64,000 bases of DNA from Anaerolineae bacterium. GTDB taxonomy: Bacteria > Chloroflexota > Anaerolineae > DRVO01. The stretch covers positions 1 to 64,000 of the forward strand of contig JABLXR010000040.1 in the NCBI GenBank assembly GCA_013178015.1, written 5' to 3'. The notes beneath the pieces were generated by a model, which was not told the DNA's origin, searched no databases, and saw only the letters and a program-made list of their open reading frames with translations. A program made the translations under genes and the position numbers. Shown piece after piece: positions 1 to 64,000 of the stretch (the stretch's first letter is position 1; every line of letters starts with the position of its first letter).

Positions 1-378
1 CCACCTTCCGCCATGACTACAACCACCTGCGCCCCCATGAGAGCCTGGACATGGACGTGCCGGCCCAGCACTACCAGGCCAGCCCCCGGCCCTACAACCC
101 CACCCCTGCCCCCTGGCACTACCCCCCGGGGGTGGAGGTGCTGGCTCTCAATAGCCAGGGGATGCTACCCTACCAGGGACGTCGCTACTTCGTCTGTGAG
201 GCCCTAGCTTGCGAGCCGGTGGGAGTGCAGCGCTTCGACAACAAGCTCCTGGTCAGCTTCCGCCACATGTTCATCCGCCAGATCGATCTAGCCACCAAGC
301 ACACTGTGCCTCTGGTGCAGCCGGTGTCCGATGTGTCAACCATGTCCTGATACATTGTGTCAGCGATGTCCTGATACC
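1..378 (+). mobile_element. 3' end of an IS481-type insertion sequence
   Basis: The window opens inside an insertion sequence. It holds the C-terminal part of an integrase-core transposase and, just after the stop codon, a terminal region with two copies of ATGTCCTGATAC (342-353 and 366-377) and nearby TGTCC and GTGTCA motifs, typical of IS481-family ends. The element probably ends near 378-385, where the sequence changes to unrelated host DNA. The left end is outside the window, so intactness and target duplication cannot be judged. Confidence 0.65.
3..350 (+). CDS. IS481-family transposase, C-terminal fragment
   Basis: This is the last 115 residues of a DDE transposase; the start and catalytic DDE residues lie upstream of the window. 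The reading frame is open from base 3 and contains FRHDYNHLRPHESLDM, the characteristic stretch after the catalytic Glu in integrase-core (rve) transposases, followed by the SPRPY-type segment and a small beta-rich C-terminal domain (residues about 40-100) common in IS481 members. It stops with TGA at 348-350, just before the IS terminal repeat. Whether the full gene is functional cannot be seen. Confidence 0.8.
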   Translation, partial: TFRHDYNHLRPHESLDMDVPAQHYQASPRPYNPTPAPWHYPPGVEVLALNSQGMLPYQGRRYFVCEALACEPVGVQRFDNKLLVSFRHMFIRQIDLATKHTVPLVQPVSDVSTMS

Positions 379-787
379 GGACACACAAGATTCGCCCCTA
401 CGGCAGGGATGGCAGGTGGGCGGTTTCGTGGCCGCGATTCGCCCCGAGATCAACCTTCACGCAGGCGTATCTCGAGGCAGGAGAGGGTCTCGGCGGTGCG
501 GGCCCTGAGCCGGCGAGGACTGCGTCTCCGTGCTCCGCACGAGGGTCCCGGACCACTTCTCTCCTGGAGCCGACGGGCGCCGCGATGTTGCCGGCGGTCT
601 GCGGTGCGCCCGGCCGGGGGCGTCTGGTATCATCGAGGGACAGGGCACCTGGGGCGCCCAACGGCGACAGATCGATGGACCTTACCGGGCCAGAGCCGGC
701 GCTGATCCTTCGGACGGCGGGCTACGCGCCGGGAGGTGTGCGCCCAGAGGACGAGCACCTGCGCAACCAGGCGGGGAGGGGAGTGAG
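379..787. other. Intergenic region between the IS end and the first sensor kinase
   Basis: About 400 bases with no convincing gene. A TG-extended -10-like element (TGGTATCAT, ending near 632) is the only promoter candidate and would give a leader of about 150 nt before the kinase start at 788. Open frames here are short and lack ribosome-binding sites. The kinase frame stays open back to 530, but no good start or Shine-Dalgarno sequence supports that extension. Confidence 0.4.
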
Positions 788-3034
788 ATGGCAGTCCCCG
801 ATGTTGCTGATCCCCTTGGCGGGGCCGATTCGGTTGAGGCGGCGCTGGCTGGCGAGGGGCGCCCCTGGGACGCTCTGCAGGGCACTCTCACCGTTGCTAC
901 CGCCTCGGCAGCCGGGCTGGGCTACCTGGGCTTGGTCTCCCTCATCGTGGCTCACCAGAGCGACCCCCAGTGGCGCCTCTATCTGGCTCCAGCGGTGCTT
1001 TTCACCGGTGGGGCGGTGGGTCTGGCCAGCCGGCGACCGTACCGCCTCCGGGCGGCCCTCCTGATCTTGACGCTATTTGCAGCCTGCTTGGTGGCGAACA
1101 CTACAACCGATTGGCCCTACGCTCCGCTGCTCTACCCCACTCCCGTGTTACTGGCCGGCGTGCTCCTGGGGCCGGCGGCAGCGGGCGTGTACGCCGCTCT
1201 TGCCACTCTGGCGCTGCTGCGTCTGCCCGTGCCCGACCGCGTTCATGCGCTCGCCGCCCTGGGCCTGCTCTGGCTGCACACCGGGATCGTCTGGGCGGCA
1301 GTGGGCAATCTTTTCCGGACCGTCTGGCGCTCCCAGCGCAGTGAGGAGCGGGCCTGGCAGCAGGCTCGGGCCACCAGCCTGCGGCGAGGGGAGCTGGCCC
1401 GGGCCAAGAAGGCGTTGAGCGACATGTATGGCTTGCTGGAGCGCACCAACTACGAGTTGGCGGTGGCGCGGCAGGAGGCGGACGAAGCTCGGCAGATCAA
1501 GGCCCAGTTCGCCGCCAACATTAGCCACGAGCTGCGCACTCCCCTGAATCTGATCGTGGGCTTCAGCGAGATGATGTACCGCTCGCCCGAGGTATACGGC
1601 AACGTGCGCTGGCCGCCGGCTCTCAGCGCCGACATCCGGGAGATACATCGGGCCAGTCGTCACCTCCTGGGTATGATAGACGACATCCTCGATCTGTCCC
1701 GTATAGAGGCCCAGCGGCTTCCCCTCAGGCTCGAGCCCACCGACATCACCGAACTGGTGCGGGATGTGGCCGCCACCGCCGGGGGCCTCCTCCGGGGTAA
1801 GGAGGCGTCCCTCCGGGTGGAGACACCGGAGCGCCTTCCGGAGGTGCTGGTGGACCGGACCCGGATCAGGCAGGTGATGCTCAACCTGGTCAACAACGCC
1901 GTCCGGTTCACCGATGTGGGTGAGATCGCGATCGTCGCGGAGGCCCGGGACGGGGAGGTCTCGGTGGCGGTGTCCGATACTGGTGTCGGGATACCTCCTG
2001 GCGAGATCCCTGGCATCTTCGAGGAGTTTGGACAGGCCAGCGATTCCCTGTCCCACGGACGCGGCGGCGCCGGGCTAGGGCTGGCCATCTGTCGCCAGTT
2101 CGTCCGCCTGCACGGCGGGCACATCGAGGCGGAGAGCGAGGTGGGGCGGGGCAGCACCTTCCGTTTCTTCCTGCCCCTGCCCGATTCCGGGCGGGCGCTC
2201 TCGCGGCTGTCCTACTACGCCCCGGAGGGATGGTCGCCCCGGGTGCCCGAGAATCCCCTGGGACGGACGGCTCTCCTGCTCGGGCCGCGTCAGGCAGCGG
2301 ACGCAGAGGGCGCCAGCGCCGAGGCGGTGCCCCTGCTGGCTCGCCGCATCGAAGGCTACCGCGTGCTGCCGGTGGAGTCTCTGGACCTTCTGGCAGCGAG
2401 GGTCGAGGCTGAGCACCCTGAGGGTATCATCGTCTTGACCGACCCGCTCCTGGGCGACCGCTTCGAGGCCGAGGCCATCTGGCGCGCGGCCGGAAGAGCC
2501 GACCTGCCCATCATCCGGTGCGAGCTTCCCCTGGAGGCCGAGGCGAAGCGCCACCTAGGTGTGGCCGACTACCTGGTCAAGCCGGTGGAACGGACTCGTT
2601 TGCTGGGCGCCATTCAGAAGGTGGCTCCGCATCCCGGCCAGATACTGGTGGTAGACGATGACCCCGGCTTCGTGGCCCTCATCGGGCGGATGATAGGCGC
2701 CGGGTTCCCTGGGGCCCGTCTTCGGCGTGCCTACTCGGGGGAAGAGGCCCTGGCCGCATTGCAGGAGGGGCTGGACCTGGTGATCCTGGACCTGATCATG
2801 GCGGATGTATCTGGGCTGGACGTGATCGAGGCCATGCGTCAGGATGAGCGACTGGCGCGGGTGCCGGTGATCGTGACCACTGGCTCCGGTTACGGAGAGG
2901 AGGTAGCCCAGACGCGGCCCGCCAGGATAGAGTTGCTCCTGAGAGCCCAGGCCGGCAGAGCCCAGCTGAGCACCTACGTCAAGGCGCTGCTAGAGGCGGC
3001 TCCGCCTGACTACTCTCGCCCAGCGCCGCCCTGA
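788..3034 (+). CDS. Hybrid sensor histidine kinase with pseudo-receiver and receiver domains
   Basis: A 748-residue membrane sensor kinase. Five or six hydrophobic segments lie at residues about 35-172, followed by a charged coiled-coil linker (about 180-240). The HisKA box ANISHELRTP carries the phospho-acceptor His247. The HATPase_c domain shows an N box (NLVNNAVRFT), G1 (DTGVGIP) and G2 (GAGLGLAI). C-terminal to the kinase is a receiver-like fold that has lost its acceptor Asp (residues about 500-610), then a full receiver (ILVVDDDPG, acceptor Asp668 in LVILDLIM). The start at 788 has GGAGGGGAG upstream. The 3' end overlaps the opposing regulator gene by 56 bp. The paralogue at 14456-16666 has the same architecture. 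The signal sensed is unknown; there is no PAS domain or large extracytoplasmic loop. Confidence 0.9.
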   Translation: MAVPDVADPLGGADSVEAALAGEGRPWDALQGTLTVATASAAGLGYLGLVSLIVAHQSDPQWRLYLAPAVLFTGGAVGLASRRPYRLRAALLILTLFAACLVANTTTDWPYAPLLYPTPVLLAGVLLGPAAAGVYAALATLALLRLPVPDRVHALAALGLLWLHTGIVWAAVGNLFRTVWRSQRSEERAWQQARATSLRRGELARAKKALSDMYGLLERTNYELAVARQEADEARQIKAQFAANISHELRTPLNLIVGFSEMMYRSPEVYGNVRWPPALSADIREIHRASRHLLGMIDDILDLSRIEAQRLPLRLEPTDITELVRDVAATAGGLLRGKEASLRVETPERLPEVLVDRTRIRQVMLNLVNNAVRFTDVGEIAIVAEARDGEVSVAVSDTGVGIPPGEIPGIFEEFGQASDSLSHGRGGAGLGLAICRQFVRLHGGHIEAESEVGRGSTFRFFLPLPDSGRALSRLSYYAPEGWSPRVPENPLGRTALLLGPRQAADAEGASAEAVPLLARRIEGYRVLPVESLDLLAARVEAEHPEGIIVLTDPLLGDRFEAEAIWRAAGRADLPIIRCELPLEAEAKRHLGVADYLVKPVERTRLLGAIQKVAPHPGQILVVDDDPGFVALIGRMIGAGFPGARLRRAYSGEEALAALQEGLDLVILDLIMADVSGLDVIEAMRQDERLARVPVIVTTGSGYGEEVAQTRPARIELLLRAQAGRAQLSTYVKALLEAAPPDYSRPAPP

Positions 3035-4226
3035 TGGCGGCAAGCATCTGCTGCTGCGAGACCGGCTTCTTGAGGTAGTGCCGTGCTCCCAGAGCCGCTG
3101 CCAGTTCCGGCTCGTTGAGCACGGAGCAGACGATGACCGGGATCGTGCCCAAAGCCGCGTCGGACTGCAGCCTCTGCAGGAGCTGCCAGCCGTCCACCTC
3201 CCGCATCATGACGTCCAGCACGATGGCGTCCGGTCGGGCCTGATCGATCAGGGCCAGAGCCTGTGACCAGTCGGCGGCGCTGCTGACCGAGAAACCCTCC
3301 GCAGTCAGATAGCGTTCGAACAGCTGCTGCACTCTCTCGTTGTCGTCGATCACCAGCACGCGCGCCCCACGCGCCTGACCGAACTCCAGACGCACTTCTT
3401 CCAAGGGGCCGATTGCGGGGAACAGATGCACGGCGCCACCCTGACCCTGCATGAGCTCGGACACCGGCGTAAGCCGGGCATCCAGCCCGTGAGGGCCCTG
3501 GCGAAGGGTGGACGCGATGGGTGGAGTGACCATCAGCCGCACGATGAGCCGGTCGTGGCCGGCAGCATGCCGGATGGCGATGTGGTCCGGCCTGGGTAAC
3601 ACGAGGGCGCTCAGAGCCGCCAGCAGAGCCTGCCTGGTCAGCACCGGATCGGCCCACGCCCATACGGGTGCCGGCGGCAGGCTGGCCTCGACGTGGACGC
3701 CGTGGCCTCGAGCCAGGGCCTGAGCCGGTCCCAGTGCGTCCTGGATCAGGGGAGCAAGGTCCACCCTTCCCAACACGATCCCCAGGCTGGTCATCTCCTC
3801 CTGCAGCGTCTGGCTGACCGGCGGCTTCGTGTCCTGCCGCTCTTGCTGCCAGCGGTCGTATAGCATGCTGGCTGCGGCCAGGAGCCCTTTGCGATGCTCC
3901 CGCTGGAACTGGCGCAGGCTTATGTGCAGCTCCTCCATGATCTCTTCCGCCGGGAAGCCGTCCACGTAGCGACGAACCAGGACGCCATAGGGTCGCCACT
4001 CCTTGTCATTGCGCGAGAGACTGTCTCCCGGGTTCAACTGTTCCAGGGTGTCAAGCAGCAGGTTTCGGAGGGCGCGGGCGGAGTCGGTGGTCGTCTCGCC
4101 GGTGGATGCCAGAGCCACCAGCGGGTGCCGCTGCAGGTGGGCATAGTCGTAGAGGTGGGCGAGGGCGTCGCGCACCAACCCGACGAACTCTTCGGGCACG
4201 GCTGCCGGAACGGCCTCGGCGCTCAT
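2979..4226 (-). CDS. Response regulator: HTH, degenerate ATPase-like domain, receiver
   Basis: A 415-residue protein with its receiver at the C-terminus (residues about 288-405: VLVIDDNE, acceptor Asp338 in IVLDVMM, conserved Lys in LKKPV). Residues about 80-125 form a sigma-region-4-like helix-turn-helix (EEIMEELHISLRQFQREH). The middle (about 155-285) resembles an HATPase_c domain: ADPVLTRQALLAALSALVL is at the place of the N box but without the catalytic Asn, and no G boxes are visible. It is convergent with the kinase gene 788-3034 and shares 56 bp with it. The most likely role is transcription regulator partnered with that kinase. The paralogue is at 13309-14496. The receiver and HTH are secure; the ATPase-like reading is inference. 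Confidence 0.85.
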   Translation of the reverse strand: MSAEAVPAAVPEEFVGLVRDALAHLYDYAHLQRHPLVALASTGETTTDSARALRNLLLDTLEQLNPGDSLSRNDKEWRPYGVLVRRYVDGFPAEEIMEELHISLRQFQREHRKGLLAAASMLYDRWQQERQDTKPPVSQTLQEEMTSLGIVLGRVDLAPLIQDALGPAQALARGHGVHVEASLPPAPVWAWADPVLTRQALLAALSALVLPRPDHIAIRHAAGHDRLIVRLMVTPPIASTLRQGPHGLDARLTPVSELMQGQGGAVHLFPAIGPLEEVRLEFGQARGARVLVIDDNERVQQLFERYLTAEGFSVSSAADWSQALALIDQARPDAIVLDVMMREVDGWQLLQRLQSDAALGTIPVIVCSVLNEPELAAALGARHYLKKPVSQQQMLAAIRAALGESSQAEPPLAAP

Positions 4227-4294
4227 GGCTGTGGCCTCACGTCACGGCCGGTCCGCTGTGGCGGCAGAGTGGCGGGAAGTTGGCGCCAGACCCA

Positions 4295-4344
4295 TTGAAG
4301 TGATCGCACACGTGTATTATACAGACTTGCGGAGACTAGTCACA
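4295..4344. promoter_or_regulatory. Overlapping divergent promoters
   Basis: The palindromic core ATTATA at 4316-4321 reads TATAAT on the minus strand, facing the regulator gene, with TGTGAC 17 nt upstream (4344-4339). On the plus strand TTGAAG (4295-4300) and TATACA (4318-4323) are 17 nt apart and face the gene at 4416. The two promoters would share bases and so could not easily fire together. Confidence 0.45.
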
Positions 4345-4415
4345 GATAGACGCCCGGGCGCTGCCGCCGGGACAGGTTCTTGCAGTGCGGAGTTACCCGC
4401 CTGGGAGGTGGGGGA

Positions 4416-5612
4416 ATGCCCGAGCTGCCCTCGTCGAGGGAGCGCCTGCTGGCCGCCATAGACCGGCAGCCAGTGGACCGAGTGCCCTGTGCCTTCATGA
4501 GCTTCTCCGCCCTGCGCGGTCGGGTACAGGACCCCTATGAGGCGGTCCTGCGCGAGCTGGAGATGGGGCTGGACGGGTGGCTCCTCATTCCCTCGGCCTG
4601 GCGGAATCAGCGCCCCAACCACCCCGACTTGCGCGGCCTGCCGGTACGACTGCCTCCCTCCGTGCGCACCGACTTGTGGTTGGAGCGACTTCCTGGGGAG
4701 CCCTTCCCCGTGTTCCATAAGGAGTACCACACCCCGGGCGGCACCCTTACCACCCTGGTGCGCAAGACGGACGACTGGCCCCATGGGAACTTCGTTCCCT
4801 TCGTGGATGACTACCAGATCCCCCGAGCCATCAAGCCCCTCGTCGGCGGCCGGAGGGACCTGGACGCGCTGCGCTCCGTCCTTCAGCCCCCGACCGAGGA
4901 AGACGTGCGGGAGTTCTACCGGGAGGTGGAGCGGGCCCGAACCTTCCGGGATGAGCACGGCGTGATGCTGGCCGGCGGATGGGGAGTAGGGGCGGACATG
5001 GCCGGCTGGCTGTGTGGCCTGGAGAACCTGATGCTCATGGCCATGGACGAGCCCGAGACCGTGGACGAACTCCTGGGCATCATCGCCGAGTGGAACGAGC
5101 AGCGCATGCGGGTGGTGCTGGAGGCCGGAGTGGACCTGTACGTCCGCCGGGGATGGTACGAGAGCTCCGACTTCTGGTCCCCGAACCTCTACCGGCGTTT
5201 CATCCTCCCCCGGGTCAAGCGGGAAGCCGAGCTGGCTCACTCCTACGGTGCCCGCTTCGGCTACATCATGACCACGGGGCTGCTTCCCCTGATGGATAGC
5301 ATCGTCGAGGCGGGAGTTGACGTGAACCTGGGGCTGGACCCGCTGCAGCACGGCGAAGCGCCGCTGGCGGCGGCTCGGGCGGCGCTTGGGGGGAAGGTGT
5401 GTCTCTGGGGCGGGGTGAATGGGGCCATCACCGTGGAGGAGGGCACCGACGAGGACGTGCGACAGGCGGTGGCCTCTGCCCTTCAGGCCATGCAGGGCGT
5501 CAGCGGTTTCATCCTGTCGCCGGTGGACAACGTGACCGAGATCACCCTCAATGCCTGGCGGAACGTGGACACGTTTGTCGCCACTTGGCGGGAGCTGCGG
5601 AACGGCGGTTAG
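4416..5612 (+). CDS. Uroporphyrinogen decarboxylase-superfamily protein (catabolic type)
   Basis: A 398-residue protein of the URO-D / MtaA / CmuA TIM-barrel superfamily. The start (MPELPSSRERLLAAI) resembles the family opening of an S-R-E-R-L helix followed by DRVPC. The C-terminal half has DVNLGLDPLQ and the CLWGGVNG strand. It is not HemE: it sits in a sugar-import locus. The H-x-C zinc motif of corrinoid:coenzyme M methyltransferases is not visible where expected (FGYIMTTG). GGAGGTG at 4404-4410 supports the start. It is followed after 2 nt by the sugar kinase, so the two are probably co-translated. The reaction is unknown; methyl transfer is one possibility. Confidence 0.75.
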   Translation: MPELPSSRERLLAAIDRQPVDRVPCAFMSFSALRGRVQDPYEAVLRELEMGLDGWLLIPSAWRNQRPNHPDLRGLPVRLPPSVRTDLWLERLPGEPFPVFHKEYHTPGGTLTTLVRKTDDWPHGNFVPFVDDYQIPRAIKPLVGGRRDLDALRSVLQPPTEEDVREFYREVERARTFRDEHGVMLAGGWGVGADMAGWLCGLENLMLMAMDEPETVDELLGIIAEWNEQRMRVVLEAGVDLYVRRGWYESSDFWSPNLYRRFILPRVKREAELAHSYGARFGYIMTTGLLPLMDSIVEAGVDVNLGLDPLQHGEAPLAAARAALGGKVCLWGGVNGAITVEEGTDEDVRQAVASALQAMQGVSGFILSPVDNVTEITLNAWRNVDTFVATWRELRNGG

Positions 5613-5614
5613 GC

Positions 5615-6574
5615 ATGGGTCGCGAACAGGTGTCCCAGCGCCGCTTTGACGTCATCACCATAGGTGACATGTGCGTGGACCTGGTGCTGGACCTGGGCGA
5701 GGTGATGCCGCGATTCGGCCAGGTGGAGCAGTGGGTGCCGGACTACTACCTGGAGATGGGTGGGTCCACCTGCCTCTTCGCCTGTCAGGCGGCCAAGTTG
5801 GGGCTGCGGACGGCCATCCTCGGTCGGGTAGGCGACGATGCCTACGGGGAACTGGTGGTGCGTCGGCTGCGGGAGAGCGGGGTGGACACGGACCGTGTCG
5901 TCGCCGATAGCCGCCTCAAGACGGGGCTGGGAGTGGCCCTGTGCCGAGCGGGCGGGGACCGCTCCATCCTCACCTACGCCGGCAGCCTCAACGCGGTCTA
6001 CCCATCCGATGTCACGGACGAGTTCCTGAGCAGCGCCCGTCACTTGCACTACGGTAGCTACTACCTTCAGACCAACCTGCTGCCGCGGGCGGCGGAGATC
6101 ATGGCTCGGGCTAGGGAGTTTGGGCTCACAGTGTCGCTCGACACTAACTGGGATCCCGAAGGCCGGTGGGACGGCGGATTGACCCAGGCGCTGGCGCACG
6201 TGGACGTGATCCTGCCCAACCAGCAGGAAGCCCTGGCCATCACCGGCATGACGGATGTGGAGGACGCCGTGACTGCCCTTCTGACTCGGGTGCCGGTGGT
6301 GGCGGTGAAGCTGGGCGAGCGAGGCAGCCTGGCGGCGACTGAAGGAGAGCGCTCCCTGGTGCCGGTGCCGCCGGTGGCGCGAGTGGTGGACACCATTGGA
6401 GCGGGAGACAGCTTCGACGCCGGGTTCCTGGCCGGCTGGCTGAGCGGCCTCTCGCTCGCTCAGAGCGCCGCCATCGGCAATGCCTGCGGCCGCGCGACCA
6501 CCCAGGCGGCCGGCGGCCTCCAGGGCCAGCTGCTCCTGCCGGACATCGCTCACCTGAGGGAGCTGATCGAGTGA
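5615..6574 (+). CDS. PfkB-family carbohydrate kinase
   Basis: A 319-residue ribokinase/PfkB-type kinase that would phosphorylate a sugar or nucleoside with ATP in the cytoplasm. Signature 1 is the GDMCVDLVLD start with MGGSTCLFACQAAKLG. Signature 2 is DTIGAGDSFDAGF with catalytic base Asp265 in the anion hole GAGD. Substrate lid residues do not identify the sugar. It begins 2 nt after the URO-D-like gene and is separated from the GH4 gene by 144 bp, so it fits a route of import, hydrolysis and phosphorylation of a sugar. Confidence 0.88.
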   Translation: MGREQVSQRRFDVITIGDMCVDLVLDLGEVMPRFGQVEQWVPDYYLEMGGSTCLFACQAAKLGLRTAILGRVGDDAYGELVVRRLRESGVDTDRVVADSRLKTGLGVALCRAGGDRSILTYAGSLNAVYPSDVTDEFLSSARHLHYGSYYLQTNLLPRAAEIMARAREFGLTVSLDTNWDPEGRWDGGLTQALAHVDVILPNQQEALAITGMTDVEDAVTALLTRVPVVAVKLGERGSLAATEGERSLVPVPPVARVVDTIGAGDSFDAGFLAGWLSGLSLAQSAAIGNACGRATTQAAGGLQGQLLLPDIAHLRELIE

Positions 6575-6625
6575 CCGTCTGATGGTGAGGGAGACCTCTC
6601 CACCGCGTTTGAGGAAGAGAGAGCC

Positions 6626-6650
6626 CGCCATCTGGTGAAAGCAGATGGCG
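6626..6650. other. Stem-loop between kinase and GH4 genes
   Basis: An 8-bp perfect stem CGCCATCT/AGATGGCG with a 9-nt loop lies in the 144-bp gap. No T tract follows, so it is more likely an mRNA processing or stability element than a terminator. Confidence 0.35.
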
Positions 6651-6718
6651 TAGAACGGGGATCAGGTAGACGTCCGGCTCCCCCAGCTTGATGGTTGAGT
6701 TCGCCATAGGAGGCATGA

Positions 6719-8095
6719 ATGACACCGCGGAAGAAGATCGTCCTCATCGGCGCCGGCAGCGCCGCCTTCACCCGGGGGCTGGTGGCGGACATGATCCTGG
6801 CCCGAAAGTCTTGGGACCTGAGGCTGGTGGATACGGACCCCACCGCTCTGGAGGTGGCCCGGGGCCTGGTGGAGCGCATGGTCGAGGCCAGGCAGGCGGA
6901 CATGCGGGTGGAAGCGTCCACTGATCGCAGGGACCTGCTCCCGGGGGCGGACGTGGTGGTCACCACCATAGGGGTGGGGGGCCGCCGGGCCTGGGAGGCG
7001 GATGTCTTCATACCGCGCAAGTACGGCGTATACCAGCCGGTGGGCGATACCATCATGGCGGGCGGCATCTCTCGGGCCATGCGCATGATCCCGGCCCTGG
7101 TGGACATCGCCAACGACGTGGTGGCCCTCTGCCCTGAGGCCCGCTTCTTCAACTACGCCAACCCGATGACGGCCAACTGCTGGGCGGTACGTCGGGCCAC
7201 CGACGCCGAGGTGGTGGGCCTCTGCATCGGCACCATCCATGTGGTGCACGAGCTGGTGCAGGTGATCGGTGCCCCGGCGGAGGAAGTGAGTGCCCTGGCT
7301 GCCGGCATCAACCACTTCACCTGGATCTACGACCTCCGCTGGAAGGGCGAAGATGCCTGGCCCCTGGTGCGCGCCCGGCTGGCTGAGGAGCGCTCCAGGG
7401 GAGGGCCGGAGGTCAGGGAGGACATCGCTCCTGGCGGCGACACCACTCAGGCTTCAGCCGCCTACCGCCACGTGGCCCACAACCCCTTCTGCTGGTCCCT
7501 CTTCGACACCTACGGGGCCTACCCGGCCGTCAACGACCGGCACGTGGTGGAGTTCTTCCCCGAGCGGTTCCCCGGGGGCAAGTACTACGGCAGGACGCTG
7601 GGGGTGGACATAATGGTGCTCGAGGACACCATCCGCCATGGCGACGAGGGCTACGCTTCCATGGCGGCCCAGGCCCGGGGGGAAGTGCCTCTGGACGGGC
7701 GGATATTCGAGCGTGGTGTGGGGGAGCACTCTCAGCTGGTCGAGATCATTGACAGCATAGATGGCGACAGCCGAGCCAACTTCTACGCTAACCTCCCCAA
7801 CAACGGGGCCATCCCCAACCTGCCCTGGGACGCCATCCTGGAGATGACCGCGGTGGCTACGGGGAGGGGGCTGCTGCCCATTCAGGACACGGGTTATCCG
7901 GATATCCTGGCGGCGGTGCAGAGGCGGAAGATCGCGGGGACGCAACTGACCGTGGAGGCTGCCCTTACCGGCAGCCGCGAGCTGTTCGTGGAGGCGATAC
8001 TGGCCGACGGGTGCATGGGCGACCGCGACGCGGCAAAGAAGATGGTGGAGGAGCTGATCGCAGCGCAGCGGCCGTACCTGCCCCAGTTCGCGTAG
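6719..8095 (+). CDS. Glycoside hydrolase family 4 (alpha-galactosidase/alpha-glucosidase type)
   Basis: A 458-residue GH4 enzyme, cytoplasmic, NAD- and metal-dependent; the family cleaves glycosides by transient oxidation at C3. The N-terminal Rossmann motif is GAGSAAFTRG (residues 8-17), followed by the acidic strand end LRLVDTDP. Downstream are NPMTANCW (about 142), the metal-binding Cys region CIGTIH (about 169) and NHFTWIYDL (about 198), all in family order. The length is normal. AGGAGG at 6708-6713 selects the start at 6719 over the nearby out-of-frame ATG at 6715. Substrate specificity (galactoside, glucoside or uronide) cannot be assigned. It sits between the kinase and the ABC importer and probably acts on the imported glycoside. 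Confidence 0.88.
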   Translation: MTPRKKIVLIGAGSAAFTRGLVADMILARKSWDLRLVDTDPTALEVARGLVERMVEARQADMRVEASTDRRDLLPGADVVVTTIGVGGRRAWEADVFIPRKYGVYQPVGDTIMAGGISRAMRMIPALVDIANDVVALCPEARFFNYANPMTANCWAVRRATDAEVVGLCIGTIHVVHELVQVIGAPAEEVSALAAGINHFTWIYDLRWKGEDAWPLVRARLAEERSRGGPEVREDIAPGGDTTQASAAYRHVAHNPFCWSLFDTYGAYPAVNDRHVVEFFPERFPGGKYYGRTLGVDIMVLEDTIRHGDEGYASMAAQARGEVPLDGRIFERGVGEHSQLVEIIDSIDGDSRANFYANLPNNGAIPNLPWDAILEMTAVATGRGLLPIQDTGYPDILAAVQRRKIAGTQLTVEAALTGSRELFVEAILADGCMGDRDAAKKMVEELIAAQRPYLPQFA

Positions 8096-8203
8096 AGGGG
8101 CGGCCATGGGACGCCCGCCACGACTTCTTCCAAGGAGGTGGGTGGAGCGAATCGAGCGGGAGACAAGACAGGCCGTGCGAGAGCGAAGAGAGGAGGTGCG
8201 ACG

Positions 8204-9619
8204 GTGACCCAAGAGCGACTGTCGAGAAGGGCCCTTCTTAAGGGTATGGGCGGAGGGATGGCGGTGCTGGCGCTGGCGGCTTGCGCTTCTGCGGGCCAGC
8301 CTGCACCCGTATCCGAATCTGCCGAGGCCACGCCGGCGGAGGGCGCGCCCCCGGTGGCCCCTGCGGAACGGGTTGACCTGGTCATGTGGACGGCGTGGGG
8401 CGGGCAGGACGACGTTGATCGGGTACGTATCATCCTCGACGAGTTTCAGGAGCTGCACCCAGGGATCATGGTGGAGCTCACTGGGGGCGGACCCGGTGGT
8501 GGTGACTACAACGAGCTGCTATTGACCCGCATTGCAGCCGGAAACGCTCCCGATGTCGCCAGCCTATTCACGCCGCCGGTGGGCTTCGCCGCTCGTGGCT
8601 CTCTCGATGTTATTGATGAGCTCATGGCAACGGCGGAGTACGCCAGGCCGGACAAGTTCTGGCAGCCGGTGCTCGATACCTGCAAGTTCCGCGGCAAGAC
8701 CTACGGCCTGCCCTTCTCGGCCGCGAGCTACGGAATGTTCTACAATGTAGACTGGTTCGAGGAGGCGGGACTGCCAACCGACCGTGAGAGCTTTCCCCAG
8801 ACCTTCGACGAGCTACGCGCCCTCTCAGCTCAGTTCGTGGCGTGGGAGGGTGATGAGCTCAAGACGGGTGGCTTCGTGCCCTGGAGTGAGCTCTGGACCT
8901 CGCCCGCCTGGTCGGGCTGCAACGGCGCCCAGTGGTTCGACTCGCGCAATGAGCAGTACACCATCAACGATCCGGGCAACATCGCTCTTCTCCAGTACTG
9001 GGTTGGGTGGTTGGACGAGCAGTACCGGGGCGATGTGGAGTACATTGCCAGCTTGGGCGCGTGGCATACCGGGCAGGATGGTAACTGGTTCCAGAAGGTC
9101 ACTCCCCTCAGCCAGGGAGGAGCGTGGAATACCAGCTACTCGTACATGAAGTACGAGACCGCCGGCTTCCGCTGGGACGTCGCCAAGTTCCCCGTGGGCC
9201 CGGACGGCGAGAAGAGCCGTACCGCCTTCTGGCCCAACTGGTTCGCCATGCCCATCGGGGGCCCCCACAGGACCGAATCCTTCCTGCTGATGGAGTACAT
9301 GTGCACCGTTGGCATGCCTACGTGGTATGCCGAGGTGTTCGATACTCCTGCTTGGCTGGATTTCCCGGACGACGTCATCACCCAGAACCTGATAGACAAC
9401 GTGGGCGCGGACAAGGCGCTGGAGATGCATAACTTCTTCATTGACTACCTAGAGGACGCCGTGGAGGTCTGGACCTCGCCCATCGAGGACTTCGGCACCG
9501 ACCAGATCAACCGCGCCATTGATCAGGTGATGCACAAGGTGAAGACGCCCCAGGAGGCGCTGGACGAAGCGCAGCAGATTGCGCAGACGAGACTGGAAGA
9601 GACACTGAGGAGCTTGTAG
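8204..9619 (+). CDS. ABC sugar transporter substrate-binding lipoprotein
   Basis: A 471-residue extracytoplasmic solute-binding protein (family 1, MalE/UgpB type). The signal peptide has a Tat-like SRRALLKG and lipobox LAAC, giving lipidated Cys27. After a Pro/Ala-rich linker comes VDLVMWTAWGG, the usual first strand, and PDVASLFTPP, the ligand-cleft loop. The protein is rich in Trp and Tyr, as expected for carbohydrate stacking. GTG 8204 is chosen because AGGAGGTG (8191-8198) is ideally placed and Met candidates upstream lack one. It is the first gene of the importer 8204-11634; no ATPase gene is nearby, so a shared MsmK/UgpC-type ATPase is probably encoded elsewhere. Confidence 0.9.
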   Translation: MTQERLSRRALLKGMGGGMAVLALAACASAGQPAPVSESAEATPAEGAPPVAPAERVDLVMWTAWGGQDDVDRVRIILDEFQELHPGIMVELTGGGPGGGDYNELLLTRIAAGNAPDVASLFTPPVGFAARGSLDVIDELMATAEYARPDKFWQPVLDTCKFRGKTYGLPFSAASYGMFYNVDWFEEAGLPTDRESFPQTFDELRALSAQFVAWEGDELKTGGFVPWSELWTSPAWSGCNGAQWFDSRNEQYTINDPGNIALLQYWVGWLDEQYRGDVEYIASLGAWHTGQDGNWFQKVTPLSQGGAWNTSYSYMKYETAGFRWDVAKFPVGPDGEKSRTAFWPNWFAMPIGGPHRTESFLLMEYMCTVGMPTWYAEVFDTPAWLDFPDDVITQNLIDNVGADKALEMHNFFIDYLEDAVEVWTSPIEDFGTDQINRAIDQVMHKVKTPQEALDEAQQIAQTRLEETLRSL

Positions 9620-9634
9620 CTCGACCGCCCGCCC

Positions 9635-9668
9635 GGTGACGCGGCTTCCCCGGCGTGGCCGCGTCACC
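9635..9668 (+). other. Stem-loop between binding protein and permease genes
   Basis: GGTGACGCGG (9635-9644) pairs perfectly with CCGCGTCACC (9659-9668) in the 97-bp gap. There is no T tract. A hairpin at this place is expected to protect the binding-protein mRNA 3' end or attenuate read-through, raising binding protein over permease. A similar hairpin lies at the same junction of the second importer (19762-19790). Confidence 0.6.
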
Positions 9669-9716
9669 AGGCCGGGCCTACCGACCGGGGCGAACGCAGG
9701 GGTTCAGGAGCGGAGC

Positions 9717-10715
9717 ATGATCGAAGCGGAAGCGCAGGCCAGAGCCGGAGTGCCCACCGACAGGGCGCGCCTCGGCCAGAGACGAGCGCGGCTCTTGCGT
9801 CAGAACGTGAAGGGCTACGCGTTCATCTCTCCCTGGATCATCGGCTTGCTGGTATTCAGTGCCTACCCGGTCCTGGCCTCGTTCTACTTCTCGTTCACCA
9901 AGTACACCGTGCTCAAGCCTCCCGTCTGGATCGGGGTGGCCAACTACGCAAACATGGTCACCCAGGATCCGGTGTACTGGAAGTCGGTGAGCAACACCCT
10001 CTACTACGGGTTGATCTCGGTGCCTTTGGGCCTAGCCTTCTCGCTGTTCCTGGCCCTGGTGCTCAACCAGGCCGTGGTCGGCATCGGGGTGTACCGGACC
10101 GTCTACTACTTGCCCGCCATCATGCCACCGGTGGCGGCCACCCTGCTATGGATGTTGCTCTTGGACCCCGGCAATGGGCTGGTGAACAGCGGGCTCCGCA
10201 GCCTCGGGATCGGCCGTCCGCCCGGCTGGTTCAGCGAAGCGGCCTGGGCCAAGCCGGCGCTGATCATCATGTCGCTTTGGGGCTCAGGCGGCACCATGCT
10301 TATCTTCCTGGCCGGCCTGAAGGACATACCCAAGACTTACTACGAGGCGGCAGAGATAGACGGCGCCAGCGCCTGGTACCGTCTGCTCAACATCACCCTG
10401 CCCTTGCTGACCCCGGTGATCTTTTTCAACCTCATCATGGGTATCATTGGTTCGTTCGGCGTCTTCACTTCGGCCTACATTGCGGGAGGTTCGTCGAGCG
10501 GCGGAGGCTACGGGCCGGGGGGCACGGCAGGAGGCCCCCTGGACTCGATGCTCATGTATATGCTGCTTCTGTATCGCAATGCCTTCCGCTACTTCGAGAT
10601 GGGCTATGCCTCGGCCATGGCGGTAACCATGTTCGTGGCCATCCTATCTCTGACTTTGGTCCTGCTGAAGACATCCGGCCGGTGGGTGTACTACGAGGCG
10701 GCTGTCCCCTCGTAG
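9717..10715 (+). CDS. ABC sugar transporter permease (UgpA/MalF type)
   Basis: A 332-residue inner-membrane permease with about six transmembrane segments, the first at residues about 37-58 (ISPWIIGLLVFSAYPVLASF). The EAA loop that contacts the ATPase is YYEAAEIDGASAWYRLLNI. The hydrophilic N-terminus is about 35 residues. The last periplasmic loop carries a Gly/Ser-rich insert (about residues 258-273) that is longer than usual. The start at 9717 follows CAGGAGCGG. It pairs with the permease at 10756 to form the channel for the binding protein at 8204. Confidence 0.9.
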   Translation: MIEAEAQARAGVPTDRARLGQRRARLLRQNVKGYAFISPWIIGLLVFSAYPVLASFYFSFTKYTVLKPPVWIGVANYANMVTQDPVYWKSVSNTLYYGLISVPLGLAFSLFLALVLNQAVVGIGVYRTVYYLPAIMPPVAATLLWMLLLDPGNGLVNSGLRSLGIGRPPGWFSEAAWAKPALIIMSLWGSGGTMLIFLAGLKDIPKTYYEAAEIDGASAWYRLLNITLPLLTPVIFFNLIMGIIGSFGVFTSAYIAGGSSSGGGYGPGGTAGGPLDSMLMYMLLLYRNAFRYFEMGYASAMAVTMFVAILSLTLVLLKTSGRWVYYEAAVPS

Positions 10716-10755
10716 CTCTCTGCGGGCCCCCGGTCGACTCGGGTAGGAGCGCGAC

Positions 10756-11634
10756 ATGAGCGTAGAGGCATTGGCCCTCAGACGGAGCCGATCCGGGGCC
10801 AGAACGGCCAAGAGGGTGGTGGCGCCGCTGCGGCACCTTCTCCTGAGCGGCGTGGCCCTAATATGGGTGATCCCGTTCCTCTGGCTGATCATAACCTCGC
10901 TCAAGCCGCTGGAGCAGGTGTTCACCCGACCGCCGAAGTGGATTCCCGAGCCCATCCTGTGGCGCAACTACATAGACGCCCTCAACAACCCCGGCTTCAA
11001 CTTCGGCCGTCTCCTGCGCAACAGCATGCTCTACTCCGGTCTGTCCACCGTAGGCACCGCCATCTCCTGCTCGCTCGTCGCCTACGGGTTCGCCCGCATG
11101 CGCTTCTGGGGACGAGACGTGTGGTTCGTGGTGCTTCTGGCGACCATGATGATCCCCGGCGTGGTCACCATGATCCCCACCTACGTGCTCTTCCGGGTGT
11201 TGGGGTGGGTGGGCGGCTACGCTCCCCTGATCGTGCCCGCCTTCTTCGGGAGCGCCTTCTACATCTTCTTGCTGCGGCAGTTCTTCCTTAGCCTGCCCTG
11301 GGAGCTGACCGAGTCCGCCAGGGTGGATGGGGCGGGGGAGCTGCGCACATTCGGGAGCATCATGCTGCCGCTCATCCGCCCGGCGCTCATGGTGGCGGTG
11401 GTCTTCAACTTCCTGGGCACCTGGAACGACTTCATGGGGCCCCTCATCTACCTCTCCGACAACAGCAAGTTCCCCCTCTCGTTGGGCCTGTATGCGTTCC
11501 AGACGAAGTACCAGCGGGACTGGCACCTGATGATGGCCGCCTCCCTGGTGGTGACCATACCCATGATGATCTTGTTCTTCGCCGCCCAGCGGCAGTTCAT
11601 CGAGGGCATCACCATCACCGGAATGAAGGCGTGA
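10756..11634 (+). CDS. ABC sugar transporter permease (UgpE/MalG type)
   Basis: A 292-residue permease with six predicted membrane segments. Family marks are SLKPLEQVFTRPPKW after the first helix, ATMMIPGVVTMIP, the EAA loop ELTESARVDGAGELRTFGSI and the C-terminal GITITGMKA. TAGGAG upstream supports the start. It is the third gene of the importer; the AGTGG inverted repeat lies directly after it. It acts with the protein at 9717. Confidence 0.9.
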   Translation: MSVEALALRRSRSGARTAKRVVAPLRHLLLSGVALIWVIPFLWLIITSLKPLEQVFTRPPKWIPEPILWRNYIDALNNPGFNFGRLLRNSMLYSGLSTVGTAISCSLVAYGFARMRFWGRDVWFVVLLATMMIPGVVTMIPTYVLFRVLGWVGGYAPLIVPAFFGSAFYIFLLRQFFLSLPWELTESARVDGAGELRTFGSIMLPLIRPALMVAVVFNFLGTWNDFMGPLIYLSDNSKFPLSLGLYAFQTKYQRDWHLMMAASLVVTIPMMILFFAAQRQFIEGITITGMKA

Positions 11635-11635
11635 G

Positions 11636-11745
11636 TAGTGGGTAGTGGACAGTGGCCAGTGGTTAGTGGTGAGTGGGGCAGCGCTAACTGGCGGCCACAT
11701 CGCTCCTGGAGAACATCTGCCACTCACCACTCACCACTAACCACT
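11636..11745. repeat. AGTGG-rich inverted repeat
   Basis: A left arm of reiterated AGTGG units ends with a 19-nt segment (11658-11676) that is the exact reverse complement of 11727-11745; both arms also contain extra GTGAGTGG/CCACTCAC copies. The 50-nt loop is unique. It could form a strong hairpin after the permease gene and act as terminator or mRNA stabiliser, or be a small dispersed repeat. It lies directly before the weak TTG start of the next gene. Confidence 0.7.
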
Positions 11746-11762
11746 TCGCGGGAGCGTTTGCG

Positions 11763-13172
11763 TTGAGACTGCGAGCCGGCACAGCGGACGTCCTGAGTGA
11801 GGCCGAGGTTCATGCCATTCACAACGCCGCCCTTCGCATCCTGGAGCAGACGGGGATGTGGATCGAGAGCGACGACATCCTCCGCCACCTGGAGGGCTGC
11901 GGCGGCCGCGTCGACTACGCCCACCAGCGGGTGCGCTATCCGGCGAGGGTGGTAGAGCGGTTCCTCGCCGATAGCGACAAGGTGGATTGGGCCGCCATCC
12001 ACCCTGGAGTCAGCGCCTCCGCAGGGGTCTACTACGGCCTCTATCACGACCCGGATTCCGGGGCCCTGGTTCCCTGGACGGAGGAGCGGCTGGCCGGATA
12101 CTTCGCCCTGGCTCGGGCGCTGGAGCACGTGGGCGGACACAGCATGCTGGGCTGTCCGTTCTCGCCTGTTCCCCAGCTGGAGCCCCTGTACGAGAAGCTA
12201 TACTGCTGGAAGTACGGGGGGCGCGAATCGGGCACCATCCACCTGGACGAGCTGTGCCCCTATCTCTATGACCTCTTCCAGTTGCGGGCCCAGCAGCTCG
12301 GCCGGCCGTTGAGCGACGTCTTCCGCGGGACGGTGTACCTGGTGCCGCCCCTCAAGCTCGGCCGCCACGAGGCTTACCAGTTTCTCTACTTCTGGAAGCG
12401 GGGGCTGCCGGTGCACATCGGGGACATGTACGCTATGGGCGCCACTTCGCCCGTGACCCTGGCCGGATCCATCGCCCTCAACCTGGCCGAGCACTTGGCC
12501 TTGGGCATCCTGCACCGGGCCTTCTTCGGGGGGACCGGCTTCAGGCTAGGGTCTTCGGTGTCCGTGATAGACATGCGCACCATGATCTACCCCTACGGCC
12601 GGCCGGAGATGGCCCTCACCAACCTCGCCACGGCTCAGATGGCCCGCCACTATGGGTTGCCCTTCGGCGGACACGCCGGGCTCTCGGATGCCAAGCTGCC
12701 GTCGGTGGAAGCCGGAGCGCAGAAGGCCCTCACCGCCATCCCCACCCTTCTGGCGGGCGGGCACGTGCACCTGGATGCCGGCCTGCTCAGCATTGACGAG
12801 GTCTGTTCGCCCCTGCAGATGATCCTGGACAACGAGTTCTGCGGCGCCCTCAAGCACCTGTGTCGGGATTTCGCGGTGACGGACGAGGAGCTGGCGGTGG
12901 ACCTGGTGGATGAGGTAGGGCCGGGGGGGAACTTCATGGCCACCGAGCACACGGCGCGGCACTTCCGACAGGAGCACTGGGAGCCTGAGGTGTGGTCTCG
13001 CCTTATGGTCAGCCCCTGGTTGCGGGGAGAGGCGAAGCTGGACGTGGACTATGCTCGGGACCGTTACCACGACCTGGCCCTGGATCTGGATACCGCGCCC
13101 CGGCTCTCGGAGGAAGAGGAAGGGGATATACGCCAGGTGATCGAACGCGCCCGCCAGGAGCTCTCGTGGTAG
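11763..13172 (+). CDS. Trimethylamine methyltransferase (MttB) family protein, non-pyrrolysine
   Basis: A 469-residue member of the MttB superfamily, a TIM-barrel group that includes corrinoid-dependent demethylases of quaternary amines. The opening LSEAEVHAIHNAALRILEQTG is followed by late-barrel segments including GGHAGLSDAK and GGHVHLDAGLLS. There is no internal in-frame TAG, so it lacks pyrrolysine, like the glycine-betaine group. The start is the TTG at 11763; GGGAG about 10 nt upstream is its only support, so the N-terminus is uncertain. No corrinoid protein or reductive activase is encoded in the window. It follows the importer, so the imported substrate may carry a methyl group; this is inference. 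Confidence 0.75.
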   Translation: MRLRAGTADVLSEAEVHAIHNAALRILEQTGMWIESDDILRHLEGCGGRVDYAHQRVRYPARVVERFLADSDKVDWAAIHPGVSASAGVYYGLYHDPDSGALVPWTEERLAGYFALARALEHVGGHSMLGCPFSPVPQLEPLYEKLYCWKYGGRESGTIHLDELCPYLYDLFQLRAQQLGRPLSDVFRGTVYLVPPLKLGRHEAYQFLYFWKRGLPVHIGDMYAMGATSPVTLAGSIALNLAEHLALGILHRAFFGGTGFRLGSSVSVIDMRTMIYPYGRPEMALTNLATAQMARHYGLPFGGHAGLSDAKLPSVEAGAQKALTAIPTLLAGGHVHLDAGLLSIDEVCSPLQMILDNEFCGALKHLCRDFAVTDEELAVDLVDEVGPGGNFMATEHTARHFRQEHWEPEVWSRLMVSPWLRGEAKLDVDYARDRYHDLALDLDTAPRLSEEEEGDIRQVIERARQELSW

Positions 13173-13308
13173 ACTGAGTCGTCCCGCGCCTCCGAGGGGC
13201 CGGCGGCGGTGCCGCTGCGGGCATCCCGCTTGGGGCCCGGCGCGACCTGCCGCTCGTGCCGGACACCGAAGGGACCCTCTGCCGGGCGCGGGGACAGGAG
13301 CGTGACCC

Positions 13309-14496
13309 ATGCCGCAGTTGTCCCGGGAGCAGGTTCACGAGGCCCTGCGCTGGCTGTACGAGAGTGTGGAGCTCTGCCATACCGAGTTGGCGGCGGCCTT
13401 CCCTGAGACCGCCGCTGCTGGCCTCGAGGAGCAGGCGCTCCGGTTGCAGAGACTCCTGCTGCACGCCATCGAAGCCCTCTGTCCCGCTCGGCGTTACCCT
13501 TTTGGCTCGCTGGAATCCCGCTCCTACGACGTGCTCACCCTCCGGTACGTGGAGAACATGCCCATCCGGCAGATCGCGGAGGAGCTGGCCCTGAGCGAGC
13601 GTCAGGTGCACCGTGACCTATGGCGGGCTGAGGAACGGCTGACAGCGGTCCTGAACAGCCGGCTGCCCCCTGACAAGGATGAGCAGGGGGATGCCAGTCC
13701 CTTCGAGGACGAACTGGAGTACCTGCGCAGCCAGCCCACCCAGGTGTGCCTGGTGGATGTGCTCCGCTCCGCGATCCGCCTGGTGGAGCCGCTGACCCAG
13801 CAACTACCCGGCGAGGTGCGATTCGCGCCCGCCGACGAAGAGGCCTCCCTCGTCGCCGCCGACCAGGCGGTGCTCAAGCAGGTGCTGGCCCAGCTGCTGA
13901 GTGCCGCCGTTCAGGCTGCCAGCGGCGATGTGACCGCCCAACTGGCGCACGGTGAGGAGTCTGTCTCCGTCGAGCTACGGTTTGGGCTGGGTGACCGCCG
14001 CTTGCTGGAGACGCAGTTCCCCGCCGTTCAGCGTATCGCTGCTTCGCAGGGCTACCAGACCAGTCTCTGTGTAGACGCCACCGGTCAGGCGACGATGACG
14101 CTGAGCCTCTCGGCCTCTCCCCCGGTCCGGGTGCTGATAGTGGAGGACAACCCGGGGTCGGTCGAGCTGTACCGGCGGTACCTCGCTACCTCGAGCTGGC
14201 AGGTGCATGCGGTATCCGACCCACGCCACGCCTTCGCCGTGGCTCAGGAGCTGCAGCCGGACGTCATCGTTCTTGACATAATGATGCCCAAGATGGACGG
14301 GTGGAGCGTCCTGGAGCAACTGAGCAGGCGCGAAACCACCAGGAGCATCCCGGTCCTGGTGTGTTCCGTGGTGCAGGACGAGCGGCTGGGGCAGGCGCTG
14401 GGGGCGCGGGTCCAGCTGCACAAGCCGGTGTCGAGGGGTCAGTTCCTGGCGGCGATCAACCAATGCTTGCCGCGGACGCGGCCAGGTCCCCAGTAG
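13309..14496 (+). CDS. Response regulator: HTH, degenerate ATPase-like domain, receiver
   Basis: A 395-residue paralogue of the regulator at 2979-4226. The sigma-region-4-like HTH is at residues about 73-118 (IRQIAEELALSERQVHRDL). A middle domain (about 150-275) contains AADQAVLKQVLAQLLSAAV, again at the N-box place of an HATPase_c fold but without Asn. The C-terminal receiver has VLIVEDNPG, acceptor Asp323 in IVLDIMMPKMDG, and Lys in LHKPVS. CAGGAG upstream fits the start. It converges with the kinase gene 14456-16666 and overlaps it by 41 bp. The HTH helix is better conserved here than in the first copy. It is probably the transcriptional output of that kinase. Confidence 0.86.
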   Translation: MPQLSREQVHEALRWLYESVELCHTELAAAFPETAAAGLEEQALRLQRLLLHAIEALCPARRYPFGSLESRSYDVLTLRYVENMPIRQIAEELALSERQVHRDLWRAEERLTAVLNSRLPPDKDEQGDASPFEDELEYLRSQPTQVCLVDVLRSAIRLVEPLTQQLPGEVRFAPADEEASLVAADQAVLKQVLAQLLSAAVQAASGDVTAQLAHGEESVSVELRFGLGDRRLLETQFPAVQRIAASQGYQTSLCVDATGQATMTLSLSASPPVRVLIVEDNPGSVELYRRYLATSSWQVHAVSDPRHAFAVAQELQPDVIVLDIMMPKMDGWSVLEQLSRRETTRSIPVLVCSVVQDERLGQALGARVQLHKPVSRGQFLAAINQCLPRTRPGPQ

Positions 14497-16666
14497 CGGC
14501 GCCGGTGCGCTCTGAGAGGTTCAGCCTTCCGGTGGCACAGGCCAGCCCGGCGGCGATGAGGTGCACCAGTTCCCCCGGACGGAAGGGGCCGTTGCGGCTG
14601 ATGTGGAAACTGGCCCCGCCCGTCTCCAGCTGGTCTTCCCCGGGCGTGGCGGCGGTGACGGCGACCACTCTGGTGGCTTCGAGGTCGCCATACTGGCGGA
14701 GGCGATTGGCCACCTCGAACCCGGAGATGTCGGGCAGGACTAGGTCCAGAAGGAGCAACCGGGGCCGGAGCCGGCGGAGCTTGCGCAGCGCCTCCTCGCC
14801 GCTGTAGGCGGCGATGACCTCGTGACGGGGGCCGGGCAGGGTCTCGATCAGTCTTCGCATCAGTTGCACGAAGCCGCGGTCGTCGTCCACCACCAGGATG
14901 CGGCTGCCGGCACCGTTGATGCCTGCCTCCGCCATGACGTGCGCCAACCCCTCCGCGGTGACCGGCTTGGTCAGCACGGCATCGAAGCTGCCCCGCGTGG
15001 AGAGCCAGTTGGCGCTGGGCAGGGGGCAGCGGATGAGGGGCAGGTCCGGGGACAGGCGCTCCAGCAGCGGCTCAGCGTCGCCGAATGCCTCGGCCCCGGC
15101 TGTCTGGTTGACCATCACCGCCACGGGCCGATGAGCCTCCAGCGCCGACTCGAGATCGCTCGGCCCGCCCACGGCGACGAAGTCGTACCCCTCCAGACGT
15201 CTCCGGAGGTAGGAGCAGGCGACACCGTCGTCGTTGAGCAGCAGCACGGCGGGGGCGACGGCAGGAACCGAGGTAGGCGAGGGCCGCCGCCCTAGGGAGA
15301 CCTGCTTGGTTTCCGAAGGCAGGGAGAAGCTGAAGGTGCTTCCCGCTCCGACCTCGCTTTCGGCCCATATCCTTCCCCCGTGGAGCTGCACCAACCGCTT
15401 GGCGATAGCGAGGCCCAGGCCCTTGCCGGAATCCTCCTGAACCTTGGGCCGGCCGATTTGATAGAACTCGTTGAAGATGGTGGTCAGCTCCGACTGGGGT
15501 ATGCCCGACCCCGTGTCGGACACCGATACCACCACCTCCTCGCCGGCGTCGGCCACGCGAACCACCACCCCGCCCTTCTGAGTATGGCGGATGGCGTTGG
15601 TGAGCAGGTTGAAGAGCACCTGGCGGATGCGGACCGGGTCCAGAGATAGGGGCGGTGGCGTGCCGCTGACCTCTACCCGGAGCTCGAGTCGCTTCTGCCT
15701 GGCCAGAGAGCGCACCAATTCCACGGCCTCCTCGGCGATGGCCACCAGATCCCCCGTCTCGCGCTGCAGGGGCAGGGCCAAGGCGTCGGCCCGGGCCAGG
15801 TCCACGATGTCGTCCACCAGGCGGGAGAGATAGCCAGCGTTGCGCTGGAGCTCGGCCAGGTCGCGCCGCAGCCCGTCGGGCCAAGCTGCCATGCCGTAGA
15901 GGTCGGGGTTGGAGTAGATCAGGCGGCTGAAGCCGAGGATGACGTTGAGGGGGGTGCGGAGCTCGTGGCTGAGGTTGGTGGCGAAACGGTGGCGCAGGTC
16001 GCGCAGGATGTCGGCCTCCCGGCACACCAGGGCCAGCTCCAGGTTGGTCTTCTCCAACAGGCGGTACGAGAGGTTGAGGTCCTTGATGGTGCGGCCAAGC
16101 TTGCCCCGCTCGTCCCGGAGTTGTTCCGACATGGCCACCGCTTCCAGCGTCTGGCGGGAGTAGCGCCATAGGAGGTCGTAGAGGGGCCGGAGGGCCAGCC
16201 AGATGCCGGTGGAGAGGGCCAACACCAGGGCGGCGGAGGAGGCAGATGGCTCCTGGCTGTGGAGTAGGGCGGCGCCCAGGGCGCCCACCACGGGCGCGGC
16301 TCTGGGCTGGAGGACAGCCCCCGCGGCCAGAGCCGCGCCGACGAAGATGAGGGCGGCCGCCGCCGGGCTGACCCAGGCCAGGTGGGCGGTGCCCAGCGAG
16401 AAGATCAGGGTCACGAAGAGCCAGCCGGCTAGGCGGGGGCTGGCCTGGGAGAGGGCGACGTTCAGGAGGAGCAGCAGGGTGAAGGCGATGCTCAGCCATT
16501 GAGTGACAGAGGGAGCGCCGCTGGCGGTCACCTGCTGCCACCAAGCCAGGCTGGAGAAGGCGAAGCTCATCCAGAGGAGCGAGCTCAGAGTGGTGTGGCG
16601 GATCTCCTCGGCGCCGGCGCGCTCGGCCCTCGCTACCTGCTCGGGTTGTAGTTCCGCTGCCTGCAT
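14456..16666 (-). CDS. Hybrid sensor histidine kinase with pseudo-receiver and receiver domains
   Basis: A 736-residue paralogue of the kinase at 788-3034. Several membrane segments lie in the first ~165 residues, then a coiled-coil linker, then HisKA (NLSHELRTPLNVILGF, phospho-acceptor His234), HATPase_c (NLLTNAIRHT, DTGSGIP, GKGLGLAIAK), an acceptor-less receiver-like domain, and a full receiver (ILVVDDDRG, LLLLDLVLPDISG). The start at 16666 is chosen because GAGGGAGG lies just upstream on the coding strand; the frame stays open a further 16 codons. The 3' end overlaps the opposing regulator gene by 41 bp. The ligand is unknown. Confidence 0.9.
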   Translation of the reverse strand: MQAAELQPEQVARAERAGAEEIRHTTLSSLLWMSFAFSSLAWWQQVTASGAPSVTQWLSIAFTLLLLLNVALSQASPRLAGWLFVTLIFSLGTAHLAWVSPAAAALIFVGAALAAGAVLQPRAAPVVGALGAALLHSQEPSASSAALVLALSTGIWLALRPLYDLLWRYSRQTLEAVAMSEQLRDERGKLGRTIKDLNLSYRLLEKTNLELALVCREADILRDLRHRFATNLSHELRTPLNVILGFSRLIYSNPDLYGMAAWPDGLRRDLAELQRNAGYLSRLVDDIVDLARADALALPLQRETGDLVAIAEEAVELVRSLARQKRLELRVEVSGTPPPLSLDPVRIRQVLFNLLTNAIRHTQKGGVVVRVADAGEEVVVSVSDTGSGIPQSELTTIFNEFYQIGRPKVQEDSGKGLGLAIAKRLVQLHGGRIWAESEVGAGSTFSFSLPSETKQVSLGRRPSPTSVPAVAPAVLLLNDDGVACSYLRRRLEGYDFVAVGGPSDLESALEAHRPVAVMVNQTAGAEAFGDAEPLLERLSPDLPLIRCPLPSANWLSTRGSFDAVLTKPVTAEGLAHVMAEAGINGAGSRILVVDDDRGFVQLMRRLIETLPGPRHEVIAAYSGEEALRKLRRLRPRLLLLDLVLPDISGFEVANRLRQYGDLEATRVVAVTAATPGEDQLETGGASFHISRNGPFRPGELVHLIAAGLACATGRLNLSERTGAATGDLAASAASIG

Positions 16667-16792
16667 GGCGCCCTCCCTCTCCGGCGTGAGACCGCACCCG
16701 GCGGCCGGGTGCAAGTGCCGACACGCAGTTGCATGTCAGGTACGCGTCCTATCGGCGTCAGGTTTTCGCGGCGGTGGCGGTCTCCATCGGCC

Positions 16793-16798
16793 TATAAT
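16793..16798 (+). promoter_or_regulatory. Candidate -10 element for the 16912 operon
   Basis: A perfect TATAAT lies 113 bp before the aminotransferase start in the divergent gap from the kinase. No good -35 is found at 17-18 nt, so an activator may be needed. If used, it would start the long plus-strand gene run reaching 31953. Confidence 0.4.
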
Positions 16799-16911
16799 GG
16801 TGGTGTCATCGCGGAGCGTAGGCGGTCTGGATGCGGACATTGTGCGCGCGGACGGCCGCGGTTGGCAAGCACCACCTGCATCTAGACTGGCGAGCGGGGC
16901 GGGGAGGAACG

Positions 16912-18192
16912 ATGGCGGAGAAGCTGGCGATAGAGGGAGGGCCGAAGGCGGTCAGGGTAGGGCTAGAGGACCGCTGGCAGGTGGCGGGGGAGCGGGAGAA
17001 GGGCTACGTGAATGCGGTGCTGGAGGATCTGAGCACGGCCTACTCCCAGTTGGAGCTCTTTGAGGAAGAGTTTCGCCGGTTTGTGGGCACCAAGCACGCT
17101 TTGGTGATGTGCAACGGTACCGCCACCCTGCACTCGGCCATCTTTGCCGCTGGGGCCCGTCAGGGCACGGAGGTGATCGTGCCCTCGGTGACCTGGCACG
17201 CCTCCATCACCCCCATTTTGCACTGCGGGGCCACGCCGGTGTTTTGCGATGCCGACCCCGAGACCTACTGTGCCGATCCGGAGGATGTGGCCCGGCGTAT
17301 AACCGAGCGCACCGTGGCCATTGTGGTGACGCACGTGTATGGCAACCCGGCGGACATGGACGCTCTGCGTGACCTAGTGAAGGGCACCAGCATCAAGCTG
17401 ATCGAGGATGCTTCTCACGCCCATGGGGCCACCTGGGATGGGGCTCAGGTGGGGAGCGTGGGGGATGTGGGGTGTTTCAGTCTGCAAGCTTCCAAGGCGG
17501 TGACGGGGATCGAGGCGGGGGTAGCCACCACCGACGATGACGAGCTCTATGATGCCATGGTGGCCTTGGGCCACTATGGGCGCTGTGAGCGGTTGTTTGT
17601 GACCGAGCGGTTCAAGGAGTTGCGCAACATGGGGTTGGGCATCAAGTACCGGGCCAATCCTTTGGCGGTAGCCATGGCGAGGGCGCAGTTAGAGCGGCTG
17701 CCGGAGCTCAATGAGAAGCGGGGGGCCTGGTTTGGCCAGCTTGACCAGTTGATGGCGGGCATTCCTGGGGTAAGCGTACAGAAGACCTACGCCAAGGCCA
17801 AGCGGGGAGGGATGCTGCTTTACACTGGCCGGATAGACCCGGAGGTGGTGGGGGCGCCGGTGGACATAGTGCTTAGGGCGTTGGTGGCGGAGGGGGTGAG
17901 GACCACCCCTGGGATCACGCCCTTTGGGTATGGGGTGATGCACCTAGAGCCCTTGTTCAACCACTTCTCGTTTGAGGGGTTGGGGGGTCCGTGGGGGGAT
18001 CTGCCTGTGGGGGCGAGGCGGCCGATGAAGCGGGGGGACTTGCCGGTAAGCGAGGCCATACATGATACCGCCTTTTGGCTCACCACTCCGGTGGACCCGC
18101 CGCAGGAGTGGGTAGAGCAGACGGCCTATGCTTTCCGCAAGGTGGCCGGGCAGGGGGAGAGGCTGGCGGAGCTGGCGAAGGCGGCGGTCTAG
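16912..18192 (+). CDS. DegT/DnrJ/EryC1/StrS-family PLP aminotransferase
   Basis: A 426-residue fold-type I PLP enzyme of the sugar/cyclitol aminotransferase family, which moves an amino group (usually from Glu or Gln) to a keto-sugar or keto-cyclitol. Motifs: KHALVMCNGTATL (phosphate-binding loop), VIVPSVTWHA, IEDASHAHGA (Asp to pyridine N) and the Schiff-base Lys195 in SLQASKAVT. GGGGAGGA (16901-16908) fixes the start at 16912; 27 upstream codons are open but unsupported. It opens the long operon, ahead of an ABC importer. A second family member is at 23334. Direction (synthesis or breakdown of an amino sugar) is not known. Confidence 0.9.
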   Translation: MAEKLAIEGGPKAVRVGLEDRWQVAGEREKGYVNAVLEDLSTAYSQLELFEEEFRRFVGTKHALVMCNGTATLHSAIFAAGARQGTEVIVPSVTWHASITPILHCGATPVFCDADPETYCADPEDVARRITERTVAIVVTHVYGNPADMDALRDLVKGTSIKLIEDASHAHGATWDGAQVGSVGDVGCFSLQASKAVTGIEAGVATTDDDELYDAMVALGHYGRCERLFVTERFKELRNMGLGIKYRANPLAVAMARAQLERLPELNEKRGAWFGQLDQLMAGIPGVSVQKTYAKAKRGGMLLYTGRIDPEVVGAPVDIVLRALVAEGVRTTPGITPFGYGVMHLEPLFNHFSFEGLGGPWGDLPVGARRPMKRGDLPVSEAIHDTAFWLTTPVDPPQEWVEQTAYAFRKVAGQGERLAELAKAAV

Positions 18193-18325
18193 CGATCGAG
18201 CCCGGCGGGGATATCGGGTGGGAAAGGAGGTGTGAGCGGGGATCGAGCCGTACGTCCTGGAGTCGTAGCTATGGCGGTGCACTGCAGCCGACGTAGGTCG
18301 CCGAAAGGGTAAGGAGGGCAGGAAG

Positions 18326-19732
18326 ATGGAATCGGCCAAGATGTATTCACGGCGTAGGGCGCTGAAGATCGGTGTCGGCATGCTCGGCTTGGGTGGTCTG
18401 GCGGCCTGTGCGCCCGCGGCCACACCCCAGGTGGTGGAGAGGGAAGTCACTGTCATAGTCCAGGGGACCCCGCAGATTGTGAAGGAGACCGTGGTAGTGC
18501 CGGCTGCTGCCGGTCCTGTCAAGATCCGCTGGGCGGTGAAGACCTGGGACGAAATGCGGATGAAGGTCATTGACGACTGCGCCCAGGAAGTCATGAAGCT
18601 GGACCCAGGTATCGAGGTAGTGGTAGAGCCCAGGCCGGGCCAGGGCTATTGGGAGAAGCTGCAGACCGAGTTCGCCGGAGGTGTGGCTCCGGACGTCACG
18701 TACAACCAGATGAACTGGGTCATCCCGGGGGCGGCCAGGGGGATGTTCCTGGACATCAAGCCCTTCATGGAGCGGGACAACTGGACCCTGGAGGACTACT
18801 GGTACCCCATGGACCTCGAGTGGGAATGGCAGGGCGGGCTGTACGGCACGCTCATGGTGGCTAACGGCCAGACCCTGTGCATCAGCACCACGCTCATGGA
18901 GCAGGCTGGCCTCGATCTTCCGGACGAGGACTGGACCTGGGACGACCTCCTGACCTACGCCAAGGCGATGACGGACAAGGAAGCGGGCCAATGGGGCCTC
19001 CTTGGGGCAAACTCCGCACCACCATATTGGTTGTGTGCCTTCATCCACGGCGCTGGTGGGTCAGTGCTCAATGAGGACTACAACAAGTGCACCATCACTG
19101 ATCCAGTGGCAATGGAGGCAATCCAATGGGTCGCCGACCTGATGTTCACACATGAAGTACTTCCCACACCGGCTCTGCTTGAGGGTATGGAGAGTCCGTT
19201 CCTAACCGGCAAGGCCGGTATGTCTTTTGAGCTGGTGACCGCGGCCAGTACCATCCGTCCCACTTTCGAGGAGCAAGGCTTCGGTTGGCAGTACGTGCAC
19301 ATGCCCAGGCACCCCGTCACAGGGCTTCGTAGCGTTCAGATGGGATCGAACGTCTGGTCCATCATCGCTAACACGCAGTTCCGCGACCAGGCCTGGACTC
19401 TGTGCAAGTACCTCGGGGATGTCGAGGGTCAGAAGCGGTGGATGCTGTTTGGGCTGCCCGGCCAGCGGAGCCTGATAGCGAGTGACGAGTTCCTGTCCAT
19501 GTGGGGTGATCAGGACATCACCATCCCCATTGCAGACCTCGACTGCTGCGGTCACGATTACTACCCGACCTCTGACTGCGGCGAGTGGTGGGGTCTGATG
19601 AACCAGGAATTGAGCGTCATCTGGACGGGCGAGGCCACAGTGGAAGAGGCCTGCCGGCGCGCTTGCGAGAAGTGCGATGAGGTCTTCGCACGTCGGCCTC
19701 CGCACTACGAGAAGAACCCTCAGGTGAGTTAG
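18326..19732 (+). CDS. ABC sugar transporter substrate-binding lipoprotein
   Basis: A 468-residue solute-binding lipoprotein. The Tat-like YSRRRALKIG and lipobox LAAC give lipidated Cys28. The linker (VEREVTVIVQGTPQIVKETV) is of a kind common in Chloroflexota binding proteins. The mature part has VAPDVTYNQMNW and KPFMERDNWTLEDY, as in family-1 sugar binders. The C-terminal third is unusually rich in Cys (DLDCCGHDYY, CGEW, ACRRACEKCDE), suggesting disulfides. The start at 18326 follows AAGGAGGGCAGGAAG. The cognate permeases are at 19816 and 20751; the ATPase is absent from the window. Confidence 0.9.
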   Translation: MESAKMYSRRRALKIGVGMLGLGGLAACAPAATPQVVEREVTVIVQGTPQIVKETVVVPAAAGPVKIRWAVKTWDEMRMKVIDDCAQEVMKLDPGIEVVVEPRPGQGYWEKLQTEFAGGVAPDVTYNQMNWVIPGAARGMFLDIKPFMERDNWTLEDYWYPMDLEWEWQGGLYGTLMVANGQTLCISTTLMEQAGLDLPDEDWTWDDLLTYAKAMTDKEAGQWGLLGANSAPPYWLCAFIHGAGGSVLNEDYNKCTITDPVAMEAIQWVADLMFTHEVLPTPALLEGMESPFLTGKAGMSFELVTAASTIRPTFEEQGFGWQYVHMPRHPVTGLRSVQMGSNVWSIIANTQFRDQAWTLCKYLGDVEGQKRWMLFGLPGQRSLIASDEFLSMWGDQDITIPIADLDCCGHDYYPTSDCGEWWGLMNQELSVIWTGEATVEEACRRACEKCDEVFARRPPHYEKNPQVS

Positions 19733-19761
19733 CTGGCCCGACGTCGCTGAGCCGGCTAGAT

Positions 19762-19790
19762 GGGGGCCCGAGCCGCGTTCTCGGGTCCCC
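19762..19790 (+). other. Stem-loop between binding protein and permease genes
   Basis: GGGGGCCCGAG (19762-19772) pairs with CTCGGGTCCCC (19780-19790) with one G-U pair and a 7-nt loop. It occupies the same junction as the hairpin at 9635-9668 of the first importer and probably sets the ratio of binding protein to permease. Confidence 0.6.
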
Positions 19791-19815
19791 TGCCCGCAGG
19801 AGTGGAGGTTCGATC

Positions 19816-20751
19816 ATGCAGGTAGCCGCCTGGCAGCCGCGGGTGCGTGGGATGTCGTCGAGCGCCAGGAGAGAGGAGTTGGAGGGGTACCTCTGCATCT
19901 CGCCCTGGCTCCTCGGCCTTCTCATCTTCACCATTGGGCCGATCCTGGCCTCGCTGTACCTCAGCTTCACCGAGTATGAGGTGGTCAAGCCGCCTGTATT
20001 CACCGGGTTGGCCAACTACGTGATGCTGGCCCGGGATGATCTGTTCTGGCAATCACTGAAGGTTACCAGCATCTATACGTTCGTGTCTGTGCCCCTCCGT
20101 ATTACCCTGTCGTTCGCCATCGCGCTGCTCATGAACCAGCAGGTGAAGTTTCTGGGGCTCTTCCGCACTGCCTACTACATGCCGAATCTGGTGCCGGCGG
20201 TGGCCTCGGCGATTCTCTGGGTATGGATCTTCCAGCCCCAGTTCGGTCTCCTCAACGGTTTCCTGCGGGGCATGGGTATAGAGAACCCGCCTCCCTGGTT
20301 GGGAAGCACCAAATGGGCGCTTCCCTCCCTCATACTCATGAGCCTGTGGGGCGTGGGCGGTCCAATGTTGATCTACCTGGCTGGTCTGCAGGGCATCCCG
20401 ACGGAGATGTACGAGGCGGCCGAGATAGACGGCGCGGGGCGAGTGTCGCGCTTCCGCCACGTAACACTGCCGCAGATGTCACCAGTGGTCTTCTTCAACC
20501 TGATTATGAGCATTATCGGGTCATTCCAGGTCTTCGCCGCCGGATACATCATGACCGGGGGCGGGCCTCGGTACGCAACCTACTTCTACGTGCTCTACCT
20601 GTACAACAACGCCTTCAGCTTCTTCAGAATGGGATACGCTTCTGCCCTGGCCTGGATTCTCGCTATCATCATCCTGTTTTTCACTGTACTGGTGTTTCGG
20701 TCATCAGCAGCCTGGGTCTACTACTCCGGCGAACTCAAGGGGAGGGCGTAG
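19816..20751 (+). CDS. ABC sugar transporter permease (UgpA/MalF type)
   Basis: A 311-residue permease with six predicted membrane helices (first about residues 31-55, ISPWLLGLLIFTIGPILASL). The ATPase-contact EAA loop reads MYEAAEIDGAGRVSRFRHV. The final helices end in FRSSAAWVYYSG. It is a close relative of the permease at 9717 but without the Gly/Ser-rich loop insert. The stop TAG shares its last base with the GTG start of the next gene, which implies translational coupling. Confidence 0.9.
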   Translation: MQVAAWQPRVRGMSSSARREELEGYLCISPWLLGLLIFTIGPILASLYLSFTEYEVVKPPVFTGLANYVMLARDDLFWQSLKVTSIYTFVSVPLRITLSFAIALLMNQQVKFLGLFRTAYYMPNLVPAVASAILWVWIFQPQFGLLNGFLRGMGIENPPPWLGSTKWALPSLILMSLWGVGGPMLIYLAGLQGIPTEMYEAAEIDGAGRVSRFRHVTLPQMSPVVFFNLIMSIIGSFQVFAAGYIMTGGGPRYATYFYVLYLYNNAFSFFRMGYASALAWILAIIILFFTVLVFRSSAAWVYYSGELKGRA

Positions 20752-21659
20752 TGGTCACGGACGAGAGGCAGATGTCGGTCTCGCGCCCTGCCGCCTACAG
20801 GCCTGCGCCATCTCTTTGGGCGCGCAAGTCGGTGCAGCGAACGGTCGGCCGGTTGGTACTCTATCCCGTTCTTGTGGGCGGAGCGGTCATCTTGTTGCTC
20901 CCGCTGGCCTGGCTGCTTTCCAGTTCGCTGAAGCCTCTAGGGCTGATCTTCGTAGTTCCTCCCCAGTGGATCCCTTCGCCTATTAGGTGGCAGAACTACG
21001 TCGAGGTGTGGCAAGCCATTCCCATGGCGCTCTTCGCCCGCAACACGATTACCATCACCTTCTTCGCTGTGCTGGGCACGGTCGCATCGGCCTCGATCGT
21101 GGCCTTCGGCTTCGCGCGGTTGCGTTTCCGGATGCGGGACGTGCTGTTCCTTGTCCTTCTCTCGACCATGATGATCCCCGGTCAGGTCACGTTGATTCCC
21201 CAGTACATACTCTTTCGCACCCTTCGTTGGCTTAACAGCTTCCTTCCCCTGATCGTGCCATCCTACTTTGGCGGAGGCGCGTTCAACGTCTTCCTGCTGC
21301 GCCAGTTCTACATGACTCTGCCTCTGGAACTGGATGACGCCGCCCGCATTGACGGATGCAGCACCTTCCAGATCTACCGTCGGATCATCCTTCCGCAGTC
21401 CAAGCCTGCGCTGGGCGTGGTGGCCATCTTCGGGTTTATGGGACACTGGAACGAGTTCTTTGCCCCCCTCATCTACCTGAACTCGACCGAGAAGTACACC
21501 CTGGCTCTGGGCCTCAACTTCTTCCGCTCGGTTGAGTACAGCGCCTGGCACCTGCTGATGGCCGCTTCCCTCATGACGGCCCTGCCGTGCATAGTGGTAT
21601 ACTTCCTGGCCCAGCGCTACTTCATACAGGGGATCGTCTTCACCGGCATCAAGGGCTGA
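20751..21659 (+). CDS. ABC sugar transporter permease (UgpE/MalG type)
   Basis: A 302-residue permease, six predicted membrane helices. SSSLKPLGLIFVVPPQW, STMMIPGQVTLIPQ, EAA loop ELDDAARIDGCSTFQIYRRI and C-terminal GIVFTGIKG match the MalG group. GTG 20751 is selected: GGGGAGGG (20739-20746) is correctly spaced and the start overlaps the previous stop by one base. The frame is open far upstream inside the first permease gene, but that is out-of-frame shadow. It completes the second importer. Confidence 0.9.
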   Translation: MVTDERQMSVSRPAAYRPAPSLWARKSVQRTVGRLVLYPVLVGGAVILLLPLAWLLSSSLKPLGLIFVVPPQWIPSPIRWQNYVEVWQAIPMALFARNTITITFFAVLGTVASASIVAFGFARLRFRMRDVLFLVLLSTMMIPGQVTLIPQYILFRTLRWLNSFLPLIVPSYFGGGAFNVFLLRQFYMTLPLELDDAARIDGCSTFQIYRRIILPQSKPALGVVAIFGFMGHWNEFFAPLIYLNSTEKYTLALGLNFFRSVEYSAWHLLMAASLMTALPCIVVYFLAQRYFIQGIVFTGIKG

Positions 21660-21752
21660 TGTCAGTCGGAGGACACCGGACAACCCCGACCCGGCCGGCA
21701 TGAGTTCGCCTGCCGCATCAGGGCATCCGGGTCGCCTTCCAGGAGCTCAAAC

Positions 21753-22526
21753 ATGACTCACCCCCTCCGCTTCCTCGACGTCAACTGCGCCATCGGACCC
21801 TACTACAACCCACCGACAGGCCACGACTGGTCGCTCGCCGGGTTGCTCGCCAAGATGGACCACCTGGGCATCGCCGAGGCCTGCCCCGCCTGCCTCCTAA
21901 GCCGCGACCTGGACCCGGCCACCGGCAACGAGTGGCTGGTCCAGCACGCCCCCGCCTCCGACCGCATCCACCCGGTGTGGACCGCCGCGCCCCACCATAC
22001 GGGCGAGTTCCCTGCCCCCGAGGACCTTCTCACCCTCATGCGCCGGCACGGCGTCCGGATGTTGCGGCTCTGGTTCTATCCCAGCGCCTTCCTGGATCGG
22101 CTGGACCTGCCCTTGCTGGGGGAGCTCTTCGATGCGCTGGCTCAGCACCGGGTCCCCCTCCTGCTCGACGTGTCGGAGCCGAACCTGCTGCGGGTCTCCG
22201 ACCTGGAGCCGGTCCTCCGCGGCTGGCCCGCGATGCCGGTGATCCTGAGCGTGCCCAAGCAGAGCCAGAACGAGCGCTGGTTCTACTACCTGTGGGAGAA
22301 GTATGACAGCTTCCACCTGGACCTGCCCGGCTACCAGATCCTGGGAGGTATCGAGGCCGTGGTGGCTCGCTTCGGCCCTGCCAGACTGGTATACGGCTCA
22401 AGGTACCCCTACTTCACCCCCCTCCAGTCCATGCTGCAGCTCATCTACAGCGAGGTAGAGGAGGAAGCCAAGAAGGCCATCGCCGGGGATACGGTGCGTC
22501 GGCTGCTGCAGGAGGTGGGGCTGTGA
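21753..22526 (+). CDS. Amidohydrolase-2-like protein lacking metal ligands
   Basis: A 257-residue TIM-barrel protein of the amidohydrolase-2 (ACMSD-like) type, about the size of its neighbour at 22523. The metal-binding D-x-H-x-H opening is replaced by FLDVNCAIG, and the late-barrel G-T-D is replaced by VYGSRYPYF, so the usual catalytic metal centre appears lost. The overall pattern (LLAKMDHLGI, MLRLWFYPS, LRGWPAMPVIL) still follows the family. It overlaps the active-looking paralogue by 4 bp (GTGA), suggesting co-translation and possibly a complex. Its function is unknown: pseudo-enzyme subunit or binding protein. Confidence 0.7.
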   Translation: MTHPLRFLDVNCAIGPYYNPPTGHDWSLAGLLAKMDHLGIAEACPACLLSRDLDPATGNEWLVQHAPASDRIHPVWTAAPHHTGEFPAPEDLLTLMRRHGVRMLRLWFYPSAFLDRLDLPLLGELFDALAQHRVPLLLDVSEPNLLRVSDLEPVLRGWPAMPVILSVPKQSQNERWFYYLWEKYDSFHLDLPGYQILGGIEAVVARFGPARLVYGSRYPYFTPLQSMLQLIYSEVEEEAKKAIAGDTVRRLLQEVGL

Positions 22527-23296
22527 GCGCCATCATGGAGCGAGCTCTGCGGGGAGAGTCGCTGGCCGGCCTCGGGCTCATTGACTTCCACGTCCACCTG
22601 GGGAAGTGGTCCGGTCTCAACATACTGGCCCACCATCCGGAGGAGATCGTACGGCGCGCTATGGCCCTCGGGCTGGAGCGCATCGTGGTCAACGGCGTGA
22701 TCCATCCCCAGCTCACGGCGAGCAACGACCTGGTGGGCGACCTGGTCCGGCGCTATCCGGGCTTCGTCATTGGCCTGGCGGTCACGAACCCCTACCAGCA
22801 CGACATGGCCCACGAGGTCCGCCGTTGCTTCGACGAGCTAGGTATGCGGGGCGTGAAGCTGCATGCTATGCATGAGACCTACCAGTCGCCGCAGCCGCTC
22901 CTCGCCTACCGGGAACAGTGGGAGAGGCTGTTCGCCTTCCTTTCCGACCGCGGGGCCCCGGTGCTCTACCACGGAATCGTGACCGAGGATATGATCCGGT
23001 CCTGGCCGGACGTGCCCTTTGTGATGGCGCACGGGGTGAGCAGCCCGGAGCAGATGGTGAGGCTGAGCCGGTACCCCAACTTCCACGTGGACACGGCCTC
23101 CACCCAGAACCCGTACTTCGCCGTGACGCGGGCGGTGAGCCTGCTGGGCGCGTCGCGCGTGATCTGGGGCACCGACGCCCCCTGGGATGACTTCGCCCAG
23201 CGGCTGGGAGTGGTCCTGGACACGGACCTGCCGGTGCCGGACCTGCTGGCCATCCTGGGCCGCAACGCTGCCCGCCTGCTAAGACTCGAGGAGTAG
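22523..23296 (+). CDS. Amidohydrolase-2-family hydrolase
   Basis: A 257-residue amidohydrolase-2-family TIM barrel. Metal ligands are visible: IDFHVHLGKW (H-x-H, strand 1), VLYHG (strand 5), FVMAHGV (strand 6) and VIWGTDAPW (Asp, strand 8). KLHAMHETY would be the strand-4 region. Family members hydrolyse or decarboxylate cyclic or acyl substrates, lactones among them. The start GTG 22523 overlaps the stop of the metal-less paralogue. In this operon it could open a sugar lactone or deacylate an N-acyl sugar; this is inference only. Confidence 0.82.
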   Translation: MSAIMERALRGESLAGLGLIDFHVHLGKWSGLNILAHHPEEIVRRAMALGLERIVVNGVIHPQLTASNDLVGDLVRRYPGFVIGLAVTNPYQHDMAHEVRRCFDELGMRGVKLHAMHETYQSPQPLLAYREQWERLFAFLSDRGAPVLYHGIVTEDMIRSWPDVPFVMAHGVSSPEQMVRLSRYPNFHVDTASTQNPYFAVTRAVSLLGASRVIWGTDAPWDDFAQRLGVVLDTDLPVPDLLAILGRNAARLLRLEE

Positions 23297-23333
23297 CCCC
23301 TTCACGGAGCGGGGCTGCAAGGAGAAAGTGACT

Positions 23334-24578
23334 ATGGCAACCGTGACGGTAATGACGGCCGAGGACCGCCGGGAAATCCTGCGCCGGGGCTCTAGCGGCC
23401 CCGTGCACCAAGGCCTCATCCCCCTAGGCGGCTGGTACGGCCAGGAGGAAATGGACGCCATCCGACAGGTGTTGGAACACGGCGCCCGCTACTGGGTGGG
23501 TTTCGGGGGCGGGCCGTACGTGTCCAGGTTCGAGGAAGAGTTCGCTGCCTACGTGGGCACCAAGTACGCCCTGGCCGTCAACTCCTGCGGCACCGGGCTG
23601 GACCTGGTGATGAAGATCCTGGACCTGGAGCCGGGCGACGAGGTGATCACTACCCCCATTACCTACATCGCCACCAGCCATGCCATCATGGCCGCCGGCG
23701 GCACCCCCGTCTTCGCCGACATCGGCGATGGCACCTTCAACATCGACCCCGAGCACGTCGAGCGCAAGATGAGCCCTCGTACCCGAGCCATCCTGCCGGT
23801 GCACAACAACGGCCTCTCGGCGGACATGGACGCCCTGCTGGACATCGCCGAGCGCCATCCTCACCCCAAGCATGGCCCGGTGCCCGTCTTCGGCGACGCC
23901 GCCCGCGCCTGCGGCGCCGGCTACAAGGACACCAAGGTAGGCAAGAGGGGCACGGCTAACGTCTTCTCCTTCCAGACCTCCAAGAACATGACCACCCTGG
24001 GTGAGGGGGGCATGATCACGACAGACGAGGAGTGGGTGGCCCGCCGCACCCGCCGGCTGCACACCTTCGGCTGGGACCGCTGGGAGGGCGAGAGCGTCCT
24101 GGTCGAGCCCGGCTTCAACTACCGCATGACCGGCATCCAGGCGGCGGTGGGCTCGGTGCAACTGGCCAAGCTGGATCAGATGAACGAGAGGCGGCGCGAG
24201 CGGGCGGCCAGGCTAACCGCGCTGTTGCAGGCGGCCGCGCCCGGCATCCAGACGCCCATCGAGCCGGAGGGGTACACCCACATCTACTACGGCTACACGG
24301 TGATGGTGCCCAAGGAGTGGGCGGGGGAGAAGCGGGACCGGTTCATCGAGCGGATGCAGCAGGACTACCAGGTGGGCGGCGTGGTCATGAACTTCGCCGT
24401 CACCAAGTACCCCATGCTGCGAAAGCTGGGCTACGACCCCCAGGACACCCCTCGGGCCCTGGAGCACGGCGACAGGCTCTTCTGCCTGCCCCTGCATCCG
24501 CAGCTGACCGACCAGGACCTGGAATACATCGCCGCCGCCGTAGGCGAGACCTTCGACAAGATGGCAATGGAACGCTGA
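23334..24578 (+). CDS. DegT/DnrJ/EryC1/StrS-family PLP aminotransferase
   Basis: A 414-residue second member of the sugar aminotransferase family. It has YALAVNSCGTGLDLVMK (phosphate loop), ITTPITYIATSHAI, VFGDAARACGAGY (pyridine-N Asp) and Schiff-base Lys217 in FSFQTSKNMTTLGEGG. It is clearly different in sequence from the copy at 16912, so it is unlikely to be a recent duplicate. ATG 23334 is preferred over GTG 23328 because GGAG at 23321 is better spaced. The final codons and stop lie inside the palindromic repeat 24566-24673. Confidence 0.9.
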   Translation: MATVTVMTAEDRREILRRGSSGPVHQGLIPLGGWYGQEEMDAIRQVLEHGARYWVGFGGGPYVSRFEEEFAAYVGTKYALAVNSCGTGLDLVMKILDLEPGDEVITTPITYIATSHAIMAAGGTPVFADIGDGTFNIDPEHVERKMSPRTRAILPVHNNGLSADMDALLDIAERHPHPKHGPVPVFGDAARACGAGYKDTKVGKRGTANVFSFQTSKNMTTLGEGGMITTDEEWVARRTRRLHTFGWDRWEGESVLVEPGFNYRMTGIQAAVGSVQLAKLDQMNERRRERAARLTALLQAAAPGIQTPIEPEGYTHIYYGYTVMVPKEWAGEKRDRFIERMQQDYQVGGVVMNFAVTKYPMLRKLGYDPQDTPRALEHGDRLFCLPLHPQLTDQDLEYIAAAVGETFDKMAMER

Positions 24579-24673
24579 TGACCCTGATACTACGCGCATT
24601 CACGCTGATCACGAAGAGATGATGGAAGATCAGCGGAGATCAACGCAGTATCAGCGTTCATCAGCGTTCCATT
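24566..24673. repeat. CTGATAC palindromic repeat overlapping a stop codon
   Basis: The left arm 24566-24591 and right arm 24647-24673 are reverse complements with one mismatch and one indel; inner segments add further ATCAGCG units. The left arm supplies the last codons and TGA stop of the aminotransferase. A related element lies at 34486-34569. It is probably a dispersed REP-like repeat and may also end transcription or stabilise mRNA. Confidence 0.7.
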
Positions 24674-24698
24674 CGCGGGGTGTCCAGGAGAGACGCCG

Positions 24699-25763
24699 AT
24701 GATCAAGACCATGCGCAGCCCGCAGTACTTCGTGGTGGGGGCCGGCGCCAGCGGGCAAGTAGGAGAACACGCGGCCCAGTTCGGCACTCGGGCCCTGGTG
24801 ATCGGGGGCAACCGTGCCCTGGAGGCGGCCAAGCCTACCGTGCTGCCCAGCCTGGAGGCCGGCGGCCTCACCTACCACCTCGAGCAGGGAGATCACGTCC
24901 GCAAGACGCTCGACTCGGTGAACCATCTGGTGGCGATTGGACGCCAGCAGAAGGTGGATCTGGTGATTGGCTGCGGCGGTGGGGCGGTGATGGACTGCGG
25001 CAAGGCCGTGGCTCACGATCTGGGGGTCCAGTATATCGCCCTGCCCACCACGGCCGGTGTCAACGCCGCCGGCACTTCGGGCGCGGGGATCGAAGGGGAT
25101 CCCGGCCCCCGGCGTCGCTGGTACCAGGCGGTGGACGTGGTCATCGCCGACACTGCCATTATCGCCCGAGCCGGCGGCCGTTACCTGGCCTCGGGCATGG
25201 GGGATGCTCTGCCCTCCAAGTACGGGGCTCAACTGGCCCAGTGGCGGGGAGCCCCGGACGTCACCGCCAGCCGGCTGGCCTTCGCCCGCCTGTGTTCGGA
25301 TACGATACTGGCCGACGGCGCGCGCGCCTATCGTGCCTGCCAGCGGGGCATGCCCACCGAGGAAGTGGATCGGGTGGTCGAGGCAGTCCTCTATCAGTCT
25401 GGGATGGGGGGCTTCGGCATGGGGGGTGACCACGTGCTGCATCCGGCTCGGATGCCGGGCGCCCGGGCAGACGTCATCCACGGAGAGTGGGTGGCCTTCG
25501 GTCTGCTGGTGCGGGTGGTACTGGGAGGTGAGTTCAGCGAGGATCTGCCCGCCCTGATCGCCTTCGATCGCTCGGTGAACCTGCCTACCACCTTCGCCGA
25601 CTTCGGGCTGCACGACCCAGGCTGGCCCGACGTGCTCGAGGAGGCACGCCGGATCGTGGGGCCGGCGGGGCAGGCGGACTACGGCATTGGCCGGCCGGTG
25701 ACGCCGGAGGACGTGTGCGAGGCCATGTTCGAGGTGGACTACCTGGGGCGGACCCTGGCCTGA
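24699..25763 (+). CDS. Iron-containing alcohol dehydrogenase / glycerol dehydrogenase-like
   Basis: A 354-residue member of the dehydroquinate-synthase-like superfamily, GldA branch: NAD(P)-dependent oxidation of a polyol or reduction of a keto group. The Rossmann part has ALVIGGNRALE and the dinucleotide loop GCGGGAVMDCGKAVA. ALPTTAGVNA follows, then metal-site Asp in SGMGDALPSKYGA and candidate His ligands in GGDHVLHPARM and IHGEWVAFG. GGAG upstream fits the start. Between an aminotransferase and hydrolases it could make the keto substrate that the aminotransferase uses. Exact substrate unknown. Confidence 0.85.
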   Translation: MIKTMRSPQYFVVGAGASGQVGEHAAQFGTRALVIGGNRALEAAKPTVLPSLEAGGLTYHLEQGDHVRKTLDSVNHLVAIGRQQKVDLVIGCGGGAVMDCGKAVAHDLGVQYIALPTTAGVNAAGTSGAGIEGDPGPRRRWYQAVDVVIADTAIIARAGGRYLASGMGDALPSKYGAQLAQWRGAPDVTASRLAFARLCSDTILADGARAYRACQRGMPTEEVDRVVEAVLYQSGMGGFGMGGDHVLHPARMPGARADVIHGEWVAFGLLVRVVLGGEFSEDLPALIAFDRSVNLPTTFADFGLHDPGWPDVLEEARRIVGPAGQADYGIGRPVTPEDVCEAMFEVDYLGRTLA

Positions 25764-25792
25764 TCTGCGGGTCGCCACTTCAGGAGGAGAGA

Positions 25793-26893
25793 GTGGAAAG
25801 ACGGGAGGTGCCGGGCGAGTTCCGGGTGATCAAGTATGAGGTGCCTGACTTCCGGGGCGATTACCACTGCATGGACTACGGCGACCCCAACGACGCTCGA
25901 ATGGTGGCGCTAAGGGACGAGTTCGGGCTCGAGGCGGTAGTGGCGGGCGTTGAGACGGAGTTCGAGGGGTTCCTGGCCCTCAAGCGCTGGGTGCGCTCTC
26001 GCTGGGATCACGGCTACTCCCACCACAGCGTCGAAGTGAAGGATGGCCTGGACATCCTGCGGCAGGCGGCCAGGGGAGCGCAGTTCGCGTGCGGGCATTA
26101 CGCTCGCACCTTCGTGGATTGCGCCTGTGCTCTGGGCTGGCCGGCCCGGGTCATCGGCATCTGCATCGAGCACGGCGAGTACCCTCGGGACTACAATGTG
26201 GGCAATGTCGGGCACAGCGTGGCGGAGATCTGGTCCAACGAACACCGCAAGTGGGTGGTTATGGACCCGGACGTCAACGTCTACTACCGCCGCGACGGCG
26301 TACCCCTCAATGCGCTCGAGATACGGGATGCCTGGTTGCGCCGCGAGGCAGACCAGGTGGAGATGATCCAGGACGAGCCGCTCTTCGTCATTCCAGGAGA
26401 GCGAGCTCTCCACGAGCTCAAGCGAGACGGGGCATACAGCTCCTGGACGCTGGAAGCCCTTCCCCTGCTCTTCGAGCGCTTCGGCAGGCATCGGGTGATG
26501 GACTACTACGCCCGGGTGCTGATCAACGGCTGGGAGTGGGTGGACGAGCGGGTGTTGCCCACGTTCATCAGCCACTTCAGCCCTCATGCGGTGAAGCCCA
26601 CCGGCAACCCGGACCACCTCTACTGGAGCCTGAACCTGGTGCGTTTGGCGGCTACCCCCAGTTGGGAGGGAGGGCAGTCCCGGCTCAGGATCGAGCTCGA
26701 GCACTGCATGCCCTACTTCGACCACTACGAAGCCCGACTCAATGGAGATGGGTGGCTCCGGGTCGAGGAGTCGTTCGACTGGCCCATGCATGAGGGGGTC
26801 AACCGCCTGGAGTGCCGGGCGGTGAACGTACGGGGGCGGCCGGGGCCGGTGAGCCGGATGGACGTAGCCCACGCTCGCGCGCTGGAGTGGTAA
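25793..26893 (+). CDS. Transglutaminase-fold protein, cytoplasmic
   Basis: A 366-residue protein with a transglutaminase-like cysteine protease core. The triad is visible: Cys100 (FACGHYARTF), His141 (NVGHSVAEIW) and Asp158 (VMDPDVNVYY). There is no signal peptide or membrane segment, so it would act in the cytoplasm. The C-terminal ~120 residues form a beta-rich domain. GTG 25793 follows AGGAGGAG. The next gene begins 1 nt after the stop. Family members cleave or transfer amide bonds; the target here is unknown. In-operon C45 and amidohydrolase genes also suggest amide chemistry. Confidence 0.8.
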   Translation: MERREVPGEFRVIKYEVPDFRGDYHCMDYGDPNDARMVALRDEFGLEAVVAGVETEFEGFLALKRWVRSRWDHGYSHHSVEVKDGLDILRQAARGAQFACGHYARTFVDCACALGWPARVIGICIEHGEYPRDYNVGNVGHSVAEIWSNEHRKWVVMDPDVNVYYRRDGVPLNALEIRDAWLRREADQVEMIQDEPLFVIPGERALHELKRDGAYSSWTLEALPLLFERFGRHRVMDYYARVLINGWEWVDERVLPTFISHFSPHAVKPTGNPDHLYWSLNLVRLAATPSWEGGQSRLRIELEHCMPYFDHYEARLNGDGWLRVEESFDWPMHEGVNRLECRAVNVRGRPGPVSRMDVAHARALEW

Positions 26894-26894
26894 G

Positions 26895-27866
26895 GTGAAC
26901 GGCGGGCCTGCGCCTGCGGCTTCCGTAGAGCCCGCGTACGAGTGGACCCCAGTCACCCTCGAGGCGCCCTTCGCCCCTCGCGATGGCGCCGGGGCCCTGT
27001 CCTTCCGCGGCCGCATGTGGCTTCTGGGCGGCTGGAACCCGAGGGACAAGGTGCACTTCCCTCGTATCTGCAACAGCGAGGTATGGTCCTCGGCCGACGG
27101 GCTCGACTGGAGGCTGGAGACACCGCAGGCTCCATGGGAGGGCAGACACACGGCCGGATACGCGGTGCACCGGGGCCGGATGTGGATCGTGGGCGGCGAC
27201 GCCAACCAGGGCCACTACCAGAATGACGTGTGGAACAGCGACGATGGCATCCACTGGGACCTGGTGTGCGACCGGGTGCCCTGGGCCGATCGGGTGCTTC
27301 ACTGCACCGTGGTCCACGATGGTCGCATCTGGGTCATGGGCGGCCAGAGCATGCCCCTCAAGGTCCCTGGGCCGGATGTGTTCTACAACGACGTTTGGTG
27401 CTCTGAGGACGGAGTCGCCTGGCAGCGCATCATGGAGCACGCGCCCTGGCCTTCTCGAGGGATGATCGGAGGTAGCGCCGTGCTCCGCGGACGGATGTGG
27501 CTGTTGGGAGGAGGTACCTACGACACCCCTACCACGCCCACCCGGAGGTTCTACCAAGACGTCTGGAGCAGCCCCGACGGCATCGAGTGGACGAAGCACG
27601 TGGAATCGGCGTCGTGGGCGGCTCGGCAGTACCACGAAGTGGCCGTATGGGACGGGAAGCTGTGGGTGCTGGAGGGCTACGACGGCTATGGCAACCGCAA
27701 CGACGTTCACTACTCTACCGATGGCGTCAATTGGCACGAACTGCCCGGCACGCCCTGGGCGCCCAGGCACGCGGCCAGCGTGTTCGTCCATGACGGCGCC
27801 CTCTGGGTGGTCGCCGGCAACAACATGTTCTCGGACGTGTGGAAGCTGACTCGGCGCGGCGCGTGA
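26895..27866 (+). CDS. Kelch-repeat beta-propeller protein
   Basis: A 323-residue kelch propeller. About six blades each carry the pattern of an R-M-W-(L/I/V)-x-G-G strand followed by VWSSxDGxxW (for example GRMWLLGGW, GRMWIVGGD, GRIWVMGGQ, GRMWLLGGG). There is no signal sequence, so it is likely cytoplasmic, unlike secreted galactose oxidases. Possible roles are a sugar mutarotase (NanM is a kelch protein) or a scaffold. GTG 26895 begins one base after the previous stop; no strong Shine-Dalgarno is seen, which fits translational coupling. Confidence 0.85.
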   Translation: MNGGPAPAASVEPAYEWTPVTLEAPFAPRDGAGALSFRGRMWLLGGWNPRDKVHFPRICNSEVWSSADGLDWRLETPQAPWEGRHTAGYAVHRGRMWIVGGDANQGHYQNDVWNSDDGIHWDLVCDRVPWADRVLHCTVVHDGRIWVMGGQSMPLKVPGPDVFYNDVWCSEDGVAWQRIMEHAPWPSRGMIGGSAVLRGRMWLLGGGTYDTPTTPTRRFYQDVWSSPDGIEWTKHVESASWAARQYHEVAVWDGKLWVLEGYDGYGNRNDVHYSTDGVNWHELPGTPWAPRHAASVFVHDGALWVVAGNNMFSDVWKLTRRGA

Positions 27867-27912
27867 CCCGGATTGGCATGCCCCGGCGACCAGACCATCC
27901 GCGGAGGTGACC

Positions 27913-28830
27913 ATGAAGGTGGCACTGCACTCGATCAGCTATGCCGGCCTGTTCTATCGGGGGCCGGGCTTGAGCCTGGAGGAGATCATACCCAAGGCGG
28001 CCGCCCTCGGCTATGAGGGAGTGGAGGTGATGGGCAAAGCACCCGTGTGCTCGCCCTTCGACTTCGACGAACGGCGGGCGCAGCGGGCGGTGGAGCTGGC
28101 GCGGGAGCATGGTGTTGACCTGTGCTTCTTCGCTGGGTACTTCGACCTCAACCGCCCGGACCGGGTCGAGAGGGAGAAGGAACTCGTCTTCGCCCGCGAG
28201 AGCCTGCGGCTGGCGGGGCAGCTGGGATGCCCCTATGTCAGGGTGTACGCGGGCGGCGATCACGTGTACGAGGGAGCCACGCTCTGGCAGCAGTGGGACT
28301 GGACCATCGAGGGCATCACCAGGCTCCTTCCAGTGGCCCAGGAGGCAGGGGTGCGTTTGGCGCTGGAGGTTCACACTGGAGTGGCCCAGAACGTGGACAC
28401 CATCCGAGCCATGATGCTGGAGGTGGGGTGGGATGCGGTGGACATCTGCCTGGATGCCCCGTTGCTCTATCTGCGTGGCGAGCCCATCGCCGAATCGGTG
28501 CGCCTGTTCGGGGGCAAGATCGTCCACTCTCATGCCACCGACCTGGAGATACTGCCTCCCATGATCCGCTACCACGACGTCCGCGGGCTGGCCATGAGCG
28601 AGTCTCCCCGAGTGGCCAGCCGCCTCATGGGACAAGGCAAGGTGCCCCAGGAGGAGTTCATGCGCGCCTGCTACCAGGTGGGCTACGACCGCTACTTCGC
28701 CTACGAGGTGTGCACTCCGTTCACGGTGGAGCATCGCCCTCCGACCATGGAGGACGTGGACCGCATGGTGGCCCAGGCCGCCGGTTGGCTTAAGGACAAG
28801 CGCGATGCCATCGTGAAGGAGGCGATGTAG
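27913..28830 (+). CDS. Sugar phosphate isomerase/epimerase (AP-endonuclease-2 TIM barrel)
   Basis: A 305-residue xylose-isomerase-like TIM barrel. ALGYEGVEVMG is the first barrel signature; metal ligands are probably Glu in RLALEVHTG, Asp in DICLDAP, His in IVHSHATD and Glu in YFAYEVC. Family members isomerise or epimerise keto-sugars, keto-inositols or hydroxypyruvate. GGAGG at 27903-27907 selects ATG 27913 over the in-frame GTG 27907. A distant relative lies at 61987. It may act on the same sugar as the aminotransferases. Confidence 0.87.
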   Translation: MKVALHSISYAGLFYRGPGLSLEEIIPKAAALGYEGVEVMGKAPVCSPFDFDERRAQRAVELAREHGVDLCFFAGYFDLNRPDRVEREKELVFARESLRLAGQLGCPYVRVYAGGDHVYEGATLWQQWDWTIEGITRLLPVAQEAGVRLALEVHTGVAQNVDTIRAMMLEVGWDAVDICLDAPLLYLRGEPIAESVRLFGGKIVHSHATDLEILPPMIRYHDVRGLAMSESPRVASRLMGQGKVPQEEFMRACYQVGYDRYFAYEVCTPFTVEHRPPTMEDVDRMVAQAAGWLKDKRDAIVKEAM

Positions 28831-28831
28831 A

Positions 28832-29836
28832 TTGGAGAGCTTCAGAGGCAAAGGAGACCACCGATCGCTCGGCCGGGGCATGGGCCTCGCCTTCCGGGGC
28901 ACCATCCACCGCATTCTGGCCGAGATGAAGGTGGTGGAGAAGCTGACCCCGGTCAGTGCGGGCCGAGTGCGCCTTATGGAGGAGCGCGTGGGTCGCGCCT
29001 ACCCTCACCTGCTCGATGAGATGCAGGGGATCGCCGAGGGGGCGGGCCTGGACTATCTGCAGGTGCTGGCCTACAACTTCCTCACCTCTGTCAACTGGGC
29101 CTGCACCAATGTGGCCTTCTGCGATGGGGACCACGGGCCGATCATTGGCAAGACGAACGACATCGGCGAGGATCGGGCCTACTACCACGTCCTGGCCGAC
29201 CTGACCTTCCCCTCCGGGGCCAGGCTGTTACATTTCACCTGGCCGGGCACGATCTGGTCCAACGCTGGCATCAACTGCCACGGCATTGGCCAGGCTGGGG
29301 CCAGCGTGGGCACCGAGTCGGTGAACGGGCGAGGGCTGGAGAGTAACCTGCTCCAGAGAGTGATCCTAGAGGAGAGCACCTGTCTGGAGGAGGCGGTGGA
29401 AATCGGCATGGCCTACCCGGCCAAGAACCACGCCGCCAACATCACCCTGGCCGACAGTGAGAGCGTGGTGGTGCTGGAAAAGGGAGTGGGGGAGTCGGGG
29501 CTGCGCTTCCCTCGCGGCGAGGCCATCTTTGCCACCAACCACTGGGTCACCGGACGTATGGCGCCCGTCTGTCATTTCTCCTCGGCGGAGTTCGAGCAGA
29601 ACACTCGCGCTCGTTGGAGCAACCTAGAGCGGCTGGTGAGGGAATCACAGGGGCGGCATACGACAGACCGCATTAAGGAGATCCTCTGCGATCATGCCAG
29701 CCCCGGGGCCATATGCCAGCACGGGCCCCTCATGCACACGACCGTGGCTTACGTGCTGCAGCCAGGGCCGCGTCGCGTCGAGTTTGCCTACGGCAAGCCA
29801 TGTGAGACGGGGTTCCGTCAGTTCAGTATGGAGTAG
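28832..29836 (+). CDS. C45-family N-terminal nucleophile hydrolase / acyltransferase
   Basis: A 334-residue protein like acyl-CoA:6-aminopenicillanate acyltransferase (peptidase C45). Family members cut themselves before a Cys that becomes the N-terminal nucleophile; here the candidate is Cys91 in NWACTNVAF, after a ~90-residue propeptide. GKTNDIG, INCHGIG and FATNHW follow as in the family. There is no secretion signal. The TTG start lies 9 nt after AAGGAGG, which is at the end of the isomerase gene. It would hydrolyse or form an amide (N-acyl) bond, in line with an N-acylated amino-sugar substrate (inference). Confidence 0.8.
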   Translation: MESFRGKGDHRSLGRGMGLAFRGTIHRILAEMKVVEKLTPVSAGRVRLMEERVGRAYPHLLDEMQGIAEGAGLDYLQVLAYNFLTSVNWACTNVAFCDGDHGPIIGKTNDIGEDRAYYHVLADLTFPSGARLLHFTWPGTIWSNAGINCHGIGQAGASVGTESVNGRGLESNLLQRVILEESTCLEEAVEIGMAYPAKNHAANITLADSESVVVLEKGVGESGLRFPRGEAIFATNHWVTGRMAPVCHFSSAEFEQNTRARWSNLERLVRESQGRHTTDRIKEILCDHASPGAICQHGPLMHTTVAYVLQPGPRRVEFAYGKPCETGFRQFSME

Positions 29837-29842
29837 GCGTCT

Positions 29843-30727
29843 ATGAGCAAGGCCGTGCTCTACGTCGTAGTCAGCATGGACTGCGAGCGGGTCACCGCGG
29901 AGTCCCTCATCGGAGGGACCGAATCCTGGGATATGAGCCGCCGGGCGGTGCTCGGGCTGGCGGAGATGCTGGAGCAGGAGGGCTTTCAGGGTACGTTCCT
30001 GCCTACGCCGGATACGGCGGCGCGACAGGCATCGCTCTTCGCGGAGGTGGCCGGGCGAGGGTTCGAGGTGGGGCTGCAGTTCCACTGCCGCAGCTTCGGC
30101 GATCTCCGCTACGATCAGGTGCTGGGGCACTACAGCCGCGATCGGCAGCGGGAGATCCTCTCGCTGGCCAAGGACGCTTGGGAGCAGGCGCTGGGACGGC
30201 CCATGCTCACCTACCGTTCCGGCTTTCTCTCGGCCAGCGACGATACCTTCCCCATCCTAGCTGAACTAGGGGTGAAGCAGACCTCCTGCAGCAAAGCCGG
30301 TCGGTATCGGCCTGACATCGGGGCCCGCTGGCTGGGGGCTCTGCCGTACGCCCACCGGGCCAGCGCCACTTGCCGTCTGGAAAGCGGGGACCTGGACTTG
30401 GTGGAGGTACCGGTTTCGTCTCACCCAGGGGAGAGGTTCTCTCTGGAGCCGCGGTTCGACCCCAAGGACCCCCGGCCCGATAGCGCCTACGCCCCGGAGG
30501 TGTACACCGGGATCGTGGACGCGTGCCTACACGAGATGGCGCTGCTGTCGCCCAAGGTGGCCACTTTCGTCATCCTCACCCACAACACGCTCGACTACGG
30601 GTCCAGCGAAGAGCCCCGGCGGGCACTCATGCTGGGGATGCTGCGCCACCTCAAGGCCAAGCAGGAACAGGGCTGGACTCTGGTGCCGGCGGGCCTGGGC
30701 GACGTGCGCAGGGCTCTGCTGGGCTGA
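29843..30727 (+). CDS. Polysaccharide deacetylase-fold protein
   Basis: A 294-residue carbohydrate-esterase-4 (NodB)-like barrel. Metal or base Asp is in VVVSMDCER; GFEVGLQFHCRSF is where the H-x3-H motif belongs but only the first His is present; TYRSGFLSA is the R-x-G motif; ILTHNTLDYG carries the late His. There is no signal peptide, whereas peptidoglycan or chitin deacetylases are secreted, so a small intracellular N-acetyl substrate is more likely. The partial metal motif makes activity uncertain. The stop overlaps the next start by one base (TGATG). Confidence 0.8.
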   Translation: MSKAVLYVVVSMDCERVTAESLIGGTESWDMSRRAVLGLAEMLEQEGFQGTFLPTPDTAARQASLFAEVAGRGFEVGLQFHCRSFGDLRYDQVLGHYSRDRQREILSLAKDAWEQALGRPMLTYRSGFLSASDDTFPILAELGVKQTSCSKAGRYRPDIGARWLGALPYAHRASATCRLESGDLDLVEVPVSSHPGERFSLEPRFDPKDPRPDSAYAPEVYTGIVDACLHEMALLSPKVATFVILTHNTLDYGSSEEPRRALMLGMLRHLKAKQEQGWTLVPAGLGDVRRALLG

Positions 30728-31953
30728 TGGCGGCGACACCCGACCCCCTGGAGACAGCTCGCAGCTACTGGGACCGGATCCGAGGGAGGTATCCCGAAGT
30801 GCGGGCGCTGATCCTGCGGAACCCGCTGGCGGACTTCGTTCCCGGGATCAGCGACCTGGACCTGCGCCTGGTGGCCGATCCCGACCCGGAGGGGGACTGG
30901 CAGGCACTGACGGAGGCTGTCGCAGAGGTGCATCTAGAGCGACTGAGCGAGGGCCCGGCGATGTGGCGCCTGCTGGAGCACCCTCCTGGCGCCTGTGTCA
31001 CCTTGGGCGAGGCACTGAGTTCGCAGCTGTTCCATCCGGAGATGCGCCAGTGGCAGCGTTGCTGCGGCGACGCTGCCACGCTCGACCTGCTCGAGGACCA
31101 CATCGCCACCGCTCCCTGGTCCGCGCAGGACGATCTGTACTGGGAGCGACGGTTGCGCGGATATCTGGGCCCCTGGGGGCCGCCTGAGGATCGGATCAAC
31201 CTCGCCGCAGGCATGGGCAATCGGTACCGGCTCCATGCCCTCCTGATGCTGCATACGCTGCCTGCCCTCCAAGCGGCCTATTGCCTGCTCCACCAGAAGG
31301 CGGTTCCGGGCAAAGCGGCGGCGCTGAAGGCATGGCAAGCCCTCAGGCCAGGTGATCCGCTTCTGACCGAGCTGGCGGATATGCTGGCAACGGGCTTCAG
31401 GAGCCACCTGCACATCCGGCCGGAGGCTTTGGAGGCACTGCAGGGGCGCTGTCGTCGCCTGGTGGACGAGGTGGCCGCCGAGGCCCTGAAGCGCGGCTCA
31501 CAGCGCGGCCCCGAGAGACCTGCCGGTGACGGGGCTCATCAGCCTGTTCTGGACCTCTTCGACGCGGTGCGGTACTCCCGGATGCGCCCGGCCCACTACC
31601 GGTCGTTCCTCCTGGCGCCCGAGGGGTTCCAGGTGGACTTCTTCCTCGTCAACGAGGTAGCCACGCTGCGCCGGTCTATTGTAGAGCCAGTCGTTAGGGC
31701 TCTGTGGTCTCCGGGCCAGAGATTGGGGACTGGCGACCGTGAGGCCGAGAGCGATCCGCTGAGGCGTCTGTGCCGGACGGGGCCCGAGGAGCGAGCGGTC
31801 ACGGCAGCGCTGATTGCCGCCCGTGCTAGCCCCTCCCCGGCCGAGGCGCGCCAGATTCTGGGGCGGCTCCTTGGCCTGTACCCCTTGTTCCACCGCGTTC
31901 TCGAGCGGGCACTGGCAGCCAACTGCTACAGCCCCCGCCCAGACTCGGTGTGA
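30727..31953 (+). CDS. Nucleotidyltransferase-like protein of unknown function
   Basis: A 408-residue protein with no family I can name. Its N-terminus has RNPLADFVPGISDLDLRLV, which looks like the G-S-x-D-L-D-L active site of minimal or aminoglycoside-type nucleotidyltransferases, with Gly-Ile-Ser replacing Gly-Ser. The rest is helical, Leu/Ala/Arg-rich, without membrane segments. ATG 30727 overlaps the preceding stop by one base, so it belongs to the operon and is its last gene. It could adenylylate a sugar or amino sugar, but only the motif supports this. Confidence 0.6.
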   Translation: MAATPDPLETARSYWDRIRGRYPEVRALILRNPLADFVPGISDLDLRLVADPDPEGDWQALTEAVAEVHLERLSEGPAMWRLLEHPPGACVTLGEALSSQLFHPEMRQWQRCCGDAATLDLLEDHIATAPWSAQDDLYWERRLRGYLGPWGPPEDRINLAAGMGNRYRLHALLMLHTLPALQAAYCLLHQKAVPGKAAALKAWQALRPGDPLLTELADMLATGFRSHLHIRPEALEALQGRCRRLVDEVAAEALKRGSQRGPERPAGDGAHQPVLDLFDAVRYSRMRPAHYRSFLLAPEGFQVDFFLVNEVATLRRSIVEPVVRALWSPGQRLGTGDREAESDPLRRLCRTGPEERAVTAALIAARASPSPAEARQILGRLLGLYPLFHRVLERALAANCYSPRPDSV

Positions 31954-32354
31954 CGGAGGCGGCACGTCTGGCCGCCGTCGTTCGCGCTTCCGGTCAGAGC
32001 CTGTAAGGTAGTCGTACACGAGTCGGCGGTAGAGCTGGGGCTGGTAGGAACCCGTCTGCCTGAGCCCGAGCCCATGCCTCTGTTGGAGTAACACCTCAGG
32101 GTCGGCGGGACGAGCCCTGAGACGACCATCCCGGCTCAGGCCCTTGGCTCCGCTCAGACTATGGGAGCAGGCCCCGACTGCACCACGGCTACAGCTTGCT
32201 TGGGGGAGTGCGCGCGCCCAAGCGCGCCCCGCCTCCACCTACCCACCGAGCCTGGTGCACCTTCCATCGAGGGATGCGCCCGCCCACGCGGGTCCACCTT
32301 TCCGATGCCATCTGAGCACGCTCGTCGCCCCGATCCTGAGCGCCTGCGTTCGAC
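31954..32354. other. Intergenic region after the long operon
   Basis: About 400 bases with no supported gene. On the minus strand a segment near 31950-32130 can be read as RPADPEVLL...YRRLVYDYL, faintly like a decayed transposase, but no intact frame or inverted repeats are seen. GC-rich inverted stretches (for example GCGCGC around 32210) may end the upstream transcript; none is a clear intrinsic terminator. Confidence 0.35.
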
Positions 32355-32383
32355 TTGACCCTGCGCCGGGCGGCGCCTATAAT
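32355..32383 (+). promoter_or_regulatory. Strong promoter for tRNA-Val and the thrS leader
   Basis: TTGACC (32355-32360) and a perfect TATAAT (32378-32383) are 17 nt apart and end 12 nt before the tRNA. This is among the closest matches to the housekeeping sigma consensus in the window. No second promoter is seen before the T-box leader, so it probably drives both. Confidence 0.85.
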
Positions 32384-32395
32384 GAACCTCACTGA

Positions 32396-32472
32396 GGGCG
32401 GTTAGCTCAGCTGGCTAGAGCGCCACGTTGACATCGTGGAGGTCGTAGGTTCGAGCCCTATACCGCCCACCA
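32396..32472 (+). tRNA. tRNA-Val (GAC)
   Basis: A 77-nt cloverleaf: acceptor stem GGGCGGT/ACCGCCC, D arm with AGCTGGCTAGAGC, anticodon stem CCACG/CGTGG around loop TTGACAT (anticodon GAC, Val), T arm with GTTCGAG, discriminator A and encoded CCA. All stems pair fully. The T-box leader of thrS begins directly after it. Confidence 0.95.
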
Positions 32473-32474
32473 CT

Positions 32475-32719
32475 AGTGGAATAGCGCAAAGCGCGGAGCG
32501 GGACGAGTACCCGGCTAAGGCTCGCCAGGGAGGAGGGGTCACCGACTGAAAGCCCGTCCCGAGCGTAACCGGCGAACACCACCCGTGAGTGGATCTCGGA
32601 ACGGCAACGCCCAGTATGGGATCACGGACTCCCCGTTATCGGAGCCAGAGTGCTGGGATACCAGAAGTTGGGTGGAACCGCGCGAGCTTTGACTCCCGTC
32701 CCAAGGGGACGGGAGTTTT
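32475..32719 (+). promoter_or_regulatory. T-box riboswitch leader of thrS
   Basis: Transcription-attenuating tRNA sensor. Seen: the T-box sequence TGGGTGGAACCGCG (32669-32682) that pairs with the NCCA end of uncharged tRNA; a stem I region starting GCGGGACGAGTA (about 32497-32508); the GAAC...GTGAG segment (32574-32589); and a terminator directly after the T-box. The candidate specifier is ACC (32578-32580), followed by A, matching tRNA-Thr(GGU) and the downstream gene; its register is tentative. Uncharged tRNA-Thr would stabilise the antiterminator and switch thrS on. Confidence 0.85.
32692..32719 (+). terminator. Intrinsic terminator of the T-box leader
   Basis: A perfect 11-bp stem (ACTCCCGTCCC with GGGACGGGAGT), loop AAG, then TTTT. 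It lies 10 nt after the T-box motif and is competed by the antiterminator. Confidence 0.85.
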
Positions 32720-32747
32720 GGCGTGTAGGCGTAGGGAGGCAGATGGG

Positions 32748-34478
32748 ATGGAGAACGGCAGACAGGAGAGGGTGCGACACTCGCTGGCGCACGTGATGGC
32801 AGAGGCGGTACTCAGCCTCTTCCCTGAGGCGAAGCTGGGCATCGGGCCGGCCATTGACACCGGCTTCTACTACGACTTCGACCTGCCCCGGCCGCTGACC
32901 CCAGAAGACCTGCAGGAGGTGGAGCGGCGAATGCGTCGCATTCTGGAGGAGGGGCGCCGCTTCCAGCGCCGCGAGTTGTCGCGGGCTGAAGCCGAGCAGC
33001 TATTCGCCGATCAGCCCTACAAACTGGAGTTGATCGCCGATCTCCCCGAGGATGAGCCTATCTCCACGTACACCCAGGGCGGTTTCGTGGACTTGTGCCG
33101 CGGGCCGCACGTGGAGTCCACTAGCGACATAGACCCTCGGGCCTTCAAGCTGCTATCCATCGCTGGTGCCTACTGGCACGGGGACGAACGGCGGCCCATG
33201 CTGCAGCGCATCTACGGTACCGCCTGGGAGACGGAAGAGGAGCTGGAGGCCTACCTCAAGCGCCTGGAGGAGATCGAGCGCCGCGATCACCGGCGGCTGG
33301 GGCGCGAGCTGGACATCTTCTCCATAGACCCCGACATCGGCGCAGGGTTGGTGCTCTGGCACCCCAACGGGGCCATCATCAGGCACCAGATCGAGCGCTT
33401 CTGGGTGGACGAGCACCTGAAGCGGGGATATCAACTGGTCTACACCCCGCACATCGCCAGCGAGCGCATCTACCAGATCTCGGGCCACCTGGAGACCTAC
33501 GCCGATAGCATGTACGCCCCGATGGAGATAGAAGGGCAGCCCTATCGGGTGAAGCCGATGAACTGCCCGGCCCACGTCCGCATCTTCCAGTCGCGCACTC
33601 GCTCCTACCGGGACCTGCCCATCCGGTATGCCGAACTGGGCACGGTGTACCGATTCGAGCGCAGCGGTACGCTGCACGGAATGCTCAGGGTGCGCGGGTT
33701 CACCCAGGATGACTCTCACATCTTCTGCCGACCCGACCAACTGGAGGCCGAGGTACACGGTGTGCTCGACCTCACTTTCTACATGATGGACACCTTCGGC
33801 TACACGTACAAGGCCTATCTCGCCACTCGCCCGGAGAAGTCCATAGGGAGCGACGAGCAGTGGGAATTCGCCACTCAGGCCCTCCGCCAGGTGCTGGAGG
33901 ACCGGGGCATGGACTATGAGGTGGATGAGGGTGGCGGCGTGTTCTATGCCCCCAAGATAGACATCAAGCTCTGGGACGCGGTGGGGCGGGAGTGGCAAGG
34001 GCCCACTTGCCAGGTAGATCTGAATGAGCCGGAGCGGTTCGACATAACCTACGTCGGCGACGACGGCCGCGAGCACCGGGTGGTGATGGTGCACCGTACT
34101 GTCTTAGGCTCGATGGAGCGGTTCGTGGGCGGGCTCATCGAGCACTACGCGGGGGCGTTTCCGGTGTGGCTGGCTCCCACCCAGGTGGTGGTGATACCCA
34201 TCGCCGACCGGCATGTGGACTACGCCGGCGACGTGACTCAGAGCTTGCGGGCCGCGGGGCTGAGGGCGCGGCTGGACGACTCGCCCGAGCGGATGAACGC
34301 CAAGATCCGAAGGGCCCAGCTCGAGCGGGTGCCCTACATGCTGGTGGTGGGAGATCGGGAGGCCGAGGCCGGGGCGGTGGCGGTGCGGCTGCGGAGCGGC
34401 GAGGACCTGGGGGCGATGCCCCTGACCGATTTCCAGGAGATGGTTCTAGAGGCCGACCGCAAGCGAGTTCGGGTCTGA
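32748..34478 (+). CDS. thrS: Threonyl-tRNA synthetase without TGS domain
   Basis: Charges tRNA-Thr with threonine. At 576 residues it is shorter than the usual ~640 because the N-terminal TGS domain is missing: the protein begins directly at the N2 editing domain, with zinc/editing motifs HSLAHVMAEA and DLCRGPHV. The class II core follows: MNCPAHVRIF (catalytic zinc Cys), motif 2 around RFERSGTLHGMLRVRGFTQD, and motif 3 in GSMERFVGGLIEH; the anticodon-binding domain starts near QVVVIPIADRH. ATG 32748 has GTAGGGAGG upstream. The frame runs back through the T-box leader, but those codons cannot be a TGS domain. It is regulated by the leader at 32475-32719. Confidence 0.95.
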   Translation: MENGRQERVRHSLAHVMAEAVLSLFPEAKLGIGPAIDTGFYYDFDLPRPLTPEDLQEVERRMRRILEEGRRFQRRELSRAEAEQLFADQPYKLELIADLPEDEPISTYTQGGFVDLCRGPHVESTSDIDPRAFKLLSIAGAYWHGDERRPMLQRIYGTAWETEEELEAYLKRLEEIERRDHRRLGRELDIFSIDPDIGAGLVLWHPNGAIIRHQIERFWVDEHLKRGYQLVYTPHIASERIYQISGHLETYADSMYAPMEIEGQPYRVKPMNCPAHVRIFQSRTRSYRDLPIRYAELGTVYRFERSGTLHGMLRVRGFTQDDSHIFCRPDQLEAEVHGVLDLTFYMMDTFGYTYKAYLATRPEKSIGSDEQWEFATQALRQVLEDRGMDYEVDEGGGVFYAPKIDIKLWDAVGREWQGPTCQVDLNEPERFDITYVGDDGREHRVVMVHRTVLGSMERFVGGLIEHYAGAFPVWLAPTQVVVIPIADRHVDYAGDVTQSLRAAGLRARLDDSPERMNAKIRRAQLERVPYMLVVGDREAEAGAVAVRLRSGEDLGAMPLTDFQEMVLEADRKRVRV

Positions 34479-34485
34479 CAGAACT

Positions 34486-34569
34486 CCGATGGCGCTGATA
34501 CTAGGTTCATTCTCGCCGATCCTTCCTTCGCTGTTCCCCCTCCGATCAGCGCCGTATTAGCGCCATCCG
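34486..34569. repeat. CTGATAC palindromic repeat, second copy
   Basis: GATGGCGCTGATAC (34488-34501) and GTATTAGCGCCATC (34554-34567) are reverse complements with one G-T pair. The sequence after the left arm (CTGATACTA...TTCA) resembles the element at 24566-24673. The right arm contains the TAA stop of the minus-strand gene that ends at 34557. It sits between convergent genes and may act as terminator. Confidence 0.65.
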
Positions 34570-35273
34570 GCTTCCATTCTCCTGGCGGCTAGGCGGACGA
34601 CGGTGTACATGGCGGCGGCGATTTCCCGCCGGGAGATCTTCGACCTGCCTCGGCGCCGGTTCTCGAACACGATGGGCACTTCCCCCACCCTGGCCCCGTT
34701 GCGTTGGCACAGGTACAGCATCTCTATGAGAAACGAGTAGCCGTCGGAGAATATGGCGTCCAGAGGCACCCGTCGGAGCGCCTCGCCGCGATAGCAGCGG
34801 AATCCAGCGGTGCAGTCGTGGGCATGTAGGCCCAGCATCACCCGGGCGAAGGCATTGGCGCCCCGGCTGAGGAACCGGCGGGGAAGGGTGCAGTGCAGGG
34901 TACTGCCTCCGCTGACGTACCGGGAGCCGATGCAGAGGTCGCACTCATCCATGGCCGCCACCAGATCGGGTATGTAGCGGGGGTGGTGGGAGAAGTCCGC
35001 GTCCATGGTGATGATGGGGTCGCAATCCCGCTGCAGGGCTCTGCGGATGCCGGCGATGTGAGCCGTGCCCAAGCCCAGCTTGGCGGGTCGGTGGATGGCT
35101 TCCACCCCGGGGGCTCTGGCCGATACGGAGTCCACCAGCTCTCCGGTGCCGTCCGGCGAGTTGTCGTCCACCACAATGACCTGAGAGGGCAAGGGCAAGG
35201 CCAGGATGCCCTCAATGAGAGGGACGATGTTCTCGCGCTCGTTGTAGGTGGGAATCACCACGGCTACGGGCAT
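34557..35273 (-). CDS. Polyprenyl-phosphate mannose/glucose synthase (GT2, DPM1-like)
   Basis: A 238-residue GT-A glycosyltransferase of family 2 that moves mannose or glucose from a nucleotide sugar to polyprenyl phosphate at the inner membrane face. VIPTYNERENI, VVDDNSPDGT, the D-x-D-type MDADFSHHP and the acceptor-loop GSRYVSGGST are typical of DPM1-like enzymes. It lacks C-terminal membrane helices, as in short DPM1 forms. ATG 35273 (with GGAAGG upstream) is preferred over GTG 35279. It is convergent with thrS. Confidence 0.9.
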   Translation of the reverse strand: MPVAVVIPTYNERENIVPLIEGILALPLPSQVIVVDDNSPDGTGELVDSVSARAPGVEAIHRPAKLGLGTAHIAGIRRALQRDCDPIITMDADFSHHPRYIPDLVAAMDECDLCIGSRYVSGGSTLHCTLPRRFLSRGANAFARVMLGLHAHDCTAGFRCYRGEALRRVPLDAIFSDGYSFLIEMLYLCQRNGARVGEVPIVFENRRRGRSKISRREIAAAMYTVVRLAARRMEAGWR

Positions 35274-35409
35274 GAGCACCTTCCAGGAGGCGAAGCGGTG
35301 TGATTCTAGGAGGGGGAAGGGCGGCAGGCAAACCGGGGACGGAACCCCGATGGCGCTGGGTCCGTCTGTACATCAGTGGGGGCCGGAATCCCCATCGGAG
35401 GCTTGTCCC

Positions 35410-36375
35410 ATGAAACGAGGCAACTTGCTGTTTCTTGTGATACTGCTGGCACTGGCCGCAAGCGTGCTCATCTCGTGCGGGTCGGCGTCGGCCCCCGCTC
35501 AGAAGCCGGTCGAGCAGGCGGACTCGTCGTTCGGGGTGGCTAGGGAGGTGGCTCCTGCGCTCCCGACTCAGGTGCCGGCGCCAGTCGAGATGCCCCGGCA
35601 ACCCGCCATGGGTGAGGCTTTCATCCCGGCGGCGGAAGACCGCATGATCATCCGTACCGGGGAGATAGTGGGCCGCTTCCAGGACGTCCGGGAGGCGGTC
35701 GAGGAGGCTCAGTCCCTGGTGCAGGGGGCTGGGGGGTACGTTGTCACCTCCAACGTGTGGGCCAGCGGCGACGACCTGAACGCCAACATGAGCGTCAGAG
35801 TGCCGGCCGAACGGTTCGACGACATGATGGAGTCACTAGCGGGGCTGGCAGCCAAGGTGGAGCGCACTAGCACCAGTGGTGACGACGTGACCGAAGAGTA
35901 CTACGACTTGGAGGCCCGGCTCAGGGCCTTGCGGGCGACCGAGGAGCAGTTGCTGCTGCTTCTCGAGGACGTGCGCGAGCGCATGGAGACGGCCGAGGAC
36001 ATCCTGGCGGTGTACCGAGAGCTGCAGAACATCCAGTCGCAGATTGAGCAACATGAAGGCAGGCGCCAGTTCCTGGAGCGGATGGTTGCCATGTCCACCA
36101 TCAACCTCACCCTGCTGGCCGTGGAGGCCGAAGCTCCGGTCATATCCGGCACCTGGAACCCCATGTCTACCTTGCGCTCTGCTCTGCGTGCCCTCACTGA
36201 CACGGGGCAGTTCCTGCTGGACGCACTGATCTGGATCGTCTTCTACCTAGTTCCCGTGCTGGCAGTCATGCTCATCCCGCTTGTCCTCCTGATCGTGGGC
36301 ATCAAGGCAGTGGTGCGAGGTCGAGCCGCTCGACGGGCCTCGGCCAGTGGCCAGGGAGAAACGCCGGCTACCTAA
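35410..36375 (+). CDS. DUF4349 membrane-anchored lipoprotein
   Basis: A 321-residue protein: N-terminal signal and lipobox LISC (Cys about 22), an extracytoplasmic domain of the DUF4349 type (IIRTGEIVGRF, GGYVVTSNVW, VRVPAERFDDMM, a long coiled coil about residues 160-220, then MSTINLTL), and a C-terminal membrane helix (about 272-300) followed by a basic tail. Members occur widely in Gram-positive-like envelopes; biochemical role unknown. GGAGG at 35397-35401 supports the start. A double anchor (lipid and helix) would hold both ends at the membrane. Confidence 0.85.
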   Translation: MKRGNLLFLVILLALAASVLISCGSASAPAQKPVEQADSSFGVAREVAPALPTQVPAPVEMPRQPAMGEAFIPAAEDRMIIRTGEIVGRFQDVREAVEEAQSLVQGAGGYVVTSNVWASGDDLNANMSVRVPAERFDDMMESLAGLAAKVERTSTSGDDVTEEYYDLEARLRALRATEEQLLLLLEDVRERMETAEDILAVYRELQNIQSQIEQHEGRRQFLERMVAMSTINLTLLAVEAEAPVISGTWNPMSTLRSALRALTDTGQFLLDALIWIVFYLVPVLAVMLIPLVLLIVGIKAVVRGRAARRASASGQGETPAT

Positions 36376-36395
36376 TGGCTGCCATGGGGCCGGCA

Positions 36396-36404
36396 TGATA
36401 TACT
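36396..36404 (+). promoter_or_regulatory. Extended -10 promoter for gatB
   Basis: TGATATACT carries a TG-extended -10 (TATACT, 36399-36404), with TGGCTG 17 nt upstream as a weak -35. It lies 65 bp before the gatB start. Confidence 0.5.
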
Positions 36405-36468
36405 GAGCCTCGCCGTAGGGGCCGGGTGGACCGCTGTCTCGGCCCCAGCTTTGTCCGGGGGAAGCCAG

Positions 36469-37905
36469 GTGTACGAGCCAGTCATCGGGATGGAGGTGCA
36501 CGTCCAGCTCACGACTGCCTCCAAGATGTTCTGCGGGTGTAGCGCTGACTATGCCTCCGCCCCGCCCAACACGCTCACGTGCCCGGTGTGTCTGGGCCTC
36601 CCGGGAGCCCTTCCCGTGATCAACCGCAGGGCGGTGGAGTTCGCCATCATGACCGGGCTGGCGCTGAACTGCCGGGTGCCTCACCTCACCAAGTGGGATC
36701 GGAAGAACTACCCCTATCCTGATCTTCCCAAGGGATACCAGATCTCTCAATACGACATGCCGGTGACCCGTGGCGGCTGGTTGCTGGTGCGCTCGGAGGG
36801 CATCGAGCGACGCGTTGGCATCCGGAGGGCACATCTAGAGGAAGACACCGGCAAGTTGGTACACGCTGGGGGCCGAAGCTACGTGGACTTCAACCGTTCT
36901 GGCGTGCCGCTCTTGGAGATCGTGAGCGAGCCGGACCTGCGCTCGGCGGAGGAGGCGCGCCAGTACTTGGTACAACTGCGTACCATTCTGCGGTACTTGG
37001 GGGTGAGCACGGGCAACATGGAAGAGGGGGCCATGCGGTGCGAGGCCAACATCTCCCTGCGGCCCGTGGGAACCACTGGCCTTCCCGCTACCTACGTCGA
37101 GGTCAAGAACCTGAACAGCTTCCGGGCGGTGAAGGCGGCCTTGGAGTACGAGATCGAGCGCCAGGCCCGGGTGCTCGACAGCGGAGGGCAGGTGGAGCGG
37201 GTCACCGTAGGCTGGGACGAGGCCCGCGGGGTGACCGTGGTCCAGCGCACCAAGGAGGAAGCGCACGACTACCGCTACTTCCCCGAGCCGGACCTCCCTG
37301 CCCTGGAGGTGGGAAGAGATTGGGTGGAGGAGCTGCGTGAGCGGCTCCCCGAGCTCCCCGACGCTCGAGCGGAGCGGCTGTCCCGCCAGTACGGCCTGTC
37401 CGCCTACGACGCTGCCGTGCTCACGGAGGAGCGGGAACTGGCGGATTACTACGAGGACGCCGTGGCGACGGCGGGCGATGCGGGGCGGGCCAAGGCCCTG
37501 GCCAACTGGATCACGGGGCCGTTGTTCCGGCTGATGAACCTGGCCAGTGTGTCCATCGGAGAGGTGAAGGTGCGTCCGGGGCAACTGGCCGAACTGGCCG
37601 ACCTGGTGGAGCGGGGGGTGGTGAACCTCACCACCGGCCGCCAGGTGCTGCAGGACATGTTCGAGAGGGGGGTGCCGGCCTCGGCCATCATTCGAGAGAA
37701 GGGGCTGGCCCAGATCACCGACGAGAGTCGGCTGGAGGAACTGGCGCGGGAGGCGGTGGCGAGCAACCCGAGAGCGGTGGAGGACTACCGCGCCGGCAAG
37801 ACGCAAGCGGTGAAGTTCCTGTTGGGCCAGGTCATGCGAGCTACTGGCGGTCAGGCAAGCCCGCAAGCGGTGGAAGAGATACTCAGGCGGATCCTAGAGC
37901 AGTAA
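36469..37905 (+). CDS. gatB: Asp/Glu-tRNA(Asn/Gln) amidotransferase subunit B
   Basis: A 478-residue kinase-like subunit of GatCAB, which converts Glu-tRNA-Gln and Asp-tRNA-Asn to the amide forms. The start [13 protein letters not shown], the zinc Cys pairs ([17 protein letters not shown]), DRKNYFYPD-like [15 protein letters not shown] and HLEEDTGK-like segment are all diagnostic, and the C-terminal GatB_Yqey helical domain is complete. GTG 36469 is chosen with GGGGGAAG upstream. gatA and gatC are not in the window, so the operon is split. Confidence 0.95.
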
Positions 37906-37933
37906 CCAAAGGACCCCTTGGGGAGAGGGCTCA

Positions 37934-37958
37934 GCCGGCAGGCAGGCCACCTGCCGGC
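37934..37958 (+). terminator. Hairpin after gatB
   Basis: GCCGGCAGG and CCTGCCGGC form a perfect 9-bp stem with a 7-nt loop, 28 bp after the stop. The following TTGG is a poor T tract, so it is a probable but weak intrinsic terminator. Confidence 0.55.
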
Positions 37959-38023
37959 TTGGTGCGCCTGGCTCGGTTGGGAGTCCTGGCGGTAGATCAG
38001 ACACCTTGGAGGGTGTAGCTGAG

Positions 38024-39286
38024 ATGGAAGGCAATGGCGAGGCGAATCTGAACGCTTACCAGATGGCGCTGGAGCAACTCGACGAAGCAGTGGCTCACCT
38101 CGATCTCAAGAAGGGCATTGTGGAGGTACTGCGACGTCCGAAGCGGGAGCTGACGGTCAACTTCCCCGTCCTGATGGACGATGGCGAAGTGCGCGTCTTC
38201 ACCGGGTATCGGGTGCATCACTCCACCGTGCCGGGGCCCTCTAAGGGCGGGCTGAGGTACCACCCCAAAGTGGACCTGGATGAGATCCGGGCCATGGCCA
38301 TGTGGATGACGTGGAAGTGCGCCGTGGTCAACATCCCCTACGGTGGGGCCAAGGGTGGGGTAGTCGTGGACCCGCGGGAATTGTCCGAGCGGGAACTGGA
38401 GCGACTCACTCGGCGCTACGCCACCGAGATTAGCATCCTCATGAGCCCCGATGGCGACATCCCGGCGCCGGACGTGAACACTAACCCCAAGGTGATGGCC
38501 TGGATCATGGACACCTACTCCATGCATCGGGGCTACACCACGCCGGCGGTGGTGACAGGGAAGCCAGTGGAGGTGGGCGGGTCACAGGGTCGGCTCATGG
38601 CCACTGGACGAGGGGTGGCCTTCTGTGCGGCCCAGGTCCTGGAGCGACTGGGCATGCGCAGGGAGGGGGCGACTGTGGCCCTGCAGGGCTTCGGCAACGT
38701 GGGCAGCTCCACCGCCCTACACCTGCACCAGCTTGGCTGCAAGATCCGTGCGGTGAGCGATGTCTACGGGGGCGTGTTTGATGGAGATGGCATAGACATC
38801 CCGGCGCTATATGCTTACGCTCGAGAGACGGGAACCGTCAAGGACTTTCCGGGGTGCCAGCCCATCACCAATGCCGAGTTGCTGTCCCTGGATTGCGACG
38901 TCCTGGTTCCCGCAGCACTGGAAGGACAGATTACTGCCCGCAACGCCGATGCCGTGCGAGCCCGGGTGATCGTCGAGGGTGCCAATGGGCCGACCACTCC
39001 CGACGCGGACCGCATCTTAGCCGAGAAGGGTGTGGTGGTGGTCCCTGACATCCTGGCCAACGCTGGCGGAGTGACGGTGTCCTACTTCGAGTGGGTCCAG
39101 GGTCTGCAGTTCCTGTTCTGGGAAGAAGACGAGATCAACGCTCGCCTGGAGAGGATCATGGGCCGATCCTTCTCGGAGGTGTGGCGGATGGCTAAGGAGA
39201 AGGAGGTCTCGCTCCGGCTATCGGCCCTCATGCTGGCGGTGCAGCGAGTGCACGACGCCACTCTGATCCGCGGCATCTACCCTTAG
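38024..39286 (+). CDS. gdhA: Glutamate dehydrogenase (Glu/Leu/Phe/Val dehydrogenase family)
   Basis: A 420-residue NAD(P)-linked dehydrogenase converting glutamate and 2-oxoglutarate plus ammonia. Substrate Lys74 is in GPSKGGLRY, catalytic Lys110 in YGGAKGGVV, and the catalytic Asp in PAPDVNTNPKVMAW. The NAD fold has GFGNVGSSTA, and the late NAGGVTVSYFEWVQ is typical of the 6-mer bacterial/archaeal type. GGAGGGTG (38008-38015) selects ATG 38024 over TTG 38006. A strong hairpin follows at 39326. Confidence 0.93.
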   Translation: MEGNGEANLNAYQMALEQLDEAVAHLDLKKGIVEVLRRPKRELTVNFPVLMDDGEVRVFTGYRVHHSTVPGPSKGGLRYHPKVDLDEIRAMAMWMTWKCAVVNIPYGGAKGGVVVDPRELSERELERLTRRYATEISILMSPDGDIPAPDVNTNPKVMAWIMDTYSMHRGYTTPAVVTGKPVEVGGSQGRLMATGRGVAFCAAQVLERLGMRREGATVALQGFGNVGSSTALHLHQLGCKIRAVSDVYGGVFDGDGIDIPALYAYARETGTVKDFPGCQPITNAELLSLDCDVLVPAALEGQITARNADAVRARVIVEGANGPTTPDADRILAEKGVVVVPDILANAGGVTVSYFEWVQGLQFLFWEEDEINARLERIMGRSFSEVWRMAKEKEVSLRLSALMLAVQRVHDATLIRGIYP

Positions 39287-39325
39287 TCGTTCCGGCCGCT
39301 CTCTGGCGCGCGGACGCGAGCTCAA

Positions 39326-39352
39326 GGTGCCGCCTCCCACGGAGGCGGCACC
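39326..39352 (+). terminator. Hairpin after glutamate dehydrogenase
   Basis: A perfect 12-bp stem GGTGCCGCCTCC/GGAGGCGGCACC with loop CAC, 40 bp after the stop. No T run follows; it could still end or protect the transcript. Confidence 0.6.
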
Positions 39353-40065
39353 CGCAGTACCCCACCGCCAGTGTCGCGACAGACCATCCCGAATGTGAGC
39401 CCGCCTCGGCGATCCGCTCTTCTCCGGGTCTGAAGCGCTTACCGCGGGGCAGCTCTGGATACGCCAAGTAGTCCGGCTCTGCAGACACACCGAGCGCTGG
39501 ACCTTGCATCGGCCGCCGGTGATCTCCCGCGCGTGGGCGCGCGGACTCCTCAAGCGCTTGTGGCTGGGACACTGTAGTACGCCATCGTTCTGTGCCCGGC
39601 ACCACGGCGGAGGCAGGTGCGCCTCAGCCCGGGGCAAGGTACAAGCGGACGCGAGGGCGTCGGCCTGAGCGTCCGCTCCTGACTCGAGGAGTCCGCGTCC
39701 CCGGACGCGGAGTGCGCCTCTTCTGCAGGCCGAGCGCTGTGGGACCACGCCATGGCGCCCGGTCCTCACTGGAGGAGTCCGCGTCGCCAGACGCGGGGTG
39801 CGGCTCATCTGGACGCCGAGGGCTAGTTCCGCGCACCGCTTCTGCAGCCTGCACAGGTCCCACACTTGCCCGGTGCTGAGACGCACCGGGAAAGGCCCGA
39901 AACTTGACACGTTTGGTAGTATTCGTTGGTAGGGTTGACCCGGTGGGGCTGCGGGAAGGGATGGGCTACAGCAGCAGCGCCCATGTATCTTGCTAGTGAT
40001 CGCGTGCGTGCAATACAGTGAGTTGTAGTTGGCAACTGGCCAGATCGGCGAGGTGGAGTTAGGCA
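39353..40065. repeat. Gene-free region with palindromic repeat family
   Basis: A 700-bp gap with no supported gene. Two direct 70-bp repeats (39669-39738 and 39755-39824, period 86) are about 80 percent alike. Each contains hairpin CCGCGTC-nnnn-GACGCGG. An inverted third core at 39527-39558 has CCGCGCG-nnnn-CGCGCGG after GAGGAGT, a compensatory change in the stem. A possible decayed copy lies near 39308. TTGACA at 39905 has no good -10 at 17 nt, so the promoter of the next gene is unclear. Confidence 0.65.
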
Positions 40066-42279
40066 GTGGATCGAGACCGTCTGAGCGCGTCTGGGGTGGC
40101 AGTGCCGATACTGCTGGTGCTTGCGGCCCTGGACGTAGCACTGGCTCTGTACGAAGCTGGCTGGGGGCCCGGCCTGTCCATGCTGCCTTGGCTGCTCATG
40201 GGGTCGGTGCTGTTCAGCGTATTCCTGGTTCGCTCGGCGCTGGCGCACTGGGCGCTTCACGTGGCCTCTGGAGCGGTGGGTTTCCTGGCCACTGTTGTTG
40301 GGACGGCACACTTCGTCTTTCCCCAGCTGAGGCTTGGCGATGCCGTTCAGCTGACGATGTACCGGCTGGGAGCCTGGGCAGAGACGGTGCGTCTGGGCCT
40401 TCCCTCTCAGGACTCTTTGCCCTTCACGTTCATACTGGCTCTCTCGCTCTGGATGGCGTTCCACTTCAGCACCTGGCTCATCTATCGCGCCGGCAGGGTT
40501 TGGTGGGCGGTAGTGGCGCCGGCCATCGCGCTGATGCTCACTACGTACTATTCGCCGGACACCGGCCATGGATACGTGGTGATCTATGCCTTCTGCGCCC
40601 TGCTACTGATTGTACGCGTGTCGGTTCAGGGCCTGACGGACGACTGGCGCAGGGCGCGGATTCCCCACGACCGGACCGTGGGCGAGGACTTCATCGTGGA
40701 TGCTGCCTACATCGTGGCGGCTGTGCTCATTATTGCCTGGCTCCTGCCCCCAGCGGCCCTCGAGCAGAGAGCGGCCAACCTGTGGGTCCGATTCGAGCGT
40801 CCCTGGCGGCAGGTGCAGCAGCGGTGGACGGAGCTCTTTCCCACCCAGGGCGGCACCGCCTCTTCGGCCCAGACGGGCCTGTACGGCGACTCGCTGGTGA
40901 TGGGCGGGCCGGTGCGGCTGGGCCCGGAGGAGCTGTACGAGGTCTCGGGAGGCCCGCCCAGCCGCATGCAGGGTATGATCTACGATCTCTACGATGGGCG
41001 GCAGTGGTGGTCCACAGCGTCGTCCATAGGGCTGCTGGAGCCGGGTGACTTCCCCGCCTCAGAGGCGTTCCTGGGCCGGGTGTTCGTGGACCAGGCCATC
41101 CGAGTGCTGCGTGACACCCGGGCCCTCCTCGCGGCGCCTGCGCCCAAGTGGTTCGATCTTCCGGTGAAGAGCGAGCACGTCTCCTTCGCTTCGCAGCCCG
41201 GCGTGAATGAACTGGACATCTATGCCGCCACTTCACGGCGGGTGTTGGCAGCGGGTGAGATGTATCGGGCTATGTCGGCTGTGAGCGTAGCCACCAAGGA
41301 GGAACTACGCCGGGCAGGGAGCTACTACCCCAGCTGGCTTCCTGACGCCTACCTGAACCTGCCCGCTTCGCTTCCGCAGCGGGTGCGCGACCTGGCCGCA
41401 GAGATCACCGCGGAGGCGTCTAACCCCTACGACAAGGCCGAGGCGATCGAGGCCTACTTGCGCCAGCTAGACTACAACACGGAGGTCGCGGCGCCGCCAC
41501 CCGGTCGGGACGCGGTGGACTACTTCCTGTTTGACTCACGTGAGGGCTACTGCAACTACTTCTCCTCGGCCATGGCGGTGATGGCCCGCAGCGTTGGCAT
41601 ACCGGCCCGCGTGGCGGCAGGCTATGCCCCCGGCGCCTACGATGCGGAGCGAGACTTGTACGTCCTGAGCGCGTCAGGCGCTCATGCCTGGCCTCAGCTC
41701 TACTTCCCCCGCTATGGCTGGGTGGATTTCGAGCCCACCCCTTCGCAGGCGCTGGTCGCCCGGCCGGAGCCCGTGCTTCCAGAAGAGGAGACCGAGCGAC
41801 CACGGCCCACGGTAGAGCCGGGAGGATTGGATCAGTATCCCCCGGAGGACCTGGAGATGCTCGGTGGCGGGGGAGCACTGAACTACGTTCCGCCCCAGGA
41901 TACCCCGCGCTGGCCTCTGGCCACGGGAATGGCGCTGCTGCTGGTGGCTGGATCGGTCTTGGTGTTCTGGTACTGGCCTCGTCGGAACATGAGTGCGGCC
42001 GAGCGGGTTTACAGCGACCTGGTAACGGCGGCGCGGCTTCTGGGGGTGCGCCCGCGGGCGTACGAGACTCCCCTGGAGTATGCTGAGAGGGTCTCGCGCC
42101 GAATCCCTGACGTGAGTCCGGAGGTGGACCAGATCGTGAGGGGATTCTGCGTCTCGCGTTACGGGTCGAGGCGGATAGCATCGCCGGAGGACGCGGTGGC
42201 CATGCGGGCGGCATGGCACCGGGTGCTGCGGGCCATCGGGCGGGCAGTGCCCCAGAGGCTGAGCGGGCAGGCTGCTTGA
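40066..42279 (+). CDS. TgpA-like membrane transglutaminase
   Basis: A 737-residue membrane protein. About six or seven helices in the first 230 residues (DUF3488-like) are followed by an extracytoplasmic part with a transglutaminase core: Cys in EGYCNYFSSAMAVMAR, His in SGAHAWPQLYF and Asp in GWVDFEPTP. Then a Pro/Glu-rich linker, one more helix (LATGMALLLVAGSVLVFWYW) and a cytoplasmic DUF4129-like tail. This order is the TgpA/YebA type, often paired with a MoxR ATPase and a DUF58 protein, neither of which is seen here. GTG 40066 follows GAGGTGGAG. Substrate unknown; probably cell-envelope peptides or proteins. Confidence 0.9.
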   Translation: MDRDRLSASGVAVPILLVLAALDVALALYEAGWGPGLSMLPWLLMGSVLFSVFLVRSALAHWALHVASGAVGFLATVVGTAHFVFPQLRLGDAVQLTMYRLGAWAETVRLGLPSQDSLPFTFILALSLWMAFHFSTWLIYRAGRVWWAVVAPAIALMLTTYYSPDTGHGYVVIYAFCALLLIVRVSVQGLTDDWRRARIPHDRTVGEDFIVDAAYIVAAVLIIAWLLPPAALEQRAANLWVRFERPWRQVQQRWTELFPTQGGTASSAQTGLYGDSLVMGGPVRLGPEELYEVSGGPPSRMQGMIYDLYDGRQWWSTASSIGLLEPGDFPASEAFLGRVFVDQAIRVLRDTRALLAAPAPKWFDLPVKSEHVSFASQPGVNELDIYAATSRRVLAAGEMYRAMSAVSVATKEELRRAGSYYPSWLPDAYLNLPASLPQRVRDLAAEITAEASNPYDKAEAIEAYLRQLDYNTEVAAPPPGRDAVDYFLFDSREGYCNYFSSAMAVMARSVGIPARVAAGYAPGAYDAERDLYVLSASGAHAWPQLYFPRYGWVDFEPTPSQALVARPEPVLPEEETERPRPTVEPGGLDQYPPEDLEMLGGGGALNYVPPQDTPRWPLATGMALLLVAGSVLVFWYWPRRNMSAAERVYSDLVTAARLLGVRPRAYETPLEYAERVSRRIPDVSPEVDQIVRGFCVSRYGSRRIASPEDAVAMRAAWHRVLRAIGRAVPQRLSGQAA

Positions 42280-42357
42280 GGCTGAGAGAAGGTGAGCTGC
42301 CGGTCGCCAGGGATCAGTCTCCCGGTTCTGGAGAGACCAGAAAGCTCCCGATAGTCA

Positions 42358-42386
42358 TTGCCATCCTGCGGCGGATAGGCTATAAT
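42358..42386 (+). promoter_or_regulatory. Promoter of the S1-domain protein gene
   Basis: TTGCCA (42358-42363) and perfect TATAAT (42381-42386) are 17 nt apart. The predicted start of transcription near 42393 lies after the ATG at 42385, so that ATG cannot be the translation start; ATG 42424 is. Confidence 0.75.
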
Positions 42387-42423
42387 GCAGCTAGAAGTCC
42401 GTGAGCGCAAGGGGCAGTGGTCT

Positions 42424-43998
42424 ATGCAGCAGGAAGAGATGGCCGGTCGTGAGCCTTCTGAGACGACGATCGAGCACAGTGCAGCCGAGGAGGAACTCAC
42501 GCCGCGCGTCGCTGAAAAGGCGAATGGGAGCGAAGAGCCACCCGAGCCTGCGCCTCAGCTGGAGGCAGAGGGTTCAGAGACCGTCGGGCCTTCGGTGATT
42601 GCCGGAGAGCAGGAAGCTGAGGCCCCCCCTAGGACAGCGCCGCAGCCGGACTTCGAACCTGTCGTCAGGGAGGACGGCGGAGAGGGGCAAGCGGTTGAGA
42701 AGACCGCAGTGGCCCCTGAGGCTCTGCAGCAAGAGGATTTCGAGCTTCCTGTCGGTGAAGACGAAGACGGCAAGGGCGAGCAAGAGGCTGAAGCTAAGGC
42801 CGAGGAGAAAGCCGAGCCCGCTACCATGGCCGAGCTCATGGAGGAAGCTCTCGATGAACTGCCTCGTTTCCGAAGAGGAGACTTCGTGCGAGGCACCATC
42901 ATCAGCAAGGGGCCGGACGAGATCCTGATCGATATTGGGGCCAAGTCGGAAGGTGTGGTAGCCGGGCGCGAGCTGGAGCGGATGGGGCAGGCGGCAGTGG
43001 ACGCCCTCAAAGAGGGCGATGAGGTGCTGGCCTGTGTGCTTCGCCCGGCCGACCGCGAGGGAAGGGTGCTTCTCTCCCTCACCAGGGCCCAGCTCGAGAA
43101 GGATTGGCGCAAGGTGGAGCAGCTCCACCAGGCGGGAGAGCCCATCGAGCGGACAGTATCGGGCAGCAACAAGGGTGGTGTGATCGTCCGTCTGGGGCGA
43201 GTGCGTGGCTTCGTACCCGCTTCACAGCTGAGCCGTGAGCACCGCGCCATGGCGCCGGCTCGAAGCGAAGAAGGGGAAGAGGCTGACGGTGAGGACCGCT
43301 GGTCGTACCTGATTGGCGAGAAGCTCCTGCTCAAGGTGGTCGAGGTGGACCGCCGGCGCAACCGGCTGATCCTCTCCGAAAGGGCAGCAGGCCGAGAGTG
43401 GCGCCGGCAGCGGAAGGAGGAGCTCATAGAGGAACTGCGGCCGGGTCAGGTGGTGGAAGGCCGGGTCAGTACACTCTGCTCTTTCGGTGCGTTCGTAGAC
43501 TTGGGTGGCGCCGATGGGCTGGTTCACCTCTCCGAGCTCGCCTGGCAGCACGTGAAGCACCCCAGTGAAGTGCTGCAGGTCGGGCAGCAGGTGAAGGTGC
43601 AGGTCCTCAGTGTAGACAAGGAGAGGAGCCGCATCGGGCTGAGCATCAAGAGGCTTCAGCCCGAGCCCTGGGAGACGGTGGGCGATCGTTACAGTACCGG
43701 GCAGCTGGTGGAGGGCACCGTTACCAAGCTGACCGACTTTGGAGCCTTCGCCCAGTTGGAGGATGGCATCGAGGGTCTCATACACGTATCGGAGTTGTCT
43801 GACCGTCGGGTGAGCCATCCGAACGAGGTGGTTCAGGAGGGTGACAAAGTCACACTCAGGATCATCAGAGTAGAGCCAGAACGGCGGCGCATAGGACTCA
43901 GCTTGAAGCGGGTCACGGATCCCGACTACCTGGGTATGGACTGGCAGTTCGCCGAGGAACTCGAGGACTGGGACGTAGATCTGGACGGAGATAGCTGA
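42424..43998 (+). CDS. rpsA: Ribosomal protein S1-like, four S1 domains with acidic N-terminal extension
   Basis: A 524-residue RNA-binding protein. Residues 1-148 are Glu/Pro/Ala-rich, very acidic and probably disordered. Four S1 domains follow: about 149-225 (FRRGDFVRGTIISKG), 235-320 (degenerate), 325-400 (GQVVEGRVSTLCSFGAFVDL) and 412-490 (GQLVEGTVTKLTDFGAFAQL). S1 helps 30S subunits bind structured mRNA; four-domain forms are usual outside Proteobacteria. AAGGGG 9 nt before ATG 42424 and the promoter above support the start. The acidic extension is longer than I would expect. Confidence 0.85.
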   Translation: MQQEEMAGREPSETTIEHSAAEEELTPRVAEKANGSEEPPEPAPQLEAEGSETVGPSVIAGEQEAEAPPRTAPQPDFEPVVREDGGEGQAVEKTAVAPEALQQEDFELPVGEDEDGKGEQEAEAKAEEKAEPATMAELMEEALDELPRFRRGDFVRGTIISKGPDEILIDIGAKSEGVVAGRELERMGQAAVDALKEGDEVLACVLRPADREGRVLLSLTRAQLEKDWRKVEQLHQAGEPIERTVSGSNKGGVIVRLGRVRGFVPASQLSREHRAMAPARSEEGEEADGEDRWSYLIGEKLLLKVVEVDRRRNRLILSERAAGREWRRQRKEELIEELRPGQVVEGRVSTLCSFGAFVDLGGADGLVHLSELAWQHVKHPSEVLQVGQQVKVQVLSVDKERSRIGLSIKRLQPEPWETVGDRYSTGQLVEGTVTKLTDFGAFAQLEDGIEGLIHVSELSDRRVSHPNEVVQEGDKVTLRIIRVEPERRRIGLSLKRVTDPDYLGMDWQFAEELEDWDVDLDGDS

Positions 43999-44140
43999 GT
44001 CAGGGAGTGCCACTACATTCGGTAGCCTGAGCGCCGCCATATAGCAGCGGGAGCAGCGCTGGCAAGCAAGGGAGAGCCTGTTGCTGGACCTCTGCCGCGG
44101 GCAAGGGCGCACGTCACTTCTTCAATAGGAGCGCAAGGAA

Positions 44141-44176
44141 CGCGGGGCCAGAGGCGGCTAGCCATCTGGCCCCGCG
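44141..44176 (+). terminator. Strong hairpin between the S1 gene and clpC
   Basis: A perfect 12-bp stem CGCGGGGCCAGA/TCTGGCCCCGCG with a 12-nt loop that itself contains GGCTAGCC. It is 143 bp after the S1 gene and 73 bp before clpC, within a 250-bp gap that has no gene. There is no T tract. It is a probable terminator; a 5'-leader role for clpC is the alternative. Confidence 0.55.
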
Positions 44177-44248
44177 CGCTAGACTCAACTGAGATCAAGA
44201 CCGGAGGACGGCCGTTGACGATTCGCCAACCTCAGAGGGTAGAAGACT

Positions 44249-46747
<2,499 letters not shown>

Positions 46748-46777
46748 CCGGCCGGCGCATCGGCCCGGGAGAGACAA

Positions 46778-46807
46778 AACCGCGGAGGGCACGTGCCCTC
46801 CGCGGTT
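46778..46807. terminator. Perfect 30-bp palindromic terminator
   Basis: AACCGCGGAGGGCAC is followed directly by its exact reverse complement, giving a 13-bp stem with a 4-nt loop. The AAAA before and TT after make it usable in both directions. It ends clpC; the radA start is only 26 bp further on, so the radA promoter must overlap it or read through it. Confidence 0.8.
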
Positions 46808-46833
46808 CCTGTGTGAGGGGAGCGAATAGAGAA

Positions 46834-48198
46834 GTGACGAAGGCTCGGGTTTCGTACGTCTGCACCAATTGCGGCGCCCGTGCTCCTGGGTGGCTGGGCC
46901 GATGTCCCCAATGTGGCGAGTGGAACAGTCTGGAGCAGCAGATGACGGCTCCTGCGGAGACTGGAGGCGAGCAGCCACGCAGGGCGCGGGGGCGGGCAGT
47001 GCCGCTGAATGCCGTCTCGGCGGAGGAGGAGCACCGGCTGCCGGTGCCCATGGCGGAGCTGGAGCGGGTGCTGGGCGGAGGACTGGTGCCCGGAGGGGTG
47101 GTGCTCCTGGCGGGAGAGCCGGGCATAGGGAAGTCCACGCTGGTGCTGCAACTGGCGATGTTCCTGGCCCAGGGAGAGGGGCAAGTGTTGTACGCCTCGG
47201 GGGAGGAGTCGGTCCGGCAGGTGGGGCTGCGGGCCCGGCGCCTGGGCACGGCCTCAGAGGGCCTGCTGGTGCTATCGGATCCTTCGGTGGAGACCATCGT
47301 AGAGGAGATCGAGGGAGCAGGGTACACCCTGGCAATAGTGGACTCGATCCAGGCCGTCAGGCTGGAGGAGAAAGCGGGTTCTGCCGGCAGCGTAGTCCAG
47401 GTGCGGGACAGTGCCGCCGCGCTGTCGCGGGCGGCCAAGGAGGCCGACACGCCCTTGATCCTCATCGGACACGTGACCAAGTCGGGAGCGATCGCCGGGC
47501 CCAGGGTGCTGGAGCACATGGTGGACACAGTGCTCCACATGGAGGGCGACCGATACCACGCCCACCGCATTCTGCGAAGCGTGAAGAACCGGTTCGGCAG
47601 CACCAACGAGGTGGGCGTGTTCGAAATGACCTCCGAGGGACTGCGGGAGGTGGTGGATCCGTCGGAGGTGTTCTTGGCCGAGCGGCTGCTGGGAGCCTCG
47701 GGCTCGGCGGTGGCAGTCACCATGGAGGGCACCAGGCCCATGCTGGTGGAAGTCCAGGCGTTGACGTCTCGGTCGAGCCCCGAGAGGGTGCGCCGCACGG
47801 GCAACGGCTTCGACTTCCGCCGTTTGCTTCTGCTCACCGCCGTGTTGACGAAACGAGTGGGGTTGCCCCTGGGGCAGCAGGACGTCTTCGTCAACGTGGT
47901 GGGAGGTCTCAGCCTGAACGAGCCGGCGGCGGACCTGGCCGTGTCCATGGCCATTGCCTCGGCGGCGCTGGACAAGCCGATCTCGGCCGATGTTGCCCTG
48001 CTGGGCGAGGTGGGGCTGTCGGGGGAGGTTCGATCGGTGGGGCAGATCGAGCGTCGCATCCAGGAAGCGTCGCGTCTAGGGTTCCAGACCTGTCTAGTGC
48101 CCCGCTCGTACGGGCGCAAGCCCCGCCCGGTGGGCAGGGCGGAGCTGGTACCGGTGCGCAGCTTGCAGGAGGCCATGCAGGTTCTGGGGCTGCGTTAG
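46834..48198 (+). CDS. radA: DNA repair protein RadA/Sms
   Basis: A 454-residue RecA-like DNA-branch-migration helicase. The N-terminal C4 zinc finger is YVCTNCGARAPGWLG...CPQCGEW; Walker A is GEPGIGKST; the RadA-specific K-N-R-F-G motif is in SVKNRFGSTNEVG; the C-terminal Lon-like domain has GGLSLNEPAADLAVSMAIAS. GTG 46834 with GAGGGGAG upstream is preferred over the in-frame GTG 46813, which lies close to the terminator. It is followed after 73 bp by ftsY. Confidence 0.95.
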   Translation: MTKARVSYVCTNCGARAPGWLGRCPQCGEWNSLEQQMTAPAETGGEQPRRARGRAVPLNAVSAEEEHRLPVPMAELERVLGGGLVPGGVVLLAGEPGIGKSTLVLQLAMFLAQGEGQVLYASGEESVRQVGLRARRLGTASEGLLVLSDPSVETIVEEIEGAGYTLAIVDSIQAVRLEEKAGSAGSVVQVRDSAAALSRAAKEADTPLILIGHVTKSGAIAGPRVLEHMVDTVLHMEGDRYHAHRILRSVKNRFGSTNEVGVFEMTSEGLREVVDPSEVFLAERLLGASGSAVAVTMEGTRPMLVEVQALTSRSSPERVRRTGNGFDFRRLLLLTAVLTKRVGLPLGQQDVFVNVVGGLSLNEPAADLAVSMAIASAALDKPISADVALLGEVGLSGEVRSVGQIERRIQEASRLGFQTCLVPRSYGRKPRPVGRAELVPVRSLQEAMQVLGLR

Positions 48199-48218
48199 GT
48201 GCGGATGGCATCCTATGC

Positions 48219-48251
48219 TATAATGGAAAGCGCCGCGGCTCGCCGCGGCGC
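48219..48251 (+). promoter_or_regulatory. ftsY -10 element and 5'-end stem-loop
   Basis: A perfect TATAAT (48219-48224) lies in the radA-ftsY gap; the -35 is weak. The predicted transcript would begin near 48231, inside a perfect 9-bp stem GCGCCGCGG/CCGCGGCGC (48230-48251) with loop CTCG. A hairpin right at the 5' end is expected to slow mRNA decay. Confidence 0.6.
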
Positions 48252-48271
48252 AACCATGTTCGGAGAAAGCG

Positions 48272-49195
48272 GTGTTTGGACGGAAGAGCTCGATAGGCGA
48301 CGCCCTGGCCAAGACGCGACGGATGCTGCGAGGGCGCATCCAGGGCATCCTTGGTGCCGGCGACATTACCGAGGAAATGTGGGAAGACCTGGAGGAGACT
48401 TTGATCCAGGCCGACGTGGGCGCCGGTGCAGCCGTGGGGCTGGTGAAGCGGGTGCGCAAGCGCGTCGCTGACGGCGAGGCCTCTTCGGCGCCGGAGGTGG
48501 AGGCGCTGCTCAAGCAGGAGATGCTGGCCGTGCTGGGCCGGCAGGCCGAGCACGCCGATGAGGAACCCCGGCTGCTCACCGTGGTTCTCATCGTGGGCGT
48601 CAACGGATCCGGGAAGACCACGACCGCGGCCAAGCTGGCCCGCTACTACACCGGCAAGGGGCACAAGGTGATGCTGGCCGCCGGAGACACCTTCAGGGCG
48701 GCGGCCATTGACCAGTTGCGCATCTGGGCGGAGCGGGCCGGCGTGGGGGTCGTCGCTCACCAGCCCAATTCGGATCCGGGCGCAGTGGTGTATGACGCCA
48801 TTCGGGCCTGTCGTGCCCGAGGGGCAGACGTGCTAATCGTGGACACGGCTGGGCGATTGCACACCAAGTACAACCTGATGGCCGAGCTCAAGAAGATCGC
48901 CGACGTGGCTCGCCGAAACGTGCACCGGGCCCCACACGAGGTGTTCTTGGTCCTAGACGCGACTACGGGCCAGAATGCCATCCAGCAAGCCCGGCACTTC
49001 CGGGAGGCGGCTGGACTCACCGGGGTGGTCCTGGCCAAGTTGGATGGCACCGCCAAGGGGGGAGTGGTGTTCTCCATCGCCGAAGACCTGCAAGTGCCGG
49101 TTCGGTTCGTGGGCACCGGTGAGAGCATAGACGATCTGGCTGTCTTCGATGCCGAGGCGTTCGTCAACGGCCTGTTCGAAGGCGGCAACGAGTAG
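48272..49195 (+). CDS. ftsY: Signal recognition particle receptor FtsY
   Basis: A 307-residue GTPase that docks SRP-ribosome complexes at the membrane. It has the N-domain four-helix bundle (residues 1-~90), G1 [14 protein letters not shown], the I-box region [12 protein letters not shown]3 DTAGRLHT, G4-like [10 protein letters not shown] and the C-terminal [12 protein letters not shown]. It lacks the long acidic A domain of E. coli FtsY, as in many non-proteobacterial forms. The start is GTG 48272, after CGGAGAAAG. prfB follows closely. Confidence 0.95.
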
Positions 49196-49215
49196 AGTAG
49201 AGTGGAGGAATGGCA

Positions 49216-50314
49216 ATGACTGCAGTGGAGCTTGAGGACCGGGTGAGAGACCTGAGGTCAGAGATAGACAGCTTACTGGTGCGTCTTTGACGTAGCTGGC
49301 AAGCGTGCCCGCATAGCGGAACTGGAGGAGCAATCGTCAGACCCCGAGTTCTGGCAGGACCCATCGGCGGCGCAGGCAGTCATGCAGGAGCTGTCCGAGT
49401 TGAGGGAAGAGGTGGAGCCGTGGGAGAGCCTTGACCGGCAGGCGTCCGACCTGGAGGAGTTGCTGGCACTGGCCGACGACGAGGAGATCCTGCAGGATCT
49501 GATTCGCGAGGTGGATAGACTAGAATCCCGGGTCGAAGATATGCGGCTGGCCCTGATGTTCGGGGGCCAGCATGACCGCTCCGATGCTATTGTGGCCATC
49601 CACGCCGGAGCGGGGGGCACCGAGTCGCAGGATTGGGTGTCCATGCTGCTGCGGATGTACCTGCGTTGGGCCGAGAACGCCGGCTTCAAGACCGAGATGT
49701 TGGACGTCTCCGAGGGGGAAGAGGCGGGGCTGAAGAGCGTCACTTTCCAGGTGTCGGGGCGGAACGCGTACGGCCTGCTGAAGGCTGAGCGGGGCGTCCA
49801 CCGCCTGGTGCGGCTCTCACCGTTCGATGCCGCTCACCGGCGCCATACCTCCTTCGCGCTGGTGGAGGTGATGCCTGACATAGAGCGCGAGGTCGAGGTT
49901 CAGATCAACCCGGATGACCTGCGGGTGGATGTGTTCCGCTCGGCCGGGGCCGGCGGCCAGAACGTGCAGAAGAACGCCACCGCCATCCGGATCACCCACC
50001 TTCCCACCGGGCTGGTGGTCTCCTGCCAGAACGAGCGCAGCCAGGCGCAGAACCGGGAGACGGCCATGAAGGTACTGCGAGCACGCCTCTACGACATGGA
50101 GATGCGTAAGCAGGAGGAGGAACTGGCTCGGCTCAAGGGCGAGCACGTGGATGCGGGCTGGGGGAACCAGATCCGGTCGTATGTCCTGCACCCCTACCAG
50201 ATGGTCAAGGATCACCGTACAGACGAGGAGACGGGCGACGCCGTCGGAGTGCTGGAGGGGGACCTGGACCGCTTTATCCAGGCGTACCTGCGAGCCAGCG
50301 TAGGCGAAACGTAG
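49216..50314 (+). CDS. prfB: Peptide chain release factor 2, programmed +1 frameshift
   Basis: A 365-residue release factor reading UGA and UAA. Translation from ATG 49216 runs 24 codons to an in-frame TGA (49288-49290) within CTTTGAC; after a +1 slip the frame continues as GACGTAGCTGGC (residues D-V-A-G) to 50314. The downstream part has the RF2 tripeptide SPF ([13 protein letters not shown]) and the GGQ peptidyl-hydrolysis motif ([13 protein letters not shown]). The segment after the slip ([16 protein letters not shown]) is conserved in RF2. GGAGGA upstream fits ATG 49216 better than ATG 49210. A hairpin terminator follows. Confidence 0.93.
49285..49291 (+). promoter_or_regulatory. RF2 autoregulatory frameshift site
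   Basis: CTT TGA C is the conserved RF2 slippery site: slow reading of UGA when RF2 is scarce lets the ribosome slip from CUU to UUU. The upstream Shine-Dalgarno-like helper is weak here (TGGTG, 3 nt from CTT) compared with AGGGGG in E. coli. Confidence 0.9.
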
Positions 50315-50341
50315 CTTCGGCTCGGTTATTGCAGTAAGAAC

Positions 50342-50370
50342 ACAGCGACGGACGACAGGCCCGTCGCTGT
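50342..50370 (+). terminator. Terminator after prfB
   Basis: ACAGCGACGG and CCGTCGCTGT pair in a perfect 10-bp stem with a 9-nt loop, followed by CGTGTTT. It lies 28 bp after the stop codon. Confidence 0.75.
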
Positions 50371-50390
50371 CGTGTTTCCCGGGGTTGTGC

Positions 50391-50411
50391 TACAATGCGA
50401 ACATATGTTCT
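50391..50411 (+). promoter_or_regulatory. gyrA promoter -10 and LexA-type operator
   Basis: TACAAT (50391-50396) is followed at once by CGAACATATGTTCT (50398-50411), a full palindrome GAAC-N4-GTTC matching the Gram-positive LexA (DinR) consensus CGAAC-N4-GTTCG apart from the last base. A repressor there would cover the transcription start. The -35 is not clear. The gyrA start is 19 bp further on. Confidence 0.65.
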
Positions 50412-50429
50412 ACGAGGGGGAGTGACATA

Positions 50430-52838
50430 GTGGCTGAGCGAGTCACGCCGGTGGGGATCGAGAGCGAGATGCGGCAGTCCTACCTGGACTACGCCATGAG
50501 CGTCATCGTCGCTCGCGCTCTGCCCGACGCTCGCGATGGGCTGAAGCCGGTGCAGAGGCGCATCATCTACGCCATGGGCGAGATGTCGCTCCGGCACGAC
50601 ACGCCCTATCGCAAGAGCGCCCGCATCGTGGGCGAAGTCCTGGGCAAGTACCACCCGCACGGCGAGGCAGCAGTCTACGAGACCATGGTGCGGATGGCTC
50701 AGGACTTCTCCCTGCGCTACCCGCTGGTGGACGGCCAGGGCAACTTCGGGTCTGTGGATGGGGACTCGGCGGCGGCCATGCGCTATACCGAGGCTCGCCT
50801 GGCGGCCATCTCGCGGGAGATGCTGCAGGACATAGACAAGGACACGGTGGACTTCAGCGCCAACTTCGATGAGTCGCTTCAGGAGCCGGACGTCCTGCCT
50901 GCGCGGCTGCCCAACCTGCTGGTCAACGGGTCCTCGGGCATTGCGGTGGGCATGTCCACCAACGTCCCGCCTCACAATCTGACAGAGGTGTGTGACGCTC
51001 TGGCGTACCTGTTGGACCGCTACGACAAGGCCGAGGATGTGGACGTCGAAGACGTGATGCGGTTCATCCGTGGGCCCGACTTCCCCACCGGCGGCATCCT
51101 CTACTCCGGGGGGACAGAAGGCGCCGACGGAGATAACCCTCTGAGGCGCGCCTACGCCACCGGGCGTGGCCAGGTCCGACTGCGGGCCAAGGTGATGGTG
51201 GAGGAGGGCGTCCGCGGTGGCAAGCGGCTGGTTGTGACCGAGCTGCCCTACCAGACCAACAAGGCCCGCCTGATCGAGCGAATCGCCGAACTGGTGCGAG
51301 CAGAACGGCTGACGGGGGTGGCCGACCTAAGGGACGAGTCGGACCGCGACGGCATGCGGTTGGTGGTGGAGACGACCCGCTCTGCTGATCCCAGGCAGGT
51401 GCTCGCTGATCTGTTTCGGCTAACGCCGATGGAAACCACTCTCAGCATCATCCTGCTCGCCCTGGTGGACGGAGAGCCCCGCACCTGCTCCCTCAAGCGG
51501 CTGCTCCTGGAGTACATCGAGCACCGACTGGTCGTCACCCGGAGGCGCAGCGAACACGACCTGGCCCGCGCCCGGGAGCGGGAGCACGTTCTGGCGGGAC
51601 TTCTCATCGCCCTGGCTAACATAGACGAGGTCATTGACACCATCCGCCGCTCGCGCACGCCGGAGACGGCGCGGGCCAACCTGATCCGTCGGTTCAGGCT
51701 CACCGAGGTGCAGGCACAGGCGATACTCGACATGCAGCTGCGTCGCCTGGCCTCGCTGGAGCGCAAGAAGCTGGAAGAAGAGCACGAGCAGTGTCTGGCT
51801 ACCATCGCTGACCTGGAGGAACTGCTGGCAGACCCGGCCAAGATGCGCGCCCTGATCAAGCGGGAAGTGCAGGAACTGAAATCCCTCTATGGGGACGAGC
51901 GCCGCACCCAGATCCTGCCCGGCGCCCCCGATACCGAGATACTCACCGTAACCGACCTGCTTCCCGACCGTGAGGTGCTGGTCCTGGTGGACGGACAGAA
52001 CCGGGTGGCGCAGCAAACGCTTCCCCAAAGGCTGCGGATTCCGCGCGGTGTAGTCCTGGCCTCACTGGCCAACTTGAGGGACCGGATCGGGTTCGTGACC
52101 GAGGGCGGGAGTATGCTGGTGACGCCCGTCCACCGCCTGCCGGAAGGCCAGCCCGGGGATGCGCCCGGCCTCTACTCCGACAACGGAGCTGCAAGCCGGA
52201 TAGTATCCCTGGTGCGGCTCACGCCGGCCGATGAGGGAAGGGCGCTCCTGCTGGCAACCGCCCAGGGCAAGGTCAAGCGGATAGACTGGACCACGACGTC
52301 GGTGGGCTGGAGCCCCGTGCTCCGCCTGGACGACGGCGACGGAGTCGTGGCCGCGGTGCTGGCCGGCGATGGGGAGACCGTGGTGTTGGCGTCATCCGCG
52401 GGGCAGGCGATCGCCTTCGAGGCCGATCAGGTCCGGGTGACGGGGCTGTCGGCGGGAGGAGTGGCAGGCATCCGCCTGGGCGATGGCGAGCGGGTGGTGG
52501 CGGCGGCGCCGCTGACCGGTGCTCAGCACCTGATGGTCCTCAGCGCCAGGGGTAACCTGAAGCGGGTGACACTGCGGGGTTGGCGAAGCCAGAACCGCGG
52601 CGGCGCCGGCATAGTGCTGATGGCGACGGACGAGAAGACGGGAGAAGTGGCAGGCGCCGCGCCGGTGGGCGAAGGCGACCGGGTACTGCTGGTAGGGTCC
52701 CTCGGAACGGCCGAGGTGCTGGTGGCCAGGTCGGTGCCGGTCATGGGCCGGAACACCAAGGGTCGGGCTTTGGCGAAGCTCAAGAAGCGGGAGAGAGCGG
52801 TGGCGGTGATGACGCTGCCTGAGGCGCGGCGAACCTAA
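50430..52838 (+). CDS. gyrA: DNA gyrase subunit A
   Basis: An 802-residue type IIA topoisomerase subunit that cuts and rejoins DNA. Winged-helix part with catalytic Tyr119 (AMRYTEAR) and Arg before it; the quinolone-pocket segment reads [14 protein letters not shown], with Ala80 where E. coli has Ser83 and Glu84 for Asp87. The coiled coil and C-terminal pinwheel (six GyrA repeats) are present. The GyrA box appears as QNRGGAG instead of QRRGGKG, so a ParC-like role is possible. GTG 50430 with GAGGGGGAG upstream is the start. gyrB is not in the window. Confidence 0.92.
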
Positions 52839-53027
52839 GCCGCTGCCCGCGCCATCTGGTGAGGCCAAGTTGCGGACTTCTCTGCAAAGAGCCTGCCCTG
52901 AGGTTGCCGAAGGGAAGGGGAGCCTGACACCCCTCTCCCACAGGCGGGAGAGGGATCGGAGGAGAGGGCCTGCGGTTCGACACTCTCTTCGCGGGGACCG
53001 AGGGGGAGATTCCTGCCGGTCCCTCGA
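52839..53027. repeat. Repeat-rich spacer after gyrA
   Basis: The region holds CTGCCCTGAGGTTGCCGAAG (52893-52912), resembling a widespread bacterial intergenic repeat, then CCCTCTCCC/GGGAGAGGG (52931-52939 with 52946-52954), a 9-bp hairpin that could terminate gyrA. No gene is seen. Confidence 0.5.
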
Positions 53028-53056
53028 TTGGCAGCCCGGAACGACCCTAGTAGTAT
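53028..53056 (+). promoter_or_regulatory. Promoter of the phosphoesterase gene
   Basis: TTGGCA (53028-53033) and TAGTAT (53051-53056), spacer 17 nt. Transcription would begin near 53063, after the ATG at 53060, which argues for the TTG start at 53090. Confidence 0.55.
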
Positions 53057-53782
53057 GCGATGAAGAAGCTGAGGGAGGCCATAGAGCACTTGCGCTGCCT
53101 GGTGATCGCCGACGTCCACGCCAACCTGGCGGCCTTCGAGGCCGTTCTGGCGGACGCCGGCCCCTTCGACGAGGTCTGGTGTCTGGGCGACCTGGTGGGG
53201 TACGGCCCCGACCCGAACGAGTGCGTGGAGCGGATACGCGAAATGAAGCACCGGGCCGTCGCGGGCAACCACGACTACGCTGCGGTGGGCCAGGTCAGCC
53301 TCAGGCACTTCAATGACAGCGCCCGCATGGCGGCGGAGTGGACGGCTGCCACACTCGAACGGGACAACCGGATCTACCTGCAGTCGCTGCCCTTGCAGCA
53401 GGAGATCGGCGACTACACCCTGGTGCACGGCAGTACCCGCTCTCCCGTGTGGGAGTACATTGATAGCTCCCAGGCCGCCCTCGAGAACCTCGACCTGCAG
53501 CCGGCGCGCTACTGCCTGGTAGGGCACACCCACGTCCCGGTGGTGTTCCGCGAGACGACCGGCCTCATCCGCCGGGCGCGGGAGTGGCGCCTTCGCGGTG
53601 ACCTTACGACCATCCACCTGGACGCCGCCAAGACCATCCTGAACCCTGGCAGCGTGGGTCAGCCGCGCGATGGCGACCCGCGGGCGGCCTACATGCTCCT
53701 GGAGCCGGACACGGGTCTGGCCGAAGTGCGCCGGGTGGAGTATCCCATCGAACGCACCCAGGGGCGCATAGCGGCCTTCGGC

Positions 53783-56674
<2,892 letters not shown>

Positions 56675-56728
56675 GACTCCATTCCGAAGGGCTGAAGTAG
56701 GCATCGTTGTGGGGAGGCTCGAGCCGCG

Positions 56729-56734
56729 ATTATA
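56729..56734 (-). promoter_or_regulatory. Candidate -10 of uvrA
   Basis: ATTATA on the plus strand reads TATAAT toward uvrA, 55 bp before its start. The -35 region (TGTGGC-like) is poor. Confidence 0.45.
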
Positions 56735-56915
56735 GCACAGATGTTTCGATGCCACACTTGGGGGTTTCACCGCCGAGGTCGCGGGGGGCGCGGAGAGGGA
56801 GGGGGAAAGAGCCGATCCCGGTGAGGCAGAGGCTCCAGCGCAGGGGAATAGCGTCTTCCAGGAATACAAGCAATGAACTGCTCTACTCCGACAGAAGTAC
56901 ACAGACAAAGTACCA

Positions 56916-56945
56916 TTGACGGCGCGATTCAGGAGTGACTATAAT
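56916..56945 (+). promoter_or_regulatory. Promoter of the propeller lipoprotein gene
   Basis: TTGACG (56916-56921) and TATAAT (56940-56945) are 18 nt apart. The gene start at 57081 leaves a leader of about 130 nt. Just upstream, 56766-56815 is G-rich with repeated CGCGG and GGAG units. Confidence 0.65.
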
Positions 56946-57080
56946 GGAGCCCGATCATACCGTGTCCGTGCAACAATGAACCGGAATACCGTGAGCGAGG
57001 AGGTACACTATGCGATAGACCCCCGCGCAAACATAACAGTCACTGTCAGCGGACCGGGACGAGCCCGGAGAAGGAGGTCT

Positions 57081-58394
57081 ATGATCATCTCCAGACGCGC
57101 CGATATGGGAGCCCTCTTCTCGATAGTGGTGATGCTGCTGGTCGGGTGCACCAGCGCTACTCCCGCCAGTATCGCGTCACCTACCTCAACGCGACCACGG
57201 GAGAGCCCGCAGTCTCCCGCTCCCCCCGCACGTGCCACGATGGCGCCAACTCCGGCGGCCGAGGTTCGAGAAGTTGTCTCGCCCGTGTCGCCTCTGCCTA
57301 CGCCGTCCGCTTCTCCCACGCGCAGGCCGGCGCCGACCCCCACTCCCACCATTGCCTGGCCCACCTGCGAGAGCTTCCCTGCCACCATCAGCTTCTTGCG
57401 GGACAACAACATCTGGCTCCTGGACGCCCAGTCCGGCACCGAGCGGCAGTTGACCTACGAGCCGGAGGGAATGGGGCTCGGCTATGCGCCCTCACCTGAC
57501 GGGAAGTGGATTGCCTACGTCACCTGGTCTTTCCCCGACTGGGCCCTGAAGCTGGTCTCCACCGAGAGCGGGGAGGTCCGGCTCCTGGAGGAGAGCCGCA
57601 GGCCGCGGATTCCCGGTTCACTAGCCTGGTCCGATGATAGGCATCTCCAGTACCACGTCCTGATAGGGACGGAGTACATCAGCGGGGAGCCCGAGGAGGT
57701 GAGCAGCGTCGTGGTAGTCGACCTGGAGACTGGGGCGCACCGCGAGCTTGCCACTACTACCTTCCACCACCCGTCTCCCGACGGCAGGTACGAGCTCACC
57801 GGGCACTGGTCGCCCGGGGGCTACCTTCTCCCTGAGCACGTGCCCTACCAACTCCTGGACCACAAGACCGGAGAGCAGCGGTCGGTCATGGAGGAACCGG
57901 CGGACTTCCGCGGTTGGTCCCCAGACAGCGAACTCATGCTCTTCAGCTTGAGCTTAGGCCGGGAGTACACATCGTCGCTAGTGGCGATAGACGCAGAGAC
58001 CCTCAACCGGTGCGCACTCACCCCCGAGGGAAAGCGGGCCGGCTGGCCGGCATGGTCTCCGGACAGCGAGAACGTAGCCTACGTGCAATGTAGTCCGGAA
58101 GCGCCTGAGGTAGGCTGCCTGGACCTGGAGCTCTGGATCGCTGACCGCCACGGAGGAAGTCGTCAGCAGGTACTCTCGCGCGACTGCGCGCCGCTTGAAG
58201 GCCGGGTAGGCACGCCTGTGAGCGAGGCGATCTTCCTTCTGGAGCTCCTGTCCTGGACCCCTGACGGGTCGCGGCTCGTGTTCAGCGTGACTCACGACAC
58301 AGGACGAGATCTGTGGAGCGCAAGAGCCGACGGAAGTGGCCTGTGCCGCCTCGCTGCCGGGGCTTGGCCTCACGCCTTGGACTCCGCCGACTGA
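57081..58394 (+). CDS. Beta-propeller (TolB/WD40-like) lipoprotein
   Basis: A 437-residue exported protein. Signal with lipobox LVGC (Cys about 20), a Pro/Thr/Ser-rich linker (about 21-75), then a six- or seven-bladed TolB-like propeller: repeated S-P-D-G/x-K/R motifs (YAPSPDGKWIAYV, RGWSPDSELMLF, PAWSPDSENVAYV, LSWTPDGSRLVF). Such proteins sit on the cell surface as binding platforms. AAGGAGG (57071-57077) fixes ATG 57081; a longer frame back to 56916 crosses the promoter. The next gene, 58 bp downstream, also starts with a propeller, so the two probably work together. Confidence 0.85.
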   Translation: MIISRRADMGALFSIVVMLLVGCTSATPASIASPTSTRPRESPQSPAPPARATMAPTPAAEVREVVSPVSPLPTPSASPTRRPAPTPTPTIAWPTCESFPATISFLRDNNIWLLDAQSGTERQLTYEPEGMGLGYAPSPDGKWIAYVTWSFPDWALKLVSTESGEVRLLEESRRPRIPGSLAWSDDRHLQYHVLIGTEYISGEPEEVSSVVVVDLETGAHRELATTTFHHPSPDGRYELTGHWSPGGYLLPEHVPYQLLDHKTGEQRSVMEEPADFRGWSPDSELMLFSLSLGREYTSSLVAIDAETLNRCALTPEGKRAGWPAWSPDSENVAYVQCSPEAPEVGCLDLELWIADRHGGSRQQVLSRDCAPLEGRVGTPVSEAIFLLELLSWTPDGSRLVFSVTHDTGRDLWSARADGSGLCRLAAGAWPHALDSAD

Positions 58395-58452
58395 TCAGCC
58401 ACTGACATCCGGCCTGAAGGAGTACACACAATGGGAAAGAGGAGTGACGACG

Positions 58453-61400
58453 ATGCGGTCGAAACGATTCGGCAATCGAGTGATCCTGGTCATCCTGACC
58501 CTGTCTCTGCTGTCTCCAGCGCCCGCCGCTGGTGCCAGTCTTGCCCTGTCCACCCGGCACGGCCCGCCTGCGCCGCGCGTCTTCGAGGGCTACGGGGAGT
58601 TTCCGCGGATAGCCACGATTGCGCCATCAGGCGACGAAGGAGCTCTGGGGCTCTACCTCGTTGACGGAGACTCGGCCAGGCTGCTTCTGGACATGCCGGA
58701 CCTCAACTGGGGAGCCGCCACGTTCAGCAGTCAGCTTTCACCAGACGGCAGGCACCTCGCCGCGTGTTTCCGAGGGGGCGACACGGCTCCATCGCAGATG
58801 GATCTCTTCGACCTCGAGGCGGGCAGCCGCACCACGATCACCCGGGGCGCAGGTGAACTGCAAGCGGAGACAGAACCAGAGGGCAGAGCATATGAGGAGG
58901 TCACCTCGGTGGCCTGGTTGGATGATGCCCACTTGCTCTACTCAAAGGTGACCTGGAGCGCTTCTCCCGTCGAGCGAGGGGAGGTGTGGGTCAGCAGTCT
59001 AGACGGCGAAAACCAGAAGCTGCTGGGGACCGGGTACATAAGTCGAGTCCTCGGAGCATCACCGGACGGGCAGACGATCTATGTCACCCGGTTCATCCCC
59101 GGGGAGTGGGACTGGCAGGAGGAGGGCTTCGCCCTGCTCGACGTGGCCTCAGGGCAGGTGCGCTATCTGTGGCCCAAGGAGGACCGATCCACTGAAGCGC
59201 ACTACAGCTTTGAGCTGGTCCGGCTTCCGGATGGCAGCCGTAAGCTGCTGTTCGCCACCGGCCAACGGGTCAGCACGGCGGTCGCCGAGCCACCCGTCAT
59301 ATGGGTGGCAGATCCCGAGACGGAACAGGCTGAGCAGGCGCTCGTCGTTTCCCAGGGCAGGGATCAGGGCAAGTCAACTGCCTATGACCTACCCAGGCAG
59401 TTCCTCTGGTCCCCCGTGTCCTCCGACGAGTTCCTTTATCTGGCGGACGGCGCCGGCCTGGGCGGCATATGGACGGTGGACCTGGCGACGCACACGTCCT
59501 CGCCTGTGCCAGGCACGGAGTCGCTGGGCGACATGGCCGGGCGCATACTTGCCTGGGCTCCTGAAGGGATCGTGACCAAGGACGCAGAGACGCTTCGGCT
59601 TCTTTCGGAAACGGGTGAGCCGATAGGTGAGATCGTGCTCGGGGACTCGGCACCTCTCACCAGTCAGGGCATAGCCGATGCCAAAGTGAACTGGCCCGTT
59701 CCTTTCATACACCAGATGAACGACGTTCCGGAGTGGTTCAACGGGGGCTGGTCGTGCGGGCCCACGAGCATGGTGATGATCCTGGCGTACTTCGGCCGGC
59801 TGGCGAAACATCCAATCACAGTGAATCACGGACAAGGTCCCCACGTGAGCGACTACGGCTTCTATGTCGCAGAGGAGTACTCCCACCAGTGTGGCCGCGA
59901 AGGCCCCCCGTCCTACACCTTCTCAGGCACGGCACCAGTCCCCCCAGCCCCGCCGGGCGAGCCCCCCAACCTTCCAGGCAAGGGAGCTCACGGTCAGTGC
60001 GTGGATGCTGGTGGGGGCGCCATAGCGGGACTCATGTTCCGGTATGCTGAGAGGCATGATGTCGGCCACTACTATCTATACCCGGCCGGAACCCAAGATG
60101 AGGTGAAGCGCCTTCTCGACGCCGGCTCGGTGGTGGCCCTGGGCACCAGGTTGACCACAGCAGGACATATTGTCGTGGCCAAGGGATACTACGAGAGCGG
60201 TGGGACCACCTACTTCATAGTCAACGACCCTAATGTCGGCCAGCGGGACCTCAGCTGGAGCCAGATGGTCGAGGTGAAGCATTGGGTGGCCTATCATGGA
60301 CCACAGGTGTTCCCTCATGTGGAGCGCCTGGCGGGCTCACTAGGCTCAACCCTGCGCGTGGCCAACACCGAACGCGGTGCCTGGCGCTCCAGCCATGTTC
60401 AGGTCTGCCTGCTGAACCAAGATGGTAGCGTCGCCGCCACACCGCAGTTGGCGATAGGCCTGAGCGAAGTGGAGAGCCTTGCCCTAAGCAACGTGTCCGG
60501 AATCTCCGATGGCTGGCAGGGGTCGGCGATTTTGCGAGCATACAATCCCTCCGGTTCTTACAATACGCCGCCCTTCAATAACACTCCTGGGTTCGCGTCC
60601 GCAGTGGTTCACAATGCTCGGCGACACGCCACCGACGGCGGCGCCGTTCTTCCGACCGAGAGAGATGCCTACGAGGGCATTCTGACGACCTATGAAGGAT
60701 CCCTCTCCGGCGGCGGAGTAGGGCCGCAACTGCTATTCCCAAGCGTGCTCCGCAACTACTACGGCTGGTACACCTCGATCTACCTGATGAATGCCGGGGG
60801 CCAGCCGACGAGCGCCACCATCCACTACTACAACGCCGTCGGCGGGTGGCAGGGCAGTGTCACCTACAACCTTCCCCCCTTCACGCGGGTCAGGTGGACG
60901 AACAACGCTGTGGATCGTGGGTCCGCGCGGGCGGTCTCCAGCAACGGGCAGCCTCTGGCGGCTACAGTAGTCCAGGAGCGGGGCTCCGGGGTGTACGCTA
61001 CCTGGTCCATGAGCCAGGAATACCCAGCCTCCAACCGCGGAGGAGACCGTGGCTTCCTACCATCCCTGCTGCGAGACTACTACACATGGACCTCCGCCTA
61101 CGTCAACCGGGCGGTGGACTACTACGTCTCCGGCAGCGCCTACTTCTACCCCAACGGCACCTCAAGGAGCTTCTATCTGGGCAACGGCAACGCCTCGGAG
61201 GAGGTATATCTGAGCGTTCCTGCCCCGACCCCGACCGTAGTGCCGTCGGGATTCCATGGATCTGGTACGGTGGACAAGACCGGGGGTAGTGGTACCGTCG
61301 CCACCGTCGGTCAGCACTCCAACACGCAGACGGCGATGGGTCTGCGTGCACCTGCCGGAGGGCACCGGGAAGTCACGATCCCGTACCTGAACAGCGCCGA

Positions 61401-61674
61401 TGAGACTGCTTCCCTCATAATACAGAATACATCTGCAGCTCCAATCACAATCACGGCGAACTACTACGACGGGCAGAGTGGAAACCTGGAGCTCAGCTAT
61501 CCGCGCTCGGGTATACAGCCTGGTCACTCAGTGGAACTGCTGGTCGGATCCGGGGTGCCGGCTTCGTTCCGAGGCTCAGTGTGGGTACAAGCGCTCGAGG
61601 CCAGGGGCCGGGTCGCAGTGTCGGTACAGCAGAGCCAAGCTAACGACAACGGCTACGGTTACTCCTTGCCGTAG
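58453..61674 (+). CDS. Secreted propeller-C39-like cysteine protease fusion
   Basis: A 1,073-residue exported protein. Signal peptide (residues 1-~28, PAPAAGASLA), a TolB-like propeller (about 40-400), a papain-like C39-type peptidase domain (about 415-630; oxyanion Gln in VPFIHQMND, nucleophile Cys435 in GGWSCGPTSM, His about 572 in TTAGHIVVAKG, Asp/Asn in FIVNDPNVG), and about 430 residues of beta-sandwich repeats, each with a Y-Y-x-W-x-(T/S) start (LRNYYGWYTSIYL, LRDYYTWTSAY). There is no C-terminal anchor. It is probably a surface or extracellular bacteriocin/cell-wall peptidase; target unknown. Confidence 0.85.
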   Translation: MRSKRFGNRVILVILTLSLLSPAPAAGASLALSTRHGPPAPRVFEGYGEFPRIATIAPSGDEGALGLYLVDGDSARLLLDMPDLNWGAATFSSQLSPDGRHLAACFRGGDTAPSQMDLFDLEAGSRTTITRGAGELQAETEPEGRAYEEVTSVAWLDDAHLLYSKVTWSASPVERGEVWVSSLDGENQKLLGTGYISRVLGASPDGQTIYVTRFIPGEWDWQEEGFALLDVASGQVRYLWPKEDRSTEAHYSFELVRLPDGSRKLLFATGQRVSTAVAEPPVIWVADPETEQAEQALVVSQGRDQGKSTAYDLPRQFLWSPVSSDEFLYLADGAGLGGIWTVDLATHTSSPVPGTESLGDMAGRILAWAPEGIVTKDAETLRLLSETGEPIGEIVLGDSAPLTSQGIADAKVNWPVPFIHQMNDVPEWFNGGWSCGPTSMVMILAYFGRLAKHPITVNHGQGPHVSDYGFYVAEEYSHQCGREGPPSYTFSGTAPVPPAPPGEPPNLPGKGAHGQCVDAGGGAIAGLMFRYAERHDVGHYYLYPAGTQDEVKRLLDAGSVVALGTRLTTAGHIVVAKGYYESGGTTYFIVNDPNVGQRDLSWSQMVEVKHWVAYHGPQVFPHVERLAGSLGSTLRVANTERGAWRSSHVQVCLLNQDGSVAATPQLAIGLSEVESLALSNVSGISDGWQGSAILRAYNPSGSYNTPPFNNTPGFASAVVHNARRHATDGGAVLPTERDAYEGILTTYEGSLSGGGVGPQLLFPSVLRNYYGWYTSIYLMNAGGQPTSATIHYYNAVGGWQGSVTYNLPPFTRVRWTNNAVDRGSARAVSSNGQPLAATVVQERGSGVYATWSMSQEYPASNRGGDRGFLPSLLRDYYTWTSAYVNRAVDYYVSGSAYFYPNGTSRSFYLGNGNASEEVYLSVPAPTPTVVPSGFHGSGTVDKTGGSGTVATVGQHSNTQTAMGLRAPAGGHREVTIPYLNSADETASLIIQNTSAAPITITANYYDGQSGNLELSYPRSGIQPGHSVELLVGSGVPASFRGSVWVQALEARGRVAVSVQQSQANDNGYGYSLP

Positions 61675-61700
61675 CGCTATCAGGTGCCGACGAGGAAGCT

Positions 61701-61726
61701 CAGGGGGAGCCGACCGGCTCCCCCTG
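61701..61726 (+). terminator. Terminator after the C39 protease gene
   Basis: CAGGGGGAGCCG and CGGCTCCCCCTG are exact reverse complements around 2 bases, giving an 11-bp stem with a 4-nt loop, followed by TTCTCT. A further hairpin GGGCGCGG/CCGCGCCC lies at 61775-61793 in the otherwise gene-free 312-bp gap. Confidence 0.7.
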
Positions 61727-61986
61727 TTCTCTGAGACCTGGGTCACAATCTGGCGGGCCCGGGCCAGGCAGTAGGGGCGCGGTCTCCGCGCCCGGCAAGA
61801 TGCCGTCCCCGCGCCCGACGTGGAGTGCCCCGAGGCACGCACGCCGCTGGCCTCACTCCGATGCATAGCCCCCCCCTGGCCGCAGGCCTTCAGCGGGCGC
61901 CTTCAGCCGCCCGCGTCCGCTTGAGCGACTTGAGCGACCCTACGCCCCCGGTGTACCATGCGGCCCTAACCCCAGGAGGAATCGCC

Positions 61987-62820
61987 ATGAAGAAGGGCAT
62001 GTGTTGGGGCGGGCTGCCGTCCGGGCTGAGCATCGAGGAGCGGCTGGATCTGGCCGCCAAGGCGGGTTTCGACGGCATCGAGCCGCGCATCGCCGATCCG
62101 GGCAGCGGAGACCTGGTGAACGCGGATTCGACCGACGCCGACCTGGCCAACGTGGTGCGCATGGCCAAGGACCGTGGCCTGGCCCTCTGCAGCGTGATGG
62201 GGGGCGGGGTCTCGGTGCGGGTCTATCCCATCGTCTCCGACGACCCGGCCGTGCGGGCCAAGGGGAAGGACGCCATCCGCCGGGCGCTCAACATAACTGC
62301 CGCCTTGGACGCCGAGGTGCTCCTCCTGGTCCCGCACTGGGTGAACGACGCCGTGCGCTACGATCACTGCTACGACCGGGCCAAGGAAGCCCTGCAGGAG
62401 CTGGGGCCGGAGGCGGAGAAGCTGGGCGTCACCATCGGAGTGGAGAACGTCTGGAACAAGTTCCTGCTCAGTCCCATCGAGTTCGCCCGGTTCGTGGACG
62501 AGGTGGGCTCGCCGGCGGTACAGGCCTACTTCGACGTGGGCAACGTCCTGGTGTGGGGCTACCCCTACCATTGGATAGAGATTCTGAACCAGCGCATCAA
62601 GCGGGTGCACATCAAAGACTTCAAGACCGACATCAACAACGCCCGTGGCTTCGCCCAGCTGCTGAACGGCGACGTGGACTGGCCGCGGGTGATGCAGGCC
62701 CTGCGCGGCATCGGCTACGACGGCTGGGTGACGGCCGAGGTGGGGCTGTACAAGTACTTCCCCATCGAGTCCGTGTACGACACGTCGGTGGCGATGGATC
62801 GGATCTTCGCCCTGGCTTAG
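61987..62820 (+). CDS. Sugar phosphate isomerase/epimerase (TIM barrel)
   Basis: A 277-residue xylose-isomerase-like protein. AAKAGFDGIEPRI is the first barrel signature; metal ligands are probably Glu in VTIGVENVWN, Asp in QAYFDVGN, His in KRVHIKDFK and Glu in GWVTAEVG. It is closest in pattern to hydroxypyruvate isomerase or keto-inositol-type epimerases. AGGAGGA at 61974-61980 supports the start. It stands alone between terminator-like hairpins, so it is monocistronic. Confidence 0.88.
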   Translation: MKKGMCWGGLPSGLSIEERLDLAAKAGFDGIEPRIADPGSGDLVNADSTDADLANVVRMAKDRGLALCSVMGGGVSVRVYPIVSDDPAVRAKGKDAIRRALNITAALDAEVLLLVPHWVNDAVRYDHCYDRAKEALQELGPEAEKLGVTIGVENVWNKFLLSPIEFARFVDEVGSPAVQAYFDVGNVLVWGYPYHWIEILNQRIKRVHIKDFKTDINNARGFAQLLNGDVDWPRVMQALRGIGYDGWVTAEVGLYKYFPIESVYDTSVAMDRIFALA

Positions 62821-62834
62821 GGTGGTACGCCAGA

Positions 62835-62856
62835 GGGCAGGCACAGTGGCCTGCCC
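62835..62856 (+). terminator. Hairpin after the isomerase gene
   Basis: GGGCAGGC/GCCTGCCC, 8-bp stem with a 6-nt loop, with GTGGTA...TACCAC flanks (62822-62827 and 62858-62863) that can extend the pairing. It is 15 bp after the stop. Confidence 0.55.
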
Positions 62857-62914
62857 CTACCACAGCAGACGGGCTGGCGTGGGGGCGGACCGCCGTGCCT
62901 GTCATCTATGGCAA

Positions 62915-62943
62915 TTGCCCCATCGGCGTTGCCCCACTAAGAT
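62915..62943 (+). promoter_or_regulatory. Promoter of a leaderless lipoprotein gene
   Basis: TTGCCC (62915-62920) and TAAGAT (62938-62943) are 17 nt apart; the ATG of the next gene begins 8 nt after the -10, at the expected transcription start, and no Shine-Dalgarno sequence is present. Confidence 0.55.
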
Positions 62944-62950
62944 ACGGGGC

Positions 62951-64000
62951 ATGTTCCCATCCAGTCTCCTCGGGTTCAGCCGCGCTAGGGCCGCCATCGT
63001 TACCGCCGCTCTGGCGGCGCTGGTCCTCTCGGGCTGCGCCCAGGAGGCCGTCCTCTCGGCGGTGGACGCCCAGCCGCGGACCATCACCCCCAATGCCGAC
63101 GGTATCACCGATGCCACCCGCATCAGCTACAGCCTGCGCCGATCGGCCAGGGTCTCCATCTACCTGGTGGATCGGGCGGGGGGGAACCACTACTTCCGGC
63201 AGGAGGCGCGCCGGTCGCCGGGGGACTATCAGGTGGACTTCGGGGGGGTGGTGGACGGGCGCTGCCTCCCCGACGGCGACTACCGACTGGTGGTGGAGGC
63301 GGATCCCCTCGATGGAGGGGGCGGGCCCGCCGTGAGCGAGCTCGACCTGGCCATCCGCGATGCCGACACCGACTACCCGGAGATCATCGGCCTCACGGCC
63401 TTTCCCCAGACGTTCACCCCCAACCGCGACGGCCTGGGAGACCGGGTGCGCATCACATACGACCTGACCAAGCCGGTGACGCGCCTGTCGCTGTACCTGG
63501 AGGGCGCCGATGGTCAGCGCTATACCGTGCCCGAGGACAAGATTCGGGAGTTCGGGGCCGCCGGGAGGCACGAGCACGACTACGACGGCGGCATTGACCT
63601 GGGCGCTGAGCCCCCGCCGGCGGGGAAGTACCGCGTGGTGCTGGTAGTCGAGGATGCGGTGGGCAGCCAGGCCCGGGCGGAGACTGAGCTCACGGTGGAG
63701 CAGGGCGGGGTACCGCGGGCCACCATCGTCAAGTCGGGCGAGGGTATGGGAGTGGAGTGGAGCGCTACTGCCGTGCCTCTGGGTGAGGTGCTGTACTTCA
63801 CCCTCACGGTGCAGAACATAGGCAGCGTACCCATCCGCACCCAGGGACCGGAGCCCGGCACGGTATACGACAACACCCAGACCTACAACAACCTCGGTTA
63901 TTACGTCAGTTCGGGGGCCTTTCGCATCGGGGTCAACTACGAAGGCAACAGCGCCGGCGATCCATATCCTTACCGCTGGCAGCTAGGGCCCACGTCTGAG
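62951..64000 (+). CDS. Exported lipoprotein with FlgD/CHU-like Ig repeats, partial
   Basis: 350 codons are open to the window end. Signal peptide with lipobox VLSGC (Cys about 29). Two domains start with a T-P-N-x-D-G motif (ITPNADGITDATRISYSL and FTPNRDGLGDRVRITYDL), as in FlgD-like or gliding-motility C-terminal Ig folds, each followed by a strand ending D-G-x-Y-R/K-V-V. A different beta domain (ATIVKSGEGMGVEWSATA) starts about residue 255. It is probably a cell-surface adhesion or scaffold protein. The C-terminus is missing. It appears leaderless (promoter ends 7 nt before ATG). Confidence 0.75.
   Translation, partial: MFPSSLLGFSRARAAIVTAALAALVLSGCAQEAVLSAVDAQPRTITPNADGITDATRISYSLRRSARVSIYLVDRAGGNHYFRQEARRSPGDYQVDFGGVVDGRCLPDGDYRLVVEADPLDGGGGPAVSELDLAIRDADTDYPEIIGLTAFPQTFTPNRDGLGDRVRITYDLTKPVTRLSLYLEGADGQRYTVPEDKIREFGAAGRHEHDYDGGIDLGAEPPPAGKYRVVLVVEDAVGSQARAETELTVEQGGVPRATIVKSGEGMGVEWSATAVPLGEVLYFTLTVQNIGSVPIRTQGPEPGTVYDNTQTYNNLGYYVSSGAFRIGVNYEGNSAGDPYPYRWQLGPTSE

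Follow-up and report, generated by a model that had tools for sequence, protein, structure and literature searches.

The window, which is the whole stretch of 64,000 nucleotides analysed from a contig of an Anaerolineae bacterium, contains 14 open reading frames that fill positions 16912–31953, all on the + strand. The distances between neighbouring genes, from g1 to g14, are 133, 83, 2, 93, -4, 31, 120, -4, 1, 40, 1, 6, and -1 bp, with 133 bp as the largest gap, and the GC3 of all 14 frames (0.78–0.91) is of the coding type. From this layout, a same-strand operon of fourteen genes is predicted, as the initial annotation had proposed. Scans for promoters and terminators across the operon gave results at chance level, and PADLOC showed no link of the operon proteins to defence. 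The protein families given in the annotation were confirmed, except that there are two amidohydrolase genes rather than one and that a Kelch protein had not been mentioned. The hydrolases, described there as not exported, indeed appear to be cytosolic by sequence, because a signal peptide (Tat/lipobox) was found only in the binding protein.

The first six genes form an uptake unit. DegTa, a DegT/StrS-type aminotransferase, is encoded by g1 (16912–18192; Pfam DegT, 7e-81), which shares 94.6% DNA identity over 1280 bp with contig C27 of the same genome; the similarity is confined to the gene, and the near-copy sits in a paralogous operon. DegTa lies outside the core shared across genomes. The gene g2 (18326–19732; SBP_bac_1, 7e-23) encodes a CUT1 sugar-type binding protein whose Tat/lipoprotein signal region reads RRRALKIG...GLAAC; a weak match to an arabino-oligosaccharide-binding protein is among the nearest of the solved chains. 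The other CUT1 parts at the locus are two BPD permeases, one of the MalF/UgpA type, g3 (19816–20751; BPD_transp_1, 3e-18; UgpA-type, 1e-30), and one of the MalG/UgpE type, g4 (20754–21659; UgpE-type, 2e-35). Of the sugar importer recognised earlier, the profiles show the binding protein and the permeases. No ATPase gene was found within the operon; two MalK-type ATPases are encoded elsewhere in the genome.

Two amidohydrolase-fold proteins follow: AHa, g5 (21753–22526; Amidohydro_2, 8e-8), and AHb, g6 (22523–23296; Amidohydro_2, 3e-25), whose gene overlaps g5. In the alignment, AHb keeps the HxH motif, two later His residues, and the Asp, as expected of a metal-dependent amidohydrolase. The g5 protein has neither HxH nor the later His nor the Asp ligand; throughout the AHa family, HxH is absent (13 of 13 members) and the later His is missing, and the Asp is kept in two. 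As read from the alignment, the pair is an intact enzyme and a homologue without metal ligands. AHa and AHb are fused as one reading frame in two paralogous operons (L112 and L114). In paralogous operons of this genome, CUT1 importers stand together with DegT and AHa/AHb, and one of these operons also has GH4-like and MTTB-like genes. The genome thus repeats one type of uptake operon, of which the importer, DegTa, and the two amidohydrolases described here are one copy. Such an active/inactive pair, present in several copies in one genome, could account for many unannotated uptake operons.

The remaining genes were compared with known families. The second aminotransferase, DegTb, g7 (23328–24578; Pfam DegT, 1e-97), has both the DegT/StrS profile and the PLP lysine, which stands in the motif FSFQTSKNMT and aligns with the lysine of ArnB, the best solved match; NtdA is also among the PDB matches. 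The relatives of DegTb are at 75% in the sister genus, 56–58% in Armatimonadota, and 51–53% in genus g194. In a tree of DegT proteins, those of the module fell in one subfamily, mixed with some non-module DegTs, a grouping compatible with one origin of the module DegTs or with several. The Gln preceding the PLP lysine was considered as a marker of cyclitol substrates; however, it occurred in 8gyh alone among the solved chains shown and was dropped because it did not discriminate the substrate among them. Characterised DegT aminotransferases are mostly biosynthetic.

The gene g8 (24699–25763) encodes a GldA-type (Fe-ADH) NAD polyol dehydrogenase, which matched a glycerol dehydrogenase subfamily at 3e-59, under the curated cut-off, and has relatives in other modules at 67% and 43%. 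In Armatimonadota, GldA is replaced by Gfo/Idh, an unrelated polyol dehydrogenase nearest to inositol and xylose dehydrogenases. Since both are families of polyol/sugar dehydrogenases, the redox step appears to be kept though the gene was swapped. As the putative substrate, a sugar, polyol, or cyclitol in its free form fits these assignments better than a nucleotide sugar does. The next gene, g9 (25760–26893; Transglut_core, 1e-8), encodes a transglutaminase-fold protein with a long C-terminal part (TG), in which the triad Cys111, His152, and Asp169 is invariant in 8 relatives.

Two accessory proteins follow. The Kelch beta-propeller of g10 (26895–27866; Kelch, 8e-23) is cytosolic by sequence and has a 38% relative near a PDA-TG pair in another locus (L050). 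The xylose-isomerase-like TIM barrel of g11 (27907–28830; AP_endonuc_2, 3e-32) is of the keto-sugar epimerase/isomerase type and resembles fructoselysine 3-epimerase (4e-11); a sequence search of the PDB gave no match for it, and a 48% relative adjoins a DegT gene and lies about 2.3 kb from a TG in L092. The gene g12 (28832–29836) encodes a C45/AAT autoproteolytic acyltransferase/hydrolase, with a C45_proenzyme score of 148.7 bits against a curated cut-off of 85. It matches the acyltransferase structure 2x1d, and its invariant C91-T-N marks the start of the mature chain with the nucleophile Cys. C45 relatives at 28–32%, with Cys-Thr-Asn conserved, lie between PDA and NT in L041 and L042.

PDA, encoded by g13 (29843–30727), gave a weak Pfam match, and its predicted structure (pLDDT 76, pTM 0.81) showed the NodB/CE4 fold, with Foldseek matches to 3rxz (E 1.6e-9), ArnD, PuuE, and CE4 enzymes. 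The metal site is not the standard one: D13, C14, and H247 are invariant, so that D-C stands in place of the Asp-Asp of NodB/CE4 enzymes, and the protein encoded here lacks the HxxxH pair, which varies among members of its family. We classified PDA by fold alone. Deacetylation by PDA is uncertain, because the metal histidines of NodB are not kept in the family.

The last gene, g14 (30727–31953), had been called nucleotidyltransferase-like. No significant match to this protein, NT, was found in Pfam, NCBIfam, PADLOC, or the PDB, and a fold search from a poor predicted structure (pLDDT 52) was empty. The invariant motifs are PGxSDxDxR, LEHPPG, and ExRxW; compared with the ANT/Lnu consensus GSxxxGxxSDxD, SDxDxR is present but GS is absent. 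The label accordingly stands on the SDxD motif, and fold and profile searches added nothing to it. NT was found in 6 of 400 sampled Chloroflexota genomes, beside PDA every time. Neither NT nor the C45 protein has an obvious place in a breakdown route.

We then compared the neighbourhood across genomes. In the sister genus RSWS13, seven genes are contiguous in the order DegTb-GldA-TG-PDA-NT-AHa-AHb, with AHa at 65% and AHb at 58%; DegTa and the importer do not adjoin this core, the distance to an importer and a DegT being about 7 kb. Two genomes from another family of Chloroflexota have DegTb, GldA, PDA, C45, NT, and a 33% TG within about 11 kb, with a sodium:solute symporter beside them. In Armatimonadota, the order is DegT, Gfo/Idh, TG, PDA; PDA adjoins TG at 9 of the 11 loci with a close TG, and Gfo/Idh and/or DegT are nearby at 8 of the 11. 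No importer stands beside the Armatimonadota core, and in Chloroflexota the importer varies. The neighbourhood is thus conserved in Chloroflexota, and four of its steps also in Armatimonadota; the lack of conservation that the initial annotation had named, together with split transcripts, as grounds for abandoning its proposal was not observed. These results suggest two units, a shared core (g7, g8, g9, g13, and g14) and the uptake unit g1–g6, one of several paralogous copies in the genome. In the sister genus, g5–g6 also accompany the core; g12 joins it in one other lineage. Such a portable, conserved core indicates that TG, PDA, NT, and the amidohydrolase pair, all uncharacterised, work together.

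The explanation that we favour, with confidence a little short of even, is that the operon serves to import an N-acylated amino-polyol and to process it; this compound would be an amino sugar or an aminocyclitol without a bound nucleotide. The products of g2–g4 would import the substrate with an ATPase encoded elsewhere. Amide or lactam bonds would be made or broken by TG through its Cys-His-Asp triad, by C45 as an N-terminal Cys hydrolase/acyltransferase, by PDA with its NodB fold, and by AHa/AHb; DegTb would exchange amine and ketone, the dehydrogenase ketone and alcohol, and g11 may epimerise or isomerise a keto-sugar. Probably, then, the enzyme set interchanges hydroxyls and amines on its substrate, a sugar or a ring polyol, and makes or breaks an amide there. 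The substrate class, the direction, the order of the steps, and what NT and Kelch do are inferred. Breakdown or salvage seems more likely than synthesis, as importer genes adjoin, the operon has no exporter or glycosyltransferase, and the paralogous operons of this genome also join importers to DegT and AHa/AHb, which we counted as a catabolic setting. Against this reading are the absence of the importer beside the Armatimonadota core and its variation in Chloroflexota, the mostly biosynthetic roles of characterised DegT aminotransferases, the lack of an evident breakdown step for NT and C45, and the altered metal site of PDA. The candidate amino-sugar or N-acyl-cyclitol pathway named earlier is in keeping with the dehydrogenase families; its extent over all 14 genes is putative, and the evidence suggests two units.

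Possible, though rather doubtful, is the opposite direction, in which a free polyol or cyclitol would be oxidised by the dehydrogenase, the ketone aminated by DegTb, the amine acylated or aminoacylated by TG and C45, an acyl group trimmed by PDA, and the product adenylylated by NT for activation or self-protection, yielding a small N-acyl amino-polyol, a solute, or an antibiotic-like compound. An amine is usually installed by a dehydrogenase and an aminotransferase (PMC6668481), the Armatimonadota core is conserved without an importer, NT is strictly tied to the module, and C45 is kin to penicillin acyltransferase. However, a cyclitol-forming gene, a glycosyltransferase, a carrier protein, and an exporter are all absent from the operon, importers adjoin in Chloroflexota, and this genome has further uptake operons with amidohydrolase pairs.

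An accidental adjacency of an ordinary paralogous sugar-uptake operon (g1–g6) and a separate pathway (g7–g14) is unlikely. In its favour, the unit of importer, DegT, and AHa/AHb recurs elsewhere in the genome on its own, the RSWS13 core has neither DegTa nor the importer as a neighbour, and g1 has its near-copy in another operon; on the other hand, the RSWS13 core does run on directly into AHa/AHb, L041 has an amidohydrolase and a symporter near its core, and the gaps are short, with one strand throughout. An Arn-type nucleotide-sugar or envelope-glycan pathway, in which an ArnB-like aminotransferase and an ArnD-like deformylase would act on a lipid- or nucleotide-linked sugar, is highly improbable: among solved structures, ArnB matches DegTb best, and the fold search with PDA gave ArnD as one of its hits, but the ArnB match is general for the DegT family, the dehydrogenases are of free-polyol families, and the operon has no ArnA, ArnC, or ArnT homologue or glycosyltransferase. 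This reading and a role in defence were rejected, the partner genes being absent.

The gene combination was also compared with known systems. No described counterpart was found among named proteins or in the literature, most subscription journals being outside coverage, in agreement with the initial annotation, which had recognised no matching pathway. The rhizopine mos/moc system is alike in that an inositol dehydrogenase and an aminotransferase act on a free cyclitol and that its catabolic locus has a binding protein (PMC6668481); for scyllo-inosamine, the couple of IolG/IdhA and MosB is proven (PMC6668481). The operon likewise has a DegT–dehydrogenase couple, on a substrate yet to be named. 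The rhizopine system differs in that no TG-fold, deacetylase-fold, C45, or NT-like member is reported there (PMC6668481). Moreover, the operon here has a GldA-type dehydrogenase, and Gfo/Idh (the MocA type) occurs only in the Armatimonadota version. In the kanosamine/neotrehalosadiamine system NtdABC, a Gfo/Idh-type dehydrogenase and a DegT aminotransferase likewise use a sugar skeleton without a bound nucleotide; NtdC acts on glucose-6-phosphate, a phosphatase follows, and NtdABC is not known to include genes for amide chemistry. The Arn pathway likewise unites a DegT aminotransferase and a NodB-fold enzyme, but its substrates are nucleotide- and lipid-linked and it uses glycosyltransferases, whereas PDA lacks the standard metal motif; none of the proteins scanned, from the operon or from related loci, was an ArnA, ArnC, or ArnT. 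As a member of the C45 acyl-CoA:6-APA acyltransferase family, g12 scores over the NCBIfam cut-off and has Cys-Thr-Asn where the mature chain begins; it is about 30% alike to its relatives in other modules, and its function is a predicted one. Taken together, within the literature covered (without most subscription journals), the module as read from its genes is an undescribed enzyme set recurring in two bacterial phyla, Chloroflexota and Armatimonadota. We consider it plausible, though less than probable, that DegT, the dehydrogenase, TG, and PDA, with NT and C45, constitute a pathway that is so far undescribed and spans two or more phyla; TG and a non-canonical NodB-fold enzyme would there make or break an amide on a free amino-polyol, and the pathway would be coupled here to amidohydrolases working as obligate pairs of one active and one metal-less subunit. 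Through the conserved core, families without an assignment become a pathway, in uncultured members of Chloroflexota and Armatimonadota, that is open to direct test.

The initial annotation had described positions 16912-31953 as an operon of fourteen genes, and this was borne out: all the genes were on the plus strand, spaced by -4 to 133 bp, and their codon composition was of the coding type. The families it had proposed agreed with Pfam and NCBIfam; one more gene with an amidohydrolase fold and one for a Kelch propeller were to be added. Beyond the end of the operon, after 442 bp, came tRNA-Val and a gene resembling that of threonyl-tRNA synthetase; upstream, a histidine kinase was encoded on the opposite strand. 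Among the proteins of the operon, a signal sequence was found only in the binding protein. The operon contained no ATPase gene for the importer; MalK-type ATPases were encoded elsewhere in the genome (assembly, 4.6 Mb; contig carrying the window, 81 kb). The same strand carried another sugar-type cluster (5399-13172), which encoded a PfkB kinase, GH4, a binding protein, a pair of permeases, and a methyltransferase of the MTTB superfamily. Downstream, at 40066-42279, was a transglutaminase-domain protein (Transglut_core with DUF4129) unrelated to TG, the transglutaminase-fold protein of the operon.

The recurrence of the gene set far exceeded chance adjacency. In the sister genus RSWS13 (JAPWUW010000002.1, an Anaerolineae bacterium of the same family), a contiguous block contained the aminotransferase DegTb (75%), the dehydrogenase GldA (67%), TG (59%), the NodB-type protein PDA (64%), the nucleotidyltransferase-like NT (37%), and the amidohydrolase-fold pair AHa (65%) and AHb (58%), whereas genes 1-4, Kelch, the TIM barrel, and C45 were outside this seven-gene block. 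TG was rare in the class (2/249 genomes at E 1e-20). In two examined genomes of g194, a genus of another Chloroflexota family, a stretch of some 11 kb contained DegTb (51-53%), GldA (43%), PDA (33%), C45 (about 30%), NT (32-35%), and TG (33%), and a sodium:solute symporter came next. NT was detected in 6 of 400 genomes of the phylum, namely the window genome and five of g194, and in each of the five, NT and PDA shared a contig and were some 1.5 kb apart. Another genome (G446) showed a second arrangement with binding proteins, Kelch, PDA, and TG.

Among Armatimonadota, a named-genome scan also revealed TG (52-59%) in Candidatus Zipacnadia and UBA11051; at the two Zipacnadia loci, its neighbours were DegT, a Gfo/Idh dehydrogenase, PDA, and another, larger protein with a deacetylase fold, the position of one dehydrogenase family being occupied by a different one. 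In a 251-genome survey of this phylum and the fetched neighbourhoods, PDA adjoined TG in at least 9 of 11 close-TG loci, and DegT and/or Gfo/Idh were nearby in at least 8, these counts being lower bounds because several loci were on short contigs. A large protein of about 590 aa, whose second half has a deacetylase fold, recurred beside the core at five loci (L038, L039, L041, L084, and L090); it was split in L039, and the L041 copy had no Pfam match. A more distant TG family of Armatimonadota (L094-L099; about 28-30%) had longer ORFs of 440-700 aa, with Gfo/Idh or DegT genes nearby in some loci.

The Cys, His, and Asp of TG were kept in 8/8 relatives. The processing Cys of C45 and the PLP lysine of DegTb were retained. 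Inspection of the alignment showed that GldA retained the Asp and His positions that serve as metal ligands in GldA enzymes. PDA was predicted to have the NodB fold, with D-C in place of D-D; D13, C14, and H247 were invariant, and HxxxH was not conserved. For NT, searches found neither a family nor a fold match, and the motifs PGxSDxDxR, LEHPPG, and ExRxW were invariant.

AHa lacked HxH in 13/13 aligned members, and the later histidines were also missing; all ligands were present in the aligned members of AHb. The genome contained seven AHa-like genes. AHa adjoined AHb in nine of 11 further fetched loci, and in two of these the metal-less and intact parts formed a single ORF (L112:9935-11506 and L114:9580-11217). 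This fusion argues for a single complex in which an active barrel would be paired with an inactive one. Several paralogous AHa/AHb operons also held DegT and a CUT1 importer. That on contig C27 of the window genome carried genes that, judged by eye on their similarity to window genes, were MTTB-like and GH4-like; their pairing with an importer apparently mirrors the 5399-13172 cluster. Its DegT (L111:11080-12359) showed 97% protein identity to that of gene 1 (16912-18192) and 94.6% DNA identity over 1280 bp; the similarity stopped at the gene borders, and the likeness presumably reflects recent gene copying or gene conversion.

The substrate may be an N-acylated amino-polyol, whose amide or lactam bonds would be acted on by TG, C45, PDA, and AHb; DegTb and the dehydrogenase would interconvert amine, ketone, and alcohol, and the TIM barrel would rearrange the keto form. 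The pathway could instead be synthetic: the core stands alone in Armatimonadota, and NT and C45 are present. Breakdown or salvage is favoured, since importers lie beside the core in Chloroflexota, the operon has no exporters or glycosyltransferases, and paralogous uptake operons exist.

The features tested rejected membership of the rhizopine and Arn systems. The MosB aminotransferase and inositol dehydrogenase, which convert inositol to scyllo-inosamine, provide a precedent for a dehydrogenase and aminotransferase pair acting on a free cyclitol (PMC6668481). The literature searched, largely outside subscription journals, contained no description of the gene set. Its components belong to known superfamilies, and we class the set as a new form of amino-polyol metabolism.
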